Positions 1-64,000 of a stretch of 64,000 bases of DNA are shown piece by piece. Below the pieces are notes generated by a model. The model was not told the DNA's origin. It ran no database searches and was given only the letters and a program-made list of their open reading frames with translations. Positions within the stretch are counted from its first letter, which is position 1; each line of letters begins with the position of its first letter. Both the position numbers and the translations under genes were made by a program. The stretch comes from Candidatus Enterococcus stercoripullorum (GTDB taxonomy: Bacteria; Bacillota; Bacilli; Lactobacillales; Enterococcaceae): contig DWVH01000007.1 in assembly GCA_019120335.1 (NCBI GenBank), positions 55,223-119,222 of the forward strand, read 5' to 3'.

Positions 1-731
1 ACAGCTGAACGTTGTTGTTCTTCACCTTCTACAAACTCTTCTGAAGCAAAGGTAGCCCCATGAATCCCATCACGTCCAGTTTTCGCACCGACATACATAA
101 TTTTATTGCCGACACCTTTTGCTTGGCCTTTTTGAATATCTTTATGATCGATTAAGCCGACACACATTGCGTTGACTAATGGATTACCTTCATAACATGG
201 ATCAAAAGCAACTTCCCCACCAACAGTTGGAATACCGATACAGTTACCATAGCCGCTAATCCCCGCAACAACTTCTTCTAATAAGTATTTTGTACGGTTA
301 TTATCTAATTCACCAAAGCGTAAAGAGTCTAAAATCGCAATTGGACGAGCTCCCATACTGAAGATGTCACGAATAATACCGCCGACACCAGTTGCTGCAC
401 CTTCATATGGCTCTACTGCAGATGGATGGTTATGACTTTCTGCTTTGAAAACGACTGCTTGTCCATCGCCAATATCGACAATCCCTGCACCTTCACCAGG
501 ACCTTGTAATACTTGTTTACCTGATGTCGGAAATTTCTTTAATACTGGTTTTGAATTTTTGTAAGAGCAATGTTCACTCCACATGACAGAAAATAAACCT
601 GTTTCCGTATAGTTAGGCATACGATTTAAAATGTTTTCTATCATCGCATATTCTTCATCTGTTAAGCCCCATTGCGTATATATTTTTTGGTCTTTAATTT
701 CTTGAGGAGTCGGTTCGATAAATTTCTTCAT
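1..731 (-). CDS. purL: Phosphoribosylformylglycinamidine synthase, large subunit PurL (3' part beyond window)
   Basis: PurL converts FGAR to FGAM in the fourth step of de novo purine synthesis, using ammonia delivered by PurQ with PurS as bridging subunit. About 243 N-terminal residues are visible. They read as a typical small-type PurL N-terminus, with [12 protein letters not shown], a GPGEGAG segment, [19 protein letters not shown] and GGIIRDI, which form the ATP/FGAR-binding face of the AIR synthase fold. The start ATG shares one base with the purQ stop (TAATG), so the genes are translationally coupled. The remainder runs off the left edge of the window, so nothing can be said about the C-terminus. 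Confidence 0.96.
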
Positions 732-1408
732 TAGTTTTGCGTCACCTTTCCGAAGTTTTTCAAAATAGAAGCAAAGAAACGCTTGCCATCTGCACTACCT
801 AATAATTCTTCCATCGCACGTTCTGGATGGGGCATCATTCCTAAGACATTCCCTTTTTCATTACAAATTCCAGCAATATTTTCAACTGAACCATTAATAT
901 CTTCTTCATATGTAAAGACGATTTGATTGTTGGCTTTTAATTTTGCTAAAGTTTCTTCATCACAATAATAATTGCCTTCACCGTGAGCGACAGGAATTTG
1001 AATCACTTCATCTTTTTGATATTCGCTCGTAAATTTCGTTTCATTATTGACAACTTTTAAGCCGACCGTTTTACAAACAAAATGTAGAGAACGATTGCGA
1101 ATCAAGCTACCAGGAAGTAACCCAGCCTCAGTTAACACTTGAAATCCATTACATGTTCCAAAAACCATCTTGCCTTCATTAGCAAAACGAATCACTTCAG
1201 ACATAATATTTGAAAAACGAGCAATCGCACCACATCTTAACGCATCACCGTAAGAAAAGCCTCCAGGTAAAAAGACCCCGTCAAATCCTTCTAAACTTGT
1301 TGCATCATGTCGGACATATTCTGCCTCTGCCCCACAGACATTTTTGATTGCCCATAACATATCCAAATCACAGTTGGACCCAGGAAATACAATCACTGCA
1401 AATTTCAT
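731..1408 (-). CDS. purQ: Phosphoribosylformylglycinamidine synthase, glutaminase subunit PurQ
   Basis: This is the class I glutamine amidotransferase subunit, about 225 residues, that feeds ammonia to PurL. The sequence begins [18 protein letters not shown], has the nucleophile elbow [10 protein letters not shown] with its cysteine, and the histidine/glutamate pair in [10 protein letters not shown] near the C-terminus. I use the ATG at 1408 because it has a good GGAGG site inside the end of purS and matches the family N-terminus; an in-frame start 18 codons upstream would overlap most of the end of purS. It lies between purS and purL. Confidence 0.96.
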
Positions 1409-1409
1409 G

Positions 1410-1664
1410 TTAAGCTTCCTCCACATCCATGATTTCGAATCGATACGTTTCCATGTTGACATTTGCTAATAATTTATCACAAGCTTCTTCAACGACTTCT
1501 TCAACAGGACGAGTTCCAGGGTTGACTTGCATTTCGAAATATTTACCAATTCTAACCTCTTCAATTTCGCTATAACCCATGCGATGTAATGCTCCTTTAA
1601 CCGCCTCACCTTGAGGATCTAAAACAGACTCTTTATAAGTAACATAAACTTTTACAAAAACCAT
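1410..1664 (-). CDS. purS: Phosphoribosylformylglycinamidine synthase subunit PurS
   Basis: PurS is the small (84 aa) structural subunit that joins PurQ and PurL in Gram-positive FGAM synthase. The visible sequence ([14 protein letters not shown], then GALHRMGY and VRIGKYFEM) is the standard PurS fold. A clear AAAGGAGT ribosome site lies just upstream. It is the second gene of the purC-S-Q-L unit and is one base away from the purQ start. Confidence 0.95.
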
Positions 1665-1679
1665 GATTGTACTCCTTTA

Positions 1680-2390
1680 TTAATTATTTTCAATTCTTCG
1701 TAAAACTTCTTGGTAAACTGGGACTAAATCACCTAAATCACGACGATAGATATCTTTGTCTAAATGATCGTTGGTATGAACATCCCACAAACGACAAGTA
1801 TCTGGTGAAATTTCGTCAGCTAATAAGATTTTGCCTTCTTTTGTACGTCCTACTTCAATTTTAAAATCAATTAATTGAATATCTAAAGTTAAGAACCATG
1901 CCTTTAAGACTTCATTGACCTTTAATGCCAAAGCTTTGATTTGATCAATCTCTTCTTGAGTCGCAATATCTAGTACTAAGACATGTTGATCATTTATAAA
2001 TGGATCATCTAGACGGTCCTCTTTATAATAAAATTCAACAATCGGAAAACTTAGAGGTGTTCCTTCCTTAATATCTAAACGTTTTGAAAAACTACCAGCA
2101 GCCACATTCCGAACGACAACTTCTAACGGAATAATATTCACCTTCTGAATCAATTGTTCGGTTTCAGAAATTTTGCGAATGAAGTGACTTGGCACACCAT
2201 TTTCTGCTAATTTGTCAAAAATAAGCGAAGTAATCTGGTTATTCATCGCTCCTTTACCTGAAATTGCATCTTTCTTCAAACCATTCAGTGCCGTTGCTTG
2301 ATCCATATACTCCGCTAATATTACGTCTTCTTCATCTGTACTATACAATTTTTTAGCCTTACCTTCATAAAGCAGTTCTAGCTTTTCCAT
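1680..2390 (-). CDS. purC: Phosphoribosylaminoimidazole-succinocarboxamide synthase (SAICAR synthetase)
   Basis: PurC (236 aa) ligates aspartate to CAIR with ATP to give SAICAR. The N-terminus KLELLYEGKAKKLYSTDEED carries the usual ATP-binding strand, and the substrate motifs VRNVAAGS, DDPFINDQH and DEISPDTCRLW are all present, so the enzyme looks complete. It opens the purC-S-Q-L unit. Its 220-bp upstream region has a good promoter with two PurBox-like sites, and the preceding purB gene ends in a terminator, so this unit should be transcribed separately from purE-K-B. Confidence 0.97.
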   Translation of the reverse strand: MEKLELLYEGKAKKLYSTDEEDVILAEYMDQATALNGLKKDAISGKGAMNNQITSLIFDKLAENGVPSHFIRKISETEQLIQKVNIIPLEVVVRNVAAGSFSKRLDIKEGTPLSFPIVEFYYKEDRLDDPFINDQHVLVLDIATQEEIDQIKALALKVNEVLKAWFLTLDIQLIDFKIEVGRTKEGKILLADEISPDTCRLWDVHTNDHLDKDIYRRDLGDLVPVYQEVLRRIENN

Positions 2391-2441
2391 TTCGCACCTC
2401 GAAAATCATCATATTTATGAACGTATTATTCATCTATTCAC

Positions 2442-2538
2442 ATTCTATGTTACTTTCAAAAGATTTTCAATAATTTATTTATATTTTACACTTATTTCAT
2501 ATAAATTGTTCGTGTTTTAATCGGTATCGTTCAGTAAA
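2442..2538 (-). promoter_or_regulatory. purC promoter with two PurBox-like sites
   Basis: On the minus strand there is a -35 TTGAAA (2465-2470), a 17-bp spacer and a -10 TAGAAT (2442-2447), predicting a start near 2435. Upstream lies AAACACGAACAAT (2505-2517), 11 of 13 matches to the PurBox AWWWCCGAACWWT, centred about 76 bp before the predicted start. A weaker second copy lies at 2526-2538. In Lactococcus lactis, PurR activates from a PurBox at about this position. PurR control is inferred, since no purR gene is in the window. Confidence 0.55.
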
Positions 2539-2566
2539 ACAGTTTAAATATCTCCTGCAGACAAAT

Positions 2567-2608
2567 AAAAATAGACGAATGATTTAAAGTAACCATTCGT
2601 CTATTTTT
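2567..2608 (-). terminator. Rho-independent terminator after purB
   Basis: A perfect 15-bp inverted repeat (arms 2567-2581 and 2594-2608) starts right after the purB stop codon and ends in a T-rich tract on the minus strand. It separates purE-purK-purB from purC-S-Q-L. Confidence 0.85.
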
Positions 2609-2611
2609 AAG

Positions 2612-3910
2612 TTATTCGCCTAAACCAACTCGTTCGAAGATGGTATCAACATTTTTCAGATGATAATGGTAATCAAAAGCATCATCCAAATCTTCTTTGG
2701 TTAAATGAGACATAATCGTTTCATCCGCTTCAATAAGTGGACGGAAATCACGTTGTTCATCCCATGATTTAGCTGTATTTGGTTGAACTAAATCATAAGC
2801 CTGTTCACGCGTTAAGCCTTTATCGATTAATTTCAGCATCACGCGTTGACTGTAAATCAAGCCAAATGTCGCATTCATGTTACGTTTCATATTTTCTGGG
2901 AATACTGTTAATTTTTCAACAATATTACTAAAGCGATGTAACATATAATCCAATAATATCGTTGTATCTGGAATAATGATACGTTCGGCTGATGAATGAG
3001 AAATATCACGTTCATGCCATAAAGAAACATTTTCATAGGCAGTAATCATATGACCACGGATCACACGAGCAAGACCTGCCATATTTTCTGAACCGATTGG
3101 ATTACGTTTGTGCGGCATAGCAGAAGAACCTTTTTGCCCTTTAGCAAAGAATTCTTCCACTTCACGAGTTTCAGATTTTTGTAAGCCACGGATTTCAGTT
3201 GCAAATTTTTCGATACTTGTCGCAATTAAAGCCATTGTCGCTAAATATTCTGCGTGTAAATCACGAGGTAAGACCTGTGTTGAGATTTCTTGCGGACGAA
3301 TTTGTAACTTTTCACAGACATAACTTTCAACAAATGGCGGGATATTGGCAAAAGTCCCTACTGCGCCACTGATTTTACCAGCTTCAACCCCTTTAGCCGC
3401 ATGTTCAAAACGTTCGATATTGCGTTTCATTTCAGAGTACCATAAAGCCAGTTTTAAGCCAAAAGTTGTTGGCTCTGCATGAACACCATGAGTACGTCCC
3501 ATCATCACCGTATATTTGTGTTCTTTGGCTTTTTTAGCAATCACATCTGTTAAACGTTGTAAGCCCACACGCAAAATATCATTTGCTTGACGAATAAGGT
3601 AACCATAAGCAGTATCCACGACATCCGTAGAAGTTAAACCATAGTGTACCCATTTACGTTCTTCGCCTAATGATTCTGAAACCGCACGTGTAAAAGCAAC
3701 CACATCATGACGAGTTTGTTCTTCAATTTCTAAAATACGATCGATATCAAAAGTTGCATTGGCACGAATCTTTTGCACATCTTCTTTTGGAATTTCACCA
3801 AGTTCGGCCCAGGCTTCATCAGCTAAAATCTCCACTTCTAACCATGCTTGATAACGATTTTGATCAGTCCAAATCCGACCCATTTCTTCTCTAGTATAAC
3901 GTGGTAACAT
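2612..3910 (-). CDS. purB: Adenylosuccinate lyase
   Basis: PurB (432 aa) cleaves SAICAR to AICAR and adenylosuccinate to AMP. The fumarase/aspartase superfamily signature is present as [12 protein letters not shown] near residue 260, with the catalytic histidine regions in TSTDVVDTA and [14 protein letters not shown]. The length is normal. It follows purK by 12 bp with an AGGAG ribosome site and ends at a strong terminator. Its place between purK and purC differs from the purEK-CSQL order that I recall for E. faecalis and B. subtilis. Confidence 0.97.
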
Positions 3911-3922
3911 TACTCTTCTCCT

Positions 3923-5050
3923 TTAATCCCAAATATTGGTTTGTTGAATTTCTTTTAATGTATCTTCTATATTTTCAGTCAAGATGGTAATATGCCCCAT
4001 TTTTCGACCGGTTTTAACTTCTTTTTTACCATAATCATGAAATTGCCAAGATGGTTTTTCCAAAATTAATTGACGACATTTTTCATGATGTTGTCCTAAA
4101 ATATTTACCATCACAGCTGGGGATAATAATTTCACATCAGCTAAAGGCCATCCGCAAATACCGCGAATATGCATATCAAACTGACTCATATCACAAGCTT
4201 CGATAGAATAATGTCCTGAATTATGTGGACGAGGAGCTAATTCATTGACATAAATGCTGCCAGTTTCTGTTAAGAACATCTCAATTCCTAGTACCCCATG
4301 TAAATTTAAGGCTTGAGCAATTTCTAAAGCAATACGCTGTGCTTCTTTTGCCACCTCTGGATCAATACGAGCAGGTGCAATCGTCTCATGTAAAATATTA
4401 TCATGATGAATATTTTCAACCACTGGAAATGGAATATATTCCTTTCCATTGCCAGCCACCATCACAGAAATTTCTTTTTCAAAAGGAATCCAAGCCTCTA
4501 ATTCACAAGTTCCTTCGCGCAATAAATCCATTGACGGCGCTAAATCCTTCACCCCGTACAAGACATATTGCCCTTTGCCATCATATCCACCACGAGTCGT
4601 TTTAAGCACACATGGATAACCAATCCCTTCAATTGCATCTGGAATATCACTTGGGTGGATAATTGTTGCATAGGGTGCAATGACGACATTATTTGCTTCT
4701 AAAAAGGCTTTTTCTAATAGACGGTCTTGGGTAATCGCTAAAAGATCTGTCCCTTGTGGAATATAGCTAATTGGTAAAATCGCATTTAAACTTTCCACAC
4801 TAACATTTTCAAATTCATAGGTAATCACGGCACAACGACGAGCCATTTCTTCTAACGCCATGGTATCGTCATAACTTGCCACAATATGCCAATCTGCCAC
4901 CTGTGCAGCCGGACAATCAGCAGTTGGGTCTAACACGCCTACACGAAAGCCCATTTTTTTCGCACTTAAGCTCATCATCCGCCCTAATTGACCACCACCA
5001 ACAATTCCGATGGTTTCTCCAGGCATAATCGGTTTAAACAAGCTGATCAC
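3923..5050 (-). CDS. purK: 5-(carboxyamino)imidazole ribonucleotide synthase (ATP-grasp)
   Basis: PurK (375 aa) makes N5-CAIR from AIR, bicarbonate and ATP. It has the N-terminal dinucleotide-like loop [12 protein letters not shown], the ATP-grasp lysine segment [16 protein letters not shown], and the late active-site motif [17 protein letters not shown]. The start used is a GTG at 5050 that overlaps the end of purE by 17 bases. An ATG eight codons downstream (5026) is the alternative; I prefer 5050 because homologues have about 10 residues before the glycine loop. Confidence 0.95.
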
Positions 5051-5522
5051 TACTTTCTTTGACTATTTTTTCAGAATTCAAACGTTTTTCCTGAATTTTT
5101 TCTGCTATCTTTAAATCATACATGGAAAGCATCTCAACTGCAAGTATTCCCGCATTGGTTGCCCCAGCTTTTCCAATAGCAGTCGTCGCAACAGGCACGC
5201 CAGCTGGCATCTGCACAATGGATAAAAGCGAATCTAAGCCATTTAAGGCACGTGATTGTACGGGTACACCAATCACTGGCAACGTACATTTTGCCGCAAT
5301 CATCCCTGGCAAATGAGCCGCCCCACCAGCACCAGCAATAATAACTTTGATGCCACGCTGTCTAGCTTTTTCAGCGAATTCAAACATTAAATCCGGTGTA
5401 CGATGCGCAGAAACAACTCTTTTCTCATACGCTACACCATATTCGTCTAATACCTCACACGCATTTTTCATTGTTTCCCAATCGGAAGTACTCCCCATGA
5501 CAACAGCTACAACAGGTTCCAT
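5034..5522 (-). CDS. purE: N5-carboxyaminoimidazole ribonucleotide mutase
   Basis: PurE class I (162 aa) rearranges N5-CAIR to CAIR. The motif [13 protein letters not shown], the SAHRTPDLM loop and [11 protein letters not shown] are all intact. The ATG at 5522 is chosen because a TAAAAGGAGC ribosome site lies 6 bases before it and homologues begin at this point; an upstream in-frame start has no such site. It is the first gene of purE-K-B. Confidence 0.96.
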
Positions 5523-5556
5523 TGATTTTGCTCCTTTTAATAAAGATTTCACATAT

Positions 5557-5632
5557 ATTCTAACAAGCAAAAACAGTTAAGTCAAAACAAATTCGAATAA
5601 TATCTTACATTTCTTCAAAATAGTTCGTAAAT
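5557..5632 (-). promoter_or_regulatory. purE promoter with PurBox
   Basis: The minus strand has -35 TTGACT (5580-5585), a 17-bp spacer and -10 TAGAAT (5557-5562). The sequence ATTTACGAACTAT (5620-5632) matches 12 of 13 PurBox positions and is centred about 76 bp upstream of the predicted start near 5550, the same geometry as at purC. The box touches the T tract of the pbuX terminator. Confidence 0.6.
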
Positions 5633-5663
5633 AAAAAGACCCACTGCAAACACAATGAGTCTT
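5631..5663 (-). terminator. Terminator of xpt-pbuX
   Basis: The minus strand folds into an 11-bp stem (arms 5653-5663 and 5636-5646, with two G-T pairs), a 6-base loop and a T-rich tail, directly after the pbuX stop codon. Confidence 0.8.
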
Positions 5664-5670
5664 CAAACAA

Positions 5671-6948
5671 TTAAGCTTTTTCTTTTAATCCATGAAAGAG
5701 TAGATTTAAAATAATTGCGGTAATACTACTCATCACAATCCCATTTCCGGTAAACATTTGTACGGTTTGTGGTAAATGTTGGAATAAGGTTGGTAAGCTA
5801 TTAAACCCTAGACCTAAACCAATAGATAAAGCCACGATTAATAAATTCTTATCATCTTCAAAATTCACTTTAGACAACATACGCATCCCTTGCACAGCCA
5901 CCATACCGAACATGACTAACATCCCACCACCTAATACAGGTTCTGGAATGATTTGGGCCACAGCACCAACTTTCGGGAATAAACCTAAAATAATTAAGAA
6001 GAAAGCCGAGAAGTAAATCGGACGTGTGGATTTAATTCCTGACAATTGTACTAACCCAACATTTTGTGAAAATCCAGTATATGGGAAAGTATTAAAGATG
6101 CCACCTAAGATTACAGCTAAACCTTCCGCACGATACCCACGTTTTAAATCTTCTTCACCAATATTTTTTCCAGTAATATCTCCAAGCGCGAAATAAACAC
6201 CTGTTGATTCAACCATACTAATCGTTGAAATAATAATCATCAAAAGAATAGACCATACATCAAATTTTGGCATACCAAAGTAAAATGGTTGCGGAACATG
6301 GAAAATCGGTGCATGACCAATGGCTGAAAAACTCACATTGCCCATCAAACAAGCTAAAATAGTCCCACCAACTAAACCAATTAAAACAGAAATCGAACGT
6401 AAAAATCCTTTCGCAAAGGCTTGTACACCTAAAATTAAAAGAATCGTCACGGCTGCTTGAATTAAACTTGCTGGATCACCAAAAGTTTTGGCACTTGCAT
6501 CGCCGCCACCCATCTTAGTAATCGCCACTGGAATCAAGGTTAAGCCAATGACCGTAATGACAGTTCCCGTAACAATTGGCGGGAACAATACTTTCACTTT
6601 TGAGAATAAACCGGCAATTAATACAACATAAATCCCTGCGGCAATAATTGAACCATAAATGGCCCCAACACCATTTTTAGAACCAATAATGATTAATGGT
6701 GAAACGGCTTGAATCGCACATCCTAAAACTACCGGCAAACCAATCCCAAAAAACTTAGTCACCGTTAATTGTAATAAAGTTGCGACCCCACACATAAAAA
6801 TATCAATCGAGATTAAATATGTCATTTGTGCTTCATCAAATCCTAAGCCCATCCCGATTAATAAAGGTACTGCGACGGCACCCGCATACATCGCAAGTAA
6901 ATGTTGTAACCCTAAAATTGCTGCTTTTCCATTTTGCACTTGATTCAT
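5671..6948 (-). CDS. pbuX: Xanthine permease (NCS2 family)
   Basis: This is a 425-residue purine transporter of the nucleobase-cation-symporter-2 family with about 12-14 hydrophobic segments. Family motifs seen include LGLQHLLAMYAGAVAVPLLIG at the N-terminus, the QAVSPLIIIGS region, and the signature FPYTGFSQNVGLVQLSG. It is the second gene after xpt under a guanine riboswitch, which fits xanthine uptake feeding XPRT. I place the start at 6948, four bases after the xpt stop; a longer in-frame start would overlap xpt by about 60 bases. Confidence 0.93.
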   Translation of the reverse strand: MNQVQNGKAAILGLQHLLAMYAGAVAVPLLIGMGLGFDEAQMTYLISIDIFMCGVATLLQLTVTKFFGIGLPVVLGCAIQAVSPLIIIGSKNGVGAIYGSIIAAGIYVVLIAGLFSKVKVLFPPIVTGTVITVIGLTLIPVAITKMGGGDASAKTFGDPASLIQAAVTILLILGVQAFAKGFLRSISVLIGLVGGTILACLMGNVSFSAIGHAPIFHVPQPFYFGMPKFDVWSILLMIIISTISMVESTGVYFALGDITGKNIGEEDLKRGYRAEGLAVILGGIFNTFPYTGFSQNVGLVQLSGIKSTRPIYFSAFFLIILGLFPKVGAVAQIIPEPVLGGGMLVMFGMVAVQGMRMLSKVNFEDDKNLLIVALSIGLGLGFNSLPTLFQHLPQTVQMFTGNGIVMSSITAIILNLLFHGLKEKA

Positions 6949-6952
6949 TTGT

Positions 6953-7540
6953 CTAAGCGTCTCCTTCAATAAATGTAATTTTGCCGTTTTCAAGCGAAGA
7001 AATACGAGCAAGGGAAACGACTTTAACCCCTGTCTCTTCTAATAATTTGCGTCCAGGTTGGAAAGATTTTTCGATTAATATTCCAATTCCTTCAACACTC
7101 GCATCGGCTTGGCGACATAATTCAATCAGTCCTTTTGCCGCTTGACCATTTGCAAGAAAATCATCAATAATTAATACTTTATCTTCTTTTGATAAGAATT
7201 TACGAGAAATCGAAACCGTACTAGTCACTTGTTTAGTAAATGAATAAACTTCTGTCGTTAGCAATTCTTCATTCATTGTTAAACTTTTTGACTTGCGTGC
7301 ATAAATCATTGGAACACCAAATTTTTGGGCAGTATACACCGCTGGTACAATCCCTGAAGCTTCAATCGTAACTACCTTGGTAATCCCCGCTTCTTTAAAC
7401 GCTTGATAAAAACTTTCGGCAATCTCTTCCATTAAAACAGGATCAACTTGGTGTGTGATAAAAGCATCCACTTTCAAGACATCTCCATTTAAAATATTGC
7501 CATCTTTTTGAATACGATCAACTAATGCTTGCATGTTCAA
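6953..7540 (-). CDS. xpt: Xanthine phosphoribosyltransferase
   Basis: Xpt (195 aa) salvages xanthine to XMP with PRPP. The PRPP-binding loop is seen as [17 protein letters not shown] near residue 125, and the N-terminus has FITHQVDP, as in Bacillus XPRT. An AAAGGAGT site lies upstream. It is the first gene of a two-gene operon with pbuX and is controlled by the riboswitch in its leader. Confidence 0.96.
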
Positions 7541-7588
7541 ACTCCTTTATCTTTTCATCCTCCATTCAACGCATTGAGAAATAAAAAA

Positions 7589-7714
7589 TAAAACAGCACC
7601 CTTTTACCTAAAAGCAAAAAAGCGCTGTTTTATCAACAAACGTTTATTTGCTTATAGTCCAATATTTACGGCATTGGGTAGAAACTGTTGTCCTTATTAC
7701 AACTTTATATAAGC
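7589..7714 (-). promoter_or_regulatory. Guanine riboswitch (purine aptamer plus terminator platform)
   Basis: The aptamer spans 7650-7714 on the minus strand, with P1 arms GCTTATA and TATAAGC, the conserved GTTTCTACC before the J2/3 region, CCGTAAAT in the L3 part and GGACTATAAGC at the end. The base corresponding to position 74 is C (in GACTA), which specifies guanine or hypoxanthine rather than adenine. The expression platform is a stem pairing 7622-7632 with 7589-7599, followed by a run of Ts. Ligand binding should therefore stop transcription before xpt. Confidence 0.93.
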
Positions 7715-7740
7715 GTTAAATTATGAAAAACTTGTACCTC

Positions 7741-7769
7741 ATTATGAACTATTTTCATGAAATATTCAA
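7741..7769 (-). promoter_or_regulatory. Probable xpt promoter
   Basis: There is a -35 TTGAAT (7764-7769), a 17-bp spacer and a -10 CATAAT (7741-7746). The predicted start, near 7734, lies about 20 bases upstream of the riboswitch aptamer. Confidence 0.5.
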
Positions 7770-7839
7770 TCAATTTGCATGAATTTCTTTAAAAATGATA
7801 AAATTCTAATCAACCAATCTCATAAATGTTCGTGTTTCC

Positions 7840-7871
7840 AAAAAAAGCCTCCCTGATAAATTCAGAAAGAC
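7840..7871 (-). terminator. Terminator after the glucosaminidase gene
   Basis: A 10-bp stem containing several G-T pairs (arms 7862-7871 and 7847-7856), with a 5-base loop and a run of seven Ts on the minus strand, lies just past the gene that stops at 7879. Confidence 0.75.
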
Positions 7872-7878
7872 TTTAACA

Positions 7879-8493
7879 TTATTGGTCATATTGTTGCAAA
7901 TTGTGGGCCTCGATAACCTGAATAATTTTTTCCGCATAAGTTGGGTCAGTCGCATAACCTGCCTGTTGTAAGGCATAGGCTGCTGTTTTATAGTCTTGTG
8001 CTTGTAACACGGGCTGGTATTTATTCTTGTCCCAATCGACGCCATTGACAAAAAGTAGCGCATGGTCATCCATTGAAGCTTCATCGGATTCATATACTTT
8101 AAAATCTCCTTGAATCGTAACCCACTGCTCATTGAAGTACTCTTTGGTAGATAAAGTCACCTTGTTTTGATCACCAAAAGCTTTAATCCCGAATAAATTA
8201 TGATACTTACTCGCAAGTTCACTTTTACCCCAGTTTGATTCTAAAATAGCCTGTCCTAAAGTAATACTTGGCAAGACACCATATTGTTTTTGTAATTCTT
8301 TAGCATGCGGGGCTAGACGGTCAATGAATGCCTGTCTAGCCACCTCAGGATCTTCGGGTTGTGCTTGCGTTTCTGGCGTCGGTGTCGTTAATTGAGATAA
8401 GGCAAACGTAAAGGTTAAAAAAATGATAATACAGGCCAACAAAATGACAGGCACCATATTTTGTTTTCTCTTTTTTAGCTTTTTCTTCTTCAT
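7879..8493 (-). CDS. Membrane-anchored glucosaminidase-family cell-wall hydrolase
   Basis: The 204-residue product starts with a very basic stretch (KKKKLKKRKQ), followed by one hydrophobic segment that serves as a signal or anchor (about residues 12-35), then a short Pro/Thr-rich linker. From about residue 60 it matches the GH73 glucosaminidase/flagellar-muramidase fold: the likely catalytic glutamate is in ITLGQAILESNWGKS, followed by YHNLFGIKA and a late YATDPTYAEKI motif. No cell-wall-binding repeats are present. The start at 8493 has a GGGGG ribosome site and lies after the stop of the upstream gene, so the two are probably co-transcribed. Confidence 0.85.
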   Translation of the reverse strand: MKKKKLKKRKQNMVPVILLACIIIFLTFTFALSQLTTPTPETQAQPEDPEVARQAFIDRLAPHAKELQKQYGVLPSITLGQAILESNWGKSELASKYHNLFGIKAFGDQNKVTLSTKEYFNEQWVTIQGDFKVYESDEASMDDHALLFVNGVDWDKNKYQPVLQAQDYKTAAYALQQAGYATDPTYAEKIIQVIEAHNLQQYDQ

Positions 8494-8503
8494 CTGACCC
8501 CCA

Positions 8504-9007
8504 TTAATTTTCTTCGATTTGCTCATCAAACCAGTCCAATAATTTTATTTGATCACTTGCCAATTGCTTTTGTAAACGTGCAGGAACTCTGAAGGTTAAA
8601 ATATCATCATAGCCCCATTCTTGATAATCTAAACGAACCGCAATTAGTAAAGCCTGAGTTTCTTGATTTTGGTTGCTTTCTTCAACGATTTCAACTTTTG
8701 CTAATTGGTGATTCATCCATTTACTAGCAATTAAATATTTCATTTTACGATATTCTTTTACGGCGATTCCACGTTTTTCAGGATAGACCACCGTTTGACG
8801 CAACACTTTTTGGAATAACATCCATTCATAATCGGTAAACAAGTTCTTTAACTTTTGCGTATTTTCTGCGCTTAATGAACGTTTTCCTTGTTTGAAATCG
8901 TTCCAAGCCTCTTCATCAATTCCCAGTTGCGTTTGATAAAAGACTTTCTCAGAATAATATTTTTCCTTGATTACATCTAATAATATCATTAAATAAACAT
9001 CGCTCAT
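8504..9007 (-). CDS. Conserved protein of unknown function (167 aa)
   Basis: I do not recognise a named family. The first 60 residues, including LGIDEEAWNDFKQGKRSLSAEN, look like a degenerate helix-turn-helix of the phage-repressor kind. The rest is mixed alpha/beta, with no signal peptide or membrane segment. It ends 10 bases before the glucosaminidase gene, which suggests an operon. Confidence 0.6.
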   Translation of the reverse strand: MSDVYLMILLDVIKEKYYSEKVFYQTQLGIDEEAWNDFKQGKRSLSAENTQKLKNLFTDYEWMLFQKVLRQTVVYPEKRGIAVKEYRKMKYLIASKWMNHQLAKVEIVEESNQNQETQALLIAVRLDYQEWGYDDILTFRVPARLQKQLASDQIKLLDWFDEQIEEN

Positions 9008-9083
9008 ATCATCACGTCCTCATTTCCTATTGTAATCTATTTTAATCAAATTGCGAATAATTACACTCATCTTTACTAAAGTT

Positions 9084-10040
9084 TTATATTTTTTGTTCTT
9101 TTTGGTAAAAGATGGCTTTAATTTCTATAAAACTACGAAATGACTGTAAAAATTGAAATAACAAGGCACGGTTTTCAAATTCTTCGCGCGTTTGTGGCAA
9201 TGGTTTTTGACGATAATTTTGATAGACGGCTTCAATTTGCCATAAAATTAACTTGCCGTCATTTTCTTCAGCAAAATTTTCAGCTGTCGAAATTAATACT
9301 TTACGTAACTCATCCACAAATAAACCATCAATATCGATTTCGATTAATAAATTGACCATATCCCGTAAAATTCTAAGTTGGGCCAAACGCATTGAAAAAT
9401 AATCCGAATAATAATCTTCTTCACTAATCCATTGGTTTTTTTGATGAATATGTGCCTGATTGAGTGCTGCCCGTAATTTTGCCCGCAAATCTAAGCAAGC
9501 ATCATCTAAAGGAGCCATTTTTTCAAGATTTAAATGGGCAGCCATCGCAAAAATGATTGTCCGAAAATCTTCTTCAATTGCTTTGATATCTTCTTTTAAT
9601 TGTTTTTCATTATCCGGCATATATAAATTCAATAATAACGCCAAGCCCACACCAATCGTCATTAACAACGTTTCATTTAAAATCATTTGCCACGAAAAGC
9701 TCTTCTCTACTAGAAAATGCGTAATAAGGACCGAATTCACCACAATCGCATCCGCTAGATTAAAACGTACAGACAAAGGAATAAATACGAGTAAAAAGAC
9801 ACCAAACGCCCATGGATGAAACCCTAATATCATAAAACAGATAAAAGATAATACAATAGCTAAACCTAAAGAAAGTACGCGTCCTAAGCCAGATTTCAGC
9901 GATGTTTTCTTCGTATTTCCCACACTTAATATCGCAATAATTCCTGCAGCTGTTGCATATAATAAATGAAGTTGTGTAGCTATCAGAATTGCTAAGACAC
10001 TCGCAATCACCGTTTTAATCGTTCGTAAACCAATCTTCAT
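9084..10040 (-). CDS. Aromatic-acid-exporter family (ArAE/FUSC-like) membrane protein
   Basis: The first 130 residues form about five closely spaced membrane helices beginning MKIGLRTIKTVIASVLAILIA, with AGIIAILSVGNTKKTSLKSGLGR, typical of ArAE_1 proteins such as Bacillus YqjA. The C-terminal half is a soluble helical domain, matching ArAE_1_C. Substrates in this family are largely inferred; no substrate can be named here. It is a stand-alone gene on the minus strand. Confidence 0.85.
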   Translation of the reverse strand: MKIGLRTIKTVIASVLAILIATQLHLLYATAAGIIAILSVGNTKKTSLKSGLGRVLSLGLAIVLSFICFMILGFHPWAFGVFLLVFIPLSVRFNLADAIVVNSVLITHFLVEKSFSWQMILNETLLMTIGVGLALLLNLYMPDNEKQLKEDIKAIEEDFRTIIFAMAAHLNLEKMAPLDDACLDLRAKLRAALNQAHIHQKNQWISEEDYYSDYFSMRLAQLRILRDMVNLLIEIDIDGLFVDELRKVLISTAENFAEENDGKLILWQIEAVYQNYRQKPLPQTREEFENRALLFQFLQSFRSFIEIKAIFYQKEQKI

Positions 10041-10109
10041 AACTATCCCCCGAACTCTTTTTGTTCATCATAGACGATAATTAAGATTTTTTCAATTCAC
10101 AATGTCAAT

Positions 10110-10138
10110 AAAAAAAGGCGGAGGAAAATCCCCCACCT
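10110..10138 (-). terminator. Terminator of nagA
   Basis: There is a 10-bp GC-rich stem (arms 10129-10138 and 10116-10125), a 3-base loop and a run of seven Ts on the minus strand, 13 bp after the nagA stop. Confidence 0.88.
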
Positions 10139-10150
10139 AAACAAGACGTC

Positions 10151-11296
10151 TTATTTTTCAAAACGTTTTTGACCATCTAAATAAGTAGCCACTAAATTCA
10201 TTTCCTTATCTAATACGATAAAGTCAGCTGCACGACCTTTTTGAATTGAACCACATTGATCAGCAATATTACAACTTACCGCAGGAATATAACTTGCCAT
10301 CATCACGGCTTGATATGGAGTAGCCACACCCCATTTCACCACATTGCGCATACCTTCATATAATTTCAAGATACTACCGGCAAGATTGCCTTCTTTCATG
10401 CGTGCCGTTCCATTAGCCACCACAACCGGGAATTCACCAAGGATATAATCCCCATCAGGCATTCCACCAGCCATCATACAGTCAGTAATTAAAGCTACTT
10501 TATCATAGCCGATTGTTTGTACTAATAATTCCACTGCTTTAGGATGCACATGATGCCCATCAGCAATCAACTCCGCAAAGATTTCTTTCACAGTTAACAT
10601 CGCACCGACCATTCCAGGTTCACGATGATTTAACCCACGCATTCCGTTAAATGCATGAACAAAGACACTAGCTCCAGCGTCAACGGCTTTTGTTGCTTCT
10701 TTTAAGGTCGCATTACTATGACCTAAAGCAACCACGACCCCTTCATTCGTAATTGTTTCAACAAATTCTTCGACACCTTCACGTTCAGGCGCTAAAGCAA
10801 TTTTCTTAATTAAATGACCACTTGCTTCTTGCCATTCATGAAACACTTCAAGTGATGGATCTGAAAAATAACTTGGATTTTGTGCACCCTTATGTTCTTC
10901 TGTAAAAAATGGTCCTTCGAAGTAAATCCCTTGAATCTTTGCACCATCGACTTCATCTTTCACCGCACGAATTGTCTTAGAAACGTCTAACAATCGTTCA
11001 CGGCTAGAAGTTAAAGTCGTTGGTAGGAATGAAGTAACCCCACATTCTAATAATGCAGAAGACATGACTTTAATACCTTCTGAATCATTATCCATCACAT
11101 CATGATTCTTATACCCGTGAATATGCGTATCTACCAAACCTGGTGCTATCCACTTATCAGCATAATCAATAATTGTCGCATTTTCAGGTTTTTCTTCTGA
11201 GTAAGTGCCAAACTTACCATCCTTAATTTCTAAGTAACCGCCTTCTTTTACACCTGTTGTAAAGAAAAATTTTTGAGCATGAATGTATTCTTTCAC
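10151..11296 (-). CDS. nagA: N-acetylglucosamine-6-phosphate deacetylase
   Basis: NagA deacetylates GlcNAc-6-P to glucosamine-6-P in amino-sugar catabolism and wall recycling. The amidohydrolase metal motif HIHG (in GLVDTHIHGYK), the EGPF loop with the metal-ligand glutamate, LGHSNAT, HAFNGM, DGHHVHP and the catalytic aspartate in LITDCMMAGG are all present. I choose the GTG at 11296 because the AAAGGGAA site lies 9 bases before it; another GTG three codons upstream (11305) is too close to that site. The promoter has a palindromic GntR-type operator. Confidence 0.93.
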   Translation of the reverse strand: MKEYIHAQKFFFTTGVKEGGYLEIKDGKFGTYSEEKPENATIIDYADKWIAPGLVDTHIHGYKNHDVMDNDSEGIKVMSSALLECGVTSFLPTTLTSSRERLLDVSKTIRAVKDEVDGAKIQGIYFEGPFFTEEHKGAQNPSYFSDPSLEVFHEWQEASGHLIKKIALAPEREGVEEFVETITNEGVVVALGHSNATLKEATKAVDAGASVFVHAFNGMRGLNHREPGMVGAMLTVKEIFAELIADGHHVHPKAVELLVQTIGYDKVALITDCMMAGGMPDGDYILGEFPVVVANGTARMKEGNLAGSILKLYEGMRNVVKWGVATPYQAVMMASYIPAVSCNIADQCGSIQKGRAADFIVLDKEMNLVATYLDGQKRFEK

Positions 11297-11330
11297 TTGT
11301 CGCACTTCCCTTTAATTAAATTATACTTAC

Positions 11331-11375
11331 AACATACGACTTTTTAGCTAAAATGTCAATGCTGGTATATACCAG
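11331..11375 (-). promoter_or_regulatory. nagA promoter with GntR/NagR-type operator
   Basis: There is a -35 TTGACA (11354-11359), a 17-bp spacer and a -10 TATGTT (11331-11336). Two bases upstream of the -35 lies the perfect palindrome CTGGTATATACCAG (11362-11375), extendable to 20 bp with one mismatched pair. Its TGGTATATACCA core resembles the dre/NagR (YvoA) operators that control nag genes in Firmicutes. Control by NagR is inferred. The last operator base is also the first base of the 109-bp repeat. Confidence 0.6.
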
Positions 11376-11483
11376 TATGTGTCAATATTTTTGCGATTTT
11401 CTCCATAAATCCTATTTTAGGTATTTTTCTCTTGTTATATTTTATCTTTTTACTTTAACATCGACCCTTTGACATTGATCTTT
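11375..11483. repeat. 109-bp direct repeat, copy A
   Basis: This 109-bp AT-rich stretch recurs at 16411-16519 in the same orientation with only two mismatches (both near the right end). Copy A lies between the EIIC stop codon and the nagA operator. Inside it, TGTCAA at 11380 and TTGACA ending at 11474 could be short terminal inverted repeats of a 95-bp MITE-like unit. Confidence 0.92.
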
Positions 11484-11493
11484 AGTAAGATCA

Positions 11494-12822
11494 CTAGGCT
11501 GTTGCTTTACGTTTTTTGAACAAGCAAAGCACTATGTAAAAGACTACTAACAACCCCGTTCCTAAAATTGGATTTTGCAACAAGAAACTGACTGCGACTG
11601 CATCTGTACAGTCATGGCCTATTCCTTTTATTCCATATTGACTAAGATTAACAAAGTGAGTAAACATACCTGAGAAGAAGATAAGAATAAAGCCATACAC
11701 TGCTCCAGCGACAGATGCTCCACGCACTCCACCTCTGCTATTTCCAAAAATACCAGCCGTTCCACCTGTGAAGAATGAACCAATAATAGAAATCAATGGT
11801 ACAACTCCAAATACGAGGCTAGAAACAACCATACCAATTAACATACCAATGATACCCGTTAAAAATCCAATCATCAATGAATTTGGTGCAAAACCAAAGA
11901 GAACAGGGACATCCAGTGCTGGAATCGCTCCTGGAACAATTTTGTCAGAAATTCCTTTGAAACTTGGCACCAACTCTCCCAAGAAAAGTCGAATCCCTTG
12001 CAAAAGAATCAAAATACCAGCTGTAAACCCAAGTGCTTTTAAGATGGCAAAAATAATATAATTTTGTCCTGCTGTCAATTCTGCAACTTTCGTAGGACCA
12101 GCAATTAGGAAAAGTCCTAAATAGAATAGTCCCATAACAATTGATACCGAAATTGCAGTGTCTTTAAAGAAGTTGAGATAAGCAGGTAACTTCAAACTTT
12201 CAGCATCTTTTTCCTTATTTCCAACCAAACCACCTACATAACCTGCAGCAACTGTGCCAATATTGGTTAAGTGACCTAAAGCAAAATTAGAATTTTTGGT
12301 TACTTTCTCCACAGATGTTTGAGCGATAGCTGGTAAAATAATCGAAACAAGTCCTTGAATAGCTGAACCCCAAATAATCGTTTCAATCTCAGAATAACCT
12401 GCAAATACCAAACCACTTGCAACAACAACTGACAATATCCATAGCATATGACCAGTTAAAAATATATATTTTAATGGTGTAAAACGCGCTAATACAATAT
12501 TAACTAGGAAACCCAATCCCATAATTGCAGCAGAAGTCGCTGAAATAGCTGGTACAGCTGACTGTAAAGCACCTGATACTGCCTCAGAACCCGTAGCAAA
12601 TCCTTGAAGATTGAAAACCTGTGTAAAGACAACTGAGAACGGTATAATCTCATTTACAATCATACCTGCACCAGCACTAACAATCAACATCCCAATAGCT
12701 GTTTTTACAGTTCCAGAAAACACATCACCAAATGATTTTTTCTGTAATATCAGACCAATCATGGCAACCAGACCCAAGATAACAGCTGGTACCTTAAATA
12801 ATTCGATAATGAAAGCGAGCAT
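11494..12822 (-). CDS. PTS EIIC component, ascorbate (UlaA/SgaT) family
   Basis: This 442-residue protein has about 11 hydrophobic helices and matches UlaA-type EIIC permeases, with family-like segments GGTAGIFGNSRGGVRGA and GIKGIGHDCTDAV near the C-terminus and FLGELVPSFKGI in the middle. It is the last gene of regulator/EIIA-SIS-EIIB-EIIC. Since no ascorbate-catabolic genes (UlaD-F) are present and a SIS protein is, the substrate may be an amino sugar or another sugar acid rather than ascorbate; this is inference. Confidence 0.88.
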   Translation of the reverse strand: MLAFIIELFKVPAVILGLVAMIGLILQKKSFGDVFSGTVKTAIGMLIVSAGAGMIVNEIIPFSVVFTQVFNLQGFATGSEAVSGALQSAVPAISATSAAIMGLGFLVNIVLARFTPLKYIFLTGHMLWILSVVVASGLVFAGYSEIETIIWGSAIQGLVSIILPAIAQTSVEKVTKNSNFALGHLTNIGTVAAGYVGGLVGNKEKDAESLKLPAYLNFFKDTAISVSIVMGLFYLGLFLIAGPTKVAELTAGQNYIIFAILKALGFTAGILILLQGIRLFLGELVPSFKGISDKIVPGAIPALDVPVLFGFAPNSLMIGFLTGIIGMLIGMVVSSLVFGVVPLISIIGSFFTGGTAGIFGNSRGGVRGASVAGAVYGFILIFFSGMFTHFVNLSQYGIKGIGHDCTDAVAVSFLLQNPILGTGLLVVFYIVLCLFKKRKATA

Positions 12823-12824
12823 AT

Positions 12825-13103
12825 CTACACCCCTTTTTCGTCAAAATAAGCAGATAATTTTGTTTGTACTTCGTTTGCGTCCATAATATTATGAACAAAG
12901 ACTACATTGTCTTGATCAGCAAAATTGCTACGGAATTCTTCTGATGTCACAATCAAATCACATTCTTTTCCTTTAACTGTTCCCATGTCCCAATGCTCAA
13001 CAGAAGCTTGACGCCCTAATGTATTCATTACGGACTCTACTGTCATTTTTAACATCAAACTAGTTCCGACACCCATACCACATACTGTTATAATTTTCAT
13101 CAT
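12825..13103 (-). CDS. PTS EIIB component, ascorbate family
   Basis: This 92-residue cytoplasmic phosphocarrier has the phosphorylated cysteine in the loop VCGMGVGTSLMLKM at residues 7-20, as in lactose/ascorbate-type EIIB. It receives phosphate from the EIIA domain encoded upstream and passes it to sugar bound by EIIC, whose gene starts 2 bp downstream. Two adjacent ATG codons (13103, 13100) follow the GGAG site; the choice is open. Confidence 0.93.
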   Translation of the reverse strand: MMKIITVCGMGVGTSLMLKMTVESVMNTLGRQASVEHWDMGTVKGKECDLIVTSEEFRSNFADQDNVVFVHNIMDANEVQTKLSAYFDEKGV

Positions 13104-13128
13104 CTTTCTCCTTTATACGCTGTACTCA

Positions 13129-13863
13129 TTATAAGCAACTGATTTGATGACTATATTGTTTGATTAAACGATCGTTAATCGCGTCACCCTCATCAAGATT
13201 CGAGCTAACATATACTGGAGGTTTCACTCCTGCTTGAACGAGCAATTCAACTGTATCTGCCATCATACTTTGCATTACAAACATGCCCAATACAGTAGAT
13301 GTTCCACAGAAACGCTCAGGCATCCCTTCCATCTCCAGCACTGCATCTCCCTTAATACATGGAATATCAATAATAACATCTGCCAAATCTTTCAATAATT
13401 TTCCTGAAGAATGACGGCTCGTAACACCTTCTGAAAATGCAAGTGACGTTACTGCTACAACCGTTATACCCATCTCTTTTGCTTTTAATGCCATATCCAC
13501 TGCAGAAGGATTTCGACCTGAAATAGATACAATAATTAACGAATCTTTCTCAGAAGCATTTTCTAATCCCAAATACTGATTGCTAAAACCTTCTACTCGC
13601 TCCTGTAAGGTACTCAATTTTGCTTTAGGAAAGAGAGCGTAGTGTGGAATTAGTAAAGCATTAACGGGCACCAATCCACCGGCACGATAGAAAATCTCCA
13701 TCGCAAACATTTGTGAGTGTCCTGTGCCAAACACATGAACGACACCACCATCTTTTACAGACTGGGCAAAAGCTTTAGCTGCGGCTGCAATACTACTATC
13801 ATTTTTCTCCATAAGAGTTGTCATTTGATCTTGGATAGTTGTGAAATATTCTTTGTGTTTCAT
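13129..13863 (-). CDS. SIS-domain sugar-phosphate protein
   Basis: This 244-residue protein matches the COG4821-type SIS (sugar isomerase) group: VVHVFGTGHSQMFAMEIFYRAGG near residue 40 and SLIIVSISGRNPSAVDMALKAKEMG near residue 110 are the two phosphosugar-binding loops. Related proteins bind or isomerise phosphosugars, often amino sugars. It starts one base after the stop of the regulator gene with a TAAAGGAG site, so it is part of the PTS operon. Its exact reaction is unknown. Confidence 0.85.
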   Translation of the reverse strand: MKHKEYFTTIQDQMTTLMEKNDSSIAAAAKAFAQSVKDGGVVHVFGTGHSQMFAMEIFYRAGGLVPVNALLIPHYALFPKAKLSTLQERVEGFSNQYLGLENASEKDSLIIVSISGRNPSAVDMALKAKEMGITVVAVTSLAFSEGVTSRHSSGKLLKDLADVIIDIPCIKGDAVLEMEGMPERFCGTSTVLGMFVMQSMMADTVELLVQAGVKPPVYVSSNLDEGDAINDRLIKQYSHQISCL

Positions 13864-13864
13864 T

Positions 13865-15775
13865 TTAGTTGTCTCCTTTATGAATAATCTGTAAAATAGT
13901 TTCCTTGTTATTCTCTTTTAAGACTTGTAAAAAATCTTCTTGCCCCAACAATCGAACCAACTCAGATAGGGCTGTCAAATGGCTATCATGATCTGTCGTC
14001 GCGAGTGTAAATACCGCATGAACAGGATCATTTAATTTGCTACCAAACGGCACAGGTTCTGCTAATGTCAATAAACTCATAGAAATCTGATGAACTCCTT
14101 CTTTTGAGCTTGCATGAGCTAATGCAATTCCCGGAGCTATGACGATATAGGGTCCAAAATCATGAACAGCCTGAATCATATTTTCTACATAGAGAGATTC
14201 TACAGTTTTGTTTTTAATTAACAAATCACCTGCCTTAGAGACTGCCTCTTCCCAATTATCAGCGTGCCCATTTGTAACAACAAAAGATTCGGTTAGTAAA
14301 TCTTCTAACATGATGATACCTCCTTTCAACGAATGTTGGTAATTTTTATATAATGTTTCCACTATCAATCGATCTACTGCTTCTTGAATACGAGCTATAT
14401 CTTGACCAGTCAGATAAGGTGAAACTTGTAGACAATCTGTATTTTCAAATGGAATTTGTGCAGTGGTTAAAACCATATCATATTTATCAAGTTGATTGGA
14501 ATCTTCCAATGTTCCAATCGTAACCATAAATTCGAATTGTTTTTGTAGATTACTCTTTAAAAAGAAGGAACTACCAATTCCGATATGGCATAATACTAAG
14601 ATATCTAATTGTCTTTCTACTTGCTTTTTCAGGTGATTTAAACCTGTAATAATATGTATCGTAATAAGACTAATTCCCGTATCGTCACATAAACCGTATT
14701 GTTGAAATAATGGTAACTTCTTCATAGAACGCCCAATGCGTTTAAAATCATCTGAGTAATCAGATTTGATAGCACGTAAGATATCAAAAGATACCGCTTC
14801 TAAATCCTGTAAACCAGACTTTCCTAACATCGTTTGTAAATGAAGAGAAAGATTTTGTTTTAATGAATCCGAAGAAAGCAAATCAATTTGATAATCATGG
14901 GATAGTTCTTCTAATAAATCCGTCACCATTGCTTGCGTTTCAACTTTATACCCCTCCTCTAAAAAACTATCTTGAATCGTAGGCTGGTGTAACATAAAAT
15001 CCAACATAATCCTCCATTCAGATAGAGAGATAGAGCAATCAAACACTTTCTCTAAAGCTAATTTTTCCTCCAAACACGATTCTTGTTGAATCTCTAACTG
15101 TTGTTCAATCATATAGCCTTTATCCATCCGATACAAACTCACACAGATAAAATGGAAAATCGTTTGAAATGCTGTTAATAGAAAACGACAACGGTATTGT
15201 TTTTCAATCCTGCGAACAATATCTAATGTAAGGGGGTAATACTGTTCAAATGATTGAAAAAAATCTTTTTCAAATTCAGAATTACGGATTTGTTCCACAA
15301 AACAAGAACGAATACGGTACTCATCACCTCGAATACGTAGTCCATGTTTTTGATCGAAATCAATCCAGATATTTTTAGACTGCAAGGTCTCTCTTAGCTT
15401 TCGCATATCCCCATGAATCGTACTCTTACTAACTTGTAAATAATCCTCAAAAAATGCATTCGTTAGCCGTTCAGGTTCTAAAACCAGTAACAAGAAGAGA
15501 CTACTTAATCGAGAGGGACCATCTCGGTAACTTCCCCACTCATCCTTAAAGAGTAAGCTCTTATCAAATGAATTTGGATCTCCCTCTATCGAAATCATGG
15601 GAACAGAACGTTTAACCAAAGAAAGATTGGTATGACTGGATAAAAAGTATTGTATTTCATCAAGTGAAAGACGAATGGATCGTTCACTTACATTAAAAGC
15701 TCGGCTCAATTCGGAATAAGTGCTAGCTTCCTTATTCAGTAGCCATTCTAAAATACGATAATCTCTACTTTTCAT
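13865..15775 (-). CDS. PRD-type transcriptional regulator fused to PTS EIIA domain
   Basis: This 636-residue protein has an N-terminal helix-turn-helix (YSELSRAFNVSERSIRLSLDEI), a second Mga-like HTH near residue 110, PRD domains between about 180 and 390, a EIIB-like domain (LDILVLCHIGIGSSFFLKSN) and a C-terminal EIIA with its phospho-histidine in APGIALAHASSKEG. Phosphorylation by the PTS should set its activity on the operon below it. The ATG at 15775 follows AGGAGGTGG by 6-8 bases. A second perfect ribosome site and ATG sit exactly at the EIIA boundary, so the 148-residue EIIA may also be made alone. Confidence 0.88.
   Translation of the reverse strand: MKSRDYRILEWLLNKEASTYSELSRAFNVSERSIRLSLDEIQYFLSSHTNLSLVKRSVPMISIEGDPNSFDKSLLFKDEWGSYRDGPSRLSSLFLLLVLEPERLTNAFFEDYLQVSKSTIHGDMRKLRETLQSKNIWIDFDQKHGLRIRGDEYRIRSCFVEQIRNSEFEKDFFQSFEQYYPLTLDIVRRIEKQYRCRFLLTAFQTIFHFICVSLYRMDKGYMIEQQLEIQQESCLEEKLALEKVFDCSISLSEWRIMLDFMLHQPTIQDSFLEEGYKVETQAMVTDLLEELSHDYQIDLLSSDSLKQNLSLHLQTMLGKSGLQDLEAVSFDILRAIKSDYSDDFKRIGRSMKKLPLFQQYGLCDDTGISLITIHIITGLNHLKKQVERQLDILVLCHIGIGSSFFLKSNLQKQFEFMVTIGTLEDSNQLDKYDMVLTTAQIPFENTDCLQVSPYLTGQDIARIQEAVDRLIVETLYKNYQHSLKGGIIMLEDLLTESFVVTNGHADNWEEAVSKAGDLLIKNKTVESLYVENMIQAVHDFGPYIVIAPGIALAHASSKEGVHQISMSLLTLAEPVPFGSKLNDPVHAVFTLATTDHDSHLTALSELVRLLGQEDFLQVLKENNKETILQIIHKGDN
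14309..14325 (-). promoter_or_regulatory. Internal ribosome site and ATG at the EIIA domain boundary
   Basis: Inside the regulator gene the minus strand reads AAAGGAGGTATCATCATG with the ATG at 14309-14311 in the same frame. A protein from here to 13865 would be 148 aa, the size of a free-standing EIIA, and would begin MLEDLL as such proteins do. Confidence 0.6.
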
Positions 15776-15798
15776 CTCAACCACCTCCTTACATACTC

Positions 15799-15826
15799 AT
15801 TATAACAAAATAGAAAGCGTTGCCAA
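15799..15826 (-). promoter_or_regulatory. PTS operon promoter with cre-like site
   Basis: There is a -35 TTGGCA (15821-15826), a 16-bp spacer and a -10 TATAAT (15799-15804). The sequence TGGCAACGCTTTCT (15812-15825) matches 12 of 14 positions of the CcpA cre consensus and overlaps the -35 and spacer, the location expected for repression by glucose. Confidence 0.55.
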
Positions 15827-15971
15827 AGTGTAACTTTTTTCAAAATATTAACAAAAATTTACACAGTTGCTGTGTACCACCATTGATTGTAACCTCCCAA
15901 TAACAAGGTATCTATCCAATCACTCCCTCCTCCAGTATACTGTTATAAAAAACAAAGCTGGAGGATTTTTT

Positions 15972-16157
15972 ATGTCACACCCCATCGTCCCATTGACCGT
16001 TCCCCAATCTCGCCGCTTTGAGAAGAAAGGCAGAAATGATATTCTGATGAAAATTAGTCTCGGAAAAGTGGAAGTCACATTCTTTCACTCTATCAACCAA
16101 GAAATATTAGAAACAATCTTTGATAAGGTACTGTTCTATGACAATCCGGCTCAGTGA
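15972..16157 (+). pseudogene. IS66-type accessory ORF (TnpA/OrfA), remnant
   Basis: This 61-residue ORF on the plus strand (KISLGKVEVTFFHSINQEILETIFDKV) resembles the small accessory protein that precedes tnpB in IS66 elements. A GGAGG site precedes its ATG, and its stop overlaps the tnpB start. The partner genes are truncated or missing, so it is most likely a relic. It is short, and the family call rests mainly on the TnpB homology next to it. Confidence 0.5.
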
Positions 16158-16300
16158 TTTAGGTCAAGTCTACTTGGTTTGCGGGAAAATAGACATGCAT
16201 CAAGGGATTGATTCTCTCGCCTACCTTGGCAAAAGTCAATTCAATCTGGATTCCTTCTCCGGTCAGGTTTATCTCTTCTGCGGAGGTCGAAAATACCGGT
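16138..16300 (+). pseudogene. IS66 TnpB, truncated
   Basis: The first 54 codons (MTIRLSDLGQVYLVCGKIDM, then GIDSLAYL and GQVYLFCGGRKYRF) match IS66 TnpB, which is normally about 115 aa. After GGRKYRF the similarity stops abruptly near 16300 and unrelated sequence follows. No tnpC transposase is present, so the element is dead. Confidence 0.75.
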
Positions 16301-16410
16301 TCATACTCATTCGACATCAAAATCCAATTTCTATGAACAATAGTTTTCAACATAGACCAATGCAGGCTTTGTATCACCTCTTGCAGCTTGTCAATAACAT
16401 CATCAAGCGT

Positions 16411-16519
16411 GTATGTGTCAATATTTTTGCGATTTTCTCCATAAATCCTATTTTAGGTATTTTTCTCTTGTTATATTTTATCTTTTTACTTTAACATCGC
16501 CCCTTTGACATTGACCTTT
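16411..16519. repeat. 109-bp direct repeat, copy B
   Basis: This is the second copy of the 109-bp sequence found at 11375-11483, same orientation, two mismatches. It lies between the IS66 remnant and the ISLre2-type element and so brackets the whole PTS module. Confidence 0.92.
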
Positions 16520-16541
16520 CAGCTGTACAATAGCCCATTTG

Positions 16542-18156
16542 GTAAGTGTCAAAACTAAGGCATCTTACAGTAAAATGCCTTAGTTACACCTTTAAAAAAT
16601 TTTAAATACATTTTTGTACTATTGCTCGTTTCTAAATTATTCGACTTGCAAATGAACGTGCTATTTTACTCATACCAGTTGATGATTTTTCACTACCAAC
16701 TATTCTTGCTTGATGCACACCAATGTGAGGCGTTGCTTTATTCCATTTTTACGCTGTTGCTACTCGTATAGCTACGCGCCATTGTTTCTCGTATTCGGGA
16801 AAGGATGCTGAAACATGATATTCTGTGTTCAGCCACATATCTAAATCATTGTTTTTCAAGCTAGATATAAATCGTATCATTGATTCTGCGCCCTCTTTAG
16901 TCCAATATTTTCCTTGTCCTTTTATACGATAGGTGTATAGTCTATGATTACTTTCACATGTGCCAGTTATCTTTTGAACATTTCCTAAGCCACGTTGCTC
17001 AAATGGCTTTATATACTCCCAATTTCGGTCAATATAACCACGTAATTTTTGTAAATAATCATGATTTTTTTCTGTATCTAATTCGTCAATCAATAAACTT
17101 TCTGCTGTATTTAAAAGTACTTCTACTCTTTTTCGGTCATATTCTTTCGATATCGCATGCATCAGGGGCTCTTGAAGCTCTTTGGCAAATATCAATCTCT
17201 CTTTTATTTTTTTATTCACGTGAAATGTATCTAAAAAATACTCATGTCTTGCAGGATTACAACTAATTTCGTCAAAAACATCTTTGGTATATCCTACACC
17301 GCCATCACCATTACTTATAACCAGTGTATTTTTCAAATTATAAGTATTCTCTATGTATTCAATGACTTCCTTAACCACTAGTTGTCGATCAGTAGAAATA
17401 AAATCTCGTGCACAAATGCGTTCCTTGCGATTCTTTCCGGCAGAACAAACTCCTTCACATATTTGAAAACGATGAATTTCTAATCGTTTATTTCCTACTG
17501 TTGACATTTGAAAGCCATCTCCTTCTATATACAATGTTTTTGGTGTACGTTTCTGTGTAGTAAGTTCATCATATCTTTCATCAGAGGTTTGTTGCTCTTT
17601 TAGGTGCCGACCTGCTTGTTTAACCAATTGATTGATTTTCTGATGACTAATGGTAATTGGAGATAATAGTTCCACGGCTTTAGCTGCTGAACGATAGGTT
17701 AATTTCGTAGCTAATTCGCCTAAGTTACGGACTAATAGTGTACTGTAACGAGTGTACTTATCCCATCCTATTAATTTATCTAGTGGATAAGCAACCTCCC
17801 CAACTTCATTAACATATCGACGACGACAGTATTCAATTGCACCAAAAGTAGTGATTACTGTACGTGTGCTCTTTTTTCAATGTGATAACCTTTAGCTTTT
17901 TGAGTTTCTACTAAGCTATCATCAACCTGTTGAAGTGCTAGCGCAAATATAAACGACACTAGTTGGATAAAAAAGTTAACTACTGCTTTTTCTTTTGCAA
18001 TAATGTCCGTTTCACTCTTTAAAATTTCAGCTAATTCGTGTACAATAGTATCCATGAAAACCATCCTCTTTTCGTTATGTACAGCAATACCTAACATAAG
18101 AGTAATGGTTTTCTTTTATTTTTTCTAGTATCTACCGCAATATATTTTACACTTAC
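16542..18156 (-). mobile_element. ISLre2-type insertion sequence, transposase frameshifted
   Basis: The element is bounded by the short inverted repeat GTAAGTGT (16542-16549) and its complement (18149-18156), giving about 1,615 bp. An imperfect extension of the repeat is visible inward. I find no matching target duplication in the flanks, which suggests later rearrangement. An 11-bp inverted repeat (16553-16563 and 16575-16585) inside the left end may be a terminator. Confidence 0.65.
16749..18055 (-). pseudogene. ISLre2-family transposase (UPF0236) with one frameshift
   Basis: Translation starts at the ATG at 18055 (MDTIVHELAEILKSE) and stays open to 17855; a shift of one base within the six-A run at 17872-17877 joins it to a second frame that runs to 16749. 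Together they give about 435 residues, near the family's usual length, with YIEGDGFQM, VISNGDGG and ITGTCESNHRLYTYRIKGQGKYW conserved. The shift is -1, but the run is not in the canonical A-AAA-AAG phase, so mutation is likelier than programmed frameshifting. Confidence 0.75.
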
Positions 18157-18242
18157 ATATACCACTTTTTGTATAGCTTTCTTACCATTTTTGGTGTAAC
18201 ATAAAAACACATATAAACGAATAAAAATTGGAGTGAAACGTT

Positions 18243-19058
18243 ATGAAAATTGGTTTTATCGGCGTTGGTAATATGGCCAGGGCAATCATTAAAGGTATTG
18301 TTGCCCATGGTTTTATTGCAGGAAATCAAATTATCGCCTATGATCACCACCCAGAAAAATTAACCAATATGGTAAACGAATATCAAATACATATAGCGCA
18401 AAATGAAGCAGAAGTAATTGACTTAGCTGATTATGTCCTATTTGCAGTGAAACCAAATGTCTTATTACCCTTGATCGAAAAGTATCAAAAACAATTGGTT
18501 GCAAATCATAGCGTCGTTTTATCCATCGCCGCAGGAACTACCCTTGCGCAATTAGAACACGCCTTAGGAGAAAATCAACAACTACCCGTAATCCGGATTA
18601 TGCCAAATGTCAATGCGATGGTCGGATTAGGCTGTGCTGCAATTTGCGGAAATACGCATGCCACGAAAGAACAATTAGACCTCGTTTTAGAGATGTTTAA
18701 TGTCGTTGGAAAAGCGTGGTTCGTGGCGGAAAAAGACTTTTCAAACTTTACCGCCATTGCCGGAAGCTCACCTGCTTATGCTTATCTTTTCATCGATACT
18801 TTGGCCAGAGCAGCCGTCAAACATGGCTTACCAAAACAATTAAGCACTGAGATTACTGCCCAAGCGGTTTTAGGTAGTGCCAAAATGATTTTAGAATCTG
18901 AAGAAAACCCATGGGGATTAATTGATAAAGTTTGCTCCCCTGGTGGGACTACCGTTGCTGGTTTATTGGCAATGGAAGAAAACAACTTTATGACCAGCAT
19001 CATCAAAGGCATCGATGCTACGATTCAAAAAGACCAAGAAATGCAAAATAAAAAATAA
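18243..19058 (+). CDS. proC: Pyrroline-5-carboxylate reductase
   Basis: ProC (271 aa) makes proline from pyrroline-5-carboxylate with NAD(P)H. The Rossmann loop MKIGFIGVGNMARAIIKG is at the N-terminus, and the family signature appears as PGGTTVAGLLAMEE near residue 240, with NVNAMVGLG in the middle. A TTGGAGTG ribosome site lies 9 bases upstream. It is a single gene followed by a hairpin terminator, and the ISLre2-type element lies immediately upstream. Confidence 0.96.
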   Translation: MKIGFIGVGNMARAIIKGIVAHGFIAGNQIIAYDHHPEKLTNMVNEYQIHIAQNEAEVIDLADYVLFAVKPNVLLPLIEKYQKQLVANHSVVLSIAAGTTLAQLEHALGENQQLPVIRIMPNVNAMVGLGCAAICGNTHATKEQLDLVLEMFNVVGKAWFVAEKDFSNFTAIAGSSPAYAYLFIDTLARAAVKHGLPKQLSTEITAQAVLGSAKMILESEENPWGLIDKVCSPGGTTVAGLLAMEENNFMTSIIKGIDATIQKDQEMQNKK

Positions 19059-19072
19059 TAAAAGCAACAGAA

Positions 19073-19118
19073 AAAACACAAGAAATGAAAAACAACTTTC
19101 AAACCTTGTGTTTTAATT
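19073..19118. terminator. Hairpin between proC and tRNA-Leu, possibly bidirectional
   Basis: Arms 19073-19082 and 19105-19114 pair over 10 bp. Ts follow on the plus strand (for proC), and six Ts follow on the minus strand (for the tRNA). The loop is long (22 bases), which makes it moderate. Confidence 0.6.
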
Positions 19119-19121
19119 TTA

Positions 19122-19204
19122 TGCAGACGATGGGACTCGAACCCACACGAGCTGTGCTCACACGCCCCTCAAGCGTGCGTGTCTGCCAATTCCACCACAT
19201 CTGC
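19122..19204 (-). tRNA. tRNA-Leu (GAG)
   Basis: The minus strand forms a complete class II tRNA: acceptor GCAGATG pairs with CGTCTGC (19123-19129), the anticodon stem CACGC/GCGTG holds the loop TTGAGGG with anticodon GAG, there is a long variable arm, and GGTTCGAGTCC forms the T arm. CCA is not encoded. It reads leucine CUC/CUU codons. Confidence 0.95.
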
Positions 19205-19248
19205 TTCATCTGTTTTTTATTTTATCGTGCTTAAAATAAAAAGTCAAT

Positions 19249-19298
19249 AAAATTTACTTAAAACGAACACAGCAAAATTTACTTAAAACGAACACAGC
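19249..19298. repeat. Tandem duplication, two copies of 25 bp
   Basis: Units 19249-19273 and 19274-19298 are identical. The second copy runs into the left arm of the pepC terminator; the first carries an orphan copy of part of that arm. It looks like a recent slippage duplication. Confidence 0.9.
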
Positions 19299-19324
19299 AG
19301 TCCGCAAATAAGCAAACTGCTGTG
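19293..19324 (-). terminator. Terminator of pepC
   Basis: CACAGCAGT (minus strand, 19316-19324) pairs with ACTGCTGTG (19293-19301) over 9 bp with a 14-base loop, followed by a T-rich tail, 30 bp past the pepC stop. Confidence 0.75.
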
Positions 19325-19353
19325 CATGTCTTAAATTAAAATTGATGGCAATC

Positions 19354-20679
19354 TTAGTTGGCCAAAGTACCAAATGGATCCCAAGGTTTTAATAATGTTG
19401 GTTGACCTTCTAAAGCTTTTAGGGCTTTTTCTGATAAATATTTCTTGTTGATAGCCACAACATACACATATTTATCAAACCAAGTATCACTTGCAACATA
19501 GTAACCCTTGTGTCCTACTTTATCGCCCCAAGAATTTTCGATTTTCCAACGATTAGGTTCACCATCGACTAAATTTACCCCAGTTAAGACCATCGCATGG
19601 TTCATGGCGCTTTCCTTCACGTTTAACATTTCTTCTTTCGTTAAAGCCAAGTCTAAGTCAAAAGCTTTTTCATATTGGAAGTATTCATCGTTCCACATAC
19701 CACCTTCACGATCAGCATCTTGAGAACAATCACAACCAAACCATACCAATTCACCTGCTTGCATTTGTTTGATTGTTGCTTCTTTAAACTCATCTAATGG
19801 TAAGTTTAATAATTGAACAGGTTGACCATCGACGACATTCCCTAAATGTTCTACAGTGAATGTTTGATAGAAAGGTTTGTCTGCTGTAGGACCATTAATC
19901 ACATTCACATAGTCACTTAAGTTTAAGTTGGTTAACTTGTATAGTTCATGTGGTGTTAGTTCTTTGGCATGCGCTTTATGATCTTCATCATAATATTCAA
20001 AAACAAATTCTTTTGGAGGTAGACCAAAGTTTGTCGCTAATAATTGATAGACTTCTTTAAGGGTTTCTTGTTGAAGTTTATCGATCGCTTCCTTATTTCC
20101 TGCATCAAATGCGGCTTTAGCTTCAAGTGCAAATTTGCGTAAACGACGATTCATCAAGCTGTTTAATTTACGTGTATGCCCAGCTTGGAAACTCTCAGGA
20201 TAAGCATCTTTTGGACAAACACCGTATTTTTCAACCAATGAAACTAACATATTCCATTGACCACCATCGCTGACTGCTCCTTCTAATAAGAAACGCATTT
20301 TTTCCGCATCTAAATCAGTGGCTAATTCTTTTTTGACACATTCCATAAACCAATTTGCTTTTTCTAATTTATCATAAAATGCAATGAAATTTTGAGAAAG
20401 TTCAAAATCGCCTTCAATCTTCAACTCTTTAATCAAAGCTTCACGCAAGACATTCATCGCTGAGAAAATCCAGCAACGTCCAGATTGAAATTGGTTGGTA
20501 ATTCCATGCGTTTTCAAATCAATGGAAAAAATAAATGGTTGCGCTGCTTTCGCTTGTTGATTGGAAGCAATTTTAGTTAAATCATTGCTGAATAAAGCAT
20601 TTTGAAGCACATTTAACTTATCATTTTTTAAATATGCATTTTCCAAGTTTTCTAATTGATTAAATGTAATTTCTGACAT
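19354..20679 (-). CDS. pepC: Aminopeptidase C (C1 cysteine peptidase, bleomycin-hydrolase type)
   Basis: PepC (441 aa) is a cytoplasmic hexameric aminopeptidase used in peptide utilisation by lactic acid bacteria. The catalytic cysteine is in QFQSGRCWIFSAMNVL near residue 68, the histidine in NHAMVLTGV and the asparagine in IENSWGDKVG; the C-terminus ends near the active-site tail. I choose the ATG at 20679 (MSEITF), because the AGAGGTG site lies 8 bases before it; a GTG three codons upstream is part of that site. Confidence 0.96.
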   Translation of the reverse strand: MSEITFNQLENLENAYLKNDKLNVLQNALFSNDLTKIASNQQAKAAQPFIFSIDLKTHGITNQFQSGRCWIFSAMNVLREALIKELKIEGDFELSQNFIAFYDKLEKANWFMECVKKELATDLDAEKMRFLLEGAVSDGGQWNMLVSLVEKYGVCPKDAYPESFQAGHTRKLNSLMNRRLRKFALEAKAAFDAGNKEAIDKLQQETLKEVYQLLATNFGLPPKEFVFEYYDEDHKAHAKELTPHELYKLTNLNLSDYVNVINGPTADKPFYQTFTVEHLGNVVDGQPVQLLNLPLDEFKEATIKQMQAGELVWFGCDCSQDADREGGMWNDEYFQYEKAFDLDLALTKEEMLNVKESAMNHAMVLTGVNLVDGEPNRWKIENSWGDKVGHKGYYVASDTWFDKYVYVVAINKKYLSEKALKALEGQPTLLKPWDPFGTLAN

Positions 20680-20775
20680 ATACAACACCTCTGCTTTTTA
20701 TCCTACACCCGTTATCCATGAAGTGCAAGGGATAGAACCTTTCATTTGAAAATTTTTGGACTTTTTACAAAAAAA

Positions 20776-21954
20776 CTAGTTCTTTGCAGTTAAATCACGT
20801 AACAAACTTTCCAATACCATTTTTTGATAACCTTTTGGAATTTGATTTAAATGTACTTGCAACTCTTGCGCATAGCTTTGCACAGTGGGAATGACTTTTT
20901 GGGATTTCAATGTTTTCTGCATGGCTATTCTGAGACTCCGCGGTAAACTGATAAAGAAATTCAAACGAAAACCATATTGCAAATATTTTTCCAATACATA
21001 TGCTAAACAATTTTCCTCAAACATCGCTAAAGGTAAATGCAATGTTTGCGTTTGAAAAATGGCACGTTTTTGAGAAATATCTTCAAGGCCATCCAATTGT
21101 CGCAATCGTTCTATCAATTCACTCATCAGCTGTTCACGCGTGAATGACTGATTCTTTAGATATTTCTTCCCTTGCGCTGAAAAAATCCTTTTGCTATCGT
21201 AATTAAAGTCAAACTTTAAGATATCTTGTGCTAAATCTTGGGCAAAAGATTCAAAATGCTCTCGCCGATAAATTTGTTTTAACTGGTTGCCTTCCACACG
21301 TAGCTGCTTATTAACCAAAGCGATTTCACGTAAAACCTGCTGAAAATCTACCGTATAAATCGGCAAATCCACTTTTCTAAAACTCGCCAATCTTTTGAGT
21401 AATTGTCGATTCAACTTGACTGAGTGCTTCATCAAACTATTCCGATAATGCGCAAAACAATATCGGCGCCATAGTTCATTCGGAAAACAATACTTTTGAT
21501 GATGCAACCACAAAATTTCATCAATGCCAAAATCCACTTGCGACAAGCCCTTTTTAATCTCATTAGCTACTTTTGGCGAAACACCTAAATGATCAGAAAA
21601 ATGCTGCATACCTAAGTACATTTTCTTTTGACGATTTTTAGAAATTAACACAAACTGATATTTCAACTTCTTACCACATTTACAGCGCAACCCCGGCTCA
21701 CTCTTTGGATAATTGTAATCCACCCGGTATTCATCAAACTGCCATTGGGTATCTTTTAAATAATCAAAAGTCGTAAATTTGGAGCGCAATTCATATTTGC
21801 GGTGTAACTCCAATTGTTGCTGCTGGTTTAAATCGAGTGCTTGATAATACTGACTACGAGCATCACTAGATAAAGTCGTATGAAAATCTTGGGGGTAATG
21901 TTCTATTTTACTATTCGGATACCACGTCAGATAAGTCTCTAAGTAATCTGCCAT
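20776..21954 (-). CDS. Unknown protein with CxC motif (392 aa)
   Basis: I do not recognise a family. The protein is soluble and rich in Gln, Lys and Arg, with a single Cys-X-Cys motif (LRCKCGKKLKYQ near residue 93) that could be half of a metal site, and a mainly helical C-terminal half. It is preceded by a GAGGTGAA ribosome site. It stands alone between pepC and the alaA terminator. Confidence 0.6.
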   Translation of the reverse strand: MADYLETYLTWYPNSKIEHYPQDFHTTLSSDARSQYYQALDLNQQQQLELHRKYELRSKFTTFDYLKDTQWQFDEYRVDYNYPKSEPGLRCKCGKKLKYQFVLISKNRQKKMYLGMQHFSDHLGVSPKVANEIKKGLSQVDFGIDEILWLHHQKYCFPNELWRRYCFAHYRNSLMKHSVKLNRQLLKRLASFRKVDLPIYTVDFQQVLREIALVNKQLRVEGNQLKQIYRREHFESFAQDLAQDILKFDFNYDSKRIFSAQGKKYLKNQSFTREQLMSELIERLRQLDGLEDISQKRAIFQTQTLHLPLAMFEENCLAYVLEKYLQYGFRLNFFISLPRSLRIAMQKTLKSQKVIPTVQSYAQELQVHLNQIPKGYQKMVLESLLRDLTAKN

Positions 21955-21973
21955 GCGTTCACCTCGTTTGTTT

Positions 21974-22008
21974 AAAAATAAATCAGCCCGGAAAGGAGAC
22001 CGAGCTGA
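21974..22008 (-). terminator. Terminator of the alaA-type aminotransferase
   Basis: A 9-bp stem with one G-T pair (arms 22000-22008 and 21983-21991), an 8-base loop and a TTTATTTTT tail on the minus strand lies 8 bp after the stop codon. Confidence 0.85.
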
Positions 22009-22015
22009 AGAATGG

Positions 22016-23233
22016 TTATTTTTGACGATAAGTAGCTAAAAACTTGCGCATCTTATCCATCGTTAATTTCAAATCATCCAAATTAGGTAAATACACAATT
22101 CGGAAATGATCCGGCTGCATCCAGTTGAAACCACCACCATGCACCATTAAGACATGATGTTCATGAAGAAAGTCTAATACAAATTGCTCATCATTGGTAA
22201 TATCGAACTTCTTCACATCAATTTTTGGAAACATATAAAAAGCAGCTTTAGGTTTAACTGCCGAAAGTCCCGGAATATCATTCACGGCTTTATAGACAAA
22301 TTCACGTTGTTCATAAATGCGGCCACCTGGTAAAAGTAGTTCATCCACACTTTGAATGCCACCAAGCGCGGTTTGAATGACTTGTTGGGACAAAACATTT
22401 GAACACAAACGCATGGAAGACAGCATATTTAAGCCTTCAATATAATCTTTCGCAATTGATTTCTTCCCAGTTAGCACCATCCAACCGACACGGAAACCTG
22501 CCACACGATGAGATTTCGATAAACCGCCAAACGTTACTACAAAGCAATCCGGTGCCAAAGTCGCAATTGGGATATGTTTGTAATCATCCATCACCAAACG
22601 ATCATAAATTTCATCAGAGAAAATCATCAATTCAAATTCACGCGCGATATCAACAATTTGCTCTAAAATCTCTTTTGGATAAACGGCCCCTGTTGGATTA
22701 TTCGGATTAATTAAAACAATTGCTTTCGTTTTGGCAGTAATCTTAGAACGAATATCCGCAATATCTGGATACCATTCACTTTCTTCATCACAAATATAAT
22801 GAACAGGCTTGCCACCTGCCAATGAGACAGAAGCCGTCCATAAAGGATAATCCGGCATCGGCACTAGCACTTCATCGCCATCATTACACAAAGCTTGCAT
22901 CGACATGGTAATCAATTCGCTGACCCCATTACCCGTATAAATATCATTAATCGATAAATTCGGAAACTTCAATAATTGATAATATTGCTCGATTGCCTTT
23001 CTCGCTGAAAAAATCCCCTTTGAATCTGAATACCCTTCTGATTGGCGGACATTCATAATCAAGTCACGGATAATCTCATTTGGCGCTTCAAATCCAAACG
23101 GCGCAGGATTTCCTGTATTTAGCTTTAAGATGGAAATGCCATTTTCTTGCATGCGTTCAGCTTCTTCTAAGACTGGACCACGGACATCGTAGCTTACATG
23201 ATCTAATTTATGTGATTTTTCAAACCTTCTCAT
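22016..23233 (-). CDS. alaA: Alanine aminotransferase AlaA-type (PLP, class I/II)
   Basis: This 405-residue PLP enzyme is strongly similar along its length to E. coli AlaA (YfbQ): EKSHKLDHVSYDVRGPVL at the N-terminus, LKLNTGNPAPFGFEAP, YTGNGVSELI, INPNNPTGAVY, and the Schiff-base lysine in GGLSKSHRVAGFRVGWM. AlaA transfers amino groups between pyruvate and glutamate. It is a single gene with its own terminator. Confidence 0.9.
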   Translation of the reverse strand: MRRFEKSHKLDHVSYDVRGPVLEEAERMQENGISILKLNTGNPAPFGFEAPNEIIRDLIMNVRQSEGYSDSKGIFSARKAIEQYYQLLKFPNLSINDIYTGNGVSELITMSMQALCNDGDEVLVPMPDYPLWTASVSLAGGKPVHYICDEESEWYPDIADIRSKITAKTKAIVLINPNNPTGAVYPKEILEQIVDIAREFELMIFSDEIYDRLVMDDYKHIPIATLAPDCFVVTFGGLSKSHRVAGFRVGWMVLTGKKSIAKDYIEGLNMLSSMRLCSNVLSQQVIQTALGGIQSVDELLLPGGRIYEQREFVYKAVNDIPGLSAVKPKAAFYMFPKIDVKKFDITNDEQFVLDFLHEHHVLMVHGGGFNWMQPDHFRIVYLPNLDDLKLTMDKMRKFLATYRQK

Positions 23234-23401
23234 TTGTTTTCCTCTTTTCTTTTCTACTAGCCAAGTAGTCTTTCATCCATTATATCAATTTGTCAGAAAA
23301 TTTATAGTGAAAACGCAAAAGATTTCGAAAATTTAAGAAAAAAGTCTGGCTGAATGAATTATTAACCATTAATAGATATGTTTATTAATACTCAAAAATG
23401 A

Positions 23402-23430
23402 TTGTAAGCCATTACTCTATACAGTATAAT
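23402..23430 (+). promoter_or_regulatory. Promoter of the EcsC-like gene
   Basis: There is a -35 TTGTAA (23402-23407), a 17-bp spacer and a perfect -10 TATAAT (23425-23430). An AGGAG site follows before the ATG at 23464. Confidence 0.75.
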
Positions 23431-23463
23431 CAAAATATAAAGAACATAGGAGTTTAAAAAAAT

Positions 23464-24297
23464 ATGGATTTATCACAAGAACAACTTTACGATAAAGCAT
23501 TACAAACAGTTGGTGCAGTTGCAAAGTTTCCAGTAGTAAGAGTGAATAGAGAGGATTTTTTAAGAAAACAATTTTCAGACTCACCATATTTAGATGAAAT
23601 AATTGCAAACGGACCACAAGCAGTCTATTCCATAAACTATTTAACTAAATTAGCTGAAAAAATAGTAGAAAGCTGTACGAATAAAACTGCTGCTACATCA
23701 TTTATCACAGGGCTACCCGGTAATCCTGTAATGATGGTTGCCGCTGGTGGTGCTGATATTGTTCAGTATTTTGGATTTGCAATTAACATGGCACAACAGA
23801 TTGCTTATTTATTTGGGGAAGATGATCTTTTTTCAGGTGAAAGCGATGAAATCTCTGAACAAACAAAATTTCGCCTGATTGTTTATCTTGGTATCATGTT
23901 CGGTGCTGGAGGTGCTGCGAGCTTAATTTCTAGCGTTTCTAGAAAAAGTAGTCAAATCATTGCCAAAAGAGTAGCAACCAAACCATTAACGAAAACTGTC
24001 TGGTATCCAGTCTTTAAGAAAGTAGCTACAAATATCGGACAAAAAATCACAAAGAAAACTGTAGAAAAAACTATCACAAAAGCGTTACCTGTTGTTGGCG
24101 GCGTAATTTCAGGTGGAATAACATATATTACATTTAAGCCAATGGGTAAGAAGCTGATTCAAGCATTAGTAGATAATCTTAACAACGACACCAAAATCGA
24201 ACCTGAACTAAACCCAGAATTTGCAAAAAAAATTAAACACGCAGAAGAAATAAATGATGACTTTATTGAGGCGGATTTTACTGAGTTAGACGAATAA
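23464..24297 (+). CDS. EcsC-family-like protein
   Basis: This 277-residue protein shows the EcsC pattern: a Gly-rich amphipathic segment (TSFITGLPGNPVMMVAAGGADI, near residue 80), a second hydrophobic stretch (YLGIMFGAGGAASLISSV), then a basic helical part and a closing VVGGVISGGITYITFKPMGKKL. EcsC proteins are poorly understood and are often found with ABC transporters or stress genes; no such partner is nearby. It has its own promoter and terminator and is one of few plus-strand genes. Confidence 0.65.
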   Translation: MDLSQEQLYDKALQTVGAVAKFPVVRVNREDFLRKQFSDSPYLDEIIANGPQAVYSINYLTKLAEKIVESCTNKTAATSFITGLPGNPVMMVAAGGADIVQYFGFAINMAQQIAYLFGEDDLFSGESDEISEQTKFRLIVYLGIMFGAGGAASLISSVSRKSSQIIAKRVATKPLTKTVWYPVFKKVATNIGQKITKKTVEKTITKALPVVGGVISGGITYITFKPMGKKLIQALVDNLNNDTKIEPELNPEFAKKIKHAEEINDDFIEADFTELDE

Positions 24298-24310
24298 TAA
24301 ATATATGCTA

Positions 24311-24348
24311 AGGATTATTTGATAATAGTTATTGAATAATCCTTTTTA
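24311..24348 (+). terminator. Terminator of the EcsC-like gene
   Basis: AGGATTATT (24311-24319) pairs with AATAATCCT (24335-24343), followed by Ts on the plus strand. Confidence 0.75.
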
Positions 24349-24354
24349 AAATAT

Positions 24355-24398
24355 AAAAAATAGACTAACTAACATATATTATATAGCTAGTTAATCTA
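24355..24398 (-). terminator. Terminator of the 248-aa disordered protein gene
   Basis: Arms 24386-24398 and 24361-24373 pair over 13 bp (one G-T), with a 12-base AT loop and a run of Ts on the minus strand. Confidence 0.75.
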
Positions 24399-24404
24399 TC
24401 CTAA

Positions 24405-25151
24405 TTATTCAAAATATTTGGTATTGCGTTTTTCTTTCGCACCATCTTCAATCATCGTATCTAATGAACCCAAGACGGATTTTTTCTTTGCAATCATTTC
24501 TTGTGTTGCTTTCGGTAAATTATTACGATCTTTTGTAGCACTTGGAACTTTGAACTTCTTGACAGTTGGTTCATTTTCCTCTTGTTTTACTTGATATGGT
24601 GCTGGTTCAGTGTCAAAAAGCATATAGCTGTCTTTGCTCTTTTGCATCGAGTTCAACAACTCAGATTGGTCTACCTCTTCCTTTTTATCAGGGATTAATG
24701 AAGCAGGTACATAAGTTGGTTCGAAAACTGATTTTTTAAACGCATCTGTCTTAGGCGGTTTCGCATGAATGGCAGGAGTTTCCTTTTCATTGCGCACCTT
24801 ATAAGTCGCATGCAAATGACTGCTACCGAATAAGTTTTTCTTACCAGTTGGTGTCACTTCCACTTTTGGATGTCGTGAATAAGTAGGTAAGTTTTCGCGA
24901 TGTTTTTTCAACTCTTCCATCTGCTTCACACTATGACCAGCTTTATGCGCAATTGTCTTATTCCCACGACGAGAAGTATTTACTTTATTTTGTCTATTTG
25001 CTTTGCGATCAATATCTTCATCCGTTAAGATCCAATCTTCTTCAAATGAGAAAGGTTTTCGAAAAGTACCATCTTGAAGTTTTACCCCATCTTCATCTGA
25101 AAAAGCAGGAAAACGGAAATGATTTCGTTTGATGTCTGTATAATCATTCAT
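24405..25151 (-). CDS. Charged, probably disordered protein of unknown function (248 aa)
   Basis: The sequence is low in hydrophobic residues and very rich in Lys, Glu, Asp and Pro, with no membrane helix or recognisable domain, so it is probably largely unstructured. It has a normal ribosome site and a terminator, which argues that it is a real gene. Short motifs such as FRFPAFSDEDGVKLQDGTF at the N-terminus may be conserved linear elements. I cannot assign a role. Confidence 0.65.
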   Translation of the reverse strand: MNDYTDIKRNHFRFPAFSDEDGVKLQDGTFRKPFSFEEDWILTDEDIDRKANRQNKVNTSRRGNKTIAHKAGHSVKQMEELKKHRENLPTYSRHPKVEVTPTGKKNLFGSSHLHATYKVRNEKETPAIHAKPPKTDAFKKSVFEPTYVPASLIPDKKEEVDQSELLNSMQKSKDSYMLFDTEPAPYQVKQEENEPTVKKFKVPSATKDRNNLPKATQEMIAKKKSVLGSLDTMIEDGAKEKRNTKYFE

Positions 25152-25238
25152 GATAAATCATCCTTATTTTTTCGTTCTTTTCCCATCATAACACATTACA
25201 GAGAAAATAAAAACTATGAAAAATGAAGAAATAGTAAA

Positions 25239-25664
25239 CTACTTATTGTATACCTCGTCAATAATCACTTCATCTCTATACCATACAGTAATCTTTTTCG
25301 TGTATTTTTTAGCGACTTTCTCATTGAATGAATCTTGAAGCCAATTTTTCATTCCCTCGTCTAGTTTTTCTCTATCAATTATTTTATTTACTTCTTTCAC
25401 TTTTTTAGGATTTTTGGAATCATCATTTTTTGACGCAATTGATGGGATTTTTATTTCGATTGATTTTAATCTATTTCCACTTAAACGATTGTCCAGTTTA
25501 ACAGTCCCTCCTGAATTCATGATATTAATAAATAAACCATTCATTTCAAGTTCTTTGTAAATTTGAGATTTAATTTGGAAATCTCTATATGTAGAATATG
25601 CACCATACAAAAGTAAGAAAACAGCACCTAACATGACACCCTTAAAAATATTATTTCGCATCAT
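25239..25664 (-). CDS. Small membrane-anchored protein of unknown function (141 aa)
   Basis: One N-terminal hydrophobic helix (about residues 8-22) is followed by a soluble, Lys-rich domain. It overlaps the upstream gene by four bases (ATGA), so the two are translated together. The preference for AT-rich codons is visible in both. No family is recognised. Confidence 0.6.
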   Translation of the reverse strand: MMRNNIFKGVMLGAVFLLLYGAYSTYRDFQIKSQIYKELEMNGLFINIMNSGGTVKLDNRLSGNRLKSIEIKIPSIASKNDDSKNPKKVKEVNKIIDREKLDEGMKNWLQDSFNEKVAKKYTKKITVWYRDEVIIDEVYNK

Positions 25665-26434
25665 TTTATCTCCTTAACTTTAGAATTATTTATTACCCAT
25701 TGATTATCTTTTTTGGATAAATCTACATGTATATTATATTTTTTCTTAAAAATAAGCTTTCCAACATAAAACTCTGCATCTACTTTATTGTTTTTAAAAG
25801 TAAACTTCTCAATTCCATCTTCCCTTACCCAGTCATTTAATATTAAATTTTTCTTTTTAAATAACATTTCTTTGATGATCTGTTTTATTTGATTCATATC
25901 ATTTTCGGAAATTTCATCAAAAGCAAATACTACTTTTCCATCTTCAACATCAATAACCTTGGAATTATTATAATAAACTTCGAAATCATTTGTTGACTTT
26001 GAAACATTTGGAGGAATTACCGAATTTTTAATCGCTCTTTTTAACTCTTTAGTATTTTTTTCATCATCAAATAACGGTGAGTAATTTATGATTTTTGGCA
26101 CATAAACTTGAATGTTTTTAGCTTCCTTGTTATTAAACCATTTTATTATTCCAACTTGTGGAAGGCGATCAATATCGGTTCCTGATATTCCTGAAAAAGC
26201 ATCATTAATATTATTATTTTTCTTAATTTCTAGACTTTGTTTATAAAAAGGCGATGATTTTACCAAAGTATCTGTTATCATTGGTATAGCAAAAAATCGT
26301 AAAGCAGAAAATAAAATGATGATTATTACCGCATAAATACTTATGAATATAAACTTCTTTCCCAATTTTGACTTGTTATAGAACTCTTGAATAATACTAA
26401 TACGCTGATTTTTTCTTTTATCACTTCTACCCAT
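25661..26434 (-). CDS. Membrane-anchored protein of unknown function (257 aa)
   Basis: A basic N-terminus is followed by one transmembrane helix (about residues 28-50), then an exported or lumenal domain of about 200 residues rich in beta-type patterns, ending in WVINNSKVKEIK. It is coupled to the following 141-aa gene by an ATGA overlap, and its own start overlaps the end of the isochorismatase-like gene by eight bases. The pair may form a cell-surface complex; this is inference. Confidence 0.6.
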   Translation of the reverse strand: MGRSDKRKNQRISIIQEFYNKSKLGKKFIFISIYAVIIIILFSALRFFAIPMITDTLVKSSPFYKQSLEIKKNNNINDAFSGISGTDIDRLPQVGIIKWFNNKEAKNIQVYVPKIINYSPLFDDEKNTKELKRAIKNSVIPPNVSKSTNDFEVYYNNSKVIDVEDGKVVFAFDEISENDMNQIKQIIKEMLFKKKNLILNDWVREDGIEKFTFKNNKVDAEFYVGKLIFKKKYNIHVDLSKKDNQWVINNSKVKEIK

Positions 26435-26966
26435 TCTTTAAAAACTCCTCACAACTCATTACTTTTGCGAATTCTTCGTTAAGCGCTGCCAAGTGAGATT
26501 GATGCAACTCCTCTGCATCTATCCAATTACCCATAATGTCTCTTAACGCAAATGTAGCGGTAGCATCACTAATTAATGTCGTTTCAAAGCCAAGATTTCC
26601 AGCCATCCTAGTCGTTGTAGACACACAATGAGGCAAAGTCAGACCAGTAATAACTAGGCGACAAATCCCTTCTTCATGTAAATATTCTTCTAAATTCGTT
26701 CCAATAAATGCACTATTAACGTGTTTTTGAAAAACTTTCTCTCCAGGATGTGGCTCAAAACCTTCCATGAACTGATACCCTTCTTCAGTGAAAAAGGCTG
26801 AGTGAGGATCAGTACCCAAGTGTTGTATATGAATGATTGGTTGTTTCGTTTCACGGAAATAATCCATTAATTTCAAAATATTTTTCTCTGCATCAGGATT
26901 ATTTCGCTCAGATCTATCCGCGTTCATAAATCCCTGCTCCATATCAATAACTAATAAAGCTTGCAT
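26427..26966 (-). CDS. Isochorismatase-like cysteine hydrolase
   Basis: This 179-residue protein has the isochorismatase/nicotinamidase fold: the catalytic aspartate is in LLVIDMEQGF, the lysine in EKVFQKHVNSAF, and the nucleophile cysteine in TGLTLPHCVSTTTRMAG. It lacks an obvious metal-binding DxHxH motif, so it is not clearly a nicotinamidase. The ribosome site is GGGAGG. Overlap with the next gene suggests a three-gene transcript with the two membrane proteins. Confidence 0.85.
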   Translation of the reverse strand: MQALLVIDMEQGFMNADRSERNNPDAEKNILKLMDYFRETKQPIIHIQHLGTDPHSAFFTEEGYQFMEGFEPHPGEKVFQKHVNSAFIGTNLEEYLHEEGICRLVITGLTLPHCVSTTTRMAGNLGFETTLISDATATFALRDIMGNWIDAEELHQSHLAALNEEFAKVMSCEEFLKNG

Positions 26967-27063
26967 AAGGTCCCTCCCAAAAAAATTTTCTCAATTATAC
27001 CATATCTGTTGTCTTATCTTCTATATGTAACCGAATACAAAGCAAATTTCAAATAGGTTCATT

Positions 27064-27696
27064 CTATTTCTCAAAAGTTTTAACTTCATTGACAAAATCT
27101 AAATAATCCTCCTCCGAATAATAAAAAAGCAAATCTTTCTCAGTGTATTTCAGGCTTGGATTTAAAAAGGTTTCATCAATTGGATAATCTAAATATTTCA
27201 AAACTGCCTTAGCAAAATCAACAAAATACATCCCTATCCCGGTGATTAATCCATCGTCTATCTCAATTGATTTATGAGTAAAATTATCAATTTCCATAAA
27301 GTCAAAATAATCCAATTGCTGAACGAATAATCCTCCAGTATACTTTTTCCCTTTTAATAATCCTGCTTTTCCTAATAAAAGAGGTGCTGATGATATTGCT
27401 GCAAAAACAACATTGCTTGAAATACCTTGATGTAAAAAATGAATTAATTCATCATCATATAAACCTGCTAATGGATTAATTGACCCCGGAATGATAATAC
27501 AATCATAATCTGTAATATTTACTTTTTGAATAAGCTTAGTTGGATATGTGGGTAATCCCTCTTCTGTAAAATAGCAAATATTCTCACTAGCAATATAATC
27601 AATTTCTTCATTAAACCAGATTGATAGTGTAGACGTTATGCATGTAATTTCCTGCAAAGAGTAATTAGGATATAATACAACTCCAATTTTTTTCAT
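27064..27696 (-). CDS. DJ-1/PfpI-family protein with serine in place of the catalytic cysteine
   Basis: This 210-residue protein has the DJ-1 fold: KIGVVLYPNYSLQE at strand 1, DCIIIPGSINPLAGLYDD and the nucleophile elbow AAISSAPLLLGKAGLLKGKKYT. In family members the elbow reads AIC-x-x-P; here the cysteine is serine, so the usual glyoxalase, deglycase or peptidase chemistry is unlikely. The C-terminal extension is acidic and aromatic. It could be a regulator or a ligand-binding protein. Confidence 0.75.
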   Translation of the reverse strand: MKKIGVVLYPNYSLQEITCITSTLSIWFNEEIDYIASENICYFTEEGLPTYPTKLIQKVNITDYDCIIIPGSINPLAGLYDDELIHFLHQGISSNVVFAAISSAPLLLGKAGLLKGKKYTGGLFVQQLDYFDFMEIDNFTHKSIEIDDGLITGIGMYFVDFAKAVLKYLDYPIDETFLNPSLKYTEKDLLFYYSEEDYLDFVNEVKTFEK

Positions 27697-27812
27697 TTAA
27701 CTCACCCGTTTCTAAAACAAAATTAATATAAAGCTTTCTTGTTAAAATCAAATAATCAAAATAAACTATATATTAAAAAAGTTTATCTGTTATTTATCAC
27801 TTTCTAAGAGGT

Positions 27813-28304
27813 TTATTGATGAGCAAAATACTCCTCAACATCTTTTCGAGTATGAAAGACGATGATTTGCTTCCCTTTTTCATATTTCTTCAACAATTCA
27901 ATTATCACAGGTCGTTGTTTAGTTGGGAAATCCAATATCCATTGTTGGAACTCCTCATCAAACGTCTCTTCCACCCAAGGCATATCCTCGCGCGCTTGAC
28001 CGATTCGATTTCTAACACTTTCGAAGCAAACGTCATTCGGTAAATCTAAAAAGAATACCGTATCGCAAGCTGCCAATCTTAATTCTAAAGTGGTGAGATA
28101 ATTTCCATCAATGATCCATTCTTCTTGTTTTATCATTTCTTTTTGGCTCTGAATAAATTCCTCTTTCGAAATATTAGTCTGATCTGGTTTATGCCAAATT
28201 TGGTCTAAGTAATAGAGTGGAAGTCGACGTTGATCTCTTAACTTGCGCGCAAATGTACTCTTCCCAGAACCCGGACAACCGATGATTAAGATTTTATTAT
28301 TCAT
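27813..28304 (-). CDS. P-loop kinase-like protein (topology-modulation/FlaR type)
   Basis: This 163-residue protein has a Walker A (IIGCPGSGKSTFARKL) at the N-terminus, LYYLDQIWHKPD after it, and WIIDGNYLTTLELR, the pattern of the adenylate-kinase-like 'DNA topology modulation protein' group. I choose the ATG at 28304 over one eight codons upstream, because the AAAGGGAAA ribosome site lies between them. Substrate unknown. Confidence 0.8.
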   Translation of the reverse strand: MNNKILIIGCPGSGKSTFARKLRDQRRLPLYYLDQIWHKPDQTNISKEEFIQSQKEMIKQEEWIIDGNYLTTLELRLAACDTVFFLDLPNDVCFESVRNRIGQAREDMPWVEETFDEEFQQWILDFPTKQRPVIIELLKKYEKGKQIIVFHTRKDVEEYFAHQ

Positions 28305-28351
28305 AGCCAAAATTTTCCCTTTCAACATTCTTCAAACTTCATTATAGCATA

Positions 28352-28386
28352 ATAAAAACGCCTGAACCATATACAATTCAAGCGCT
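28352..28386 (-). terminator. Terminator of the HIT gene
   Basis: A 10-bp stem with two G-T pairs (arms 28377-28386 and 28357-28366), followed by Ts on the minus strand. Confidence 0.7.
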
Positions 28387-28392
28387 ATTCAT

Positions 28393-28854
28393 TCAACTAA
28401 TTTTATTAATCTCATCAAGCAATTTTACTTTCAATTCTTGTAATTTTTCGTTATTCGGTCTTACATTTTCAGCATACATTTTCTCAAAAGGTAACCACCA
28501 AACAGGACCTTTCCCATTATGACCATATTTACCTAAATCGGCATTTTTACGTGGAAAGAGATGCCAATGAACATGACTTTCACCATTACCTAATAACTCA
28601 ATATTCATTTTATCAGCTTGAAACGCTTGTGAGACCGCCTGGGAAATCAAACTCATTTCATCTAAAAATTTCAATTTATATTCGTGGGGCAATTCATGTA
28701 ATTCGTTGACGTGTCGCTTACACAAAAATAGTGTATAACCTTCAAAATATTGATGATCCCCAATCACTACATATCCTGTTGTCATTTCTTTAACAAAATA
28801 CGGATTCTTATTTTCAGTAATTTCTCTGATTCTCTCACATATTAAACATTTCAT
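28393..28854 (-). CDS. HIT-family nucleotide hydrolase or transferase
   Basis: The histidine triad appears as HVHWHLFPRK near residue 95, and the N-terminus has a zinc-like CLICERI motif. HIT proteins hydrolyse nucleotide-phosphoramidates or dinucleoside polyphosphates. Length 153 aa is normal. It is monocistronic with a terminator. Confidence 0.88.
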   Translation of the reverse strand: MKCLICERIREITENKNPYFVKEMTTGYVVIGDHQYFEGYTLFLCKRHVNELHELPHEYKLKFLDEMSLISQAVSQAFQADKMNIELLGNGESHVHWHLFPRKNADLGKYGHNGKGPVWWLPFEKMYAENVRPNNEKLQELKVKLLDEINKIS

Positions 28855-28952
28855 ACTTTTTCACCAACATATACATCAATTTATCTTCTTTAAATAATCA
28901 TAAATTTTAGGAATATCCTCTTCATTTGCAAAAACGATAGACATACGCTTAC

Positions 28953-29714
28953 CTACAATCTCACTACTCGCCATTGTCCGACGCGTTCATAGCCTAGACT
29001 CTCATATATTCTCGCTGCAACTGGATTTTCATAAAAGAGACAAGGTTCCTTTCCTTCAGCGAGTAAATCTGCGGTTAGTTTGGCTACAGTTTGGCGTGCA
29101 TACCCAAGACTTCTAAAAGACTCTAACGTAGCAACACCGACTAACATTGCTAAACCAGGACATTCAGCGGTACTTCTAGCAATCGATACAATTTTTCCAT
29201 CTACTCTGACACCATAGACACGATCTAGTTTTTTCGCCAGACTTTCTTGGATTTCATCAGGTTTCGCCGAAAAGTTTTTAAAAACACTTTTAAAAACCTC
29301 TGAAATTTCTTTTGCATCTTCAGGACCAAACGATTCAACAGCTGTCATTTTAGGTGCATTCTTTAATTCTTTGCATTGCGAGAAGTAACATAATACATTC
29401 TCTCTTGCAGTAAAGTCATATTTAGCCACCAAACTCGCTTCCCCATTAATATGTCTAATCTGGTGACGTTCAACTAACTCTGCGACAAATTCAGGATAAG
29501 TTCTGCCTTCATAACTTTGCACCAAAATGTTATGGCGATAACGTAAGACCAAACCATGAATACCTTGATTATCTTCATCGATATATAAGTCTTGAATGTC
29601 CGAATCAAAACCGTAATTATACAAGTCACCGATAATAAATAAATTCAACACGGGATTTTGATAAAGATAATCGGTCAATCGTTTCCGGTCTTGCTCACTA
29701 CATTTTTTCAACAT
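28953..29714 (-). CDS. GNAT-family N-acetyltransferase (two-domain)
   Basis: This 253-residue protein begins MLKKCSEQDRKRL; the C-terminal half (from about residue 130) holds the acetyl-CoA motif VGVATLESFRSLGYARQTVAKL and the late NPVAARIYESLGYERV strand typical of GNAT. The N-terminal half is a degenerate GNAT-like domain. The ATG at 29714 follows AAAAGGGGTGG; an upstream in-frame ATG has no site. Substrate unknown. Confidence 0.82.
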   Translation of the reverse strand: MLKKCSEQDRKRLTDYLYQNPVLNLFIIGDLYNYGFDSDIQDLYIDEDNQGIHGLVLRYRHNILVQSYEGRTYPEFVAELVERHQIRHINGEASLVAKYDFTARENVLCYFSQCKELKNAPKMTAVESFGPEDAKEISEVFKSVFKNFSAKPDEIQESLAKKLDRVYGVRVDGKIVSIARSTAECPGLAMLVGVATLESFRSLGYARQTVAKLTADLLAEGKEPCLFYENPVAARIYESLGYERVGQWRVVRL

Positions 29715-29750
29715 CTGCACCACCCCTTTTTTCATTTCGTACATTATAAC

Positions 29751-29790
29751 AAAAAAAGAGCATCTTGTAAGCAATTTTCACAAGATACTC
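29751..29790 (-). terminator. Terminator of cls
   Basis: An 11-bp stem (arms 29780-29790 and 29758-29768), an 11-base loop and seven Ts on the minus strand lie 9 bp after the cls stop. Confidence 0.85.
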
Positions 29791-29798
29791 CCTGATCT

Positions 29799-31361
29799 TT
29801 ATAACAATTGGGCAAATAAACGTAAGAATAATTCTTTCAATGACAAATGAGCTTTACTTCCCTTTTGATACTCTTGTGTAACTTCACGACATTCTTCAAA
29901 AGTAGCATCAAAATCTGCTTTAATATCAAGCACTGACTGCGTGTCAACCATAAAGCAGCCATTTTCAAAATGATGATACAAACTGCGATAATCCAAATTA
30001 ATCGTACCACAAGTTGCCATCACATCATCAACCACACTCATTTTCGCATGACAGAAACCTGGCGTCCATTCATAAATACGAACCCCATGCTTAACCAAAT
30101 CAGGATAGAAGGAACGCGTCACCCCATAAACCATCTTTTTATCTGGAATTCCTGGAGTAATAATTCGCACATCTACGCCCCGTTTTGCAGCAAGAGCAAT
30201 CGCATGCACCATTTCATCCGTTAATATCAAATAAGGCGTCATAAAGTAACAATATTTTTCCGCCTTATTGGCCATACTGATATACACTTCTTCTCCGACA
30301 CGTTCACTAGACATCGGAATAAAGGCATAAGGTTGGACAAAGCCAGTCTCACTTGCTTCATAGCTATCAACAGGTAAAAAGCGCATAAAGTTCTCATCAT
30401 GATTATCCGTTTCTTTGACGGCATTCCACATTTCCAAAAAGGCAATCGTTAAGGAACGCACAGCAGGACCTTCCAGCCGAATTCCCGTATCCTTCCACAT
30501 GCCATAAGGGTGCGTTACATTGAAATACTCATTGGCCAAATTATAGCCACCAGTAAAGCCAACTTCGCCATCAATGACCGTAATTTTGCGATGATCACGA
30601 TTATTTAAGAAGACATTTAGCCCAGGCATAAACGGATTAAACACCCGACAAGCAATTCCTAGCCCTTCCATTTTTTGTACAAAATCCGTATTGATAAAGC
30701 CAATCGAACCCATATCATCATAGAATACGCGAACTTCGAGCCCTTCATTGACTTTTTCAACTAAGATTTCCTCAATTCGATGCCAGGATTCCTTATCTTC
30801 AATCGCATGATATTCCATAAAAATAAAATGTTTGGCTTGCTTTAACGCTTCAAGTTGTGCTTCTAAACCTTTGACCGCTTCGTTATAATACGTCACATCT
30901 GTATTTTGATAAAGTGGATATTTCGCATAAGTCTGCAAATAATGTGAAATGCTCGCGGCTGCAGGATATTCTTGGCGTAAACGTTCAATCAATTCCGTTG
31001 AATCAGGTAATAAAGGCAAAATGGTGTCATCAATCGCTTGATAACGAGCACGCATTTTTCGAGTGCCCTTATTAAAACCAACTAGTAGATAAATCGTTAC
31101 ACCAACAATTGGAAATAGCATAATTAAAATAATCCACGGCATCTTCATCGTAGCCGTCTTGTCTTCGCTATAAATATAGAGCACTAAAATTGCTGCTAAA
31201 CCTCTTGTTAATAAATTCAACCACTCAGCATAATCGTTTAACGAGGTAAATAATAAAATAATCAGTGTCACTTCGAGCAAAATGGAAAGCACTACGAAAA
31301 TCAATCGTTTCACACCATTTTTGGTTTTCTGACGGCTTTCCAAAGTAGTCTGCTCATTCAT
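29799..31361 (-). CDS. cls: Cardiolipin synthase
   Basis: This 520-residue membrane enzyme joins two phosphatidylglycerols. Two N-terminal membrane helices are followed by two phospholipase-D HKD motifs: DHRKITVIDGEVGFTGGYN near residue 250 and CHAKMSVVDDVMATCGTINLD near residue 430. The ATG at 31361 follows GAAGGAAGTGG; a longer in-frame start reaches back towards the preceding gene without a ribosome site. Ends at a strong terminator. Confidence 0.93.
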   Translation of the reverse strand: MNEQTTLESRQKTKNGVKRLIFVVLSILLEVTLIILLFTSLNDYAEWLNLLTRGLAAILVLYIYSEDKTATMKMPWIILIMLFPIVGVTIYLLVGFNKGTRKMRARYQAIDDTILPLLPDSTELIERLRQEYPAAASISHYLQTYAKYPLYQNTDVTYYNEAVKGLEAQLEALKQAKHFIFMEYHAIEDKESWHRIEEILVEKVNEGLEVRVFYDDMGSIGFINTDFVQKMEGLGIACRVFNPFMPGLNVFLNNRDHRKITVIDGEVGFTGGYNLANEYFNVTHPYGMWKDTGIRLEGPAVRSLTIAFLEMWNAVKETDNHDENFMRFLPVDSYEASETGFVQPYAFIPMSSERVGEEVYISMANKAEKYCYFMTPYLILTDEMVHAIALAAKRGVDVRIITPGIPDKKMVYGVTRSFYPDLVKHGVRIYEWTPGFCHAKMSVVDDVMATCGTINLDYRSLYHHFENGCFMVDTQSVLDIKADFDATFEECREVTQEYQKGSKAHLSLKELFLRLFAQLL

Positions 31362-31420
31362 CCTAACCACTTCCTTCAATTTTCTAAACAAATTATAACA
31401 CACATTTAGCCCATGTGAAA

Positions 31421-31873
31421 TTAGCGTGGAAAGCTTTTCGGATATAGACATACAAATTCTTCGCACACAACAAGCATCTCAGGTGAAAATTCCGCTCCCA
31501 TTTCATGACATACAGAGTGGAAAAATGCTTCGTGCACCACTTGCCAATAGTGAAGCGACAAATCTCCTTCGCCTTCTTTTTTCGCAAACTCAGCAGTAAT
31601 TTCATTATATGGACATAGATATACTTTCTTGGTCTGAGTAATACAAACGGGCTGCTCCTGGCTATCTAAAATCATATTGTACTCACCAATTTGGGGTAGT
31701 GGCTCATTTTCAAACTCATAAGCTAAATATAGTGAGGAAGTTGCAGTCTTTTTACCTGATAATACTAACTGTGCTAATTCATCCGCATCTTCCCCAAATG
31801 CATAAGCCGCATAACTATCTGTATAAAGTGCATATTCCTTTTTAAACCCTTGCCAAAACTCTGATATTTTCAT
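31421..31873 (-). CDS. ASCH-domain protein
   Basis: This 150-residue protein shows the ASCH pattern: KISEFWQGFKKEY, DELAQLVLSGKKTATSSLYLAYE, and a late GEGDLSLHYWQVVHEAFF. ASCH domains bind RNA or modified nucleosides, and some members are N4-acetylcytidine amidohydrolases; the role here is not known. I start at the ATG at 31873, eight bases after GAGG. Confidence 0.85.
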   Translation of the reverse strand: MKISEFWQGFKKEYALYTDSYAAYAFGEDADELAQLVLSGKKTATSSLYLAYEFENEPLPQIGEYNMILDSQEQPVCITQTKKVYLCPYNEITAEFAKKEGEGDLSLHYWQVVHEAFFHSVCHEMGAEFSPEMLVVCEEFVCLYPKSFPR

Positions 31874-31897
31874 GTTGTTCACCTCAAATCTAATTGA

Positions 31898-32656
31898 CTA
31901 ATATTTTAGATTCTCTTCTGGAAAATAAAATACCTCATGTTTACTAAAATAAGCAGCAGTAATCTCATGCCACCTTGCCTTTTGAAACTTCAAGGCTCTC
32001 AGCGGAGTCAAACCATAATGCCCAAGCGCAAAACCATCATTGATTTCAACAACAAGCGTCCGACCATCTTTCGTAACCCCAATATCCAAACTATAAGCAC
32101 ATGGCGCATCTTGCCAAAGTTTAATGGCTTGATCGATTACCGAAGCATCATACTGCACATGATAATCTCCTACATAAGGACGAACATCAAGTACTGCCCC
32201 ATGTAAAATAAAACAGCGCCACTCTCTAATGAATTCAACAGGTTCACTCGCCCACACCGGATAATCCATCGGTAAACCAATGCCAATCAAATCGCTAATC
32301 GAGGATACCACACGTCCAGTAAAGACTTTAGAACCATCTTTTGGTTTGATAAATACTGGCCAAGTGTTAGGATCATTAACAATTTCACCAATTTTACACG
32401 TTTTGATTTTTCTGCCATATAAGAATTGCAAGGCGTCTGGATAATCTAAAAGCGGTACTTTTAATCCCATCCATTCAAATAATTGATACGACTGCTGGAC
32501 ATAATCAAAAACATAATCATCTGCAGTTAACATATCAATTTCTGCAAAAGACTGATAAAACTTTACTTCTTCTCCTCGCAAATGAGCGCCTACCATTAAA
32601 TTATACTTATTCATCGCAATTTCATCTAAAAACTGTGCTTCTCTGATGTATATCAT
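31898..32656 (-). CDS. ATP-grasp protein, R2K-like clade
   Basis: This 252-residue protein has a C-terminal ATP-grasp core: WPVFIKPKDGSKVFTGRVV supplies the nucleotide-binding lysine, followed by EFIREWRCFILHG and VVEINDGFALGHYGL with the metal-binding Glu/Asn. The compact form resembles the R2K ATP-grasp clades, whose substrates are unknown but which often lie in phage or accessory regions. It sits downstream of a ribbon-helix-helix gene and carries a copy of that gene's operator-like repeat just upstream. Confidence 0.75.
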   Translation of the reverse strand: MIYIREAQFLDEIAMNKYNLMVGAHLRGEEVKFYQSFAEIDMLTADDYVFDYVQQSYQLFEWMGLKVPLLDYPDALQFLYGRKIKTCKIGEIVNDPNTWPVFIKPKDGSKVFTGRVVSSISDLIGIGLPMDYPVWASEPVEFIREWRCFILHGAVLDVRPYVGDYHVQYDASVIDQAIKLWQDAPCAYSLDIGVTKDGRTLVVEINDGFALGHYGLTPLRALKFQKARWHEITAAYFSKHEVFYFPEENLKY

Positions 32657-32669
32657 ACTCCCACCTCTT

Positions 32670-32690
32670 TCACTAGTGTTACACCATATG
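32670..32690 (-). promoter_or_regulatory. Second operator-like repeat, upstream of ATP-grasp gene
   Basis: Two degenerate copies of the ACAC-NN-GTGT half-site lie at 32670-32679 and 32681-32690 with an 11-bp period, the same geometry as the better operator at 32922-32942. Confidence 0.4.
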
Positions 32691-32707
32691 CTAAAAAAAG
32701 CTGCGAT

Positions 32708-32896
32708 CTATTTTTTCGAATAAATCGCCCCCATGATATCGTCAAAATGGTCAACTGTTTGTAATAAGAGTTCAATAATTTGTGATTTCGTCAAACGCAT
32801 CCCACGTCTATCTCGCGCATCCTCAACAAGATATTCTAACTTTTCTAAACTCTTATCATCAAAACTAATCATTACTCTTTTTTTATCCGTTGCCAT
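32708..32896 (-). CDS. Ribbon-helix-helix transcriptional regulator (CopG-like)
   Basis: This 62-residue protein has the RHH pattern: a basic strand (KKRVMISFDDKSLEKLEYL) followed by an amphipathic helix pair (MRLTKSQIIELLLQTVDHF). RHH dimers bind adjacent short sites, and such repeats lie in its own promoter. The ATG at 32896 is preceded by GGGGTGA. It may repress itself and the ATP-grasp gene below it. Confidence 0.8.
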   Translation of the reverse strand: MATDKKRVMISFDDKSLEKLEYLVEDARDRRGMRLTKSQIIELLLQTVDHFDDIMGAIYSKK

Positions 32897-32916
32897 AAGT
32901 TCATCACCCCACACAA

Positions 32917-32945
32917 AATTAACACAAGTGTAACACCAGTGTCAA
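32917..32945 (-). promoter_or_regulatory. RHH gene promoter with tandem operator
   Basis: There is a -35 TTGACA (32940-32945), a 17-bp spacer and a -10 TTAATT (32917-32922). The spacer is filled by two ACAC-NN-GTGT sites (32922-32931 and 32933-32942) spaced 11 bp apart, one helical turn, which is how RHH repressors commonly bind. Confidence 0.65.
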
Positions 32946-32976
32946 GAAAAATCGAGCCCCAAAACTGAGACTCGAT
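32946..32976 (-). terminator. Terminator of the DUF3885 gene
   Basis: The minus strand pairs ATCGAG (32971-32976) with CTCGAT (32951-32956) and further imperfect bases, ending in TTTTTCT, right after the DUF3885 stop. Confidence 0.75.
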
Positions 32977-32983
32977 GTAAATT

Positions 32984-33610
32984 TTATTCAAATACTTTTT
33001 TCATTGCTTCTCTATCATAATCTAACAACCATGTATGATAGTTTTGATAAATCGGCTGCAAGGTCATTTTATCTATAGCTACTACATCCAAGCCGCGATC
33101 ATCATATAAGTGATAAAGTATTTCAGCTTTCGTATTTATGAAGAAAACATTACTCGCCAAAAAATGTGGTTCCTTGAAATCTGTATATACAATATCATGA
33201 AATAATTTATTCTGATTAAAGGTAAGCTTTCGTAAATCCCAATAACACGCCTTTATCTGATATTCATAACCATCTGAATAGTGCGTTTCAATGTATGATT
33301 CATCGCATTCAGGCAAGCCAAGACTAGTGAAGTAGTTAGGTATTTCAGATTCATGTTCAGAATCCAACCATACATTTATACGTAAAATATCATATGGCTC
33401 GGTTGCTTGATAAATGCATAGCGCACGATGGATAGCTTCTTCAAAATGAGTTGATATAATCCTAAACCTTTCATCAGTCGGGGCACCAACGCCCATTTCA
33501 AAACGCAACCCATACTTCGCTTGATAAAACATGGGACCAGGTATCCTATGAATGCCCATATTATTGATTATTTGAGTAAATTGATGATGAAAAGACTTAC
33601 TTAATTTCAT
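32984..33610 (-). CDS. DUF3885-type protein
   Basis: This 208-residue soluble protein matches DUF3885 in its features: GLRFEMGVGAPTDERF, ALCIYQATEP and the closing YDDRGLDVVAIDK and WLLDYDREAM. Function is unknown; in other Firmicutes similar proteins lie in polymorphic-toxin or accessory loci. It follows the Nudix gene by 12 bp and may share its transcript. Confidence 0.75.
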   Translation of the reverse strand: MKLSKSFHHQFTQIINNMGIHRIPGPMFYQAKYGLRFEMGVGAPTDERFRIISTHFEEAIHRALCIYQATEPYDILRINVWLDSEHESEIPNYFTSLGLPECDESYIETHYSDGYEYQIKACYWDLRKLTFNQNKLFHDIVYTDFKEPHFLASNVFFINTKAEILYHLYDDRGLDVVAIDKMTLQPIYQNYHTWLLDYDREAMKKVFE

Positions 33611-33622
33611 GCATACCTCGCT

Positions 33623-34009
33623 TTATAATATCTCTTTTAATTTATTGACCACCGCTATATCCGCGGGCAGCCAGTCTACTGAATCAAGTGTCGCTTTAGT
33701 CAACCATTTCGCTGCACTATGCTCTAACAAATCCAGCTGCCCAGTAACACGTTGACACAAGTAACAATACATTTTTAAGTGAAAGGAAGGATAATCATAT
33801 TCAACCGTTTCAATCAATTCGCCAACTTCAATTGTTGTATTGAGCTCTTCTTGAATTTCACGAGCAAGGGCATGCTCAGGTGATTCGCCTTTCTCTAGTT
33901 TACCGCCAGGAAATTCCCAACCACCTTTTAAATCACCATAACCACGCTGAGTCGCGAAAATCTTGCCATCTTCTTGAATAATAGCTGCTACAACTTCTAT
34001 CTCTTTCAT
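33623..34009 (-). CDS. Nudix hydrolase, MutT-like
   Basis: This 128-residue protein has a full Nudix box GGKLEKGESPEHALAREIQEEL (split here over residues 35-57) and resembles MutT/8-oxo-dGTP and (deoxy)nucleoside triphosphate pyrophosphohydrolases. It lies six bases after the stop of the DUF3427 helicase gene, so the two are almost certainly co-transcribed. Confidence 0.88.
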   Translation of the reverse strand: MKEIEVVAAIIQEDGKIFATQRGYGDLKGGWEFPGGKLEKGESPEHALAREIQEELNTTIEVGELIETVEYDYPSFHLKMYCYLCQRVTGQLDLLEHSAAKWLTKATLDSVDWLPADIAVVNKLKEIL

Positions 34010-34015
34010 CTCACT

Positions 34016-37000
34016 CTACCTTTCAACAATATAGTCATAAATATCTTCTCGCACCTGAGTTTCAAGCTGCCAACCAATTTCAACTGCGGTTTTGTTTGTA
34101 TCTTTCATTTGAAACTCTTCCGCAAAACCAGTGGGCTTCATTCGGCCAAGATAATAAAATTCCTTTGAAGTCCTATCATCTTTATTTTTACGAACAAATA
34201 AATCTACTTTAATTCCTCTTTCTTCCGCATTGATAAAATTCTGCACATCATTTGAACTAAGATTTCGACCTGATTTTGAAATTGCAATCAGCTGATTTTC
34301 ATTAATAAAACGATCTTCATAATTTATCGTCGCATCAATATCCTCGGATTTGTGATAGTTGATGAATACCGGGAAAGTGTTCGTATCTTTATCAAATTTA
34401 TAACCACCAATATTTTGAGCGACTGAATTTTCTTGCCAGTTTAATAATCGACACACATCTTCGTAAGTATATTTTTGATATAAAACAAAATTCGTATCTT
34501 GATATCTATCCTGATAATTTTGTTCATAACGATGTAACCCAAATTCGATCACCGATTTAAGTTGATGGACGAATTCTTCATCCGTTAATGCTTGCTTAAA
34601 TAAATCAGAAATCAACCATTCTCCTGAAGAATCATCCATAAAGATACAATACTTAAATGTTACTTTTTCGCCACCAGTAATAAATCTGCCCGTTAAGATA
34701 TTAGCCACATTTACTTTTGCTTTCAAATCAATAGCGATTCCGTAACGACTAGCCATTTCAGAGTCCCAAATTGGATAAATATCTTGTTCTTGATTTTGCA
34801 TTAATAATTGTAAGGCGAGTAACTCATGCGCACGTTTTCCACTCGCGAATTTGCGTGAAATAAACTTCAACATTTGTTCATTCGATTCTGAAAGCTCGAA
34901 ATGATACTCTGATTCATAATTATTTAAAAAGCGATAGTATGAACCCAATTTAGGATTTCCTAAAATACGCATGACATCAAGCTCACCATATTTTTCAAAT
35001 TCCATCAGTTCTGGAATACGACCTAATTTTTGTCGTAATCCCTTATAAGCATCTTTGATCAATTGAATGGAGTCGAAATTTGCTCCGTCAATCGATTCAA
35101 AGATTTTTTTACGTGAAACTTCATCAAAGTGAATCGTTGACGCACCTGGAATCGTACGGTCAGATTCTGAAATGAACTTGCGAATATTATCTTTATTGTA
35201 ACTACGGTCTCCAGATAAAGCAATCGGTATCATGTAGTTATTCTTATAGTTTCCAATAAAATCAAGCACAACTAGATATTCTTTATCCTTATCCTTACGC
35301 AAACCACGCCCTAATTGCTGAACAAAAACGATTGGTGATTGTGTCGGTCTAAGTAGAACCACTTGATTAACTTCCGGAATATCCACACCTTCATTAAAAA
35401 TATCGACAGTAAAAATATAATCTAGATAATCAATTTGCTGATCATCTACCAAATAAGAAATCATTTTTTCACGCTTTTCTTGAGAATCTGAACCAGTCAA
35501 ATAATCCGTTCGATATCCTCGTTGATTAAAAGCCGCACTTAATAATTGGCACTCCTCTTTTGAACGACAGAAAATTAACCCCTTCACCCTGTCACCCGAA
35601 TAACCAAAATACTCGATTTTCTCAATAATATGATTGATCCGTTCACTAGAAGAAAGACGCGTAAAATCTTTTGTTTCATCTAGTAATTGATTATTGACCT
35701 GGATATCGCTAATCCCAAAGTAATGGAATGGACAAAGTAACTCTTCTTCCAATGCTTGCTTTAAACGAATTTCATAAGCAATATTATGATCAAATGCTTT
35801 AAACACATCAAAATTATCGGTACGTTCTGGTGTTGCGGTCATCCCTAAAAGTAATTCAGGTTCAAAATAATCTAAAATTCGTTGATAAGAACCTGCTCCT
35901 ACGCGATGGGCTTCATCAATCACCACTACATCAAAGTAATCTTTCGGAAATTGTTGCCGAATCTCTTCTTTCGCCATCATTTGCATTGTTGAAAAAAGGT
36001 AATCCACACTTGTATCGGCTTTATGATTACCCGACAGCAAGCCAAAAGTCCGTGTTGGTCCGAAAACTTTTTTATAACTTGCAATGGCTTGTTTCGCGAT
36101 TTGCTCACGGTGAACTAAAAATAGTGCGCGTTTGTATTTGATATTTCTTAACGCAAAAGCCGAGGCATAGGTTTTCCCAGTACCAGTCGCTGATATAAGT
36201 AATGCACGCTTAGCACCATTTGCAATCAGCGCTTTTAACTCATCTATGAATCCACTTTGCATCGAATTTGGCTGTAATTTATACATTTCCATTTCAGGAA
36301 CAGCCATTTGTCGAGTCACATCACGTTGTTCTTGAACAATTTCATATTGTGTATCATAACTATCCGCTACTTGCTCATATTGTACAGTATGAGAATCCTG
36401 CCAAATTGCTTCGAACTCTTGCTGAATTTTTTGTTTTTGAATTGCTTTTTGGCGTTGATAATTTTCTTCATAGATTTTTGCTAAATGTTCATCATATTGC
36501 TGCGAATTATCACTCCAAAGTGCTTCAAACTCATCGACTAAATCCTTATAAACCGCACCATCTTTAGTAGAAATCAACTTTGTATTCCACTCTTTGTTCT
36601 TCGTTAAAGCATTCATGGTCAAGTTGGAACTACCAATAATCATACGGTATAAGTTATCTTTTTCGAAAATATAGCCCTTTGTATGGAAACCAGATGACTG
36701 ATTTTGGGTCCGATACATTCTAACTTCAATATTCTTTAACTCAGCTAACTTTTTCAAAGCTCTAGGTTCGCTAAAGGTTAAATAATCAGTAGTTAAAACA
36801 CGCCCAGGAACACCTCTTTGCTCTAACTCTTTAAAGACCTGCAACAAAGGCGTAATCCCACTCATCGTAATAAAGGCCACACTTATGAAGAAAGCATCGC
36901 AGTTTTGCAATTCATATTCGATTTCCGTTAAAACTTTATGGAATTTTCGCTGATTATTTGATACAAATTTAGGATGAAAAGCTAAATTACCAGCTATTTC

Positions 37001-37063
37001 ACTTTCTTGCACAAAAGCATGATATAACCCTTTATGCATCACCTCTAAAGATTTATCATCCAA
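34016..37063 (-). CDS. PLD-DEAD/DEAH helicase-DUF3427 protein
   Basis: This protein of about 1015 residues has an N-terminal phospholipase-D-like domain (GFHTKGYIFEKDNLYR and IIGSSNLTMNALT near residue 130), a superfamily 2 helicase core (SATGTGKTYASAFAL near 295, VVIDEAHRVGAGSY, MTATPERTD, and FVQQLGRGLRKDKDKEYLV near 600), and a long C-terminal DUF3427 region. Such proteins are nuclease-helicases of unclear role and are candidates for restriction or defence. I favour the TTG at 37063, eight bases after AGG, over the GTG at 37072, which lacks a site. Confidence 0.85.
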   Translation of the reverse strand: MDDKSLEVMHKGLYHAFVQESEIAGNLAFHPKFVSNNQRKFHKVLTEIEYELQNCDAFFISVAFITMSGITPLLQVFKELEQRGVPGRVLTTDYLTFSEPRALKKLAELKNIEVRMYRTQNQSSGFHTKGYIFEKDNLYRMIIGSSNLTMNALTKNKEWNTKLISTKDGAVYKDLVDEFEALWSDNSQQYDEHLAKIYEENYQRQKAIQKQKIQQEFEAIWQDSHTVQYEQVADSYDTQYEIVQEQRDVTRQMAVPEMEMYKLQPNSMQSGFIDELKALIANGAKRALLISATGTGKTYASAFALRNIKYKRALFLVHREQIAKQAIASYKKVFGPTRTFGLLSGNHKADTSVDYLFSTMQMMAKEEIRQQFPKDYFDVVVIDEAHRVGAGSYQRILDYFEPELLLGMTATPERTDNFDVFKAFDHNIAYEIRLKQALEEELLCPFHYFGISDIQVNNQLLDETKDFTRLSSSERINHIIEKIEYFGYSGDRVKGLIFCRSKEECQLLSAAFNQRGYRTDYLTGSDSQEKREKMISYLVDDQQIDYLDYIFTVDIFNEGVDIPEVNQVVLLRPTQSPIVFVQQLGRGLRKDKDKEYLVVLDFIGNYKNNYMIPIALSGDRSYNKDNIRKFISESDRTIPGASTIHFDEVSRKKIFESIDGANFDSIQLIKDAYKGLRQKLGRIPELMEFEKYGELDVMRILGNPKLGSYYRFLNNYESEYHFELSESNEQMLKFISRKFASGKRAHELLALQLLMQNQEQDIYPIWDSEMASRYGIAIDLKAKVNVANILTGRFITGGEKVTFKYCIFMDDSSGEWLISDLFKQALTDEEFVHQLKSVIEFGLHRYEQNYQDRYQDTNFVLYQKYTYEDVCRLLNWQENSVAQNIGGYKFDKDTNTFPVFINYHKSEDIDATINYEDRFINENQLIAISKSGRNLSSNDVQNFINAEERGIKVDLFVRKNKDDRTSKEFYYLGRMKPTGFAEEFQMKDTNKTAVEIGWQLETQVREDIYDYIVER

Positions 37064-37116
37064 GACTAACACCTACATTTCATTCATAACTAATATCATT
37101 ATACTAAGGAAAAGAA

Positions 37117-37584
37117 TTAGATGAAAGATGCCAAACGCACAATTGCTATCCTTTTCATTTCTGGATGTAATGCAAACAAATTTTCTTCGCTGATTACTCC
37201 ATCCGTAAGCTGCGTGACTTCATCATAATCTATCCAATTTGTACAGGTAATCCAATCATCAAAAGAGCACGAACGCAAATTATAAATGACCTCATCCACC
37301 GAAGTCTCTTTCACGCAGATAACAGTCAATTTCTCATTCGAAAGTTGATAGAGCTCCTCATCATTTTGAATATCTACCTTCGCCGTAACTTCATATCGAT
37401 AACGTCCTAAACTATCTTCCACGTCATCCGTATAGGCAATATTAATCATTTGTGGGAGAACTTCTTGAGATAAAGTATGAACTGGTTGTGTAAATTCAAC
37501 TAGAGGTTCTGCCTGTCCATATTCATATTCGCAAAAATCAATATAAGCATTATTTAAATCTATCAACTGTTTTAAAGTAAGCAT
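37117..37584 (-). CDS. Unknown protein (155 aa)
   Basis: This soluble, acidic protein shows no recognised domain. It lies between two large helicase genes on the same strand, 16 bp after the end of the RecQ-like helicase gene and with a normal GGAGG site, so it may be the third member of that transcript. Confidence 0.6.
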   Translation of the reverse strand: MLTLKQLIDLNNAYIDFCEYEYGQAEPLVEFTQPVHTLSQEVLPQMINIAYTDDVEDSLGRYRYEVTAKVDIQNDEELYQLSNEKLTVICVKETSVDEVIYNLRSCSFDDWITCTNWIDYDEVTQLTDGVISEENLFALHPEMKRIAIVRLASFI

Positions 37585-37600
37585 AGGGCCTCCGAATTAG

Positions 37601-40600
37601 TTACTTAATATTTTTCTGAAGGATTCTTTCAACTTCTTCAGGTAAAACTCCCATAAAGTAATCCTCAATCGTATCCCAAAACCAATTAGTATAATTTATT
37701 ATTTTATCTTTTGAACTTCCAGTAAATTGCTTAGTAAACAAATATTTCAACATTTCTACGCTTGTATAATGCTTATGTTGAACATCTTCTAATATTAGAT
37801 TTTTATAATTTGACCCAGGTTTAATAGCAGATTCTAAATGAAAAATTCTATATATTTTTATATCAATTAATGGATTATTTCCACCAATAAGTTGGTAATT
37901 TAACAATTCTAATACATTTCCTATACCTAGTACGGTTAAGTAAGTGTCAATTTTAGAAGAATTATTTCTTAAAAAGAATGTCAAAATTGTATTATCGTCA
38001 ATAAAAGTATTTGATTTAGTTGTTAATATATCATTTAAGTTCTTCATAATAAATTCATTGTAAATTGTTGCATCTTGATGTACTTGATACCTTTGATTAT
38101 AAATACTACTATTAGAACGTTCTGTAATAAATTTACAATTTGTTACTTTTGAAAATTCAAATGCGGAATTTAATATAACATCCGACAAAGACGTAGCTGT
38201 TTGCGGATCCATAATCTTAAGTTCTTTCTGGAAGTATTTTGATAGTTGTATAATATTAAATTGGCTTTCAGTCAATAAATTATCATTTATAAAATTATTG
38301 AAACACCCTAATACAAGTCTATATTTCGACAAGATGTCTTCAATTGTTAATTTACAATTAGTTTTAACCTCAATCCCGGTAGTTAGAATAAATTGATCAA
38401 AAATATTATTATCTTCAAGTTTCTTTTTATGATCATGAGAAAAAATTAAATATTTAAATTCAGGATACGAAAGATGTTTATAGTATTTTTCCCAGATTCC
38501 GCTTAGTTCTACTTCATAAACCGATGAATATAATTGACTATTAATATTATATTTTTTATGAAAGAATTCTCTTAATCTTGACTTTAGAAAAAAAGTTTCA
38601 GTTGATTTATCTACTAAAAGTAAATCATTTCCAAAATATGTCCTTGGTCGTGCAGATAAAGGAGAATATCCTAATTTTTTTGGTGATGCAAAATCTTTCT
38701 CAATCATTAATAAAGCAGTTTTAACCTTATTATCTAGGGATTCTTCATCTAGTACAGTATTAGAAAATATATATTTAAAATCTTCTGGACTTACTAGTAG
38801 TCGCCTATTATGTTGTTTATCATTATAAGTATGAACAATTTTTCGTATCACTTCTACCAATTCATTTTTTTTAATTGAAGACAATCCATACAATTTCTTT
38901 ACATCCGAAATATCACTTTTCAAAAAATCAATTATTCCAAATCCAAACTCTACTTTGTTTTTATCTCTAGCTACTCTTCCAATTTCTTGAATATAGTCCA
39001 CAACATTTCCGGTAGGAGCGTAATGATAAACATTAGTAATATCCGGAATATCTATTCCCATTCCAAAAGCTTTAGTCGCTAATACAAACTGCAAATCTCC
39101 TGTTTTAAATCTTTCTAAAACAGCATTTTTATCTTCTTTACTCAAACTACCATAATACTTTCCTACTTTGCTACTAATTTCCGGAGAATTTTTTAATACA
39201 AATTGGTAAAATTTATTCAACAAGGAAATAGTAGGAAAATAAACTAAACTTTTCTGATTTTTTTTGAAGGCACTATTTAAATGCTTTAAAGCTAAAAAAT
39301 CTTTTGTTTTTCTATAGTCTTTACCAGCATCATTAAATTCCTTATCACTACTTCTTACTTTCATTAAAATATCGTTTCTACGAACAACTCCAAAATACGA
39401 AATAGGATTTATTAGATTCAAACTATTTCTTGTATCAACATACATATCCTCGCTACCACCATATATAGCTGTGGCAGTAAAAGTAACAATTGGAAATTTT
39501 TGTTCTTTTCTGATCTTTGATAAATATAATCCTAAGTACCAATAATCTGCTCTGAACGATTTTCCCCAAGTAGTTACAATATGGGCTTCATCGACAATGA
39601 GTGTGCCAATTCTCCTGTCACCAATCAATAATTTTATATCACTTTTTGACAATAATGTTTCTGGTGATAAATATAACATATGAACTTCACCATTTATAAT
39701 TTTTTTTAATATATTCTCTTTTTCATATGGAGATGTATTTCCGTTGATTGTTTCAGCAATACTTATTCCTTTTTGTTTCATATTCATTACTTGATCGTTC
39801 ATTAATCCAATTAATGGTGAAATTACTAATGTTAAAGGTACATCTTCAGTACAATTTTCAAAAAAATACAATGTAGGTATTTGAAACATTACTGATTTTC
39901 CTGACCCTGTAGAGGCAGTAATATAAATATCTCTAAAACTATTGTTTGATAATGCATTTTGTGTTTGAGATACTATGTCATCAATAATCTGTGCTTGAGA
40001 AATTCCAACAGTTTCCTTAGATTTGCTTTCTATATTTTTATAAAATGTAAGTTCTCTATAATCCGAATATCCGTAATATCTATTTAAGATATCCAAGTAT
40101 TTTTTTTCATTTCTAATATACTGTTTCTTAATTGATGAGTAGATAAACTTAAATTCAATATTATATAAAACCTTTAGAATAGAAATTCTTTCTAAGTAGT
40201 TGTGAGGTAATTTTGTAAAATCACTTGAAATTTTAAAATATATAGGATATGACATGACACTATTGTTGTTAATCAGTTCTGTTTCCAAATCTAGAAATGG
40301 AATCTCATCATCAGAAAGCTCAATTTGAATAACGTCTTTATTTTCGATATTCTCAACTATTTCAGGGGTCTGAAGCTCATAGTTAAACAATTTATATACA
40401 AATGTATTATTTTGAATTACGTTTTCAAAGTTCTCTGGAAATGTCATATAAAAGTTATTACTATATATTGAATAATCAATTTTTCCATAAAAATTTGATA
40501 CTTTCGCAAGCAATACATTCTGATCGTCATTTAATAATTCATCATTATTGTATAGATGTTTATAAATATCTGTCACATCGGAAAGGGTATTTTCATATGG

Positions 40601-40933
40601 AAATTGCTTATAAAACAAATTATTTTCTAAAATTACAAGCGGTCTTGAATTAATATTCAGATATTCTTTAAATATCTGAAATTCTTCCATTGTCATCCAT
40701 TTAAACCTATTAGTAAAATCTAAATTAGAAAAAACATCTTGGATCACAGTATTTCTATGTAAATTTATATCAAATTTATCAAGATAGTTGAACGATAAAG
40801 AAAAATATCTATTATTCTCGTCAAAATAGTCAGTACTTATTCCTTTCAAAATAATTATCGGTCTCTCTACTTTATTTATAATTTGCTCTATTCGTTCATT
40901 TATTATATCAGTTATTTTCATAAAAATAATCAT
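37601..40933 (-). CDS. RecQ-like DEAH helicase with novel flanking domains
   Basis: This 1110-residue protein has a novel N-terminal region of about 320 residues, then a RecQ-like helicase: ITASTGSGKSVMFQIP (Walker A, about 340), ISPLIGLMNDQVMNMKQKG, IVDEAHIVTTWGKSFR (about 450), FTATA, ATKAFGMGIDIPD and YIQEIGRVARD (motif VI). About 430 further residues follow without RQC or HRDC domains that I can recognise. Its start overlaps the end of the sigma-factor gene by 26 bases, so both are translated from one message. AT-rich codon use suggests acquisition. Start may be 40933 or 40921. Confidence 0.85.
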   Translation of the reverse strand: MIIFMKITDIINERIEQIINKVERPIIILKGISTDYFDENNRYFSLSFNYLDKFDINLHRNTVIQDVFSNLDFTNRFKWMTMEEFQIFKEYLNINSRPLVILENNLFYKQFPYENTLSDVTDIYKHLYNNDELLNDDQNVLLAKVSNFYGKIDYSIYSNNFYMTFPENFENVIQNNTFVYKLFNYELQTPEIVENIENKDVIQIELSDDEIPFLDLETELINNNSVMSYPIYFKISSDFTKLPHNYLERISILKVLYNIEFKFIYSSIKKQYIRNEKKYLDILNRYYGYSDYRELTFYKNIESKSKETVGISQAQIIDDIVSQTQNALSNNSFRDIYITASTGSGKSVMFQIPTLYFFENCTEDVPLTLVISPLIGLMNDQVMNMKQKGISIAETINGNTSPYEKENILKKIINGEVHMLYLSPETLLSKSDIKLLIGDRRIGTLIVDEAHIVTTWGKSFRADYWYLGLYLSKIRKEQKFPIVTFTATAIYGGSEDMYVDTRNSLNLINPISYFGVVRRNDILMKVRSSDKEFNDAGKDYRKTKDFLALKHLNSAFKKNQKSLVYFPTISLLNKFYQFVLKNSPEISSKVGKYYGSLSKEDKNAVLERFKTGDLQFVLATKAFGMGIDIPDITNVYHYAPTGNVVDYIQEIGRVARDKNKVEFGFGIIDFLKSDISDVKKLYGLSSIKKNELVEVIRKIVHTYNDKQHNRRLLVSPEDFKYIFSNTVLDEESLDNKVKTALLMIEKDFASPKKLGYSPLSARPRTYFGNDLLLVDKSTETFFLKSRLREFFHKKYNINSQLYSSVYEVELSGIWEKYYKHLSYPEFKYLIFSHDHKKKLEDNNIFDQFILTTGIEVKTNCKLTIEDILSKYRLVLGCFNNFINDNLLTESQFNIIQLSKYFQKELKIMDPQTATSLSDVILNSAFEFSKVTNCKFITERSNSSIYNQRYQVHQDATIYNEFIMKNLNDILTTKSNTFIDDNTILTFFLRNNSSKIDTYLTVLGIGNVLELLNYQLIGGNNPLIDIKIYRIFHLESAIKPGSNYKNLILEDVQHKHYTSVEMLKYLFTKQFTGSSKDKIINYTNWFWDTIEDYFMGVLPEEVERILQKNIK

Positions 40934-42188
40934 CTAACCTTTCTTTCACTTTTTTACAATTGCTTAATCTCTTTATTGCTTTATTTTCTATTTGCCTAAT
41001 TCTTTCTCGCGTTACACCAAATTCTGAACCTATTTTCTCTAATGTATGTTGTTTCGAGTCATCTAATCCAAAACGTAAAATTATTATCTCTTTTTGTCTA
41101 AATGTTAAATACTCCTCTAATATTTTTCTAATTTGGAGTTTCAAATCATCGCATTCTACTTCTTGATCTGGCATTAATGTAGTCTTATCTTCAATAAAAT
41201 ATCCAAATTTTGAATCATCTTCATCATTTATCGTCTGGTCAAGACTAATTAAATTTGACAAATTCTTATATACTTTTAAATCATAAATATCATTTACAGG
41301 AATTTCCATAATAGTAGATAATTCGTTTTCGGTAGGATTCCGATTGTATTCTAGATAAAATTCATTTTCGACTTTTATTAGCTTGACTAACTTTTCTCTC
41401 ATATGTACCGGAATCCTTATTAAGGTACTATAATCAGCTATGCCTCTTGAAATTGCTTGCCTAATCCAGTGAGTTGCGTATGTTGAGAATGTATTTCCTT
41501 TACTAATATCAAATCTTTCAGCAGCTTTTAATAATCCAGTTACGCCTGCTTGGTACATGTCTTCTTCATCAAATGATACTGTACTCAATTTTGAATAGTG
41601 TCTGACAAATTTCCAAATCAAACCATAGTTAGCCTTAATGAGATTATTTAGTGAGCGTTCTTTTATATCGGCATCAGAAAAATCACTCTGAAATTGTTTG
41701 ATGTAATCTATATTATTTTCAATAGAAACAACATCTTCTAATTCATCTAACTCATTTTGAAAATTATCATCTTCAAATAGAACGTCTAAATCATCGAAAT
41801 TGTCGATATCTATATCTTGGTAAAATTTTCCACTAGAAACATTATCTTCAAAAATATACGAATCAGAAATCAATGTCTCCTTTATTATATTTCTCAAATC
41901 TTTACTAATATTTTCTTTTTTGCACCAGGAATCAAAATAATCATTTTCTATCACTTTTTGTTCGCCAAGTGGTTCTAGCAGTGATCTAAATTTGGTGATT
42001 AATTGTTTCTTTGAGTATTTGACATCAATTGATAATTCTTTAAGTAATTTTTTAAAATCTTCTCTTTGTTCATCAGTAACTCCATATCGCGCAATCAAAT
42101 AATTTAATTCAAGCAAGTTAACTACACTACCATATCTATAATGTTCAATTATATATTCTTCTAATTCTTTATATCCCAAATCATTCAC
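40908..42188 (-). CDS. RpoD-like sigma-70 factor with novel N-terminal domain
   Basis: The C-terminal 250 of 426 residues hold sigma regions 2 (LIKANYGLIWKFVRHY, EEDMYQAGVTGLLKAAERFD, FSTYATHWIRQAISRGIAD), 3 (IRIPVHMREKL) and 4 (LTFRQKEIIILRFGL, then VTRERIRQIENKAIKRL). The first 170 residues are acidic and unlike RpoD region 1.1. The protein is not the housekeeping factor, because it lies in an accessory region and forms an overlapping pair with a helicase. It probably directs RNA polymerase to the operon itself or to a small set of promoters. Confidence 0.88.
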   Translation of the reverse strand: MNDLGYKELEEYIIEHYRYGSVVNLLELNYLIARYGVTDEQREDFKKLLKELSIDVKYSKKQLITKFRSLLEPLGEQKVIENDYFDSWCKKENISKDLRNIIKETLISDSYIFEDNVSSGKFYQDIDIDNFDDLDVLFEDDNFQNELDELEDVVSIENNIDYIKQFQSDFSDADIKERSLNNLIKANYGLIWKFVRHYSKLSTVSFDEEDMYQAGVTGLLKAAERFDISKGNTFSTYATHWIRQAISRGIADYSTLIRIPVHMREKLVKLIKVENEFYLEYNRNPTENELSTIMEIPVNDIYDLKVYKNLSNLISLDQTINDEDDSKFGYFIEDKTTLMPDQEVECDDLKLQIRKILEEYLTFRQKEIIILRFGLDDSKQHTLEKIGSEFGVTRERIRQIENKAIKRLSNCKKVKERLDDYFYENN

Positions 42189-42239
42189 CCTCTCAATAAT
42201 CTCTACTTCATTTATTCTTACATTATTCTTTATTTATTA

Positions 42240-42428
42240 TTAGAAATTATTTATATAGAACTCTTCCCCCAGCAACTTCACCTCATCGTTGTTCATATAC
42301 TGCTGGTACAACTCATTTATTTCTTCATTACTTAATTCTGGTCGTTCTAGCTTGATGATTGCTTGAATCAAATCCGCATAATTGGTTTCACTATATTCAT
42401 TTATTTTATTCATTATCTCTGCATTCAT
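42240..42428 (-). CDS. Small unknown protein (62 aa)
   Basis: This short helical, acidic protein (MNAEIMNKINEYSETNYADL) begins five bases after the stop of the ATP-grasp gene and uses an AAAGGATGA site located in the end of that gene. Such coupling suggests a functional link. No family is recognised. Confidence 0.55.
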   Translation of the reverse strand: MNAEIMNKINEYSETNYADLIQAIIKLERPELSNEEINELYQQYMNNDEVKLLGEEFYINNF

Positions 42429-42433
42429 TCAAA

Positions 42434-43285
42434 TCATCCTTTCATTGCTTCATTCAGCATCCACATAAACGCTACTCTATCCTGATGGTCGCTCAATCCT
42501 GATACTTGACCATCGCCAGCTTCAATGACTATCCACGAGCCATCAGCCAACTCGGCATAGTCCACAGTATAAAATGGACTTGGTAAATGTTGGTATTTTT
42601 CGACTAATTCTCTAGGTGGCTGTGTGGTAAACTCATCATTTGCTACTGATTCTGTAATACTTATCACTTTCCCATTTGCATAAAAAACTCGATATTCATT
42701 ATGTCGGCCATTGAATGTTTTTAACTCAACATACTCTTTGATACAGATTCCACCTGTTAGTAAATCCCCGCGATAACGATAAAAAATTTCAAGATATTCA
42801 TCTAATTGTTGCTGAGAAATCGCACTAGAGATACGGCTTGGTAATTCAGTTCCTTTTGCTGATTTTACATAGTCCTTAATCATAAACGCCGACATCTGAG
42901 AACAAATTTTTTCTATATCCACCTTAGTCCCTAATGGAAAGGTCAACATTTTGGGTGTATCTTCTATCAATTCTGGATAAATGTTTGGAAATAAATGAAA
43001 TTGTTCGTACTGCTCAGGTGAGGTTAATAATTCAATCTGATATTTCTCTCTTAATTGCGAATAAAAAGATTGGTATTGTTTTGGTGTCATCATCCAACCA
43101 CGATAAATAGCACTACCAGGCGTAAAATTAACTTGATTCAAGATTAGTCGGTTTTCTTCAAAAAATTTTTCATAATTAAAAATGAAAGCTTGAATTTCTG
43201 TCTGACAAGCTTGATATTCGCTAAGGTATTCTGCTTCAACTTGCTTTCCATCAAAATAATCAGATGGGAAAATGATATAGTCCAT
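42434..43285 (-). CDS. ATP-grasp protein, R2K-like family
   Basis: This 283-residue protein begins MDYIIFPSDYFDGKQVEAEY, has AIYRGWMMTPKQYQSFY and PNIYPELIEDTPK in its first half, and the ATP-grasp core from about residue 150: MIKDYVKSAKGTELPSR for nucleotide binding and VIEAGDGQVSGL for metal binding. It is one of two distinct R2K-type ATP-grasp genes in this window. Substrate unknown. Confidence 0.78.
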   Translation of the reverse strand: MDYIIFPSDYFDGKQVEAEYLSEYQACQTEIQAFIFNYEKFFEENRLILNQVNFTPGSAIYRGWMMTPKQYQSFYSQLREKYQIELLTSPEQYEQFHLFPNIYPELIEDTPKMLTFPLGTKVDIEKICSQMSAFMIKDYVKSAKGTELPSRISSAISQQQLDEYLEIFYRYRGDLLTGGICIKEYVELKTFNGRHNEYRVFYANGKVISITESVANDEFTTQPPRELVEKYQHLPSPFYTVDYAELADGSWIVIEAGDGQVSGLSDHQDRVAFMWMLNEAMKG

Positions 43286-43287
43286 TA

Positions 43288-43452
43288 TTATTCCACCAAT
43301 CCATATTGCTTATATAGTCCTATCATTCGCGTATACATTAAACGGTTGGCCATCAGTTGTCGATAAGTTGCGCTTTTTTCTTTACCGGCTAATTTGAGTG
43401 CATCTATTTGTTGTTTTTCTTTTGCAGCTGTGATCATGATTTCATTTAACAT
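43288..43452 (-). CDS. Small conserved protein, probable upstream non-ATG start
   Basis: The 54-residue ORF from the ATG at 43452 (MLNEIMITAAKEKQQIDALK, then KSATYRQLMANRL, ending YKQYGLVE) resembles a small protein common in lactic acid bacteria that normally has about nine more residues, beginning M-x-R-x-x-x-FEAML. Those residues are present in frame (DRLTKFEA), but the expected start is ATA at 43479, eight bases after GAGG. It ends three bases before the ATP-grasp ATG. Confidence 0.6.
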   Translation of the reverse strand: MLNEIMITAAKEKQQIDALKLAGKEKSATYRQLMANRLMYTRMIGLYKQYGLVE

Positions 43453-43480
43453 CGCTTCAAATTTTGTGAGTCGGTCTATT

Positions 43481-44029
43481 TTATTTTCCTCTTTTCACAT
43501 GCCATTCTTCTTTGGTTAATCGAGTGAAATGCTCGGTACGGACTTCCTTTAGTAGAGGCACATCGACATTTTCGAGTGTATGGTGGTAGGTAAAGCCACA
43601 TTTTTCTTGTGCGCGTTTGGATTGTTCATTTCCTTCATAGTAGCCACACCAAATCGCATTAAGTAGGAGTTCTTCAAACCCAAAAGCCAACATTGCCTCG
43701 ATTGCTTCTGGCATGAGTCCTTGTCCCCAAAACGGTACGCCTAACCAATATCCTAACTCTTTTTCATGATTTTCAGGATGAATGTGTGGCGAATGCGAGT
43801 CATGAAATCCAATGGCGCCAATCATTTCTCCGCTTTCCTTTAGACATACAGCAAAAGAATACGGATCACGCAGCACGGTCTGAATGATTGCTAAACTTTG
43901 GGCTTGGCTTGTGTGTGGTGGCCACCCTGCTCGCGGACCAACTTGAGGGTCTTTGGCATATTGATATAAATTTGCCGCATCACTATCTTCCCATGGTCTG
44001 AGTAGTAATCTTTCAGTCGTTATTTTCAT
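43481..44029 (-). CDS. GNAT acetyltransferase, RimJ/RimL type
   Basis: This 182-residue protein begins MKITTERLLLRPWEDSDA and has the acetyl-CoA-binding core GYWLGVPFWGQGLMPEAIEAML and late EGNEQSKRAQEKCGF, typical of ribosomal-protein or general GNATs. The ATG at 44029 follows GAGGTG. It lies downstream of a promoter whose sequence is repeated at 46932-46963. Confidence 0.88.
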   Translation of the reverse strand: MKITTERLLLRPWEDSDAANLYQYAKDPQVGPRAGWPPHTSQAQSLAIIQTVLRDPYSFAVCLKESGEMIGAIGFHDSHSPHIHPENHEKELGYWLGVPFWGQGLMPEAIEAMLAFGFEELLLNAIWCGYYEGNEQSKRAQEKCGFTYHHTLENVDVPLLKEVRTEHFTRLTKEEWHVKRGK

Positions 44030-44072
44030 GCAGTTACACCTCACTTAGTTTATTCATAATTATTACTTTTAA

Positions 44073-44104
44073 TTTATTTTATCAAGTTTGTAACGGTTAC
44101 ACAA
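44073..44104 (-). promoter_or_regulatory. GNAT promoter with palindromic element (copy 1 of a repeated promoter)
   Basis: There is a -35 TTGTGT, a 17-bp spacer and a -10 TAAAAT (44077-44082). The perfect palindrome TGTAACCGTTACA (44089-44101) overlaps the -35 and spacer. Nearly the same 32-bp sequence recurs at 46932-46963. Confidence 0.65.
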
Positions 44105-44394
44105 CAGTATTTATGATTGTTTTGTACTTTAATACAAGTATGCATTGTATCGATATTAATGCGATGTAGGTTTATGATGATATACGCCAATAAATTTGGT
44201 AAGTTAATTGAATATAATGGGAGTTAAATCTTTGATGTACCTAGAATGGATTAAGTGAAGTGGTTTCTGAAGATTAAGATAAACATATTGGAAGATGTAT
44301 TATTAGATATATACCAACCAATAATAGAAACAGAGATACCTGATGATATGAGCAAATATATAGTATGTTAGACAACTTGAAACTGCGAAAATAT

Positions 44395-44529
44395 AAAAAA
44401 ACCCCAGTAGCAAGTAGGGGCTACTGGGGAGCAAACAAAAAGAATTTAAAATTTAAGAAAGTATATGCAGACATGGAAAACTGCATATAAAAGGTAAAAA
44501 TATATGAAAAACAAAAACATATATCTTAT
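44395..44529 (-). ncRNA. Candidate small RNA with own promoter and terminator
   Basis: On the minus strand a promoter at 44536-44564 predicts a start near 44529. The transcript would hold an AT hairpin (ATATATG/CATATAT), a second hairpin (TATATGCAG/CTGCATATA), and a strong terminator (10-bp GC-rich stem 44420-44429/44402-44411 and seven Ts ending at 44395). About 135 nt, with no convincing ORF. It lies in an 800-bp gap; the rest of that gap has only degenerate short ORFs. Confidence 0.6.
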
Positions 44530-44535
44530 GCATTT

Positions 44536-44564
44536 ATAGTAGCATATAACAGCAATTATGTAAA
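44536..44564 (-). promoter_or_regulatory. Promoter of the candidate small RNA
   Basis: There is a -35 TTTACA (44559-44564), a 17-bp spacer and a -10 TACTAT (44536-44541). Confidence 0.65.
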
Positions 44565-44696
44565 TAGTTTTTTTAACGCTTACATAACAGAATTTAATCA
44601 AAAGCCAAGCAAAAGATACCTAACTTTATATTTTCAAAAAATTGATGATTTTGAGTCTAAATTTATCTCGTAATCTGTACTTAAGATTACTGTATA

Positions 44697-44733
44697 TAAA
44701 AAAAACGACCCACCAATACCTGTGTGAGTCGTT
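44697..44733 (-). terminator. Terminator after the 181-aa gene
   Basis: A 10-bp stem (arms 44724-44733 and 44704-44713, one G-T pair) and eight Ts on the minus strand, about 100 bp past the stop at 44833. Confidence 0.85.
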
Positions 44734-44832
44734 CTTATTAGTCGGTTTATTCTGGTGTCTGCCACCACTTGACCCTTATGTTCAAGATTAATATCAGATT
44801 GACCATGAGCCGACCACTCATCTACAAATTAA

Positions 44833-45378
44833 TTATGCCTGTTTGTTATACCTATTTCCTGTGAAAATACTCATTTCCATACCTTTTGACTCAAAATATC
44901 CTTGTCGTAACATTTGTTTGAATTGTACAGCAGAAAAGCTATTGTCAGTAAGATTGTGAATTTCAAAATAATATTTTTTGTCCGCTTGAATCCTAATTTC
45001 ATATCCGCCTTCACCAATAAATCTACTCTTTATCGGTTTGACTTGCAACGATTGGATATCTTTTCGAGACAATCGCACCAAATGTTTATTATCTGAATGC
45101 GCTGGTAGGCTCTCTTTGCCAAATAACTTCACACGCTTTATCAAAATTTCATCTTTGGTAAAAACGAGCAAATCACAGCGCAATATCATTTGGATAATTG
45201 GGGATACGGTCGTCGTAGTGATTCCTGTCCAACGATCCATTAGATGAAAGATTCTCGCCCACCCATATGACCAGCAACAAAAATAATGCGCAACGCCTGA
45301 GAATTTCATCCGCTCGAAGTAGTTTAATATTTCTTGATTTAATTGGTCTTCTTGATTCATAAATAAGTCGGTACGCAT
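44833..45378 (-). CDS. Unknown protein (181 aa)
   Basis: The central part (VFTKDEILIKRVKLFGKES and the strands after it) has the alternating pattern of a PH-like or GRAM-like beta domain, but I am not certain. The ATG at 45378 follows GAGGGA by six bases; a longer TTG start at 45417 overlaps the upstream gene and has no site. It is co-transcribed with the Sel1-GNAT gene and ends at a strong terminator. Confidence 0.6.
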   Translation of the reverse strand: MRTDLFMNQEDQLNQEILNYFERMKFSGVAHYFCCWSYGWARIFHLMDRWTGITTTTVSPIIQMILRCDLLVFTKDEILIKRVKLFGKESLPAHSDNKHLVRLSRKDIQSLQVKPIKSRFIGEGGYEIRIQADKKYYFEIHNLTDNSFSAVQFKQMLRQGYFESKGMEMSIFTGNRYNKQA

Positions 45379-45401
45379 CGAATCCCTCATTTCACTATAG
45401 T

Positions 45402-46904
45402 TTAATAACTGTCCCAAAAACGCTCAAGCAAACGATAATAGTGTACATCTTTTCGGTCATCCACAAAGGGTAATTTTTCAGAAGGCTCTGATTTAAAGCC
45501 GTTTTTACGTAAAAATTCAAGTCTCGTTTCATCATCCTTCAAAGTATCTATCCAAACCTTTTTAGCATCTAATCGATAAAAAGCATAACCCAGCATTTTC
45601 TCAAAGATTTCTTCAGTGTAACTTCGGGCAATCTCTTTATTTTCAAAATAATAATGCAGACGGTATTCTTTATTTTTCGTTTTCATCAAGGGTTCAAAAT
45701 GCACAAAACCAATCGTATTGAGAACAATGGCTGTAAACTCGCGATTTTTCATATAATGAGTGATTTTATTTTCATCAAAATCTAACGGTGCTTCAACTAA
45801 AGGAAATTGGCGCTGATCGTCTTCATTTTGATATTTGAACTGGCTATCTCTCACACGAATTGCGAATATATTTTGGTCAAGCAGTTTGGTTTGAATCAAA
45901 TTTAATGCTTCCCACTGATTGCTTGGGCATTGAAATGGCACTGCTTGTTGAAAGTATTCACTCTTAGATAGTCGCAATAAATCTTCAATATCACCTTCGT
46001 GCCACAGACTGGCTTCTAATTCATGTAGCGAAGTATGTACATAAATCCCTCGTGAACCGGAAATCCCTCTTCTTTGCTTGATGGCTTGTTTCACAATGGC
46101 TAATTCCTGATTGATTTCCTCCTCCAGACTTTCATCGATTCCGGCTGTATGTTGACCTAACTCGAAATATATTTGCTCAGCCTTGTGCAACAATCTAATA
46201 TTATCCAAAAATCTTTCCTCAGCCTCTGCCACCATCCGCTTATACTGAGAAAGGCGAATCATCGCACGCACCTTTGCTTCACTATCCTCTATTTGCTTTT
46301 GGACTTCTTGATAAAGTTTATTAGCCAAAAATAAATCTTGTTCTACTCCTTCGCCATACCAATAGAGTTCGGCTAATTGATATTTTGCTTCCGAATCACC
46401 TAACATACTCGCCTTTAACAAAAATGGATAAGCCTTTTTTAAGCGATGTTGTCGATAGTATAGGATACCTAAACGCGCCATCGCATTTGATAGTCCTTCT
46501 TTCGCCGCAACGGTGTAGTACTTGATGGCTTTTTTCTCATTCATATGTCGAAATCTCGGCAAATAGAATAAATCCCCGAGAAAATCCGCAGCTAACGAAT
46601 CTGAAAGCAAATAGAGCTGATCACGAAAAGCTTTTTCCATGAATATAAATATTTCTTTAGGACAATACTGATTTTCATCCGACCAGTACAAACGACGCGC
46701 TACCTCATAGGGATTGGAATAATACAAGGTGTCATTGTCGTGATCTAGTGCGTTTTGTAATATCTGATAGGTTTTGGGATAATCGTTTTCATTCACAAAG
46801 CAACGAAACAACCACTGATAGGCCAATTCATTATCCATCCGTTCTCGATATTTTAGCTTAGGCATGCGATTAATCTCTTCTGCAGTCATATCTTCAATAT
46901 ACAT
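45402..46904 (-). CDS. Sel1-repeat/GNAT-like fusion protein
   Basis: This 500-residue protein has TPR/Sel1-like repeats from about 100 to 200 (KKAIKYYTVAAKEGLSNAMA, LGILYYRQHRLKKA, ASMLGDSEAKYQLAELYWYG), a helical linker, and a C-terminal domain from about 340 with a GNAT-like plan (TAIVLNTIGFVHFEPLMK, YTEEIFEKMLGYAFYRL, LEFLRKNGFK). It may be an acetyltransferase with a protein-binding scaffold. Its promoter shares a 32-bp element with the GNAT gene at 43481. Confidence 0.7.
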   Translation of the reverse strand: MYIEDMTAEEINRMPKLKYRERMDNELAYQWLFRCFVNENDYPKTYQILQNALDHDNDTLYYSNPYEVARRLYWSDENQYCPKEIFIFMEKAFRDQLYLLSDSLAADFLGDLFYLPRFRHMNEKKAIKYYTVAAKEGLSNAMARLGILYYRQHRLKKAYPFLLKASMLGDSEAKYQLAELYWYGEGVEQDLFLANKLYQEVQKQIEDSEAKVRAMIRLSQYKRMVAEAEERFLDNIRLLHKAEQIYFELGQHTAGIDESLEEEINQELAIVKQAIKQRRGISGSRGIYVHTSLHELEASLWHEGDIEDLLRLSKSEYFQQAVPFQCPSNQWEALNLIQTKLLDQNIFAIRVRDSQFKYQNEDDQRQFPLVEAPLDFDENKITHYMKNREFTAIVLNTIGFVHFEPLMKTKNKEYRLHYYFENKEIARSYTEEIFEKMLGYAFYRLDAKKVWIDTLKDDETRLEFLRKNGFKSEPSEKLPFVDDRKDVHYYRLLERFWDSY

Positions 46905-46931
46905 TATGTTTACCTGATTTCCGTTTTTTCC

Positions 46932-46963
46932 TTTATTTTATCAAGTTTAAATCGGTTACACAA
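46932..46963 (-). promoter_or_regulatory. Promoter of the Sel1-GNAT gene (copy 2 of the repeated promoter)
   Basis: There is a -35 TTGTGT, a 17-bp spacer and a -10 TAAAAT. The sequence between is shared with 44073-44104 except for a few bases that weaken the palindrome to TGTAACCGATTTA. Confidence 0.6.
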
Positions 46964-47068
46964 TAATCAACCAAACAGAAATTTATTAAATGTAACTGAT
47001 TTTAGTTGCAAAATTCAGCTTTTATTAGAGACTAATGGGTCAGCCCCTTATGTTTTATCTTATAATTA

Positions 47069-47527
47069 TTACTCTGCTAACTCTTTTTCACGCATATCAA
47101 GATAAATATTGAGACATTGTAAAATCTGTCCTTGTTCATCCATAGCTACTTCACCAAAGTTTTCATGACTTTCTTCTTGTGTCCAACGGCATAGAAAAGC
47201 GTGACCCTCACCTTTTTCTACACAAAAATAAGCTAAATGATTAAATTCTGGAGTAAAAAAGATGTAAGAACAATAACATAATGGCACTTCTTCAGGTTCC
47301 GGATAGGTAATCTTCAATACAAATAGCGTATCATGTAATTTAATGACAGAAATTGGAACATCTTCTGGCGTATAAGGATTTTCGATTTCATTTTCAACAA
47401 ACATATCATTTAATATTTGATACAATAATTCTTTATTACTCAAAACTGCTTTAATAAAGCCATCCTGTTTTTGGTAAAACACGGAAGGAATTAGTTTATG
47501 TTCAAACGGATAAAGTATATCTTTCAT
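47069..47527 (-). CDS. Unknown protein (152 aa)
   Basis: A soluble, acidic protein with no recognised motif; it has a GGAG site and a normal codon pattern. Segments such as PLCYCSYIFFTPEFNHLAYF suggest a beta-rich core. The last residues (MREKELAE) are charged. Stand-alone gene. Confidence 0.6.
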   Translation of the reverse strand: MKDILYPFEHKLIPSVFYQKQDGFIKAVLSNKELLYQILNDMFVENEIENPYTPEDVPISVIKLHDTLFVLKITYPEPEEVPLCYCSYIFFTPEFNHLAYFCVEKGEGHAFLCRWTQEESHENFGEVAMDEQGQILQCLNIYLDMREKELAE

Positions 47528-47591
47528 TATTTTGCCACTCCTCTATACTATTTACTGTCCGACTGTCTTTGATATTAGTGAAAGTCTATCA

Positions 47592-48806
47592 TTAATTTGA
47601 AATAAGATAAATATTTTCATTATCAAAGCAAATTTCATCTGTATGATTATAAATCTGAATCATATCATTCATCTTCTGAATATAAAGAGTTGTATTTGGA
47701 TTACTCAACAACGCAAAATCTTTTACAGCTTTTCCTTCTAACTCTTTACCACCATCCGTTAATTTCTCACCTGCATCTTGCAAAAATTCGTCCACTTGTG
47801 CATCCTTCACGACAGGAATATTTCCAATCAGATTTCCCATGAACTTGCTTGCAATGCCAACACCTTTCATTACATTTGCTTCTACAGAGGTATTAGACAT
47901 ATTTTCTAAATATTTCGAACAATCTCCAAATAATTGACGATACTCAGCAGAAAGATTTTCAATTTTATTTTTTATCTCTTCAATATAATCTTCTTTAAAG
48001 TTACCACTTAGCATAATTTCTAATAATGAAGCTAAAGAAAAAATATAAAGAGACAAGCGATAATATCTGAATGTTTTCTTAAGTTTATTCAAAGTCGATT
48101 GAACCATCGATTGGGCAACTAATAGATTTTTTGAAGTTATCATCTCATCAAGTTGTTTTTTATAGAAATTTACATTTTTTCGAGCAGTTCTTTGAATATC
48201 CAACACCATTTTATGATTACCAGCAATAAAATGTTTATTATCCCAATTTGACTTGTATTTTTGAATAATATCAAGTAATTGTTCTACATCTGCTTCTATT
48301 TCTGACTCTTTTTCTGTTTCTAAAAAACTTAAAATTTGCTTACTTGTTTCAGAAATTGTTTTGATTTCTTTCTCAACAGAATATAGTGCTACAGCCATCA
48401 TCATCATTGCTGGATTTACTGAAGTTGCTGTTGTGAGCGTATTTGTAACTGATAAATCACTTACTGCTTGGAATTGAGCAAATCGTGATCCCCCTTCAGC
48501 AGTTTTCAAAGCACCCCAGAAATTACCATTTTTCGCTAACTTTAGTGAATCGCCAACTTGAGCATTTGCTAATCGATATATTCCGTCTGTTGGCAAACTC
48601 ATTGTCTGCGTAATTGTGCTAAACGTAGGTACCATCGATGCTATACTCGCTCCCATAACGGACAATTCACTTAATGGCATACTAATTGTATTTGTTTCAT
48701 TTATTTTTTCTTTAGATTCTGTTAATAATGACTCAGTTAAGCTAACTAAATCTTGTGAATCATTTACATTTTTTACTTGATTATTTAAATTAATGACATC
48801 TCCCAT
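47592..48806 (-). CDS. Unknown mostly helical protein (404 aa)
   Basis: The protein has a Ser/Thr-rich N-terminal region, a weakly hydrophobic segment near residue 135 (NPAMMMMAVALYSVEKE), then long amphipathic helices, one strongly hydrophobic stretch (LYIFSLASLLEIML near 255), and a Gly-rich part (VMKGVGIASKFMGNLIGNIP near 315). The shape resembles pore-forming or membrane-remodelling helical proteins, but no family is recognised. The ATG at 48806 follows GGAGG by seven bases. Confidence 0.6.
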   Translation of the reverse strand: MGDVINLNNQVKNVNDSQDLVSLTESLLTESKEKINETNTISMPLSELSVMGASIASMVPTFSTITQTMSLPTDGIYRLANAQVGDSLKLAKNGNFWGALKTAEGGSRFAQFQAVSDLSVTNTLTTATSVNPAMMMMAVALYSVEKEIKTISETSKQILSFLETEKESEIEADVEQLLDIIQKYKSNWDNKHFIAGNHKMVLDIQRTARKNVNFYKKQLDEMITSKNLLVAQSMVQSTLNKLKKTFRYYRLSLYIFSLASLLEIMLSGNFKEDYIEEIKNKIENLSAEYRQLFGDCSKYLENMSNTSVEANVMKGVGIASKFMGNLIGNIPVVKDAQVDEFLQDAGEKLTDGGKELEGKAVKDFALLSNPNTTLYIQKMNDMIQIYNHTDEICFDNENIYLISN

Positions 48807-48823
48807 CACATTTCCTCCCGATA

Positions 48824-49279
48824 TTATTTATTCTCTACCTGCCATTTGCCATCGATTTTTTGATGAAAATTTTCGGATAGATTTGGATTTTCAAAGATTG
48901 GAATCATTGTATCAAAACCATGTGCTAATGTTTGCTTTTCTAATTCATCACGATCTAGCCAGTAAACCTCGCCTTCATTTGAAGATTGGAGCTCACCAGA
49001 AAAATCATCACTACGATATAAAAAGACCAAATACCTAGTTTGTTTATCAGCCATATAGAATTGCTTCACACCACAAAGCATGACACTATGCAAGGTCAAT
49101 CCAGTTTCTTCTTTGATTTCGCGGATAACTGAATCGACCAAACTTTCCGCTTCCTCAACATGACCACCAGGAAACACGATGCCTGGCCAATTCGGATTCA
49201 AACGATTTTGCACCAAGACTTGATTGCCTTTTTGAATCATACACATATTCGTTAATGTACATTTTTCTACTCTACTCAT
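48824..49279 (-). CDS. Nudix hydrolase (8-oxo-dGTP-type)
   Basis: This 151-residue protein has the Nudix box GGHVEEAESLVDSVIREIKEETG split over residues 39-61, with the preceding PNWPGIVFPGGH typical of MutT/YjhB-like members. Its start overlaps the end of the small 70-aa gene (ATG at 49279, that gene's stop at 49272), so the two are coupled. Confidence 0.85.
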   Translation of the reverse strand: MSRVEKCTLTNMCMIQKGNQVLVQNRLNPNWPGIVFPGGHVEEAESLVDSVIREIKEETGLTLHSVMLCGVKQFYMADKQTRYLVFLYRSDDFSGELQSSNEGEVYWLDRDELEKQTLAHGFDTMIPIFENPNLSENFHQKIDGKWQVENK

Positions 49280-49484
49280 GCATCGTTTCACCTGCCATTT
49301 CTCTTTCAATTAATTCATTCGCAATAGTAAAAGCTTGGATGCGGCGTTTGGCCAAAGTAATTTGCGATTGATAGCGTTTGGGATTTTCCTTTTGTTCAAA
49401 GGTTTTGACTACTTCTCCTAATTTATGTAAGGTAGAATCAATTTGACGTTTTGCTTCTTTTAATTCTTCCATTGAATAATCCAT
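49272..49484 (-). CDS. Small conserved helical protein (70 aa)
   Basis: MDYSMEELKEAKRQIDSTLH and the following KLGEVVKTFEQKENPKRYQ form a helical, charged protein of a type often found beside such Nudix genes in lactic acid bacteria. The ATG at 49484 follows GAGGAGGAG, which is encoded by the end of the upstream gene. No function is known. Confidence 0.7.
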   Translation of the reverse strand: MDYSMEELKEAKRQIDSTLHKLGEVVKTFEQKENPKRYQSQITLAKRRIQAFTIANELIEREMAGETMHE

Positions 49485-49485
49485 G

Positions 49486-50112
49486 TTACTCCTCCTCAAT
49501 CCAGAAACTGTGAAAACCATAATTAAAAATTTTCGCATGTTTAGGTACTTGGCGGATGGCATTATATACATTGACAAAATCGCCAACAGCACTCAACGCC
49601 ATCGTAAAGCTCATCAACGCCCAACATACTGATACTTCGATACTAAGATACGGAGCGACAACATACCAAATCAGAAATGGAAGGATACCTAAAACAAGTG
49701 CTGGCGCCAGTGACATCAAGATAAAGCGTAACTTACTGACCTTTTCCTCACAATAAACAAACATCGCCCCTTGATCAAGATAACTCCAAATTTCTTTTCT
49801 CGCCTGAATTGGAAAACATAATGCGTGAATGACTTCGTGAATCATCATTAACGGGTACGTCAGAAAAAAATACACGATTCCTACCGTCAACCAATGAAAA
49901 TTCCAAACCCACTGGTAATCTATAGAAAAAACACGGTAAATTCCTGCAGCAAACATAACAATAAATAATGGAAGGCCAATGAGTAAACCTTGCAGAAAGA
50001 TTTTATTCAGATTGTCACTTTCTCTAAATTGCGTGGCTTGATAAGGATAGGGCTGATTTTTAGTTAATTGTGATTCATCTTTATACTTTCCCATATAATG
50101 TATTTGAAACAT
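49486..50112 (-). CDS. DUF3267-type membrane metalloprotease-like protein
   Basis: This 208-residue protein has four or five membrane helices and a zinc-like motif HEVIHALCF between helices 2 and 3, as in DUF3267 proteins, which look like site-2-type membrane metallopeptidases. The ATG at 50112 follows GAGGTGAGG. It is the first gene of a three-gene unit with the 70-aa protein and the Nudix hydrolase. Confidence 0.8.
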   Translation of the reverse strand: MFQIHYMGKYKDESQLTKNQPYPYQATQFRESDNLNKIFLQGLLIGLPLFIVMFAAGIYRVFSIDYQWVWNFHWLTVGIVYFFLTYPLMMIHEVIHALCFPIQARKEIWSYLDQGAMFVYCEEKVSKLRFILMSLAPALVLGILPFLIWYVVAPYLSIEVSVCWALMSFTMALSAVGDFVNVYNAIRQVPKHAKIFNYGFHSFWIEEE

Positions 50113-50170
50113 GACCTCACCTCGTAATCTAATCATACTATGAAGTTCGTCATTTTACTAGCCATAGAAA

Positions 50171-50198
50171 AACAAAAAAGCTGCCCTATAGACAACTT
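50171..50198 (-). terminator. Terminator of the split arginase-like gene
   Basis: An 8-bp stem with two G-T pairs (arms 50191-50198 and 50178-50185) and six Ts on the minus strand. Confidence 0.65.
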
Positions 50199-50208
50199 TT
50201 CGCATCAA

Positions 50209-50638
50209 TTATGAAACCTTTAGATAAGGCTGAATCGTTTGGGCTATTTTTTCATCAGATTGACGATTGATTTGTTCCGCTTTTAATTGTTCAGCAAGAG
50301 AAGGGCATTCTTCAGGCATCCCACAAATATCGGCTCCAATTAAACGTTGATGACTGAGGACCTGACGAAGACTTTGCTTCAAGGTAGATATATCTAGCTG
50401 CCCTTGATTCCATTTCGTCACTGCATCCTTTTTTGTTAAAATATCCTTATCCACGGACAAATACAGTGGTAAATCTGACTGATAATAGGCAAGTTTGGCC
50501 ATTGCTTTGTGACTCATAAAATCTTCTTCGGTAATGGCTTTTATTTTTTTGCTATGAAAGTCTACTTGTTGAAACGCTTTTTGACTCGGACCAGCAACAA
50601 TGACTTGATGGAGCTGCGCATTTTCCTCAATACAATTT
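50209..50638 (-). pseudogene. Arginase/agmatinase-like protein, C-terminal part
   Basis: This is the 3' half of a gene cut by the IS607-type element. Reading through the junction from the N-terminal part restores an open frame (WVV-R-NCIEENAQLHQVIVAGPSQ and so on). The half carries the second metal motif of the ureohydrolase family (LYLSVDKDIL) and ends at a terminator. Confidence 0.8.
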
Positions 50639-50643
50639 CTGAC

Positions 50644-50894
50644 CGTAACTCTAAATTAAAACATTTGAAACCTAGAGATTATTTTTAGATTTTTTCAAAT
50701 CAAGGTCATACGGTTAACCTATTCCGTTTAAACAAATAACTATTTCAACGTCTTTTATTTCATTTTTTAAACAAAAGCTTAGCCATACAATCTTTATTTG
50801 CTTAAATTTCTAAAATTACGACCATACAGGGATAAACACAACTCTCTTGGGTTGTTATCTATTTGCCATGGAAGAATTTTTTTATATTAATGCT
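50644..50894 (-). ncRNA. Possible right-end (omega) RNA region of the IS607 TnpB
   Basis: These 250 bp between the TnpB stop and the element's right end are non-coding. In TnpB systems the guide RNA is made from this end, with its scaffold upstream of the element boundary and the guide in the flanking DNA. I infer the RNA from position alone; I have not folded it. Confidence 0.35.
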
Positions 50895-52238
50895 TTAACT
50901 AACTTTCGTTTCTTTAAAACCTTGACCACGCCTTGCAATCACGTAAGCTGCACCGGTATGTACGTTTAATTTCATCAAAGGGCAATATTTATGTTCTGCA
51001 ATCCAACTTGTCCACGCAGGATTGACTTTTCGCAACCAAACATAATTTCTAAAAGTGATTTCTTCTAAAATATGTGTAAATGTTTTATACGCAAACGAAT
51101 GAATCATTTCATTATATTGTTTGCCTGCTTTACTTTCTGTTTTTGATTTTGTTTTTTTGAAATTTAAATTTTCAATGACTAAATCTTTTCCAGATTTTAA
51201 ACATTGCTTAACTAATTCGTTTGCTAGCTGTCTAAAATCATTAACTGTTTTATTTCCTTGTTTAAAGCGATATATACGTTTATCCGTAGAAAGCATATTA
51301 CCATAAGCATCAGTTTCTGTAATAGTAATAAAACCTTTATTAAAATCAACACCTACGGTACCGTAACTATTTCTAGTTAAAAATGCTGACTTTTCTACAT
51401 GTATTTCAAATGTACAAATAAGATAATAGCGACCTTTTTTCTTTTGAATTTTAAATGATAACGGACTATAACCTTCTTTTAAAATTTGAATCAATTCATT
51501 TTTATGATGATTAAAATATACACGTCCATAGGCGTAGTTTTTCTTATCTTTATAACCACCTAAATCTTTACGTAATCGAATATCGAATTGATTATTATTT
51601 GGATTATAAAACATTTGGAGCATTTGATTTTGACAAGATTCACTTTTACAACCTACAAAACTCATTTGACTATCTCGTTGGTTACGAAAGGAAACGAGAT
51701 TTCGTTTTAGTAGGTGTTTCGTTCCAAAACAAATTTTAAAATCACCAGATGTCATTTCATAAAGCAATTGCTTTTTACGTTCGGTTAAACGGTGTAACTT
51801 CTTTTTCTTAGCGACTAACTTTGAACGCAAATTACGATGTTTCTTTAGATCAACTGTTGCCCCTAAAGCCATATTTTGCATATTCTGTTTGATAATCAAC
51901 GTTAGTTTTGGAATAATATCTATTTGTAATTTTTCAATTTTACCATTTACTTGTTTTAATTCATATTCTTTCAATTCCTTGATTGCATTATAATTACCTA
52001 TCGCATCAGAAATAATCGAGTTTGCAGTACGTTTTAAAATAATATATTTTTCCTGAAGATAAGTGTTAAACTGATGTTTTTTAAAATCAGGATCTCGTTT
52101 ATAAACATGAAAGGCTTCACGTTTGATATGATTGTATAAAACAACACCTTCTTCAAAATAATCAATAATCTCTTGATTATTCTTTTTATGAAGTTGCGTT
52201 TTAACTGTATACTTTCTTTTATATGTCATTGAACTCAC
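50895..52238 (-). CDS. tnpB: TnpB-like RNA-guided nuclease of IS607-type element
   Basis: This 447-residue protein has a helical N-terminus and a RuvC-like core: GTVGVDFNKGFITITETDA (first aspartate, near 297), SGKDLVIENLNFKK (glutamate, near 355) and NVHTGAAYVIARRGQGF at the end. The zinc-finger CxxC pairs of classical TnpB are absent, as in some Firmicute IS607 forms. The third carboxylate is not obvious at the usual place. GTG at 52238 or ATG at 52229 could be the start. Confidence 0.82.
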   Translation of the reverse strand: MSSMTYKRKYTVKTQLHKKNNQEIIDYFEEGVVLYNHIKREAFHVYKRDPDFKKHQFNTYLQEKYIILKRTANSIISDAIGNYNAIKELKEYELKQVNGKIEKLQIDIIPKLTLIIKQNMQNMALGATVDLKKHRNLRSKLVAKKKKLHRLTERKKQLLYEMTSGDFKICFGTKHLLKRNLVSFRNQRDSQMSFVGCKSESCQNQMLQMFYNPNNNQFDIRLRKDLGGYKDKKNYAYGRVYFNHHKNELIQILKEGYSPLSFKIQKKKGRYYLICTFEIHVEKSAFLTRNSYGTVGVDFNKGFITITETDAYGNMLSTDKRIYRFKQGNKTVNDFRQLANELVKQCLKSGKDLVIENLNFKKTKSKTESKAGKQYNEMIHSFAYKTFTHILEEITFRNYVWLRKVNPAWTSWIAEHKYCPLMKLNVHTGAAYVIARRGQGFKETKVS

Positions 52239-52336
52239 GCCATTTCAAAAATATCTTCTAATGTCAATTTATCAGGCAACGAAGCCATTTCACTTAACAT
52301 TTTTAAAAGCTTTAAATCAATTTCTTTATTTGCCAT
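52235..52336 (-). CDS. 33-aa ORF between TnpA and TnpB
   Basis: MANKEIDLKLLKMLSEMASL and the residues following it end in FEMA. The ORF overlaps the stop of tnpA and the start of tnpB and has an AAAAGG site. It is helical, with a Leu-rich pattern. Its size and place suggest a small element-encoded regulator, but this is unproven. Confidence 0.45.
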   Translation of the reverse strand: MANKEIDLKLLKMLSEMASLPDKLTLEDIFEMA

Positions 52337-52973
52337 GATTTTTAACCTTTTTATTTTTATGTGCACGTAAACCGTAAAGTTTTCCTGAAAAAGAAGCGAT
52401 TAAAGGCATTAAATCATTTGTTAATTCTTCTTCAATAGATACTGATTTTTCTTTTTGGTTTACAACTACAATTTCAACATGATGATATTTACAAATAGTT
52501 TCAATGTAATGATAACCAAACCTTGTTAAGCGGTCTTTATAAGTAATAAATACACGATTCACTTCATCGTTTAAAATAATTTGTAACAATTGATTGAATT
52601 TCTTTCGATTATCATTTAAACCGCTGCCAACTTCGGATAAAACAAGAATATTTTTTAAATTCGAGTAAGAATTTAAAAAATGTAAAACTTGTCTATCTAA
52701 ATCACCAATTTGTATTTAATCACGACTTGAAACACGAGCGTAAACAATATCTCGTTTGTTATCTTGAGAATCACCAATCAAAACACCTTTTTTATTTAAA
52801 AAAGGGATTAATGTTTCTTTTGTCATATAACGCCTATCCGTATCAGGAGTACGGCCAAAGAAATGTTCTTTGTCATCCCAATCACGTAAAGTTTTAGTTG
52901 TAACACCTAACATAGAAGCGATTTCTTTAGGTTTATATATTTCAGCTGTTAATTGTGAGTATTTAACCATCAA
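52326..52973 (-). pseudogene. tnpA: IS607-type serine recombinase TnpA with a nonsense codon
   Basis: The N-terminus has a MerR-like HTH (IYKPKEIASMLGVTTKTLRDW), followed by the recombinase start IVYARVSSRD, where the catalytic serine lies. The next codon is TAA (52716-52718), where CAA (Gln) is expected; the frame then continues (IQIGDLDRQVLHFL) to 52326. One base change thus inactivates a 215-residue protein. Confidence 0.85.
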
Positions 52974-53090
52974 TAAAACCTTCTTTGCCTTTATTCTAAA
53001 TAAATTTTAACAAAAAAAGTTTTCCAACAACGCCTAAAATCAAAAATATTTAAAACTTTTTTATCAAATACTTTCAAAAATCAGTGACAG

Positions 53091-53404
53091 CTGACAACCC
53101 AATCGCCACAAGTTAACATCTCGCCAAAGACCGCATCTTTCATATCGGTATGATGATCAAATAAGACCAAATCAAACGGCCCAGGTATCTGGTCGCACAT
53201 TAATTTCGTAATATAATGATAATCGCCAGAACCCAAGAAATGTACGCCGCTAATTCCATGATGTGCAATCAATTGGTTTAATTTTTCCTGAGCTTCATCC
53301 GAACAAATTAAACGACTCCCCAAAACTTGACTACAATTGAAATGAGTAAAATTTGGATAATCCTCATAGTCTCCATTAAAATCCAATATATAATTTTCAC
53401 TCAT
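53091..53404 (-). pseudogene. Arginase/agmatinase-like protein, N-terminal part
   Basis: The first about 105 residues (MSENYILDFNGDYEDYP, then GVHFLGSGDYHY and the metal motif LVLFDHHTDMKDAV) belong to the ureohydrolase superfamily. The frame runs into the IS607-type element and stops a few codons later (CH-stop). The remaining half lies at 50209-50638. Confidence 0.82.
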
Positions 53405-53464
53405 TGTATCGCCTTCTTATATAAGAGTACATCTATTATATCACTTTGAAAAAATCCGACAAGC

Positions 53465-54424
53465 TTACTCATTTTGCTTGCGGACAGCTTGGGCGAGTGC
53501 AGCAATCTCTGCAGGTCTTGTACGACAACAACCACCAACAATTTGTGCACCTAAATGAATCCAATGTAATGATTGCTCAACTAAAGAACCTTCCCCTTCA
53601 TGACTGTGGTGCCAAGTTTGGGTTGCACCATCATAGGTTTCACCAGAGTTGGGATAAGTAACCAGTGGCTTCGTCGTTAAGGTATGGATTTCTTGTAATA
53701 AGTCATCATAGAGTTGTGGTTGGGTACAGTTAAAACCAACTGCTAAAATTTGTGGACAATCCTCCACCAATGCAATCACGTCTTTTAATGAGGTGCCATC
53801 TGTGATCTTACGTGTTTCTTGAGCTGTGAAACTCATGTAAGCTTCAACTTGTGGGAATTCTTCGCTTAATAGTTCCGTCAACGCGTGGACTTCTAACGCA
53901 TTAGGAATTGTTTCTAATGCCAACATATCCACACCTTGCTCTAAAAAGAGTTGGATGCGCGGACGATGGAAATCCTTCAATTCTTGTAAGGTCACTTCCC
54001 CATATTGACCGTTATACTCTGAACCATCGGCTAAGTAAGCGGCATAAGGTCCTACATCTCCTGAGACTAACGGATAAATTGTTTGGGCCTTTTGTTCAGA
54101 TGACAAATTTTGCCAATAATTATCGCGAGCTTGATGAGCCAATTGGACGGTTAAGCGAATAATATTTGCTGCTTGTTCAAAATCAAGACCGGCTGCCATT
54201 AATCCTGGAATCGTCGCTTGATAAGTAGCAGTCGTTACAATATTGCAGCCACTTTCCAAATATATTTCATGAATATCTTGAATAATTTCAGGCTTTTCAA
54301 GTAAATATCTTGCTGACCATAACTTACCCGAAACATCATAACCCATATACTCCAACTCAGTGCCAAGCGGACCATGCAAAACTAATATTTGTTTTCGTGT
54401 TAATAATTTATTTAATCGCCCCAA
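53465..54424 (-). CDS. mmuM: Homocysteine S-methyltransferase
   Basis: This 319-residue enzyme transfers a methyl group from S-methylmethionine to homocysteine, giving two methionines. The zinc-binding cysteines are in VGFNCTQP (near 228) and VGGCCRTRPAEI (near 293), and the N-terminus HGPLGTELEYMG is typical. It lies 11 bp after the mmuP stop, so the two form an operon for S-methylmethionine use. Confidence 0.95.
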   Translation of the reverse strand: MGRLNKLLTRKQILVLHGPLGTELEYMGYDVSGKLWSARYLLEKPEIIQDIHEIYLESGCNIVTTATYQATIPGLMAAGLDFEQAANIIRLTVQLAHQARDNYWQNLSSEQKAQTIYPLVSGDVGPYAAYLADGSEYNGQYGEVTLQELKDFHRPRIQLFLEQGVDMLALETIPNALEVHALTELLSEEFPQVEAYMSFTAQETRKITDGTSLKDVIALVEDCPQILAVGFNCTQPQLYDDLLQEIHTLTTKPLVTYPNSGETYDGATQTWHHSHEGEGSLVEQSLHWIHLGAQIVGGCCRTRPAEIAALAQAVRKQNE

Positions 54425-54435
54425 CTAAATCACCT

Positions 54436-55812
54436 CTATAACTTCTTAAATTTCAAATAATGGTAAGCATAACACAAAATAATAAATGGAATGCCAAAAT
54501 ACAATCCCGCTCTTTGTGATGCATCCCAGGCAATCCCAATAATAGAAATACCAAGTAAAATGACCGTGATATAGGGTAAAACCGGGCTAAATGGCGTTTG
54601 GTAGCTCAATTCGCTTAGATTATGCGTTTTTAAAAATTCTTTGCGGAATCGAATCTGTGCAATTGGAATTGAAAGCCACACTGCTACTACAGCAAAACCA
54701 GCAATCGATACTAAAGCTAAAAAGACCGTATCCGCCGCATAAATACTCGCAAATAAAGCTAACAAGGCACCAATCATTGATAGTAATAAAGCGCGCATGG
54801 GTACACCATGTTCATTGATACGTACGATTTTTTTCGATAACATCCCTTCATTGGCTAGTGACCATAACATGCGGCTTGAGGCATACAATCCAGAATTTCC
54901 TGCTGATAAAATCGCAGTTAAAATCACAAAATTCATGATATCCGCTGCAAAAGGAATACCAATTTTATCAAAGACTAGTACAAATGGTGCATCTGTTACA
55001 CCTGCTTCTTTCATTGGTAATAAACTCGCTAAAACGACAATTGTTAGTACAAAGAAAATCACCAAACGACCAATTGTGGTGTGAATCGCACGTGGGACTG
55101 CTTCTTTGGGATTTTCTGTCTCACCAGCTGCAATCCCTATTAATTCCGTACCTGAAAATGCATAATTGACACTTAACATTACAGAAACAACTGCAAGCAT
55201 CCCATTTGGAAATAACCCTTGAGCTGTTAAATTGTGAAAATAAGGCGCTTGATGGCTCCCCTCAAAAGGTACGATTCCAAATATTGCAAGTGTACCTAGA
55301 ATAATAAAAATAATAATCGTTAATACTTTGATACTAGAAAAATAAAATTCTGCTTCAGCAAATAATCGCACAGATAAAGCGTTTAAACCAAAGATAATCA
55401 TGGCAAATATCGCGGCGAAAATCCAAGCGGGAATATGTGGAAACCAGCGTCCCATCAACATTCCTGCCCCCAAAAATTCCGTTCCAAGTGCAACCGTCCA
55501 ACAAATCCAATATAACCATGCCACCGTAAAACCGGTACCAGGACTAATAAATTTTGTTGCATAGGTATGAAAGGAACCCGTGACAGGCATCGCAACCGCT
55601 AATTCGCCAAGAGAAAGCATGACCAAATAGACGACAATCGCACCAACTAAATAAGATAGTATCGCACCAAATGGCCCTGCTTGCGAGATGGTATATCCAG
55701 AACTCAAAAATAAACCAGTCCCAATAACGCCACCTAATGAAAGCATAAATAAATGGCGGCTGGTCATTTTGCGTTGAAATTGTCCTTCTTCTTGATAATG
55801 ATGATTTTCCAT
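54436..55812 (-). CDS. mmuP: S-methylmethionine permease (APC family)
   Basis: This 458-residue transporter has twelve predicted membrane helices and the amino-acid permease N-terminus [40 protein letters not shown] and [18 protein letters not shown]. Function follows from linkage to mmuM and family similarity. AGAGGTG site upstream. Confidence 0.9.
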
Positions 55813-55875
55813 TCAAACACCTCTCGTAAAGTTGATGTGATTATCATAACACGAGTTTATTTACGAATGTAATAG

Positions 55876-55921
55876 AAAAAAACAGCTGATAGTTATAGCT
55901 AGAAACTATAACTACCAACTA
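55876..55921 (-). terminator. Terminator downstream of the 208-aa gene
   Basis: A 16-bp stem with two G-T pairs (arms 55906-55921 and 55883-55898), a 7-base loop and seven Ts on the minus strand. Confidence 0.85.
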
Positions 55922-55923
55922 TA

Positions 55924-56550
55924 CTAAACAATCATAAACTCCCCATTTTCAAAGCGCATGATCCGTCCAATTCCTTCTTCTACTACTTGTCCTTTTGCAT
56001 TTTTAACAAGATAAGCATTACGACGTGGAAGTGTTTCATCTGCTAACCACTTCGAGAAATAGTAATAATCTCCTTCCTGACATTCAAAGCTTTCCTGCTC
56101 TAAAAGTGGTAAGCTAAATCTTTTTGGATAATAAATTTCGAGTTGTTCATTGTCAAAATCTTCTTCAGCCAAAAGAACAGGAAATCCATAAATTTGCAAT
56201 CGTGCAAATGGCGCATGCTCAGATGAAATTTGCATCTCTTCAATGACTTCTTGGGTACTCAGCCTGTAGCTCATGAACAAAATTTGATTTTCTGCTTGAT
56301 CTAAGACTAAAAAATACAGCTTTTCCCCGTCAAATTCTGGCGTCGCAACATTCGAAATGACTTGCTGCTCACTCGCTTCATACACCGTAAAAATTTCTTT
56401 TGTCTTGGCATGGAATAAGACTAATTTTTTTGCATAAGGCTCAGCTTTTGATTGATTGTCAAATAGATTTACATCATAATCAAAGTACCAATTAGCCATT
56501 CCAGGTACATTTTGCAAAAATTCGTGATATAGGCCTGTGATTTTCTTCAT
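55924..56550 (-). CDS. Unknown protein (208 aa)
   Basis: A soluble acidic protein with many aromatic residues and a beta-rich pattern, e.g. KLYFLVLDQAENQILFMSYR. No family recognised. Its start overlaps the preceding gene's stop by four bases (ATGA), so it is coupled to the 113-aa gene. Confidence 0.6.
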   Translation of the reverse strand: MKKITGLYHEFLQNVPGMANWYFDYDVNLFDNQSKAEPYAKKLVLFHAKTKEIFTVYEASEQQVISNVATPEFDGEKLYFLVLDQAENQILFMSYRLSTQEVIEEMQISSEHAPFARLQIYGFPVLLAEEDFDNEQLEIYYPKRFSLPLLEQESFECQEGDYYYFSKWLADETLPRRNAYLVKNAKGQVVEEGIGRIMRFENGEFMIV

Positions 56551-56888
56551 TTCTTCCTCCCGTTCGACTTTTTATAAAAATATCGTACTGTCTCTATTAA
56601 TTCCTCACTAAATCCTTCTAAATCACTTTCTGTAATCGCACCCTCACGTAATAAATTTAATAGAATCAAATCCTTGTCTGAGTGCGACATTTCAGCGATT
56701 ACACCCGTTTTTTTTCTATCTTCCTTAATCATCTTATCTAGTTGCCAAAACCGAGCAGAAGCCAGTTTAGTTTCATCGCTCAACAGTTTAACATATTCCT
56801 CAATTCTGGACGCCATAAAAGCTTCTTGCCAACCTGGAAGACGTTTTTTTAGCAACTTCCAATCGTGCTCGTTTCCGACTCTTTGCAT
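56547..56888 (-). CDS. Unknown helical protein (113 aa)
   Basis: The protein begins MQRVGNEHDWKLLKKRLPGW and is helical and basic at the end (KKSNGRKK). The ATG at 56888 follows GGAGG; an in-frame GTG three codons upstream lies in the site itself. It may act with the following 208-aa protein. Confidence 0.6.
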   Translation of the reverse strand: MQRVGNEHDWKLLKKRLPGWQEAFMASRIEEYVKLLSDETKLASARFWQLDKMIKEDRKKTGVIAEMSHSDKDLILLNLLREGAITESDLEGFSEELIETVRYFYKKSNGRKK

Positions 56889-56992
56889 ACCTATCACCTC
56901 CAGATTTTATTTTACCAAATATGATAAGCGCTAACAATAACTAAATGTATCTATTCTTAATTGCTTGCTGAATTAATAAAATTCCAGTAACA

Positions 56993-57796
56993 TTAAAACA
57001 ACTTATCCAAAACTTCAAGCACGCCATCTTCTTCATTGGATGGACAGACGAATTTAGCCGCTTCTTTTACATTTTCGGGTGCATTTTGCATGGCATAACT
57101 TCGTCCACAATATTGTAACATTTCAATATCATTGCCACCATCACCAAATGACACACATTGCTCAGGAGTTATCCGCCATCTTTGGACCAATTTCGCTAAC
57201 CCTGATGCTTTATGACAACCAGGCATAATCAAATCTATCCAGCCATGTCCACTAGTTGTTATGTCCACTATGCCATTTAATTGTTGACACAACAAGTTGT
57301 AAAAGTAACTTGTTTTTTCATTTGGGACTAAAAGCGAAACTTTCAAGAATTGATCGTCAATCTGTGATAAATCATCTACCCACTTTAAGCGATGATAGTA
57401 AACTTTAGCCAACTCAAAAAATTCGGATGAAACACTCAATCTTTGACAATATGCGCACTCTACACCACTGATAATAGCTTGAACTTCAGGATAGTTATAG
57501 CAGAGTTCAGCAATTCTTTTCACGACTTCACGAGGCATATCAACAGCAAAAACCAAGTGCCCTTCGTCAACAATATAGGCTCCATTTTCAGCAACAAAAG
57601 CAAATTCTTGATGTTGCTCTGGAAATAAATCACGTAACTGATAGTATTGATTCCCACTTGCGACAACAAAACGACACCCAACAGCGTTCATTCTGGACAA
57701 AATTCTCTCAAAACGTGGACGATCAAAGCTATAATCCGTCCTTACAAACGTACCATCTACGTCCACTGCAACTAACTTAATCTCATGCTGACTCAT
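56993..57796 (-). CDS. HAD-superfamily hydrolase, Cof type
   Basis: This 267-residue protein has motif I as AVDVDGTFVRTDY, motif II FVVASGN, and motif IV CVSFGDGGNDIEML, the Cof/IIB subfamily pattern of sugar- or cofactor-phosphate phosphatases. The ATG at 57796 follows GGGAGG. It lies 14 bp after another Cof gene and is probably co-transcribed. Confidence 0.9.
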   Translation of the reverse strand: MSQHEIKLVAVDVDGTFVRTDYSFDRPRFERILSRMNAVGCRFVVASGNQYYQLRDLFPEQHQEFAFVAENGAYIVDEGHLVFAVDMPREVVKRIAELCYNYPEVQAIISGVECAYCQRLSVSSEFFELAKVYYHRLKWVDDLSQIDDQFLKVSLLVPNEKTSYFYNLLCQQLNGIVDITTSGHGWIDLIMPGCHKASGLAKLVQRWRITPEQCVSFGDGGNDIEMLQYCGRSYAMQNAPENVKEAAKFVCPSNEEDGVLEVLDKLF

Positions 57797-57810
57797 ATGA
57801 AACCTCCCAC

Positions 57811-58590
57811 TTAGATTAACCCTTTTTCTAAACAATACTGATAAATACCATCTTCTGCCACATGACCACAAACATCATCGGCAATGGCTTTGACATGGTC
57901 CAGTGCATTACCCATCGCTACCCCTGTTCCTACTGTCTGTAACATCTCAATATCATTACCACCATCACCAAAGGCTAGTGCTTCTTCGTTGCTAAAGCCA
58001 TAATAATCTAAAATTGCCTGGACACCAATGCCTTTACCACCTGTTTTCGGGATTAGATCAAACGCTTTATCCCACCAAGCTGCAATCTTAGAATTATGAA
58101 CGCCTTCTAAAATCATCGGATACTCTTCCTTAGTCCCACTCATCATTATTTGGTAAACGACATGATCTCGTACCAATTCATCAAAATTATCGGCAACATT
58201 CACTTTAAAACCACCCACATTAAAGTAAGCCACCAATTCTTCATCTGCATCATTAGCAGCGATAAAATCCTTAGTCGCAATCGATAAGGCGCGATTAACT
58301 TTAGTACTATTTTTAATAACTGTATATACATCTTCTTTACTTAATGGATTGCTGTGGATATCGCAATCTTTAGTATAACAATATGAACCATTAAAAGTTA
58401 AAAAGGCATCAAAATCTACGCCCTCAAAATGTGGGATTTGAATCGGGGCACGACCACTTGCTAGACAGAGTTTAATTCCTTTTTCTTGCAAGCGAATTAA
58501 GGTTTCTAACATTTTTTCTGAAATCTTCTTTCTATTCATATCGATAAGTGTGCCATCAATATCAAAAAAAATAATTTTGGTCTGAGTCAT
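57811..58590 (-). CDS. HAD-superfamily hydrolase, Cof type
   Basis: This 259-residue protein has motif I FFDIDGTLIDMN, motif II LCLASGRAP and motif IV LAFGDGGNDIEMLQ. It is a paralogue of the next gene with the same fold but clearly different sequence. The ATG at 58590 is preceded by TTAGGATG. Substrate unknown. Confidence 0.9.
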   Translation of the reverse strand: MTQTKIIFFDIDGTLIDMNRKKISEKMLETLIRLQEKGIKLCLASGRAPIQIPHFEGVDFDAFLTFNGSYCYTKDCDIHSNPLSKEDVYTVIKNSTKVNRALSIATKDFIAANDADEELVAYFNVGGFKVNVADNFDELVRDHVVYQIMMSGTKEEYPMILEGVHNSKIAAWWDKAFDLIPKTGGKGIGVQAILDYYGFSNEEALAFGDGGNDIEMLQTVGTGVAMGNALDHVKAIADDVCGHVAEDGIYQYCLEKGLI

Positions 58591-58670
58591 ATACAACATC
58601 CTAACGTTAAATTCATACACATCGAGTATAGCATAACTAGCTTATGAAAACAGTATCATTTTGCAAATTC

Positions 58671-58705
58671 AAAAAAGCAGGAATGCATGCTACACTCCTA
58701 GCTTT
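58671..58705 (-). terminator. Possible terminator of the DUF4230 gene
   Basis: An imperfect stem (AGC-AGGA pairing with TCCT-GCT, one bulge) is followed by six Ts on the minus strand, just after the stop at 58712. Confidence 0.5.
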
Positions 58706-58711
58706 GCTTTT

Positions 58712-59290
58712 CTATTTTTGTTGGATTACTAGCTTGCGGTCTTGGATATTATCTTCTAACATGCCTTTGAAAATGACCGCTGTTTGTTGATCTGCACGTT
58801 TTAATAGTGATTGGACATCGCCTTTTTTCTGTACATCTTCCTTTGCTTTTGATATAGCATCTAATAAGCTTTGTTTTTGATTGGTCTTAAATAAAGCAAA
58901 GGATTGATCATAGAATTTGATTGATTTTTCATCGATATTGATGTTTTTGATTTTTGACTTTGGTATTGTCACGGTTACTTTTTCATCGCTTACTTTGATT
59001 TTAACCTTTTTCATATCAATACCTGCTGTTAATTCTGCTCGATAAGTCATCGCAAAAGAATCCTTATTGATAATCATAATTCCTTTTTTATCATCGTAAT
59101 GCAAAAGACCATTGTAAATCATCTTGGCAGATACTAGATCACTGGCATTTTCCAACTTATTCGAGATGAATTGATTGGTAATCACAGGTTTTCTAAAATG
59201 CTTAAACACCAGAACACCTCCGACAAGCACCATGACAAGAATGATTGCAGTAATGATTTTTTTCATACCAAATGCTGCTAATTTTTTCAT
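58712..59290 (-). CDS. DUF4230-type membrane-anchored protein
   Basis: This 192-residue protein has a basic start and one membrane helix (about residues 10-30), followed by an extracellular domain with LVSAKMIYNGLLHYDD and VTVTIPKSKIKNINID, as in DUF4230 proteins. Function unknown. The ATG at 59290 follows GGAGG by six bases. Confidence 0.75.
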   Translation of the reverse strand: MKKLAAFGMKKIITAIILVMVLVGGVLVFKHFRKPVITNQFISNKLENASDLVSAKMIYNGLLHYDDKKGIMIINKDSFAMTYRAELTAGIDMKKVKIKVSDEKVTVTIPKSKIKNINIDEKSIKFYDQSFALFKTNQKQSLLDAISKAKEDVQKKGDVQSLLKRADQQTAVIFKGMLEDNIQDRKLVIQQK

Positions 59291-59468
59291 AACATCCTCC
59301 AATTATCTAATATTGATAAATTCTGTCAATATTTCTCCCCTCGATTCGCGACTGATTGAATCTATCTTAACAGGCTGTGTAAATTTCGCGAATAAGTATT
59401 GAATAATCATCAACATTGACATAACAGAATATTATCGAAAAAATAGATAGATGTAAATAGGCTTTATC

Positions 59469-59582
59469 TTAATATTTATCATAAGTAAAGATGACATTAG
59501 ACAGACGGAAAAGTAACTGCTCGACCTCTGTAAAATTTCCTTCAAGTTGACCAAGCTTTATCTTTACATCAATGTTTGTCAT
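59469..59582 (-). CDS. Small ORF overlapping the end of the YkvA gene (37 aa)
   Basis: The ATG at 59582 overlaps the YkvA stop as ATGA. The ORF encodes MTNIDVKIKLGQLEGNFTEV and 17 more residues. The ribosome site (GGAA) is weak and close. It could be a coupled small protein or simply chance. Confidence 0.3.
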   Translation of the reverse strand: MTNIDVKIKLGQLEGNFTEVEQLLFRLSNVIFTYDKY

Positions 59583-59947
59583 TTCCAAAAAATTCGAATC
59601 AATAACAAAACAACTATCAACCATATAATAAGAATCGGTATGGCATAATACCACTTTTTCATTTGTTTAGTAGCTATCAATTCTTGAGCCTCGTTTTGCG
59701 CTTTTTGCCAAACAGGTTTTGGAATACACTTGATGGTCCACACAATTAGCATTGGTAAAATAACCAAATCATCCAAATACCCTAACACTGAGATAAAATC
59801 CGGAATCAAATCAATTGGTGATAAGGCATAGGCAATGCTTAAGAAAGCCAAGATTTTTGCTAAAATAGGTGTTTCACTAGACTTCATCACCAAATAAATT
59901 ACAGGAATATCTTGTTTTAGCTGTTTGGATTGTTGCTTTAGATTCAT
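59579..59947 (-). CDS. YkvA-type DUF1232 membrane protein
   Basis: This 122-residue protein has the DUF1232 core YALSPIDLIPDFISVLGYLDDLVILP, which forms a helical hairpin, and one C-terminal membrane helix. The function of the family is not established. Ends near a small coupled ORF. Confidence 0.85.
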   Translation of the reverse strand: MNLKQQSKQLKQDIPVIYLVMKSSETPILAKILAFLSIAYALSPIDLIPDFISVLGYLDDLVILPMLIVWTIKCIPKPVWQKAQNEAQELIATKQMKKWYYAIPILIIWLIVVLLLIRIFWK

Positions 59948-59954
59948 CGCTCAC

Positions 59955-60590
59955 TTACTTTTTTGGGCGAACCGGATGATGAAGGATTGTTTTCAGCTTC
60001 TCAGGTGCGCATCTTCTCGGGTCAGATAGGTAAATTTCATGATGATGCCGTTGCGAGCTAAAATCTTCTTCATAGCCAACTTCTGCGAGATAACTAGTCA
60101 TTTTTTCCACTGTTTGAATTTCCGTATCATATGGACCGATATGCATTATTTGTACAACTTCGCCTTCATCAATCGTCATTAGTTTAGCCTGCACTTTAGT
60201 CAATTTCTTTTTAGCGATGGCTTGATTTTTGGCCCACTCAAAATCTTTTTCCGTGATAAAATCAGGCACACGAATCACCGACAACCATTGAAACAAATCT
60301 TTACGCGTCCAATCGTAGCCGTCTATTCCAAGTTGCCACCAAAATCCCTCAAGAGGTGGTACAGCATATTCAAAAAAGCCAGGAATCTGATAATTTGTTT
60401 TACAACTCATTTTTAGCGTATAACTCAAAGTATATAATTCCTGTACCGCCTTTTGATAAGCACCATTTTCTTCATTTGGATCACCTTGACCAGATATGCC
60501 AATAAAGTTCATTTTAGGTATGGTTATGATCTTGGGGGATTTTTTAGGTTGATAAAGTGATTTAAATTCCTTTTTATAATCAAATGCCAT
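59955..60590 (-). CDS. GyrI-like small-molecule-binding protein
   Basis: This 211-residue protein has the pattern of stand-alone GyrI-like/SOUL domains: KIITIPKMNFIGISGQGDPN, LEGFWWQLGIDGYDWTRKD, QIMHIGPYDTEIQTVEKM and HHHEIYLSDPRRCAPEKL. Such proteins bind or hydrolyse lipophilic small molecules. It follows the small membrane gene by six bases. Confidence 0.85.
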   Translation of the reverse strand: MAFDYKKEFKSLYQPKKSPKIITIPKMNFIGISGQGDPNEENGAYQKAVQELYTLSYTLKMSCKTNYQIPGFFEYAVPPLEGFWWQLGIDGYDWTRKDLFQWLSVIRVPDFITEKDFEWAKNQAIAKKKLTKVQAKLMTIDEGEVVQIMHIGPYDTEIQTVEKMTSYLAEVGYEEDFSSQRHHHEIYLSDPRRCAPEKLKTILHHPVRPKK

Positions 60591-60596
60591 TTTTTG

Positions 60597-60848
60597 CTAC
60601 CTCTTTTCTTGTTTTGAAATTTGCGAACCAATGACCGTGCCTATAAACTGACCAAAACCTGCACCAATTCCAATCCATTGCCAATCAATCACAATACTAA
60701 TCATCATCCCTACAAAAAAGCCAATTAATAAGCCTTCTACCAGATAACGCGTTTGTTTTTTTGATGGATTAGCTTTCATGTATTGGATACCACCGATAAC
60801 TATGACAACCCAAAATAGGAAACCAGCAATGATTTTTGTCAATTTCAT
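60597..60848 (-). CDS. Small membrane protein (83 aa)
   Basis: Two hydrophobic helices (about 5-20 and 35-75, the second possibly broken) and few charges. Its ATG overlaps the stop of the upstream gene (TGATG), so it is coupled. Function unknown. Confidence 0.65.
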   Translation of the reverse strand: MKLTKIIAGFLFWVVIVIGGIQYMKANPSKKQTRYLVEGLLIGFFVGMMISIVIDWQWIGIGAGFGQFIGTVIGSQISKQEKR

Positions 60849-61417
60849 CACCCAATTATTGAACGAAAATTAATAAACTGTTCATAACTCTTCTCCGGAT
60901 CATGACACCAATAGCTGTATTTTGGCAAATTATGCTGCTGAAATTGTAGCCATAATTTGGAAATATCATTTACTGAAATCAAAACACCTTGGTCTATCTC
61001 TAATTCAAGTACGATATTTACTAATTTTTTAGAATAATATATCTCATTTTCCTGAATCTCAATCACTAACTTACCAGTAAAAATGTATGAATAATCCAAA
61101 TTTTTATATTGCCATGGAATCGGAATACGAAAATTGACTCTCTTTGATAAATCGTAGGCACGTTTTTCGGGCATAGGATTAACTGAATGAATGGTTGGGT
61201 ATTGCCCACTTTTTGTATAGACAGTCATCGTGTGAATCGAAAATTTATTATTCTCTATTATGTATTCACACCAAAACCCCCGGTAATTGGCGGTCCCCCA
61301 CATCGTCAAATCTAAACCAAATTCTTTTGCAGGTGAAAAATCTAAATCGCTGCTTAACGCTAAAATATTAAAGGATTTTCCATTAAAAATAATTGTATCT
61401 TGTATCTGTTTGGTCAT
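60848..61417 (-). CDS. Unknown protein (189 aa)
   Basis: A soluble, beta-rich protein (TIIFNGKSFNILALSSDLDF, MWGTANYRGFWCEYIIENNK) without recognised domain. The start at 61417 follows AGGTGG. It may belong to an immunity- or accessory-type gene group with the 508-aa protein before it. Confidence 0.6.
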   Translation of the reverse strand: MTKQIQDTIIFNGKSFNILALSSDLDFSPAKEFGLDLTMWGTANYRGFWCEYIIENNKFSIHTMTVYTKSGQYPTIHSVNPMPEKRAYDLSKRVNFRIPIPWQYKNLDYSYIFTGKLVIEIQENEIYYSKKLVNIVLELEIDQGVLISVNDISKLWLQFQQHNLPKYSYWCHDPEKSYEQFINFRSIIG

Positions 61418-61429
61418 ACATTTCACCAC

Positions 61430-62956
61430 CTACGTTAATGCAAAATAGATGGACAAATCTTCAATAGAAACAAACTTTTTCCAAGCAATCATAAAGCCAT
61501 AATAATCGGAATTACGATTATACATTTCTGTACGCCAATATTCGTAAAAAGGTAAGTGATGCTTAGAATTAGTAATTTCACCACCATCAAAATTAGTAAC
61601 TATGCCTGTTGCTCCAAAAGTAAGTCCACCTTTTTCCCATTGCCAACCTTTACTGAATTCATCACTTAGCACATCAACCTCATTCCAAGTTGTTAAATCA
61701 ATATTAGATAAGAGTTTGAGTGTCTTGATTTTATCTGGCGTTACACCAATCGGCTGCATTTTAAGTACACAATCAACTGAATACTCATCATCAACAAAAC
61801 TGTATTGGGTAATTTTCATCGGAATTGGTTGCTGATTTAATTCAATCCAAAAATAGCCCATCGGTGTTTCTAACATATGATAAGTACCTTCTTTTAAGTT
61901 AGGGGCTACTTTTGAAAAATCTAATACTTTTTTATCCATTAACATTAGCACTCGTTCAATCGCGCGTTCTTCATTAAATGTTGAATATAATTTCGCAACG
62001 GTTTTTAATTTTGAAATCGGAAAGTCAAGGTGTAGCGTTTTAGGATAACTCTCATAAATATTGATAATTTGTGCTTCTTTCAGAACATTTTCTTTTCCAA
62101 CTGGCACCATCACCCAATCATCTTCAGTCATCGAGCGGTCAGGGCAAGCATAAGTATATAATTTGCCATACTCATCAAAAGCGACTTCAGCTAAACGTAA
62201 TTTACCCGACTGTTGGAACGGTACCACTTTACTTGATGGCAATATGGGATCACACTTTGGAAACACCCAGTAACTAATCTGATCAGCAGTAAACCATTGA
62301 TGATATTCCGTTATTTGCGAACCATCAGTTAAATCCTCATCCACCAAGTAATACCGACTATCTCGAATCAGCAAACTGCAATCTTGCCAATGAAAATCAT
62401 AATCAATATTTTGCGTATAATGAAAACTTGGATTGCCTGCAAAACTCAAAATAATTTTACAGCCCCAGACACCATCAAATGTAACCAGTAATTTATTTTC
62501 TCGAAGCACTATTTTTTCAATATAAGCATCATGTAGGTGACGTGAAATAGTCAAAAAGTTTTTGCTTTCTTGTTCATTTGAGATTTGTCGATAATTTGTC
62601 TGCTTTAAGTTACTATCCAAATCCACACATTTTAGAACAAGCGAATGCGGCACGCGATTATCTCTTAAATTTTCCAGTATCTCAGGCGAAATCAATTGTT
62701 GAATGCCGCCTTCCCCGATTTCATTTACTTTCCAATCACTTTGATCCGAGTCTAAAAATAATAGCATCGGTTCATAAGATTTATTATTAGGTAAAAATTC
62801 ATGTTGTAGGATTAATTTTGTTTTCGTTTTATCCAGTACGAGGTAAGCATAATCATACCAAACATCGTTGGCTAGTTGATGTTTTTTCGTACAAATACAG
62901 CCAAAAACCATTGAATAATAAAAACTTCCATCTAGACATCGCACAATGGCCTGCAC
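61430..62956 (-). CDS. Unknown large protein (508 aa)
   Basis: A soluble protein with no family that I recognise; aromatic residues and beta-type strands dominate, with segments such as GVWGCKIILSFAGNPSFHYT and TGIVTNFDGGEI. I prefer the GTG at 62956, which has a GAGGTG site seven bases before it. The longer start (63001) would begin upstream of an extended -10 element at 62985-62993 (TGCTATAAT) and so might not be transcribed. Confidence 0.65.
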   Translation of the reverse strand: MQAIVRCLDGSFYYSMVFGCICTKKHQLANDVWYDYAYLVLDKTKTKLILQHEFLPNNKSYEPMLLFLDSDQSDWKVNEIGEGGIQQLISPEILENLRDNRVPHSLVLKCVDLDSNLKQTNYRQISNEQESKNFLTISRHLHDAYIEKIVLRENKLLVTFDGVWGCKIILSFAGNPSFHYTQNIDYDFHWQDCSLLIRDSRYYLVDEDLTDGSQITEYHQWFTADQISYWVFPKCDPILPSSKVVPFQQSGKLRLAEVAFDEYGKLYTYACPDRSMTEDDWVMVPVGKENVLKEAQIINIYESYPKTLHLDFPISKLKTVAKLYSTFNEERAIERVLMLMDKKVLDFSKVAPNLKEGTYHMLETPMGYFWIELNQQPIPMKITQYSFVDDEYSVDCVLKMQPIGVTPDKIKTLKLLSNIDLTTWNEVDVLSDEFSKGWQWEKGGLTFGATGIVTNFDGGEITNSKHHLPFYEYWRTEMYNRNSDYYGFMIAWKKFVSIEDLSIYFALT

Positions 62957-63098
62957 CTGGTTCACCTCAAATCTTTTTTCTTTTATTATAGCAAAATTCA
63001 TTTTAAAAAGGCAGACAAGTTGTCATTTTAAGTCTAGCTTTTCTTCTTAATCAATGCTAGAATACTTTAAGTAAATTTTAGTGAAAGGAATGGATGAT

Positions 63099-63716
63099 TT
63101 GGCAAAGACAAAATTTTACGCGGTCAAAAAAGGACGTCAAACAGGGATTTTTCTTACTTGGGCGCAATGTCAAGAACAAGTCACAGGTTACCCAGGAGCC
63201 ATTTTTAAAAGTTTTCCAACCAAAGAAGAAGCACTTGCCTATTTAGGTGGCCAAGAAGTAAAGGTAGCAACGCCCCAATCAGCCACTTCAAATTTAAAAA
63301 CACCTTATGCTTTTGTCGACGGTTCCTATAATATCACAACGAAAGATTATGGCTATGGGGGCTTTTTACAAATAGATGAACAAACAAGAATCACCTTGCA
63401 AGGTAAAGGCAACAATGCTGAAAAAGCGAGCATGCGTAACGTTGCCGGTGAAATTGACGGGGCGATGGCTGCAGTAAAAGCCGCACTTGACCACGATTTA
63501 ACGCAATTGACCATTCTTTACGATTATCAAGGCATCGAAAGCTGGGCGACTGGTGATTGGCAAGCCAAAAATATTTTTACTCAGCAATATCGCGATACCA
63601 TGCAGGCTTTGATGAGACATATTCAAATCCGTTTCGTAAAAGTCAAAGGTCACAGTGGTATTCCCGGAAATGAATTGGCCGATCAGTTAGCCAAAGAAGC
63701 CGTTGGAATCAAGTAA
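63099..63716 (+). CDS. rnhA: Ribonuclease HI with N-terminal hybrid-binding domain
   Basis: This 205-residue enzyme has an N-terminal caulimovirus-like domain (KFYAVKKGRQTGIFLTWAQC, FKSFPTKEEALAYL) that binds RNA/DNA hybrids, and an RNase H catalytic domain with the acidic residues in AFVDGSYN, AGEIDGAM, ILYDYQGIE and ELADQLAKEA. A TTG at 63099 with AAAGGA nine bases upstream is the likeliest start. Confidence 0.9.
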   Translation: MAKTKFYAVKKGRQTGIFLTWAQCQEQVTGYPGAIFKSFPTKEEALAYLGGQEVKVATPQSATSNLKTPYAFVDGSYNITTKDYGYGGFLQIDEQTRITLQGKGNNAEKASMRNVAGEIDGAMAAVKAALDHDLTQLTILYDYQGIESWATGDWQAKNIFTQQYRDTMQALMRHIQIRFVKVKGHSGIPGNELADQLAKEAVGIK

Positions 63717-63725
63717 ACTGCATGA

Positions 63726-63764
63726 AAAAGCTGCGAGTCTGAAATTAGATTCGCAGCTTTTTTT
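63726..63764 (+). terminator. Terminator of rnhA
   Basis: A 15-bp stem with one G-T pair (arms 63726-63740 and 63747-63761) is followed by Ts on the plus strand. Confidence 0.88.
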
Positions 63765-63767
63765 GCT

Positions 63768-63896
63768 TTATTCCGTAATGATTTTACTTTCAAAAACTGG
63801 TGAATAGGTATCATTTGCTAAATTCAACTCAAACCACTCTTCCGCCACTTGAACAAAGCCTAATTTAGTAAACATCCGCTGACTTTGGTGAGTGAA
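63768..63896 (-). pseudogene. GNAT acetyltransferase, C-terminal fragment
   Basis: The minus strand codes for HQSQRMFTKLGFVQVAEEWF and then ELNLANDTYSPVFESKIITE with a stop at 63768-63770, a typical GNAT C-terminus. The frame meets a stop (GAG-TAG) at the edge of an inserted IS200/IS605-type element and has no start. Confidence 0.75.
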
Positions 63897-64000
63897 CTAC
63901 TCACCACTTAGCTAAACCTAACGGTTCTTAACGCTTGAAGTGGGAGCTTCTTGGGAATAGAGCATACTTGATAGCTTATTTCTTCACTAACAGAGGTTTC
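63890..64000 (-). mobile_element. Right end of an IS200/IS605-type element (partial)
   Basis: Sequence from about 63890 rightwards is the 3' end of an element whose body lies beyond the window. It carries the last codons of a TnpB and a short GC-rich end with GTGGTGAGTAGTTCAC, similar to subterminal ends of this group. The exact end is uncertain by several bases. Confidence 0.6.
63908..64000 (-). CDS. tnpB: TnpB of IS200/IS605-type element, last 30 codons
   Basis: The minus strand reads in frame from the right edge as ETSVSEEISYQVCSIPKKLP, then LQALRTVRFS and a stop at 63908-63910. This is a typical TnpB C-terminal tail. The rest is outside the window. Confidence 0.6.
   Translation of the reverse strand, partial: ETSVSEEISYQVCSIPKKLPLQALRTVRFS

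Follow-up and report, generated by a model that had tools for sequence, protein, structure and literature searches.

Conserved pairing of a sigma-70-type protein with a RecQ-type helicase in Firmicutes

Our analysis of a 64,000-nucleotide stretch of the genome of Candidatus Enterococcus stercoripullorum (the window) centers on two overlapping genes, which encode a sigma-70-type protein and a RecQ-type helicase. As judged from sequence comparison across genomes and plasmids, this sigma–helicase pair is a conserved two-gene unit in many Firmicutes. The pairing far exceeds chance, and the surroundings of the pair are richer in defence genes than control regions are. We propose, with a probability of somewhat under 40%, that the pair may serve in anti-phage defence: the sigma factor, predicted to recruit RNA polymerase, would switch on the helicase, which would then act on invading DNA. 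An earlier note on this DNA knew of no described system with such a pairing; likewise, we found no account of the sigma–RecQ combination among the open PMC papers searched, in the portions available of sources including PMC12839542, PMC9523054, PMC12479173 and PMC12501782, and a description may exist elsewhere.

Layout and composition of the locus

The unit comprises two genes in 4.6 kb:

37601–40933, reverse strand: RecQ-type helicase, 1110 aa (ORF call; Pfam, PADLOC, NCBIfam, motif and fold matches)
40908–42188, reverse strand: sigma-70-type protein, 426 aa, GTG start (ORF call; Pfam matches; pairing in 24 of 24 loci)
40908–40933, reverse strand: overlap of the sigma and helicase genes, 26 nt (ORF ends; identity to Enterococcus cecorum breaks here)

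The sigma gene, with GAGAGG ahead of its GTG start, has its 3' end inside the helicase gene. The ORF coordinates bear out the 26-base overlap with a 1110-aa RecQ-like helicase that the earlier note had read from the sequence, with the helicase ATG placed at 40933; were translation to begin instead at the internal ATG at 40921, whose position the E. cecorum copy shares, the overlap would shrink to 14 nt. The pair is indeed AT-rich, as had been remarked, at 26.7% GC (0.267) versus 35.6% (0.356) for the remainder of the window. Elsewhere in the window, the GC profile drops to 0.28 around 51–53 kb, and a 405-aa and a 447-aa protein (47592–48809 and 50895–52238, reverse strand) have no Pfam match.

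The helicase, Nudix and ATP-grasp genes that had been named among the neighbours are all present. A PLD–SF2 helicase–DUF3427 gene (34016–37072, reverse strand; Pfam) lies next to the pair, is 96% identical to its E. cecorum counterpart and matches PADLOC mREase_IV at 8.3e-208; the Nudix gene (33623–34009, reverse strand) also matches the PADLOC candidate PDC-S07 (E 1.4e-52); and an R2K ATP-grasp gene is found at 31898–32656. A 62-aa ORF (42240–42428, reverse strand) lacking a Pfam match lies between the sigma gene and an ATP-grasp gene. The two R2K_3 members in our Pfam tally of neighbours fit the gene at 42434–43285 and its E. cecorum copy.

The helicase

Three parts of the helicase can be delimited:

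40034–40933, reverse strand: N-terminal part, approximately aa 1–300, no family assigned; invariant G31, E83, E84, N104 and Y149
38963–39955, reverse strand: helicase core, aa 327–657, motifs intact (Pfam, alignment, fold match)
37604–38956, reverse strand: C-terminal part, aa 660–1110, no family assigned (Pfam, model)

Pfam places DEAD at aa 327–490 and Helicase_C at aa 555–657, with ResIII overlapping both. The flanking parts, which the earlier note could match to nothing, remain without a Pfam family at E<=1 over aa 1–310 and 660–1110. The protein is near RecQ and misses the cut-offs of both RecQ models (TIGR00614, 182.2 versus 219.8 bits; TIGR01389, 181 versus 640.2) as well as that of DpdF (NF041063, 115.4 versus 550). 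The PADLOC model C3a193, which carries no curated cut-off, matches with 455.7 bits, aligning aa 69–1095 to positions 45–980 of 983. The family alignment of 23 members has 173 positions conserved in 90% or more of the sequences, the helicase motifs among them.

A structure model built from 55 sequences (pLDDT 83.3, pTM 0.72) has a RecQ core, so that fold and motifs both identify a RecQ-type core in this protein. Its best structural neighbours are BLM, WRN, RecQ and RECQL5, including RECQL5 on RNA polymerase II. The Foldseek and VIA-align lists were filled by the RecQ core, so that the blank listing for the two ends is not evidence of a new fold.

The sigma factor

The sigma protein is divided as follows:

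42015–42188, reverse strand: aa 1–58, possibly a diverged region 1.1 (family hhalign and profile alignment to SigA; no Pfam match)
41841–42014, reverse strand: aa 59–116, putative extra N-terminal domain, weakly DpnI_C-like (z 3.4)
41733–41828, reverse strand: aa 121–152, acidic linker with a DDLD-type motif recurring in relatives (alignment)
41436–41642, reverse strand: aa 183–251, region 2 (Pfam PF04542)
41172–41396, reverse strand: aa 265–339, region 3 (Pfam PF04539)
40965–41108, reverse strand: aa 361–408, region 4, RERIRQ kept (Pfam PF04545)

Pfam thus agrees with the earlier reading of a 426-aa sigma factor with regions 2, 3 and 4. The protein reaches the sigma-70 superfamily cut-off (TIGR02937, 97.3 versus 42.9 bits) and misses that of RpoD (TIGR02393, 227.1 versus 354), and region 1.2 (PF00140) has no Pfam match at E<=1 in it or in 10 other paired sigmas. 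The region 4.2 motif RER[IV]RQ, which we take to be the equivalent of the -35 contacts described for E. coli, is present in 24 of 24 alignment rows (23 paired sigmas and that of locus L057). In region 2.4 of the paired sigmas, the glutamine and the second tryptophan are kept, and the first tryptophan and the threonine vary. Because the residues that read the -35 element are those of SigA, a private promoter is not evident. Scanning the window for promoters gave 39 sites versus 38.5 in shuffled sequence, a chance level that leaves a promoter of the pair's own unsupported; a motif common to the relatives was sought by eye only.

What is the nature of the N-terminus? Residues 1–180 have no Pfam family at E<=1, and alignment of the paired sigmas reveals short, variable N-termini with an acidic, DDLD-type linker. 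Compared with SigA N-termini by hhalign, the short forms gave P=0.0022 at a probability of only 13%, and the long forms, the window's included, P=0.011 at only 4%. The profile of the paired-sigma family can be aligned to SigA of the B. subtilis type, starting at residue 15, and pairwise comparisons with SigA N-termini scored higher forward than reversed in 17 of 22 cases. The window sigma's own N-terminal pieces match SigA region 1.1 no better than a reversed control, and Pfam sees no region 1.1 in the paired sigmas. The family N-terminus may thus be a diverged region 1.1 followed by an acidic linker. Of the novel acidic N-terminus that the earlier note had described, the acidic linker and the lack of a Pfam family stand, and its novelty is qualified by the weak alignment of the family N-termini with region 1.1.

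A sigma encoded on a Lactiplantibacillus plantarum plasmid (L069, 7601–8974) has a DpnI_C winged helix at aa 71–136 (E 2.4e-18), a Dam-replacing helix-turn-helix domain fused to sigma regions 2–4 and detected only in this member. Residues 59–116 of the window sigma resemble it weakly (z 3.4), a score equaled in 8 of 1000 shuffles. The structure model of the sigma (pLDDT 43) is too poor for a fold search and suggests repeated secondary structure in the N-terminal domain. A tandem duplication of this domain was considered and set aside, the sequence being unsupportive (z 1.0; 171 of 1000 shuffles as high). Searches with aa 1–165 and aa 108–228 against 5.8 billion proteins returned the sigma's own cluster only; this search requires shared 5-residue words, so that distant kin are missed, and it also failed to return the paired sigmas of other genera.

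One may consider the protein a decoy: it would mimic SigA, and phage proteins aimed at SigA would bind it, freeing or triggering the helicase. Retention of SigA-like surfaces alongside a varying N-terminal part suits this idea, which we nonetheless regard as very unlikely. Nothing speaks against it directly; a functional sigma factor would be just as likely to retain its promoter-reading residues.

The pair across genomes, plasmids and viral records

Relatives of the helicase were taken from 39 near genomes and one named E. cecorum contig. More widely, 12 of 398 genomes in Bacilli match at 1e-60, as do 8 of 395 genomes in the same order and, in a family-model search, 16 of 398 in the phylum. 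Among 72,556 plasmid records, 8 match at 1e-60, 6 of them over at least 80% of the query. All 24 distinct genomes and plasmids whose helicase scored at least 467 bits in comparison with the window protein have a sigma ORF immediately next to the helicase start, a count that leaves out the L. plantarum plasmids H2–H4. Eighteen of these pairs are in line, the genes being -71 to +22 nt apart, and six are divergent, with 49–83 nt between the genes in five and overlapping longest ORFs in one; as gaps were taken from the longest ORFs, true overlaps may be shorter. The sigma ORF is incomplete at L080 (195 aa) and at L028, where the record stops within it.

Helicases scoring below 467 bits gave a different picture. 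No sigma was present in the stretch examined at L037, L054–L056, L062–L065, L067, L068, L072 and L073, the sigma at L066 is 3.3 kb away, and L057 has a downstream 296-aa sigma that groups with SigA and not with the paired sigmas. The L057 helicase relative (7302–11414) is broken by an in-frame stop. Phage records (n=50,697; E 1e-30) yielded one partial match with 29% identity; a pattern scan of viral contigs yielded 17 loci, two of which cover most of the helicase, both lacking a sigma.

For the converse search, a profile of 19 paired sigmas (A5) scored 361–441 bits for 11 of 12 paired sigmas and 328 for that of G540, with SigAs reaching up to 328. At 1e-100 it matched 10 of 398 Bacilli, all within the 12 genomes with the helicase; the two unmatched are G206, which is truncated by the end of its record, and G055, which belongs to the sister clade. 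As all 10 matched genomes are members of the profile itself and diverged sigmas like that of G540 are missed, the result means only that no close orphan sigma was found.

Lineages and co-divergence

Paired sigmas form a separate, fast-evolving lineage relative to SigA, divided from 20 host SigAs by a branch with support 91/96; long branches make finer placement unsure. The window sigma is not the normal chromosomal sigma, since SigA sits elsewhere in the same genome. In the helicase tree, which takes in 4 of 7 distant short RecQ-like loci, all sigma-linked helicases fall on one side of a branch (87/92) versus 13 others. Sister-clade helicases lacking a sigma have other partners: a NERD-domain gene adjoins in L054 (6272–6922) and L129 (8991–10721), and an OLD-like gene adjoins in L055 of the same sister group.

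Distances of the sigma core and the helicase are correlated (Mantel r=0.77, 19 loci), and remain so given SigA distance (partial 0.76, 17 genomes); 0 of 5000 permutations reached either value. The test used 19 of 27 helicase rows, omitting three near copies (L025, L061 and L083), the L080 row, which is truncated, and four sigma-less rows. Conservation of the neighbour pair beyond chance, which the earlier note had put forward for checking, is thus upheld by adjacency, co-divergence and the helicase branch. The same note had allowed for a normal chromosomal sigma factor; the SigA elsewhere in the genome and the sigma branch indicate a distinct protein.

These data bear on the simplest alternative, that the two genes are chance neighbours, or an ordinary RpoD paralogue beside an ordinary RecQ. 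Both domain types are common, with some helicase match in 39 of 39 relatives and a SigA match in 20 of 20 genomes. Set against the invariable adjacency, the separate lineages, the co-divergence and the missed RecQ and RpoD cut-offs, this explanation is already disfavoured and scarcely credible.

Neighbourhood and defence context

As neighbours we took the three nearest ORFs of at least 100 aa on each side of the 24 loci, picking 138, of which 137 were scanned (one ORF open at a locus end was omitted, and two contig-end loci gave three each). Control regions, 15 existing of 20 requested and all from genomes with the pair, supplied 145 proteins. At 1e-15 the 137 neighbours matched 266 PADLOC families versus 19 for the controls, in a tally that counts families and not proteins, so that one restriction protein can match many. 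The control families are mostly apparent matches to one RecQ-like protein, together with mad3 (7 proteins) and AbiLi (1). The suggestion that the pair lies in defence surroundings is therefore sustained by this comparison.

The Pfam tally, made for the 137 neighbours only, includes ResIII (5), N6_Mtase (4), Methylase_S (4), phage integrase (4), C-5 methylase (3) and HNH_2 (3), and transposase families also occur. Ten neighbours were hand-picked as promising, and hence are not a random sample; six match PADLOC at 1e-25 (a type III restriction enzyme, PbeC/DndD, BrxC twice, PDC-M26A and PDC-M62A) and four do not. In an E. faecium plasmid, the pair is preceded by type I restriction genes.

Variable islands gather many things, and the pair could be cargo that serves a mobile element or a host process, such as repair or gene control, and not defence. 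The plasmid copies, the integrase and transposase families and the base composition, with the GC of the pair lower than that of its flanks at 20 of 22 loci (and lower than that of a control region at 13 of 13), all agree with such a role. We consider it distinctly unlikely in view of the restriction, BREX and methylase neighbours relative to controls, and of the exchange of helicase alleles described below, which suits host–parasite conflict.

Exchange of the helicase relative to E. cecorum

Gene order at the locus is common to the window and E. cecorum, and nucleotide identity is 99.1% for the sigma gene versus 77.0% for the helicase gene (73% in aa), corresponding to dS values of 0.025 and 1.05. 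The flanks are intermediate, at 93.9% for the ATP-grasp gene, 92.6% for the 62-aa ORF and 91.7% for a 155-aa ORF, and the next five genes past the latter lie at 95.4–96.8%. Identity drops at the helicase start codon and rises again near the helicase 3' end. Such a break beside a sigma at 99% shows that the helicase was exchanged beneath an almost unchanged sigma. Three further close pairs show the reverse, the sigma being less conserved than the helicase (sigma versus helicase identity 0.78/0.84, 0.85/0.96 and 0.67/0.80), so that the contrast with E. cecorum does not reflect a general rate difference. The protein clusters of the two helicases have 30 and 54 members and that of the one sigma has 72, which would fit two helicase alleles sharing one sigma. 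A second short dip in identity to E. cecorum (0.76–0.83) occurs at 30923–31322 of the window, in a gene otherwise at about 98%.

Discussion

How does the pair relate to known systems? C3a193 ("poss. alt. Cas3") matches the window helicase over nearly its full length, yet the best matches of that model in the phylum search, L054–L056, have no adjacent sigma; no link to CRISPR was noticed in passing. RecQ, DpdF and PsyrT share the helicase core; the window helicase differs from RecQ and DpdF in falling under both cut-offs, and from all three in its large unassigned N- and C-terminal parts and its sigma partner. MZA provides a precedent for a sigma factor, MzaA, as part of a defence operon (NCBIfam name; PMC9523054, in the portion available). 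The window sigma reaches 215 bits on the MzaA model versus a cut-off of 800 (NF041931), and MzaA is about 700 aa long versus 426 aa. Membership in MZA was rejected, as this score is below that of Firmicutes SigAs (approximately 340–377). Hachiman (HamAB), as far as the available description extends, likewise joins a helicase gene to a single partner gene, which there encodes a nuclease instead of a sigma factor. With SigA/RpoD, the paired sigmas share regions 2–4 and the region 4.2 contact residues; unlike SigA, they form their own lineage, miss the RpoD cut-off and, in 11 members, lack a region 1.2 match.

In the model that we favor, the N-terminal part with its acidic linker would hold the sigma silent until infection. 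The active sigma is predicted to recruit RNA polymerase and would direct transcription of the operon that encodes it or, in lineages where the two genes diverge, of the helicase gene, whereupon the helicase would unwind or dismantle phage DNA structures. We chose a switch because the promoter-reading residues are kept while the N-terminal part varies like a sensor or gate, and because the divergent arrangement is seen repeatedly and a single sigma accompanies two helicase alleles, something that a regulator would accommodate more readily than a closely fitting subunit. The six divergent layouts, with their short shared intergenic DNA, speak for a switch. The 18 in-line copies, whose layout cannot tell switch from subunit, weigh against it, as do, for the switch and its defensive role, the promoter scan at chance level, the weak likeness to region 1.1 and the four picked neighbours negative in PADLOC.

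The main rival is a helicase tethered to RNA polymerase, with the sigma as a docking subunit, and not a switch, that would carry the helicase to transcribing polymerase, where it would dismantle phage transcription or replication complexes. RECQL5 was listed for the RecQ core, which other RecQ proteins also have. Given also that six copies are divergent, and that a sigma conserved at 99% accompanies helicases only 73% identical in aa, we think this arrangement unlikely.

Returning to the switch, we speculate further that a primary-like sigma of its own would keep defence transcription going after a phage silences or steals SigA, with a RecQ-type effector exchanged between alleles; this extension is unlikely at present. 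If true, it would represent immunity that outlasts transcription takeover. If the defence reading itself holds, a sigma factor would make up half of a two-component bacterial immune unit, and immunity would be tied to the transcription machinery, an early target of many phages. Being small and present in diverse Firmicutes, plasmids of the food bacterium L. plantarum included, the unit should lend itself to testing. The two natural helicase alleles found with the same sigma would make it straightforward to ask which of the partners determines specificity.
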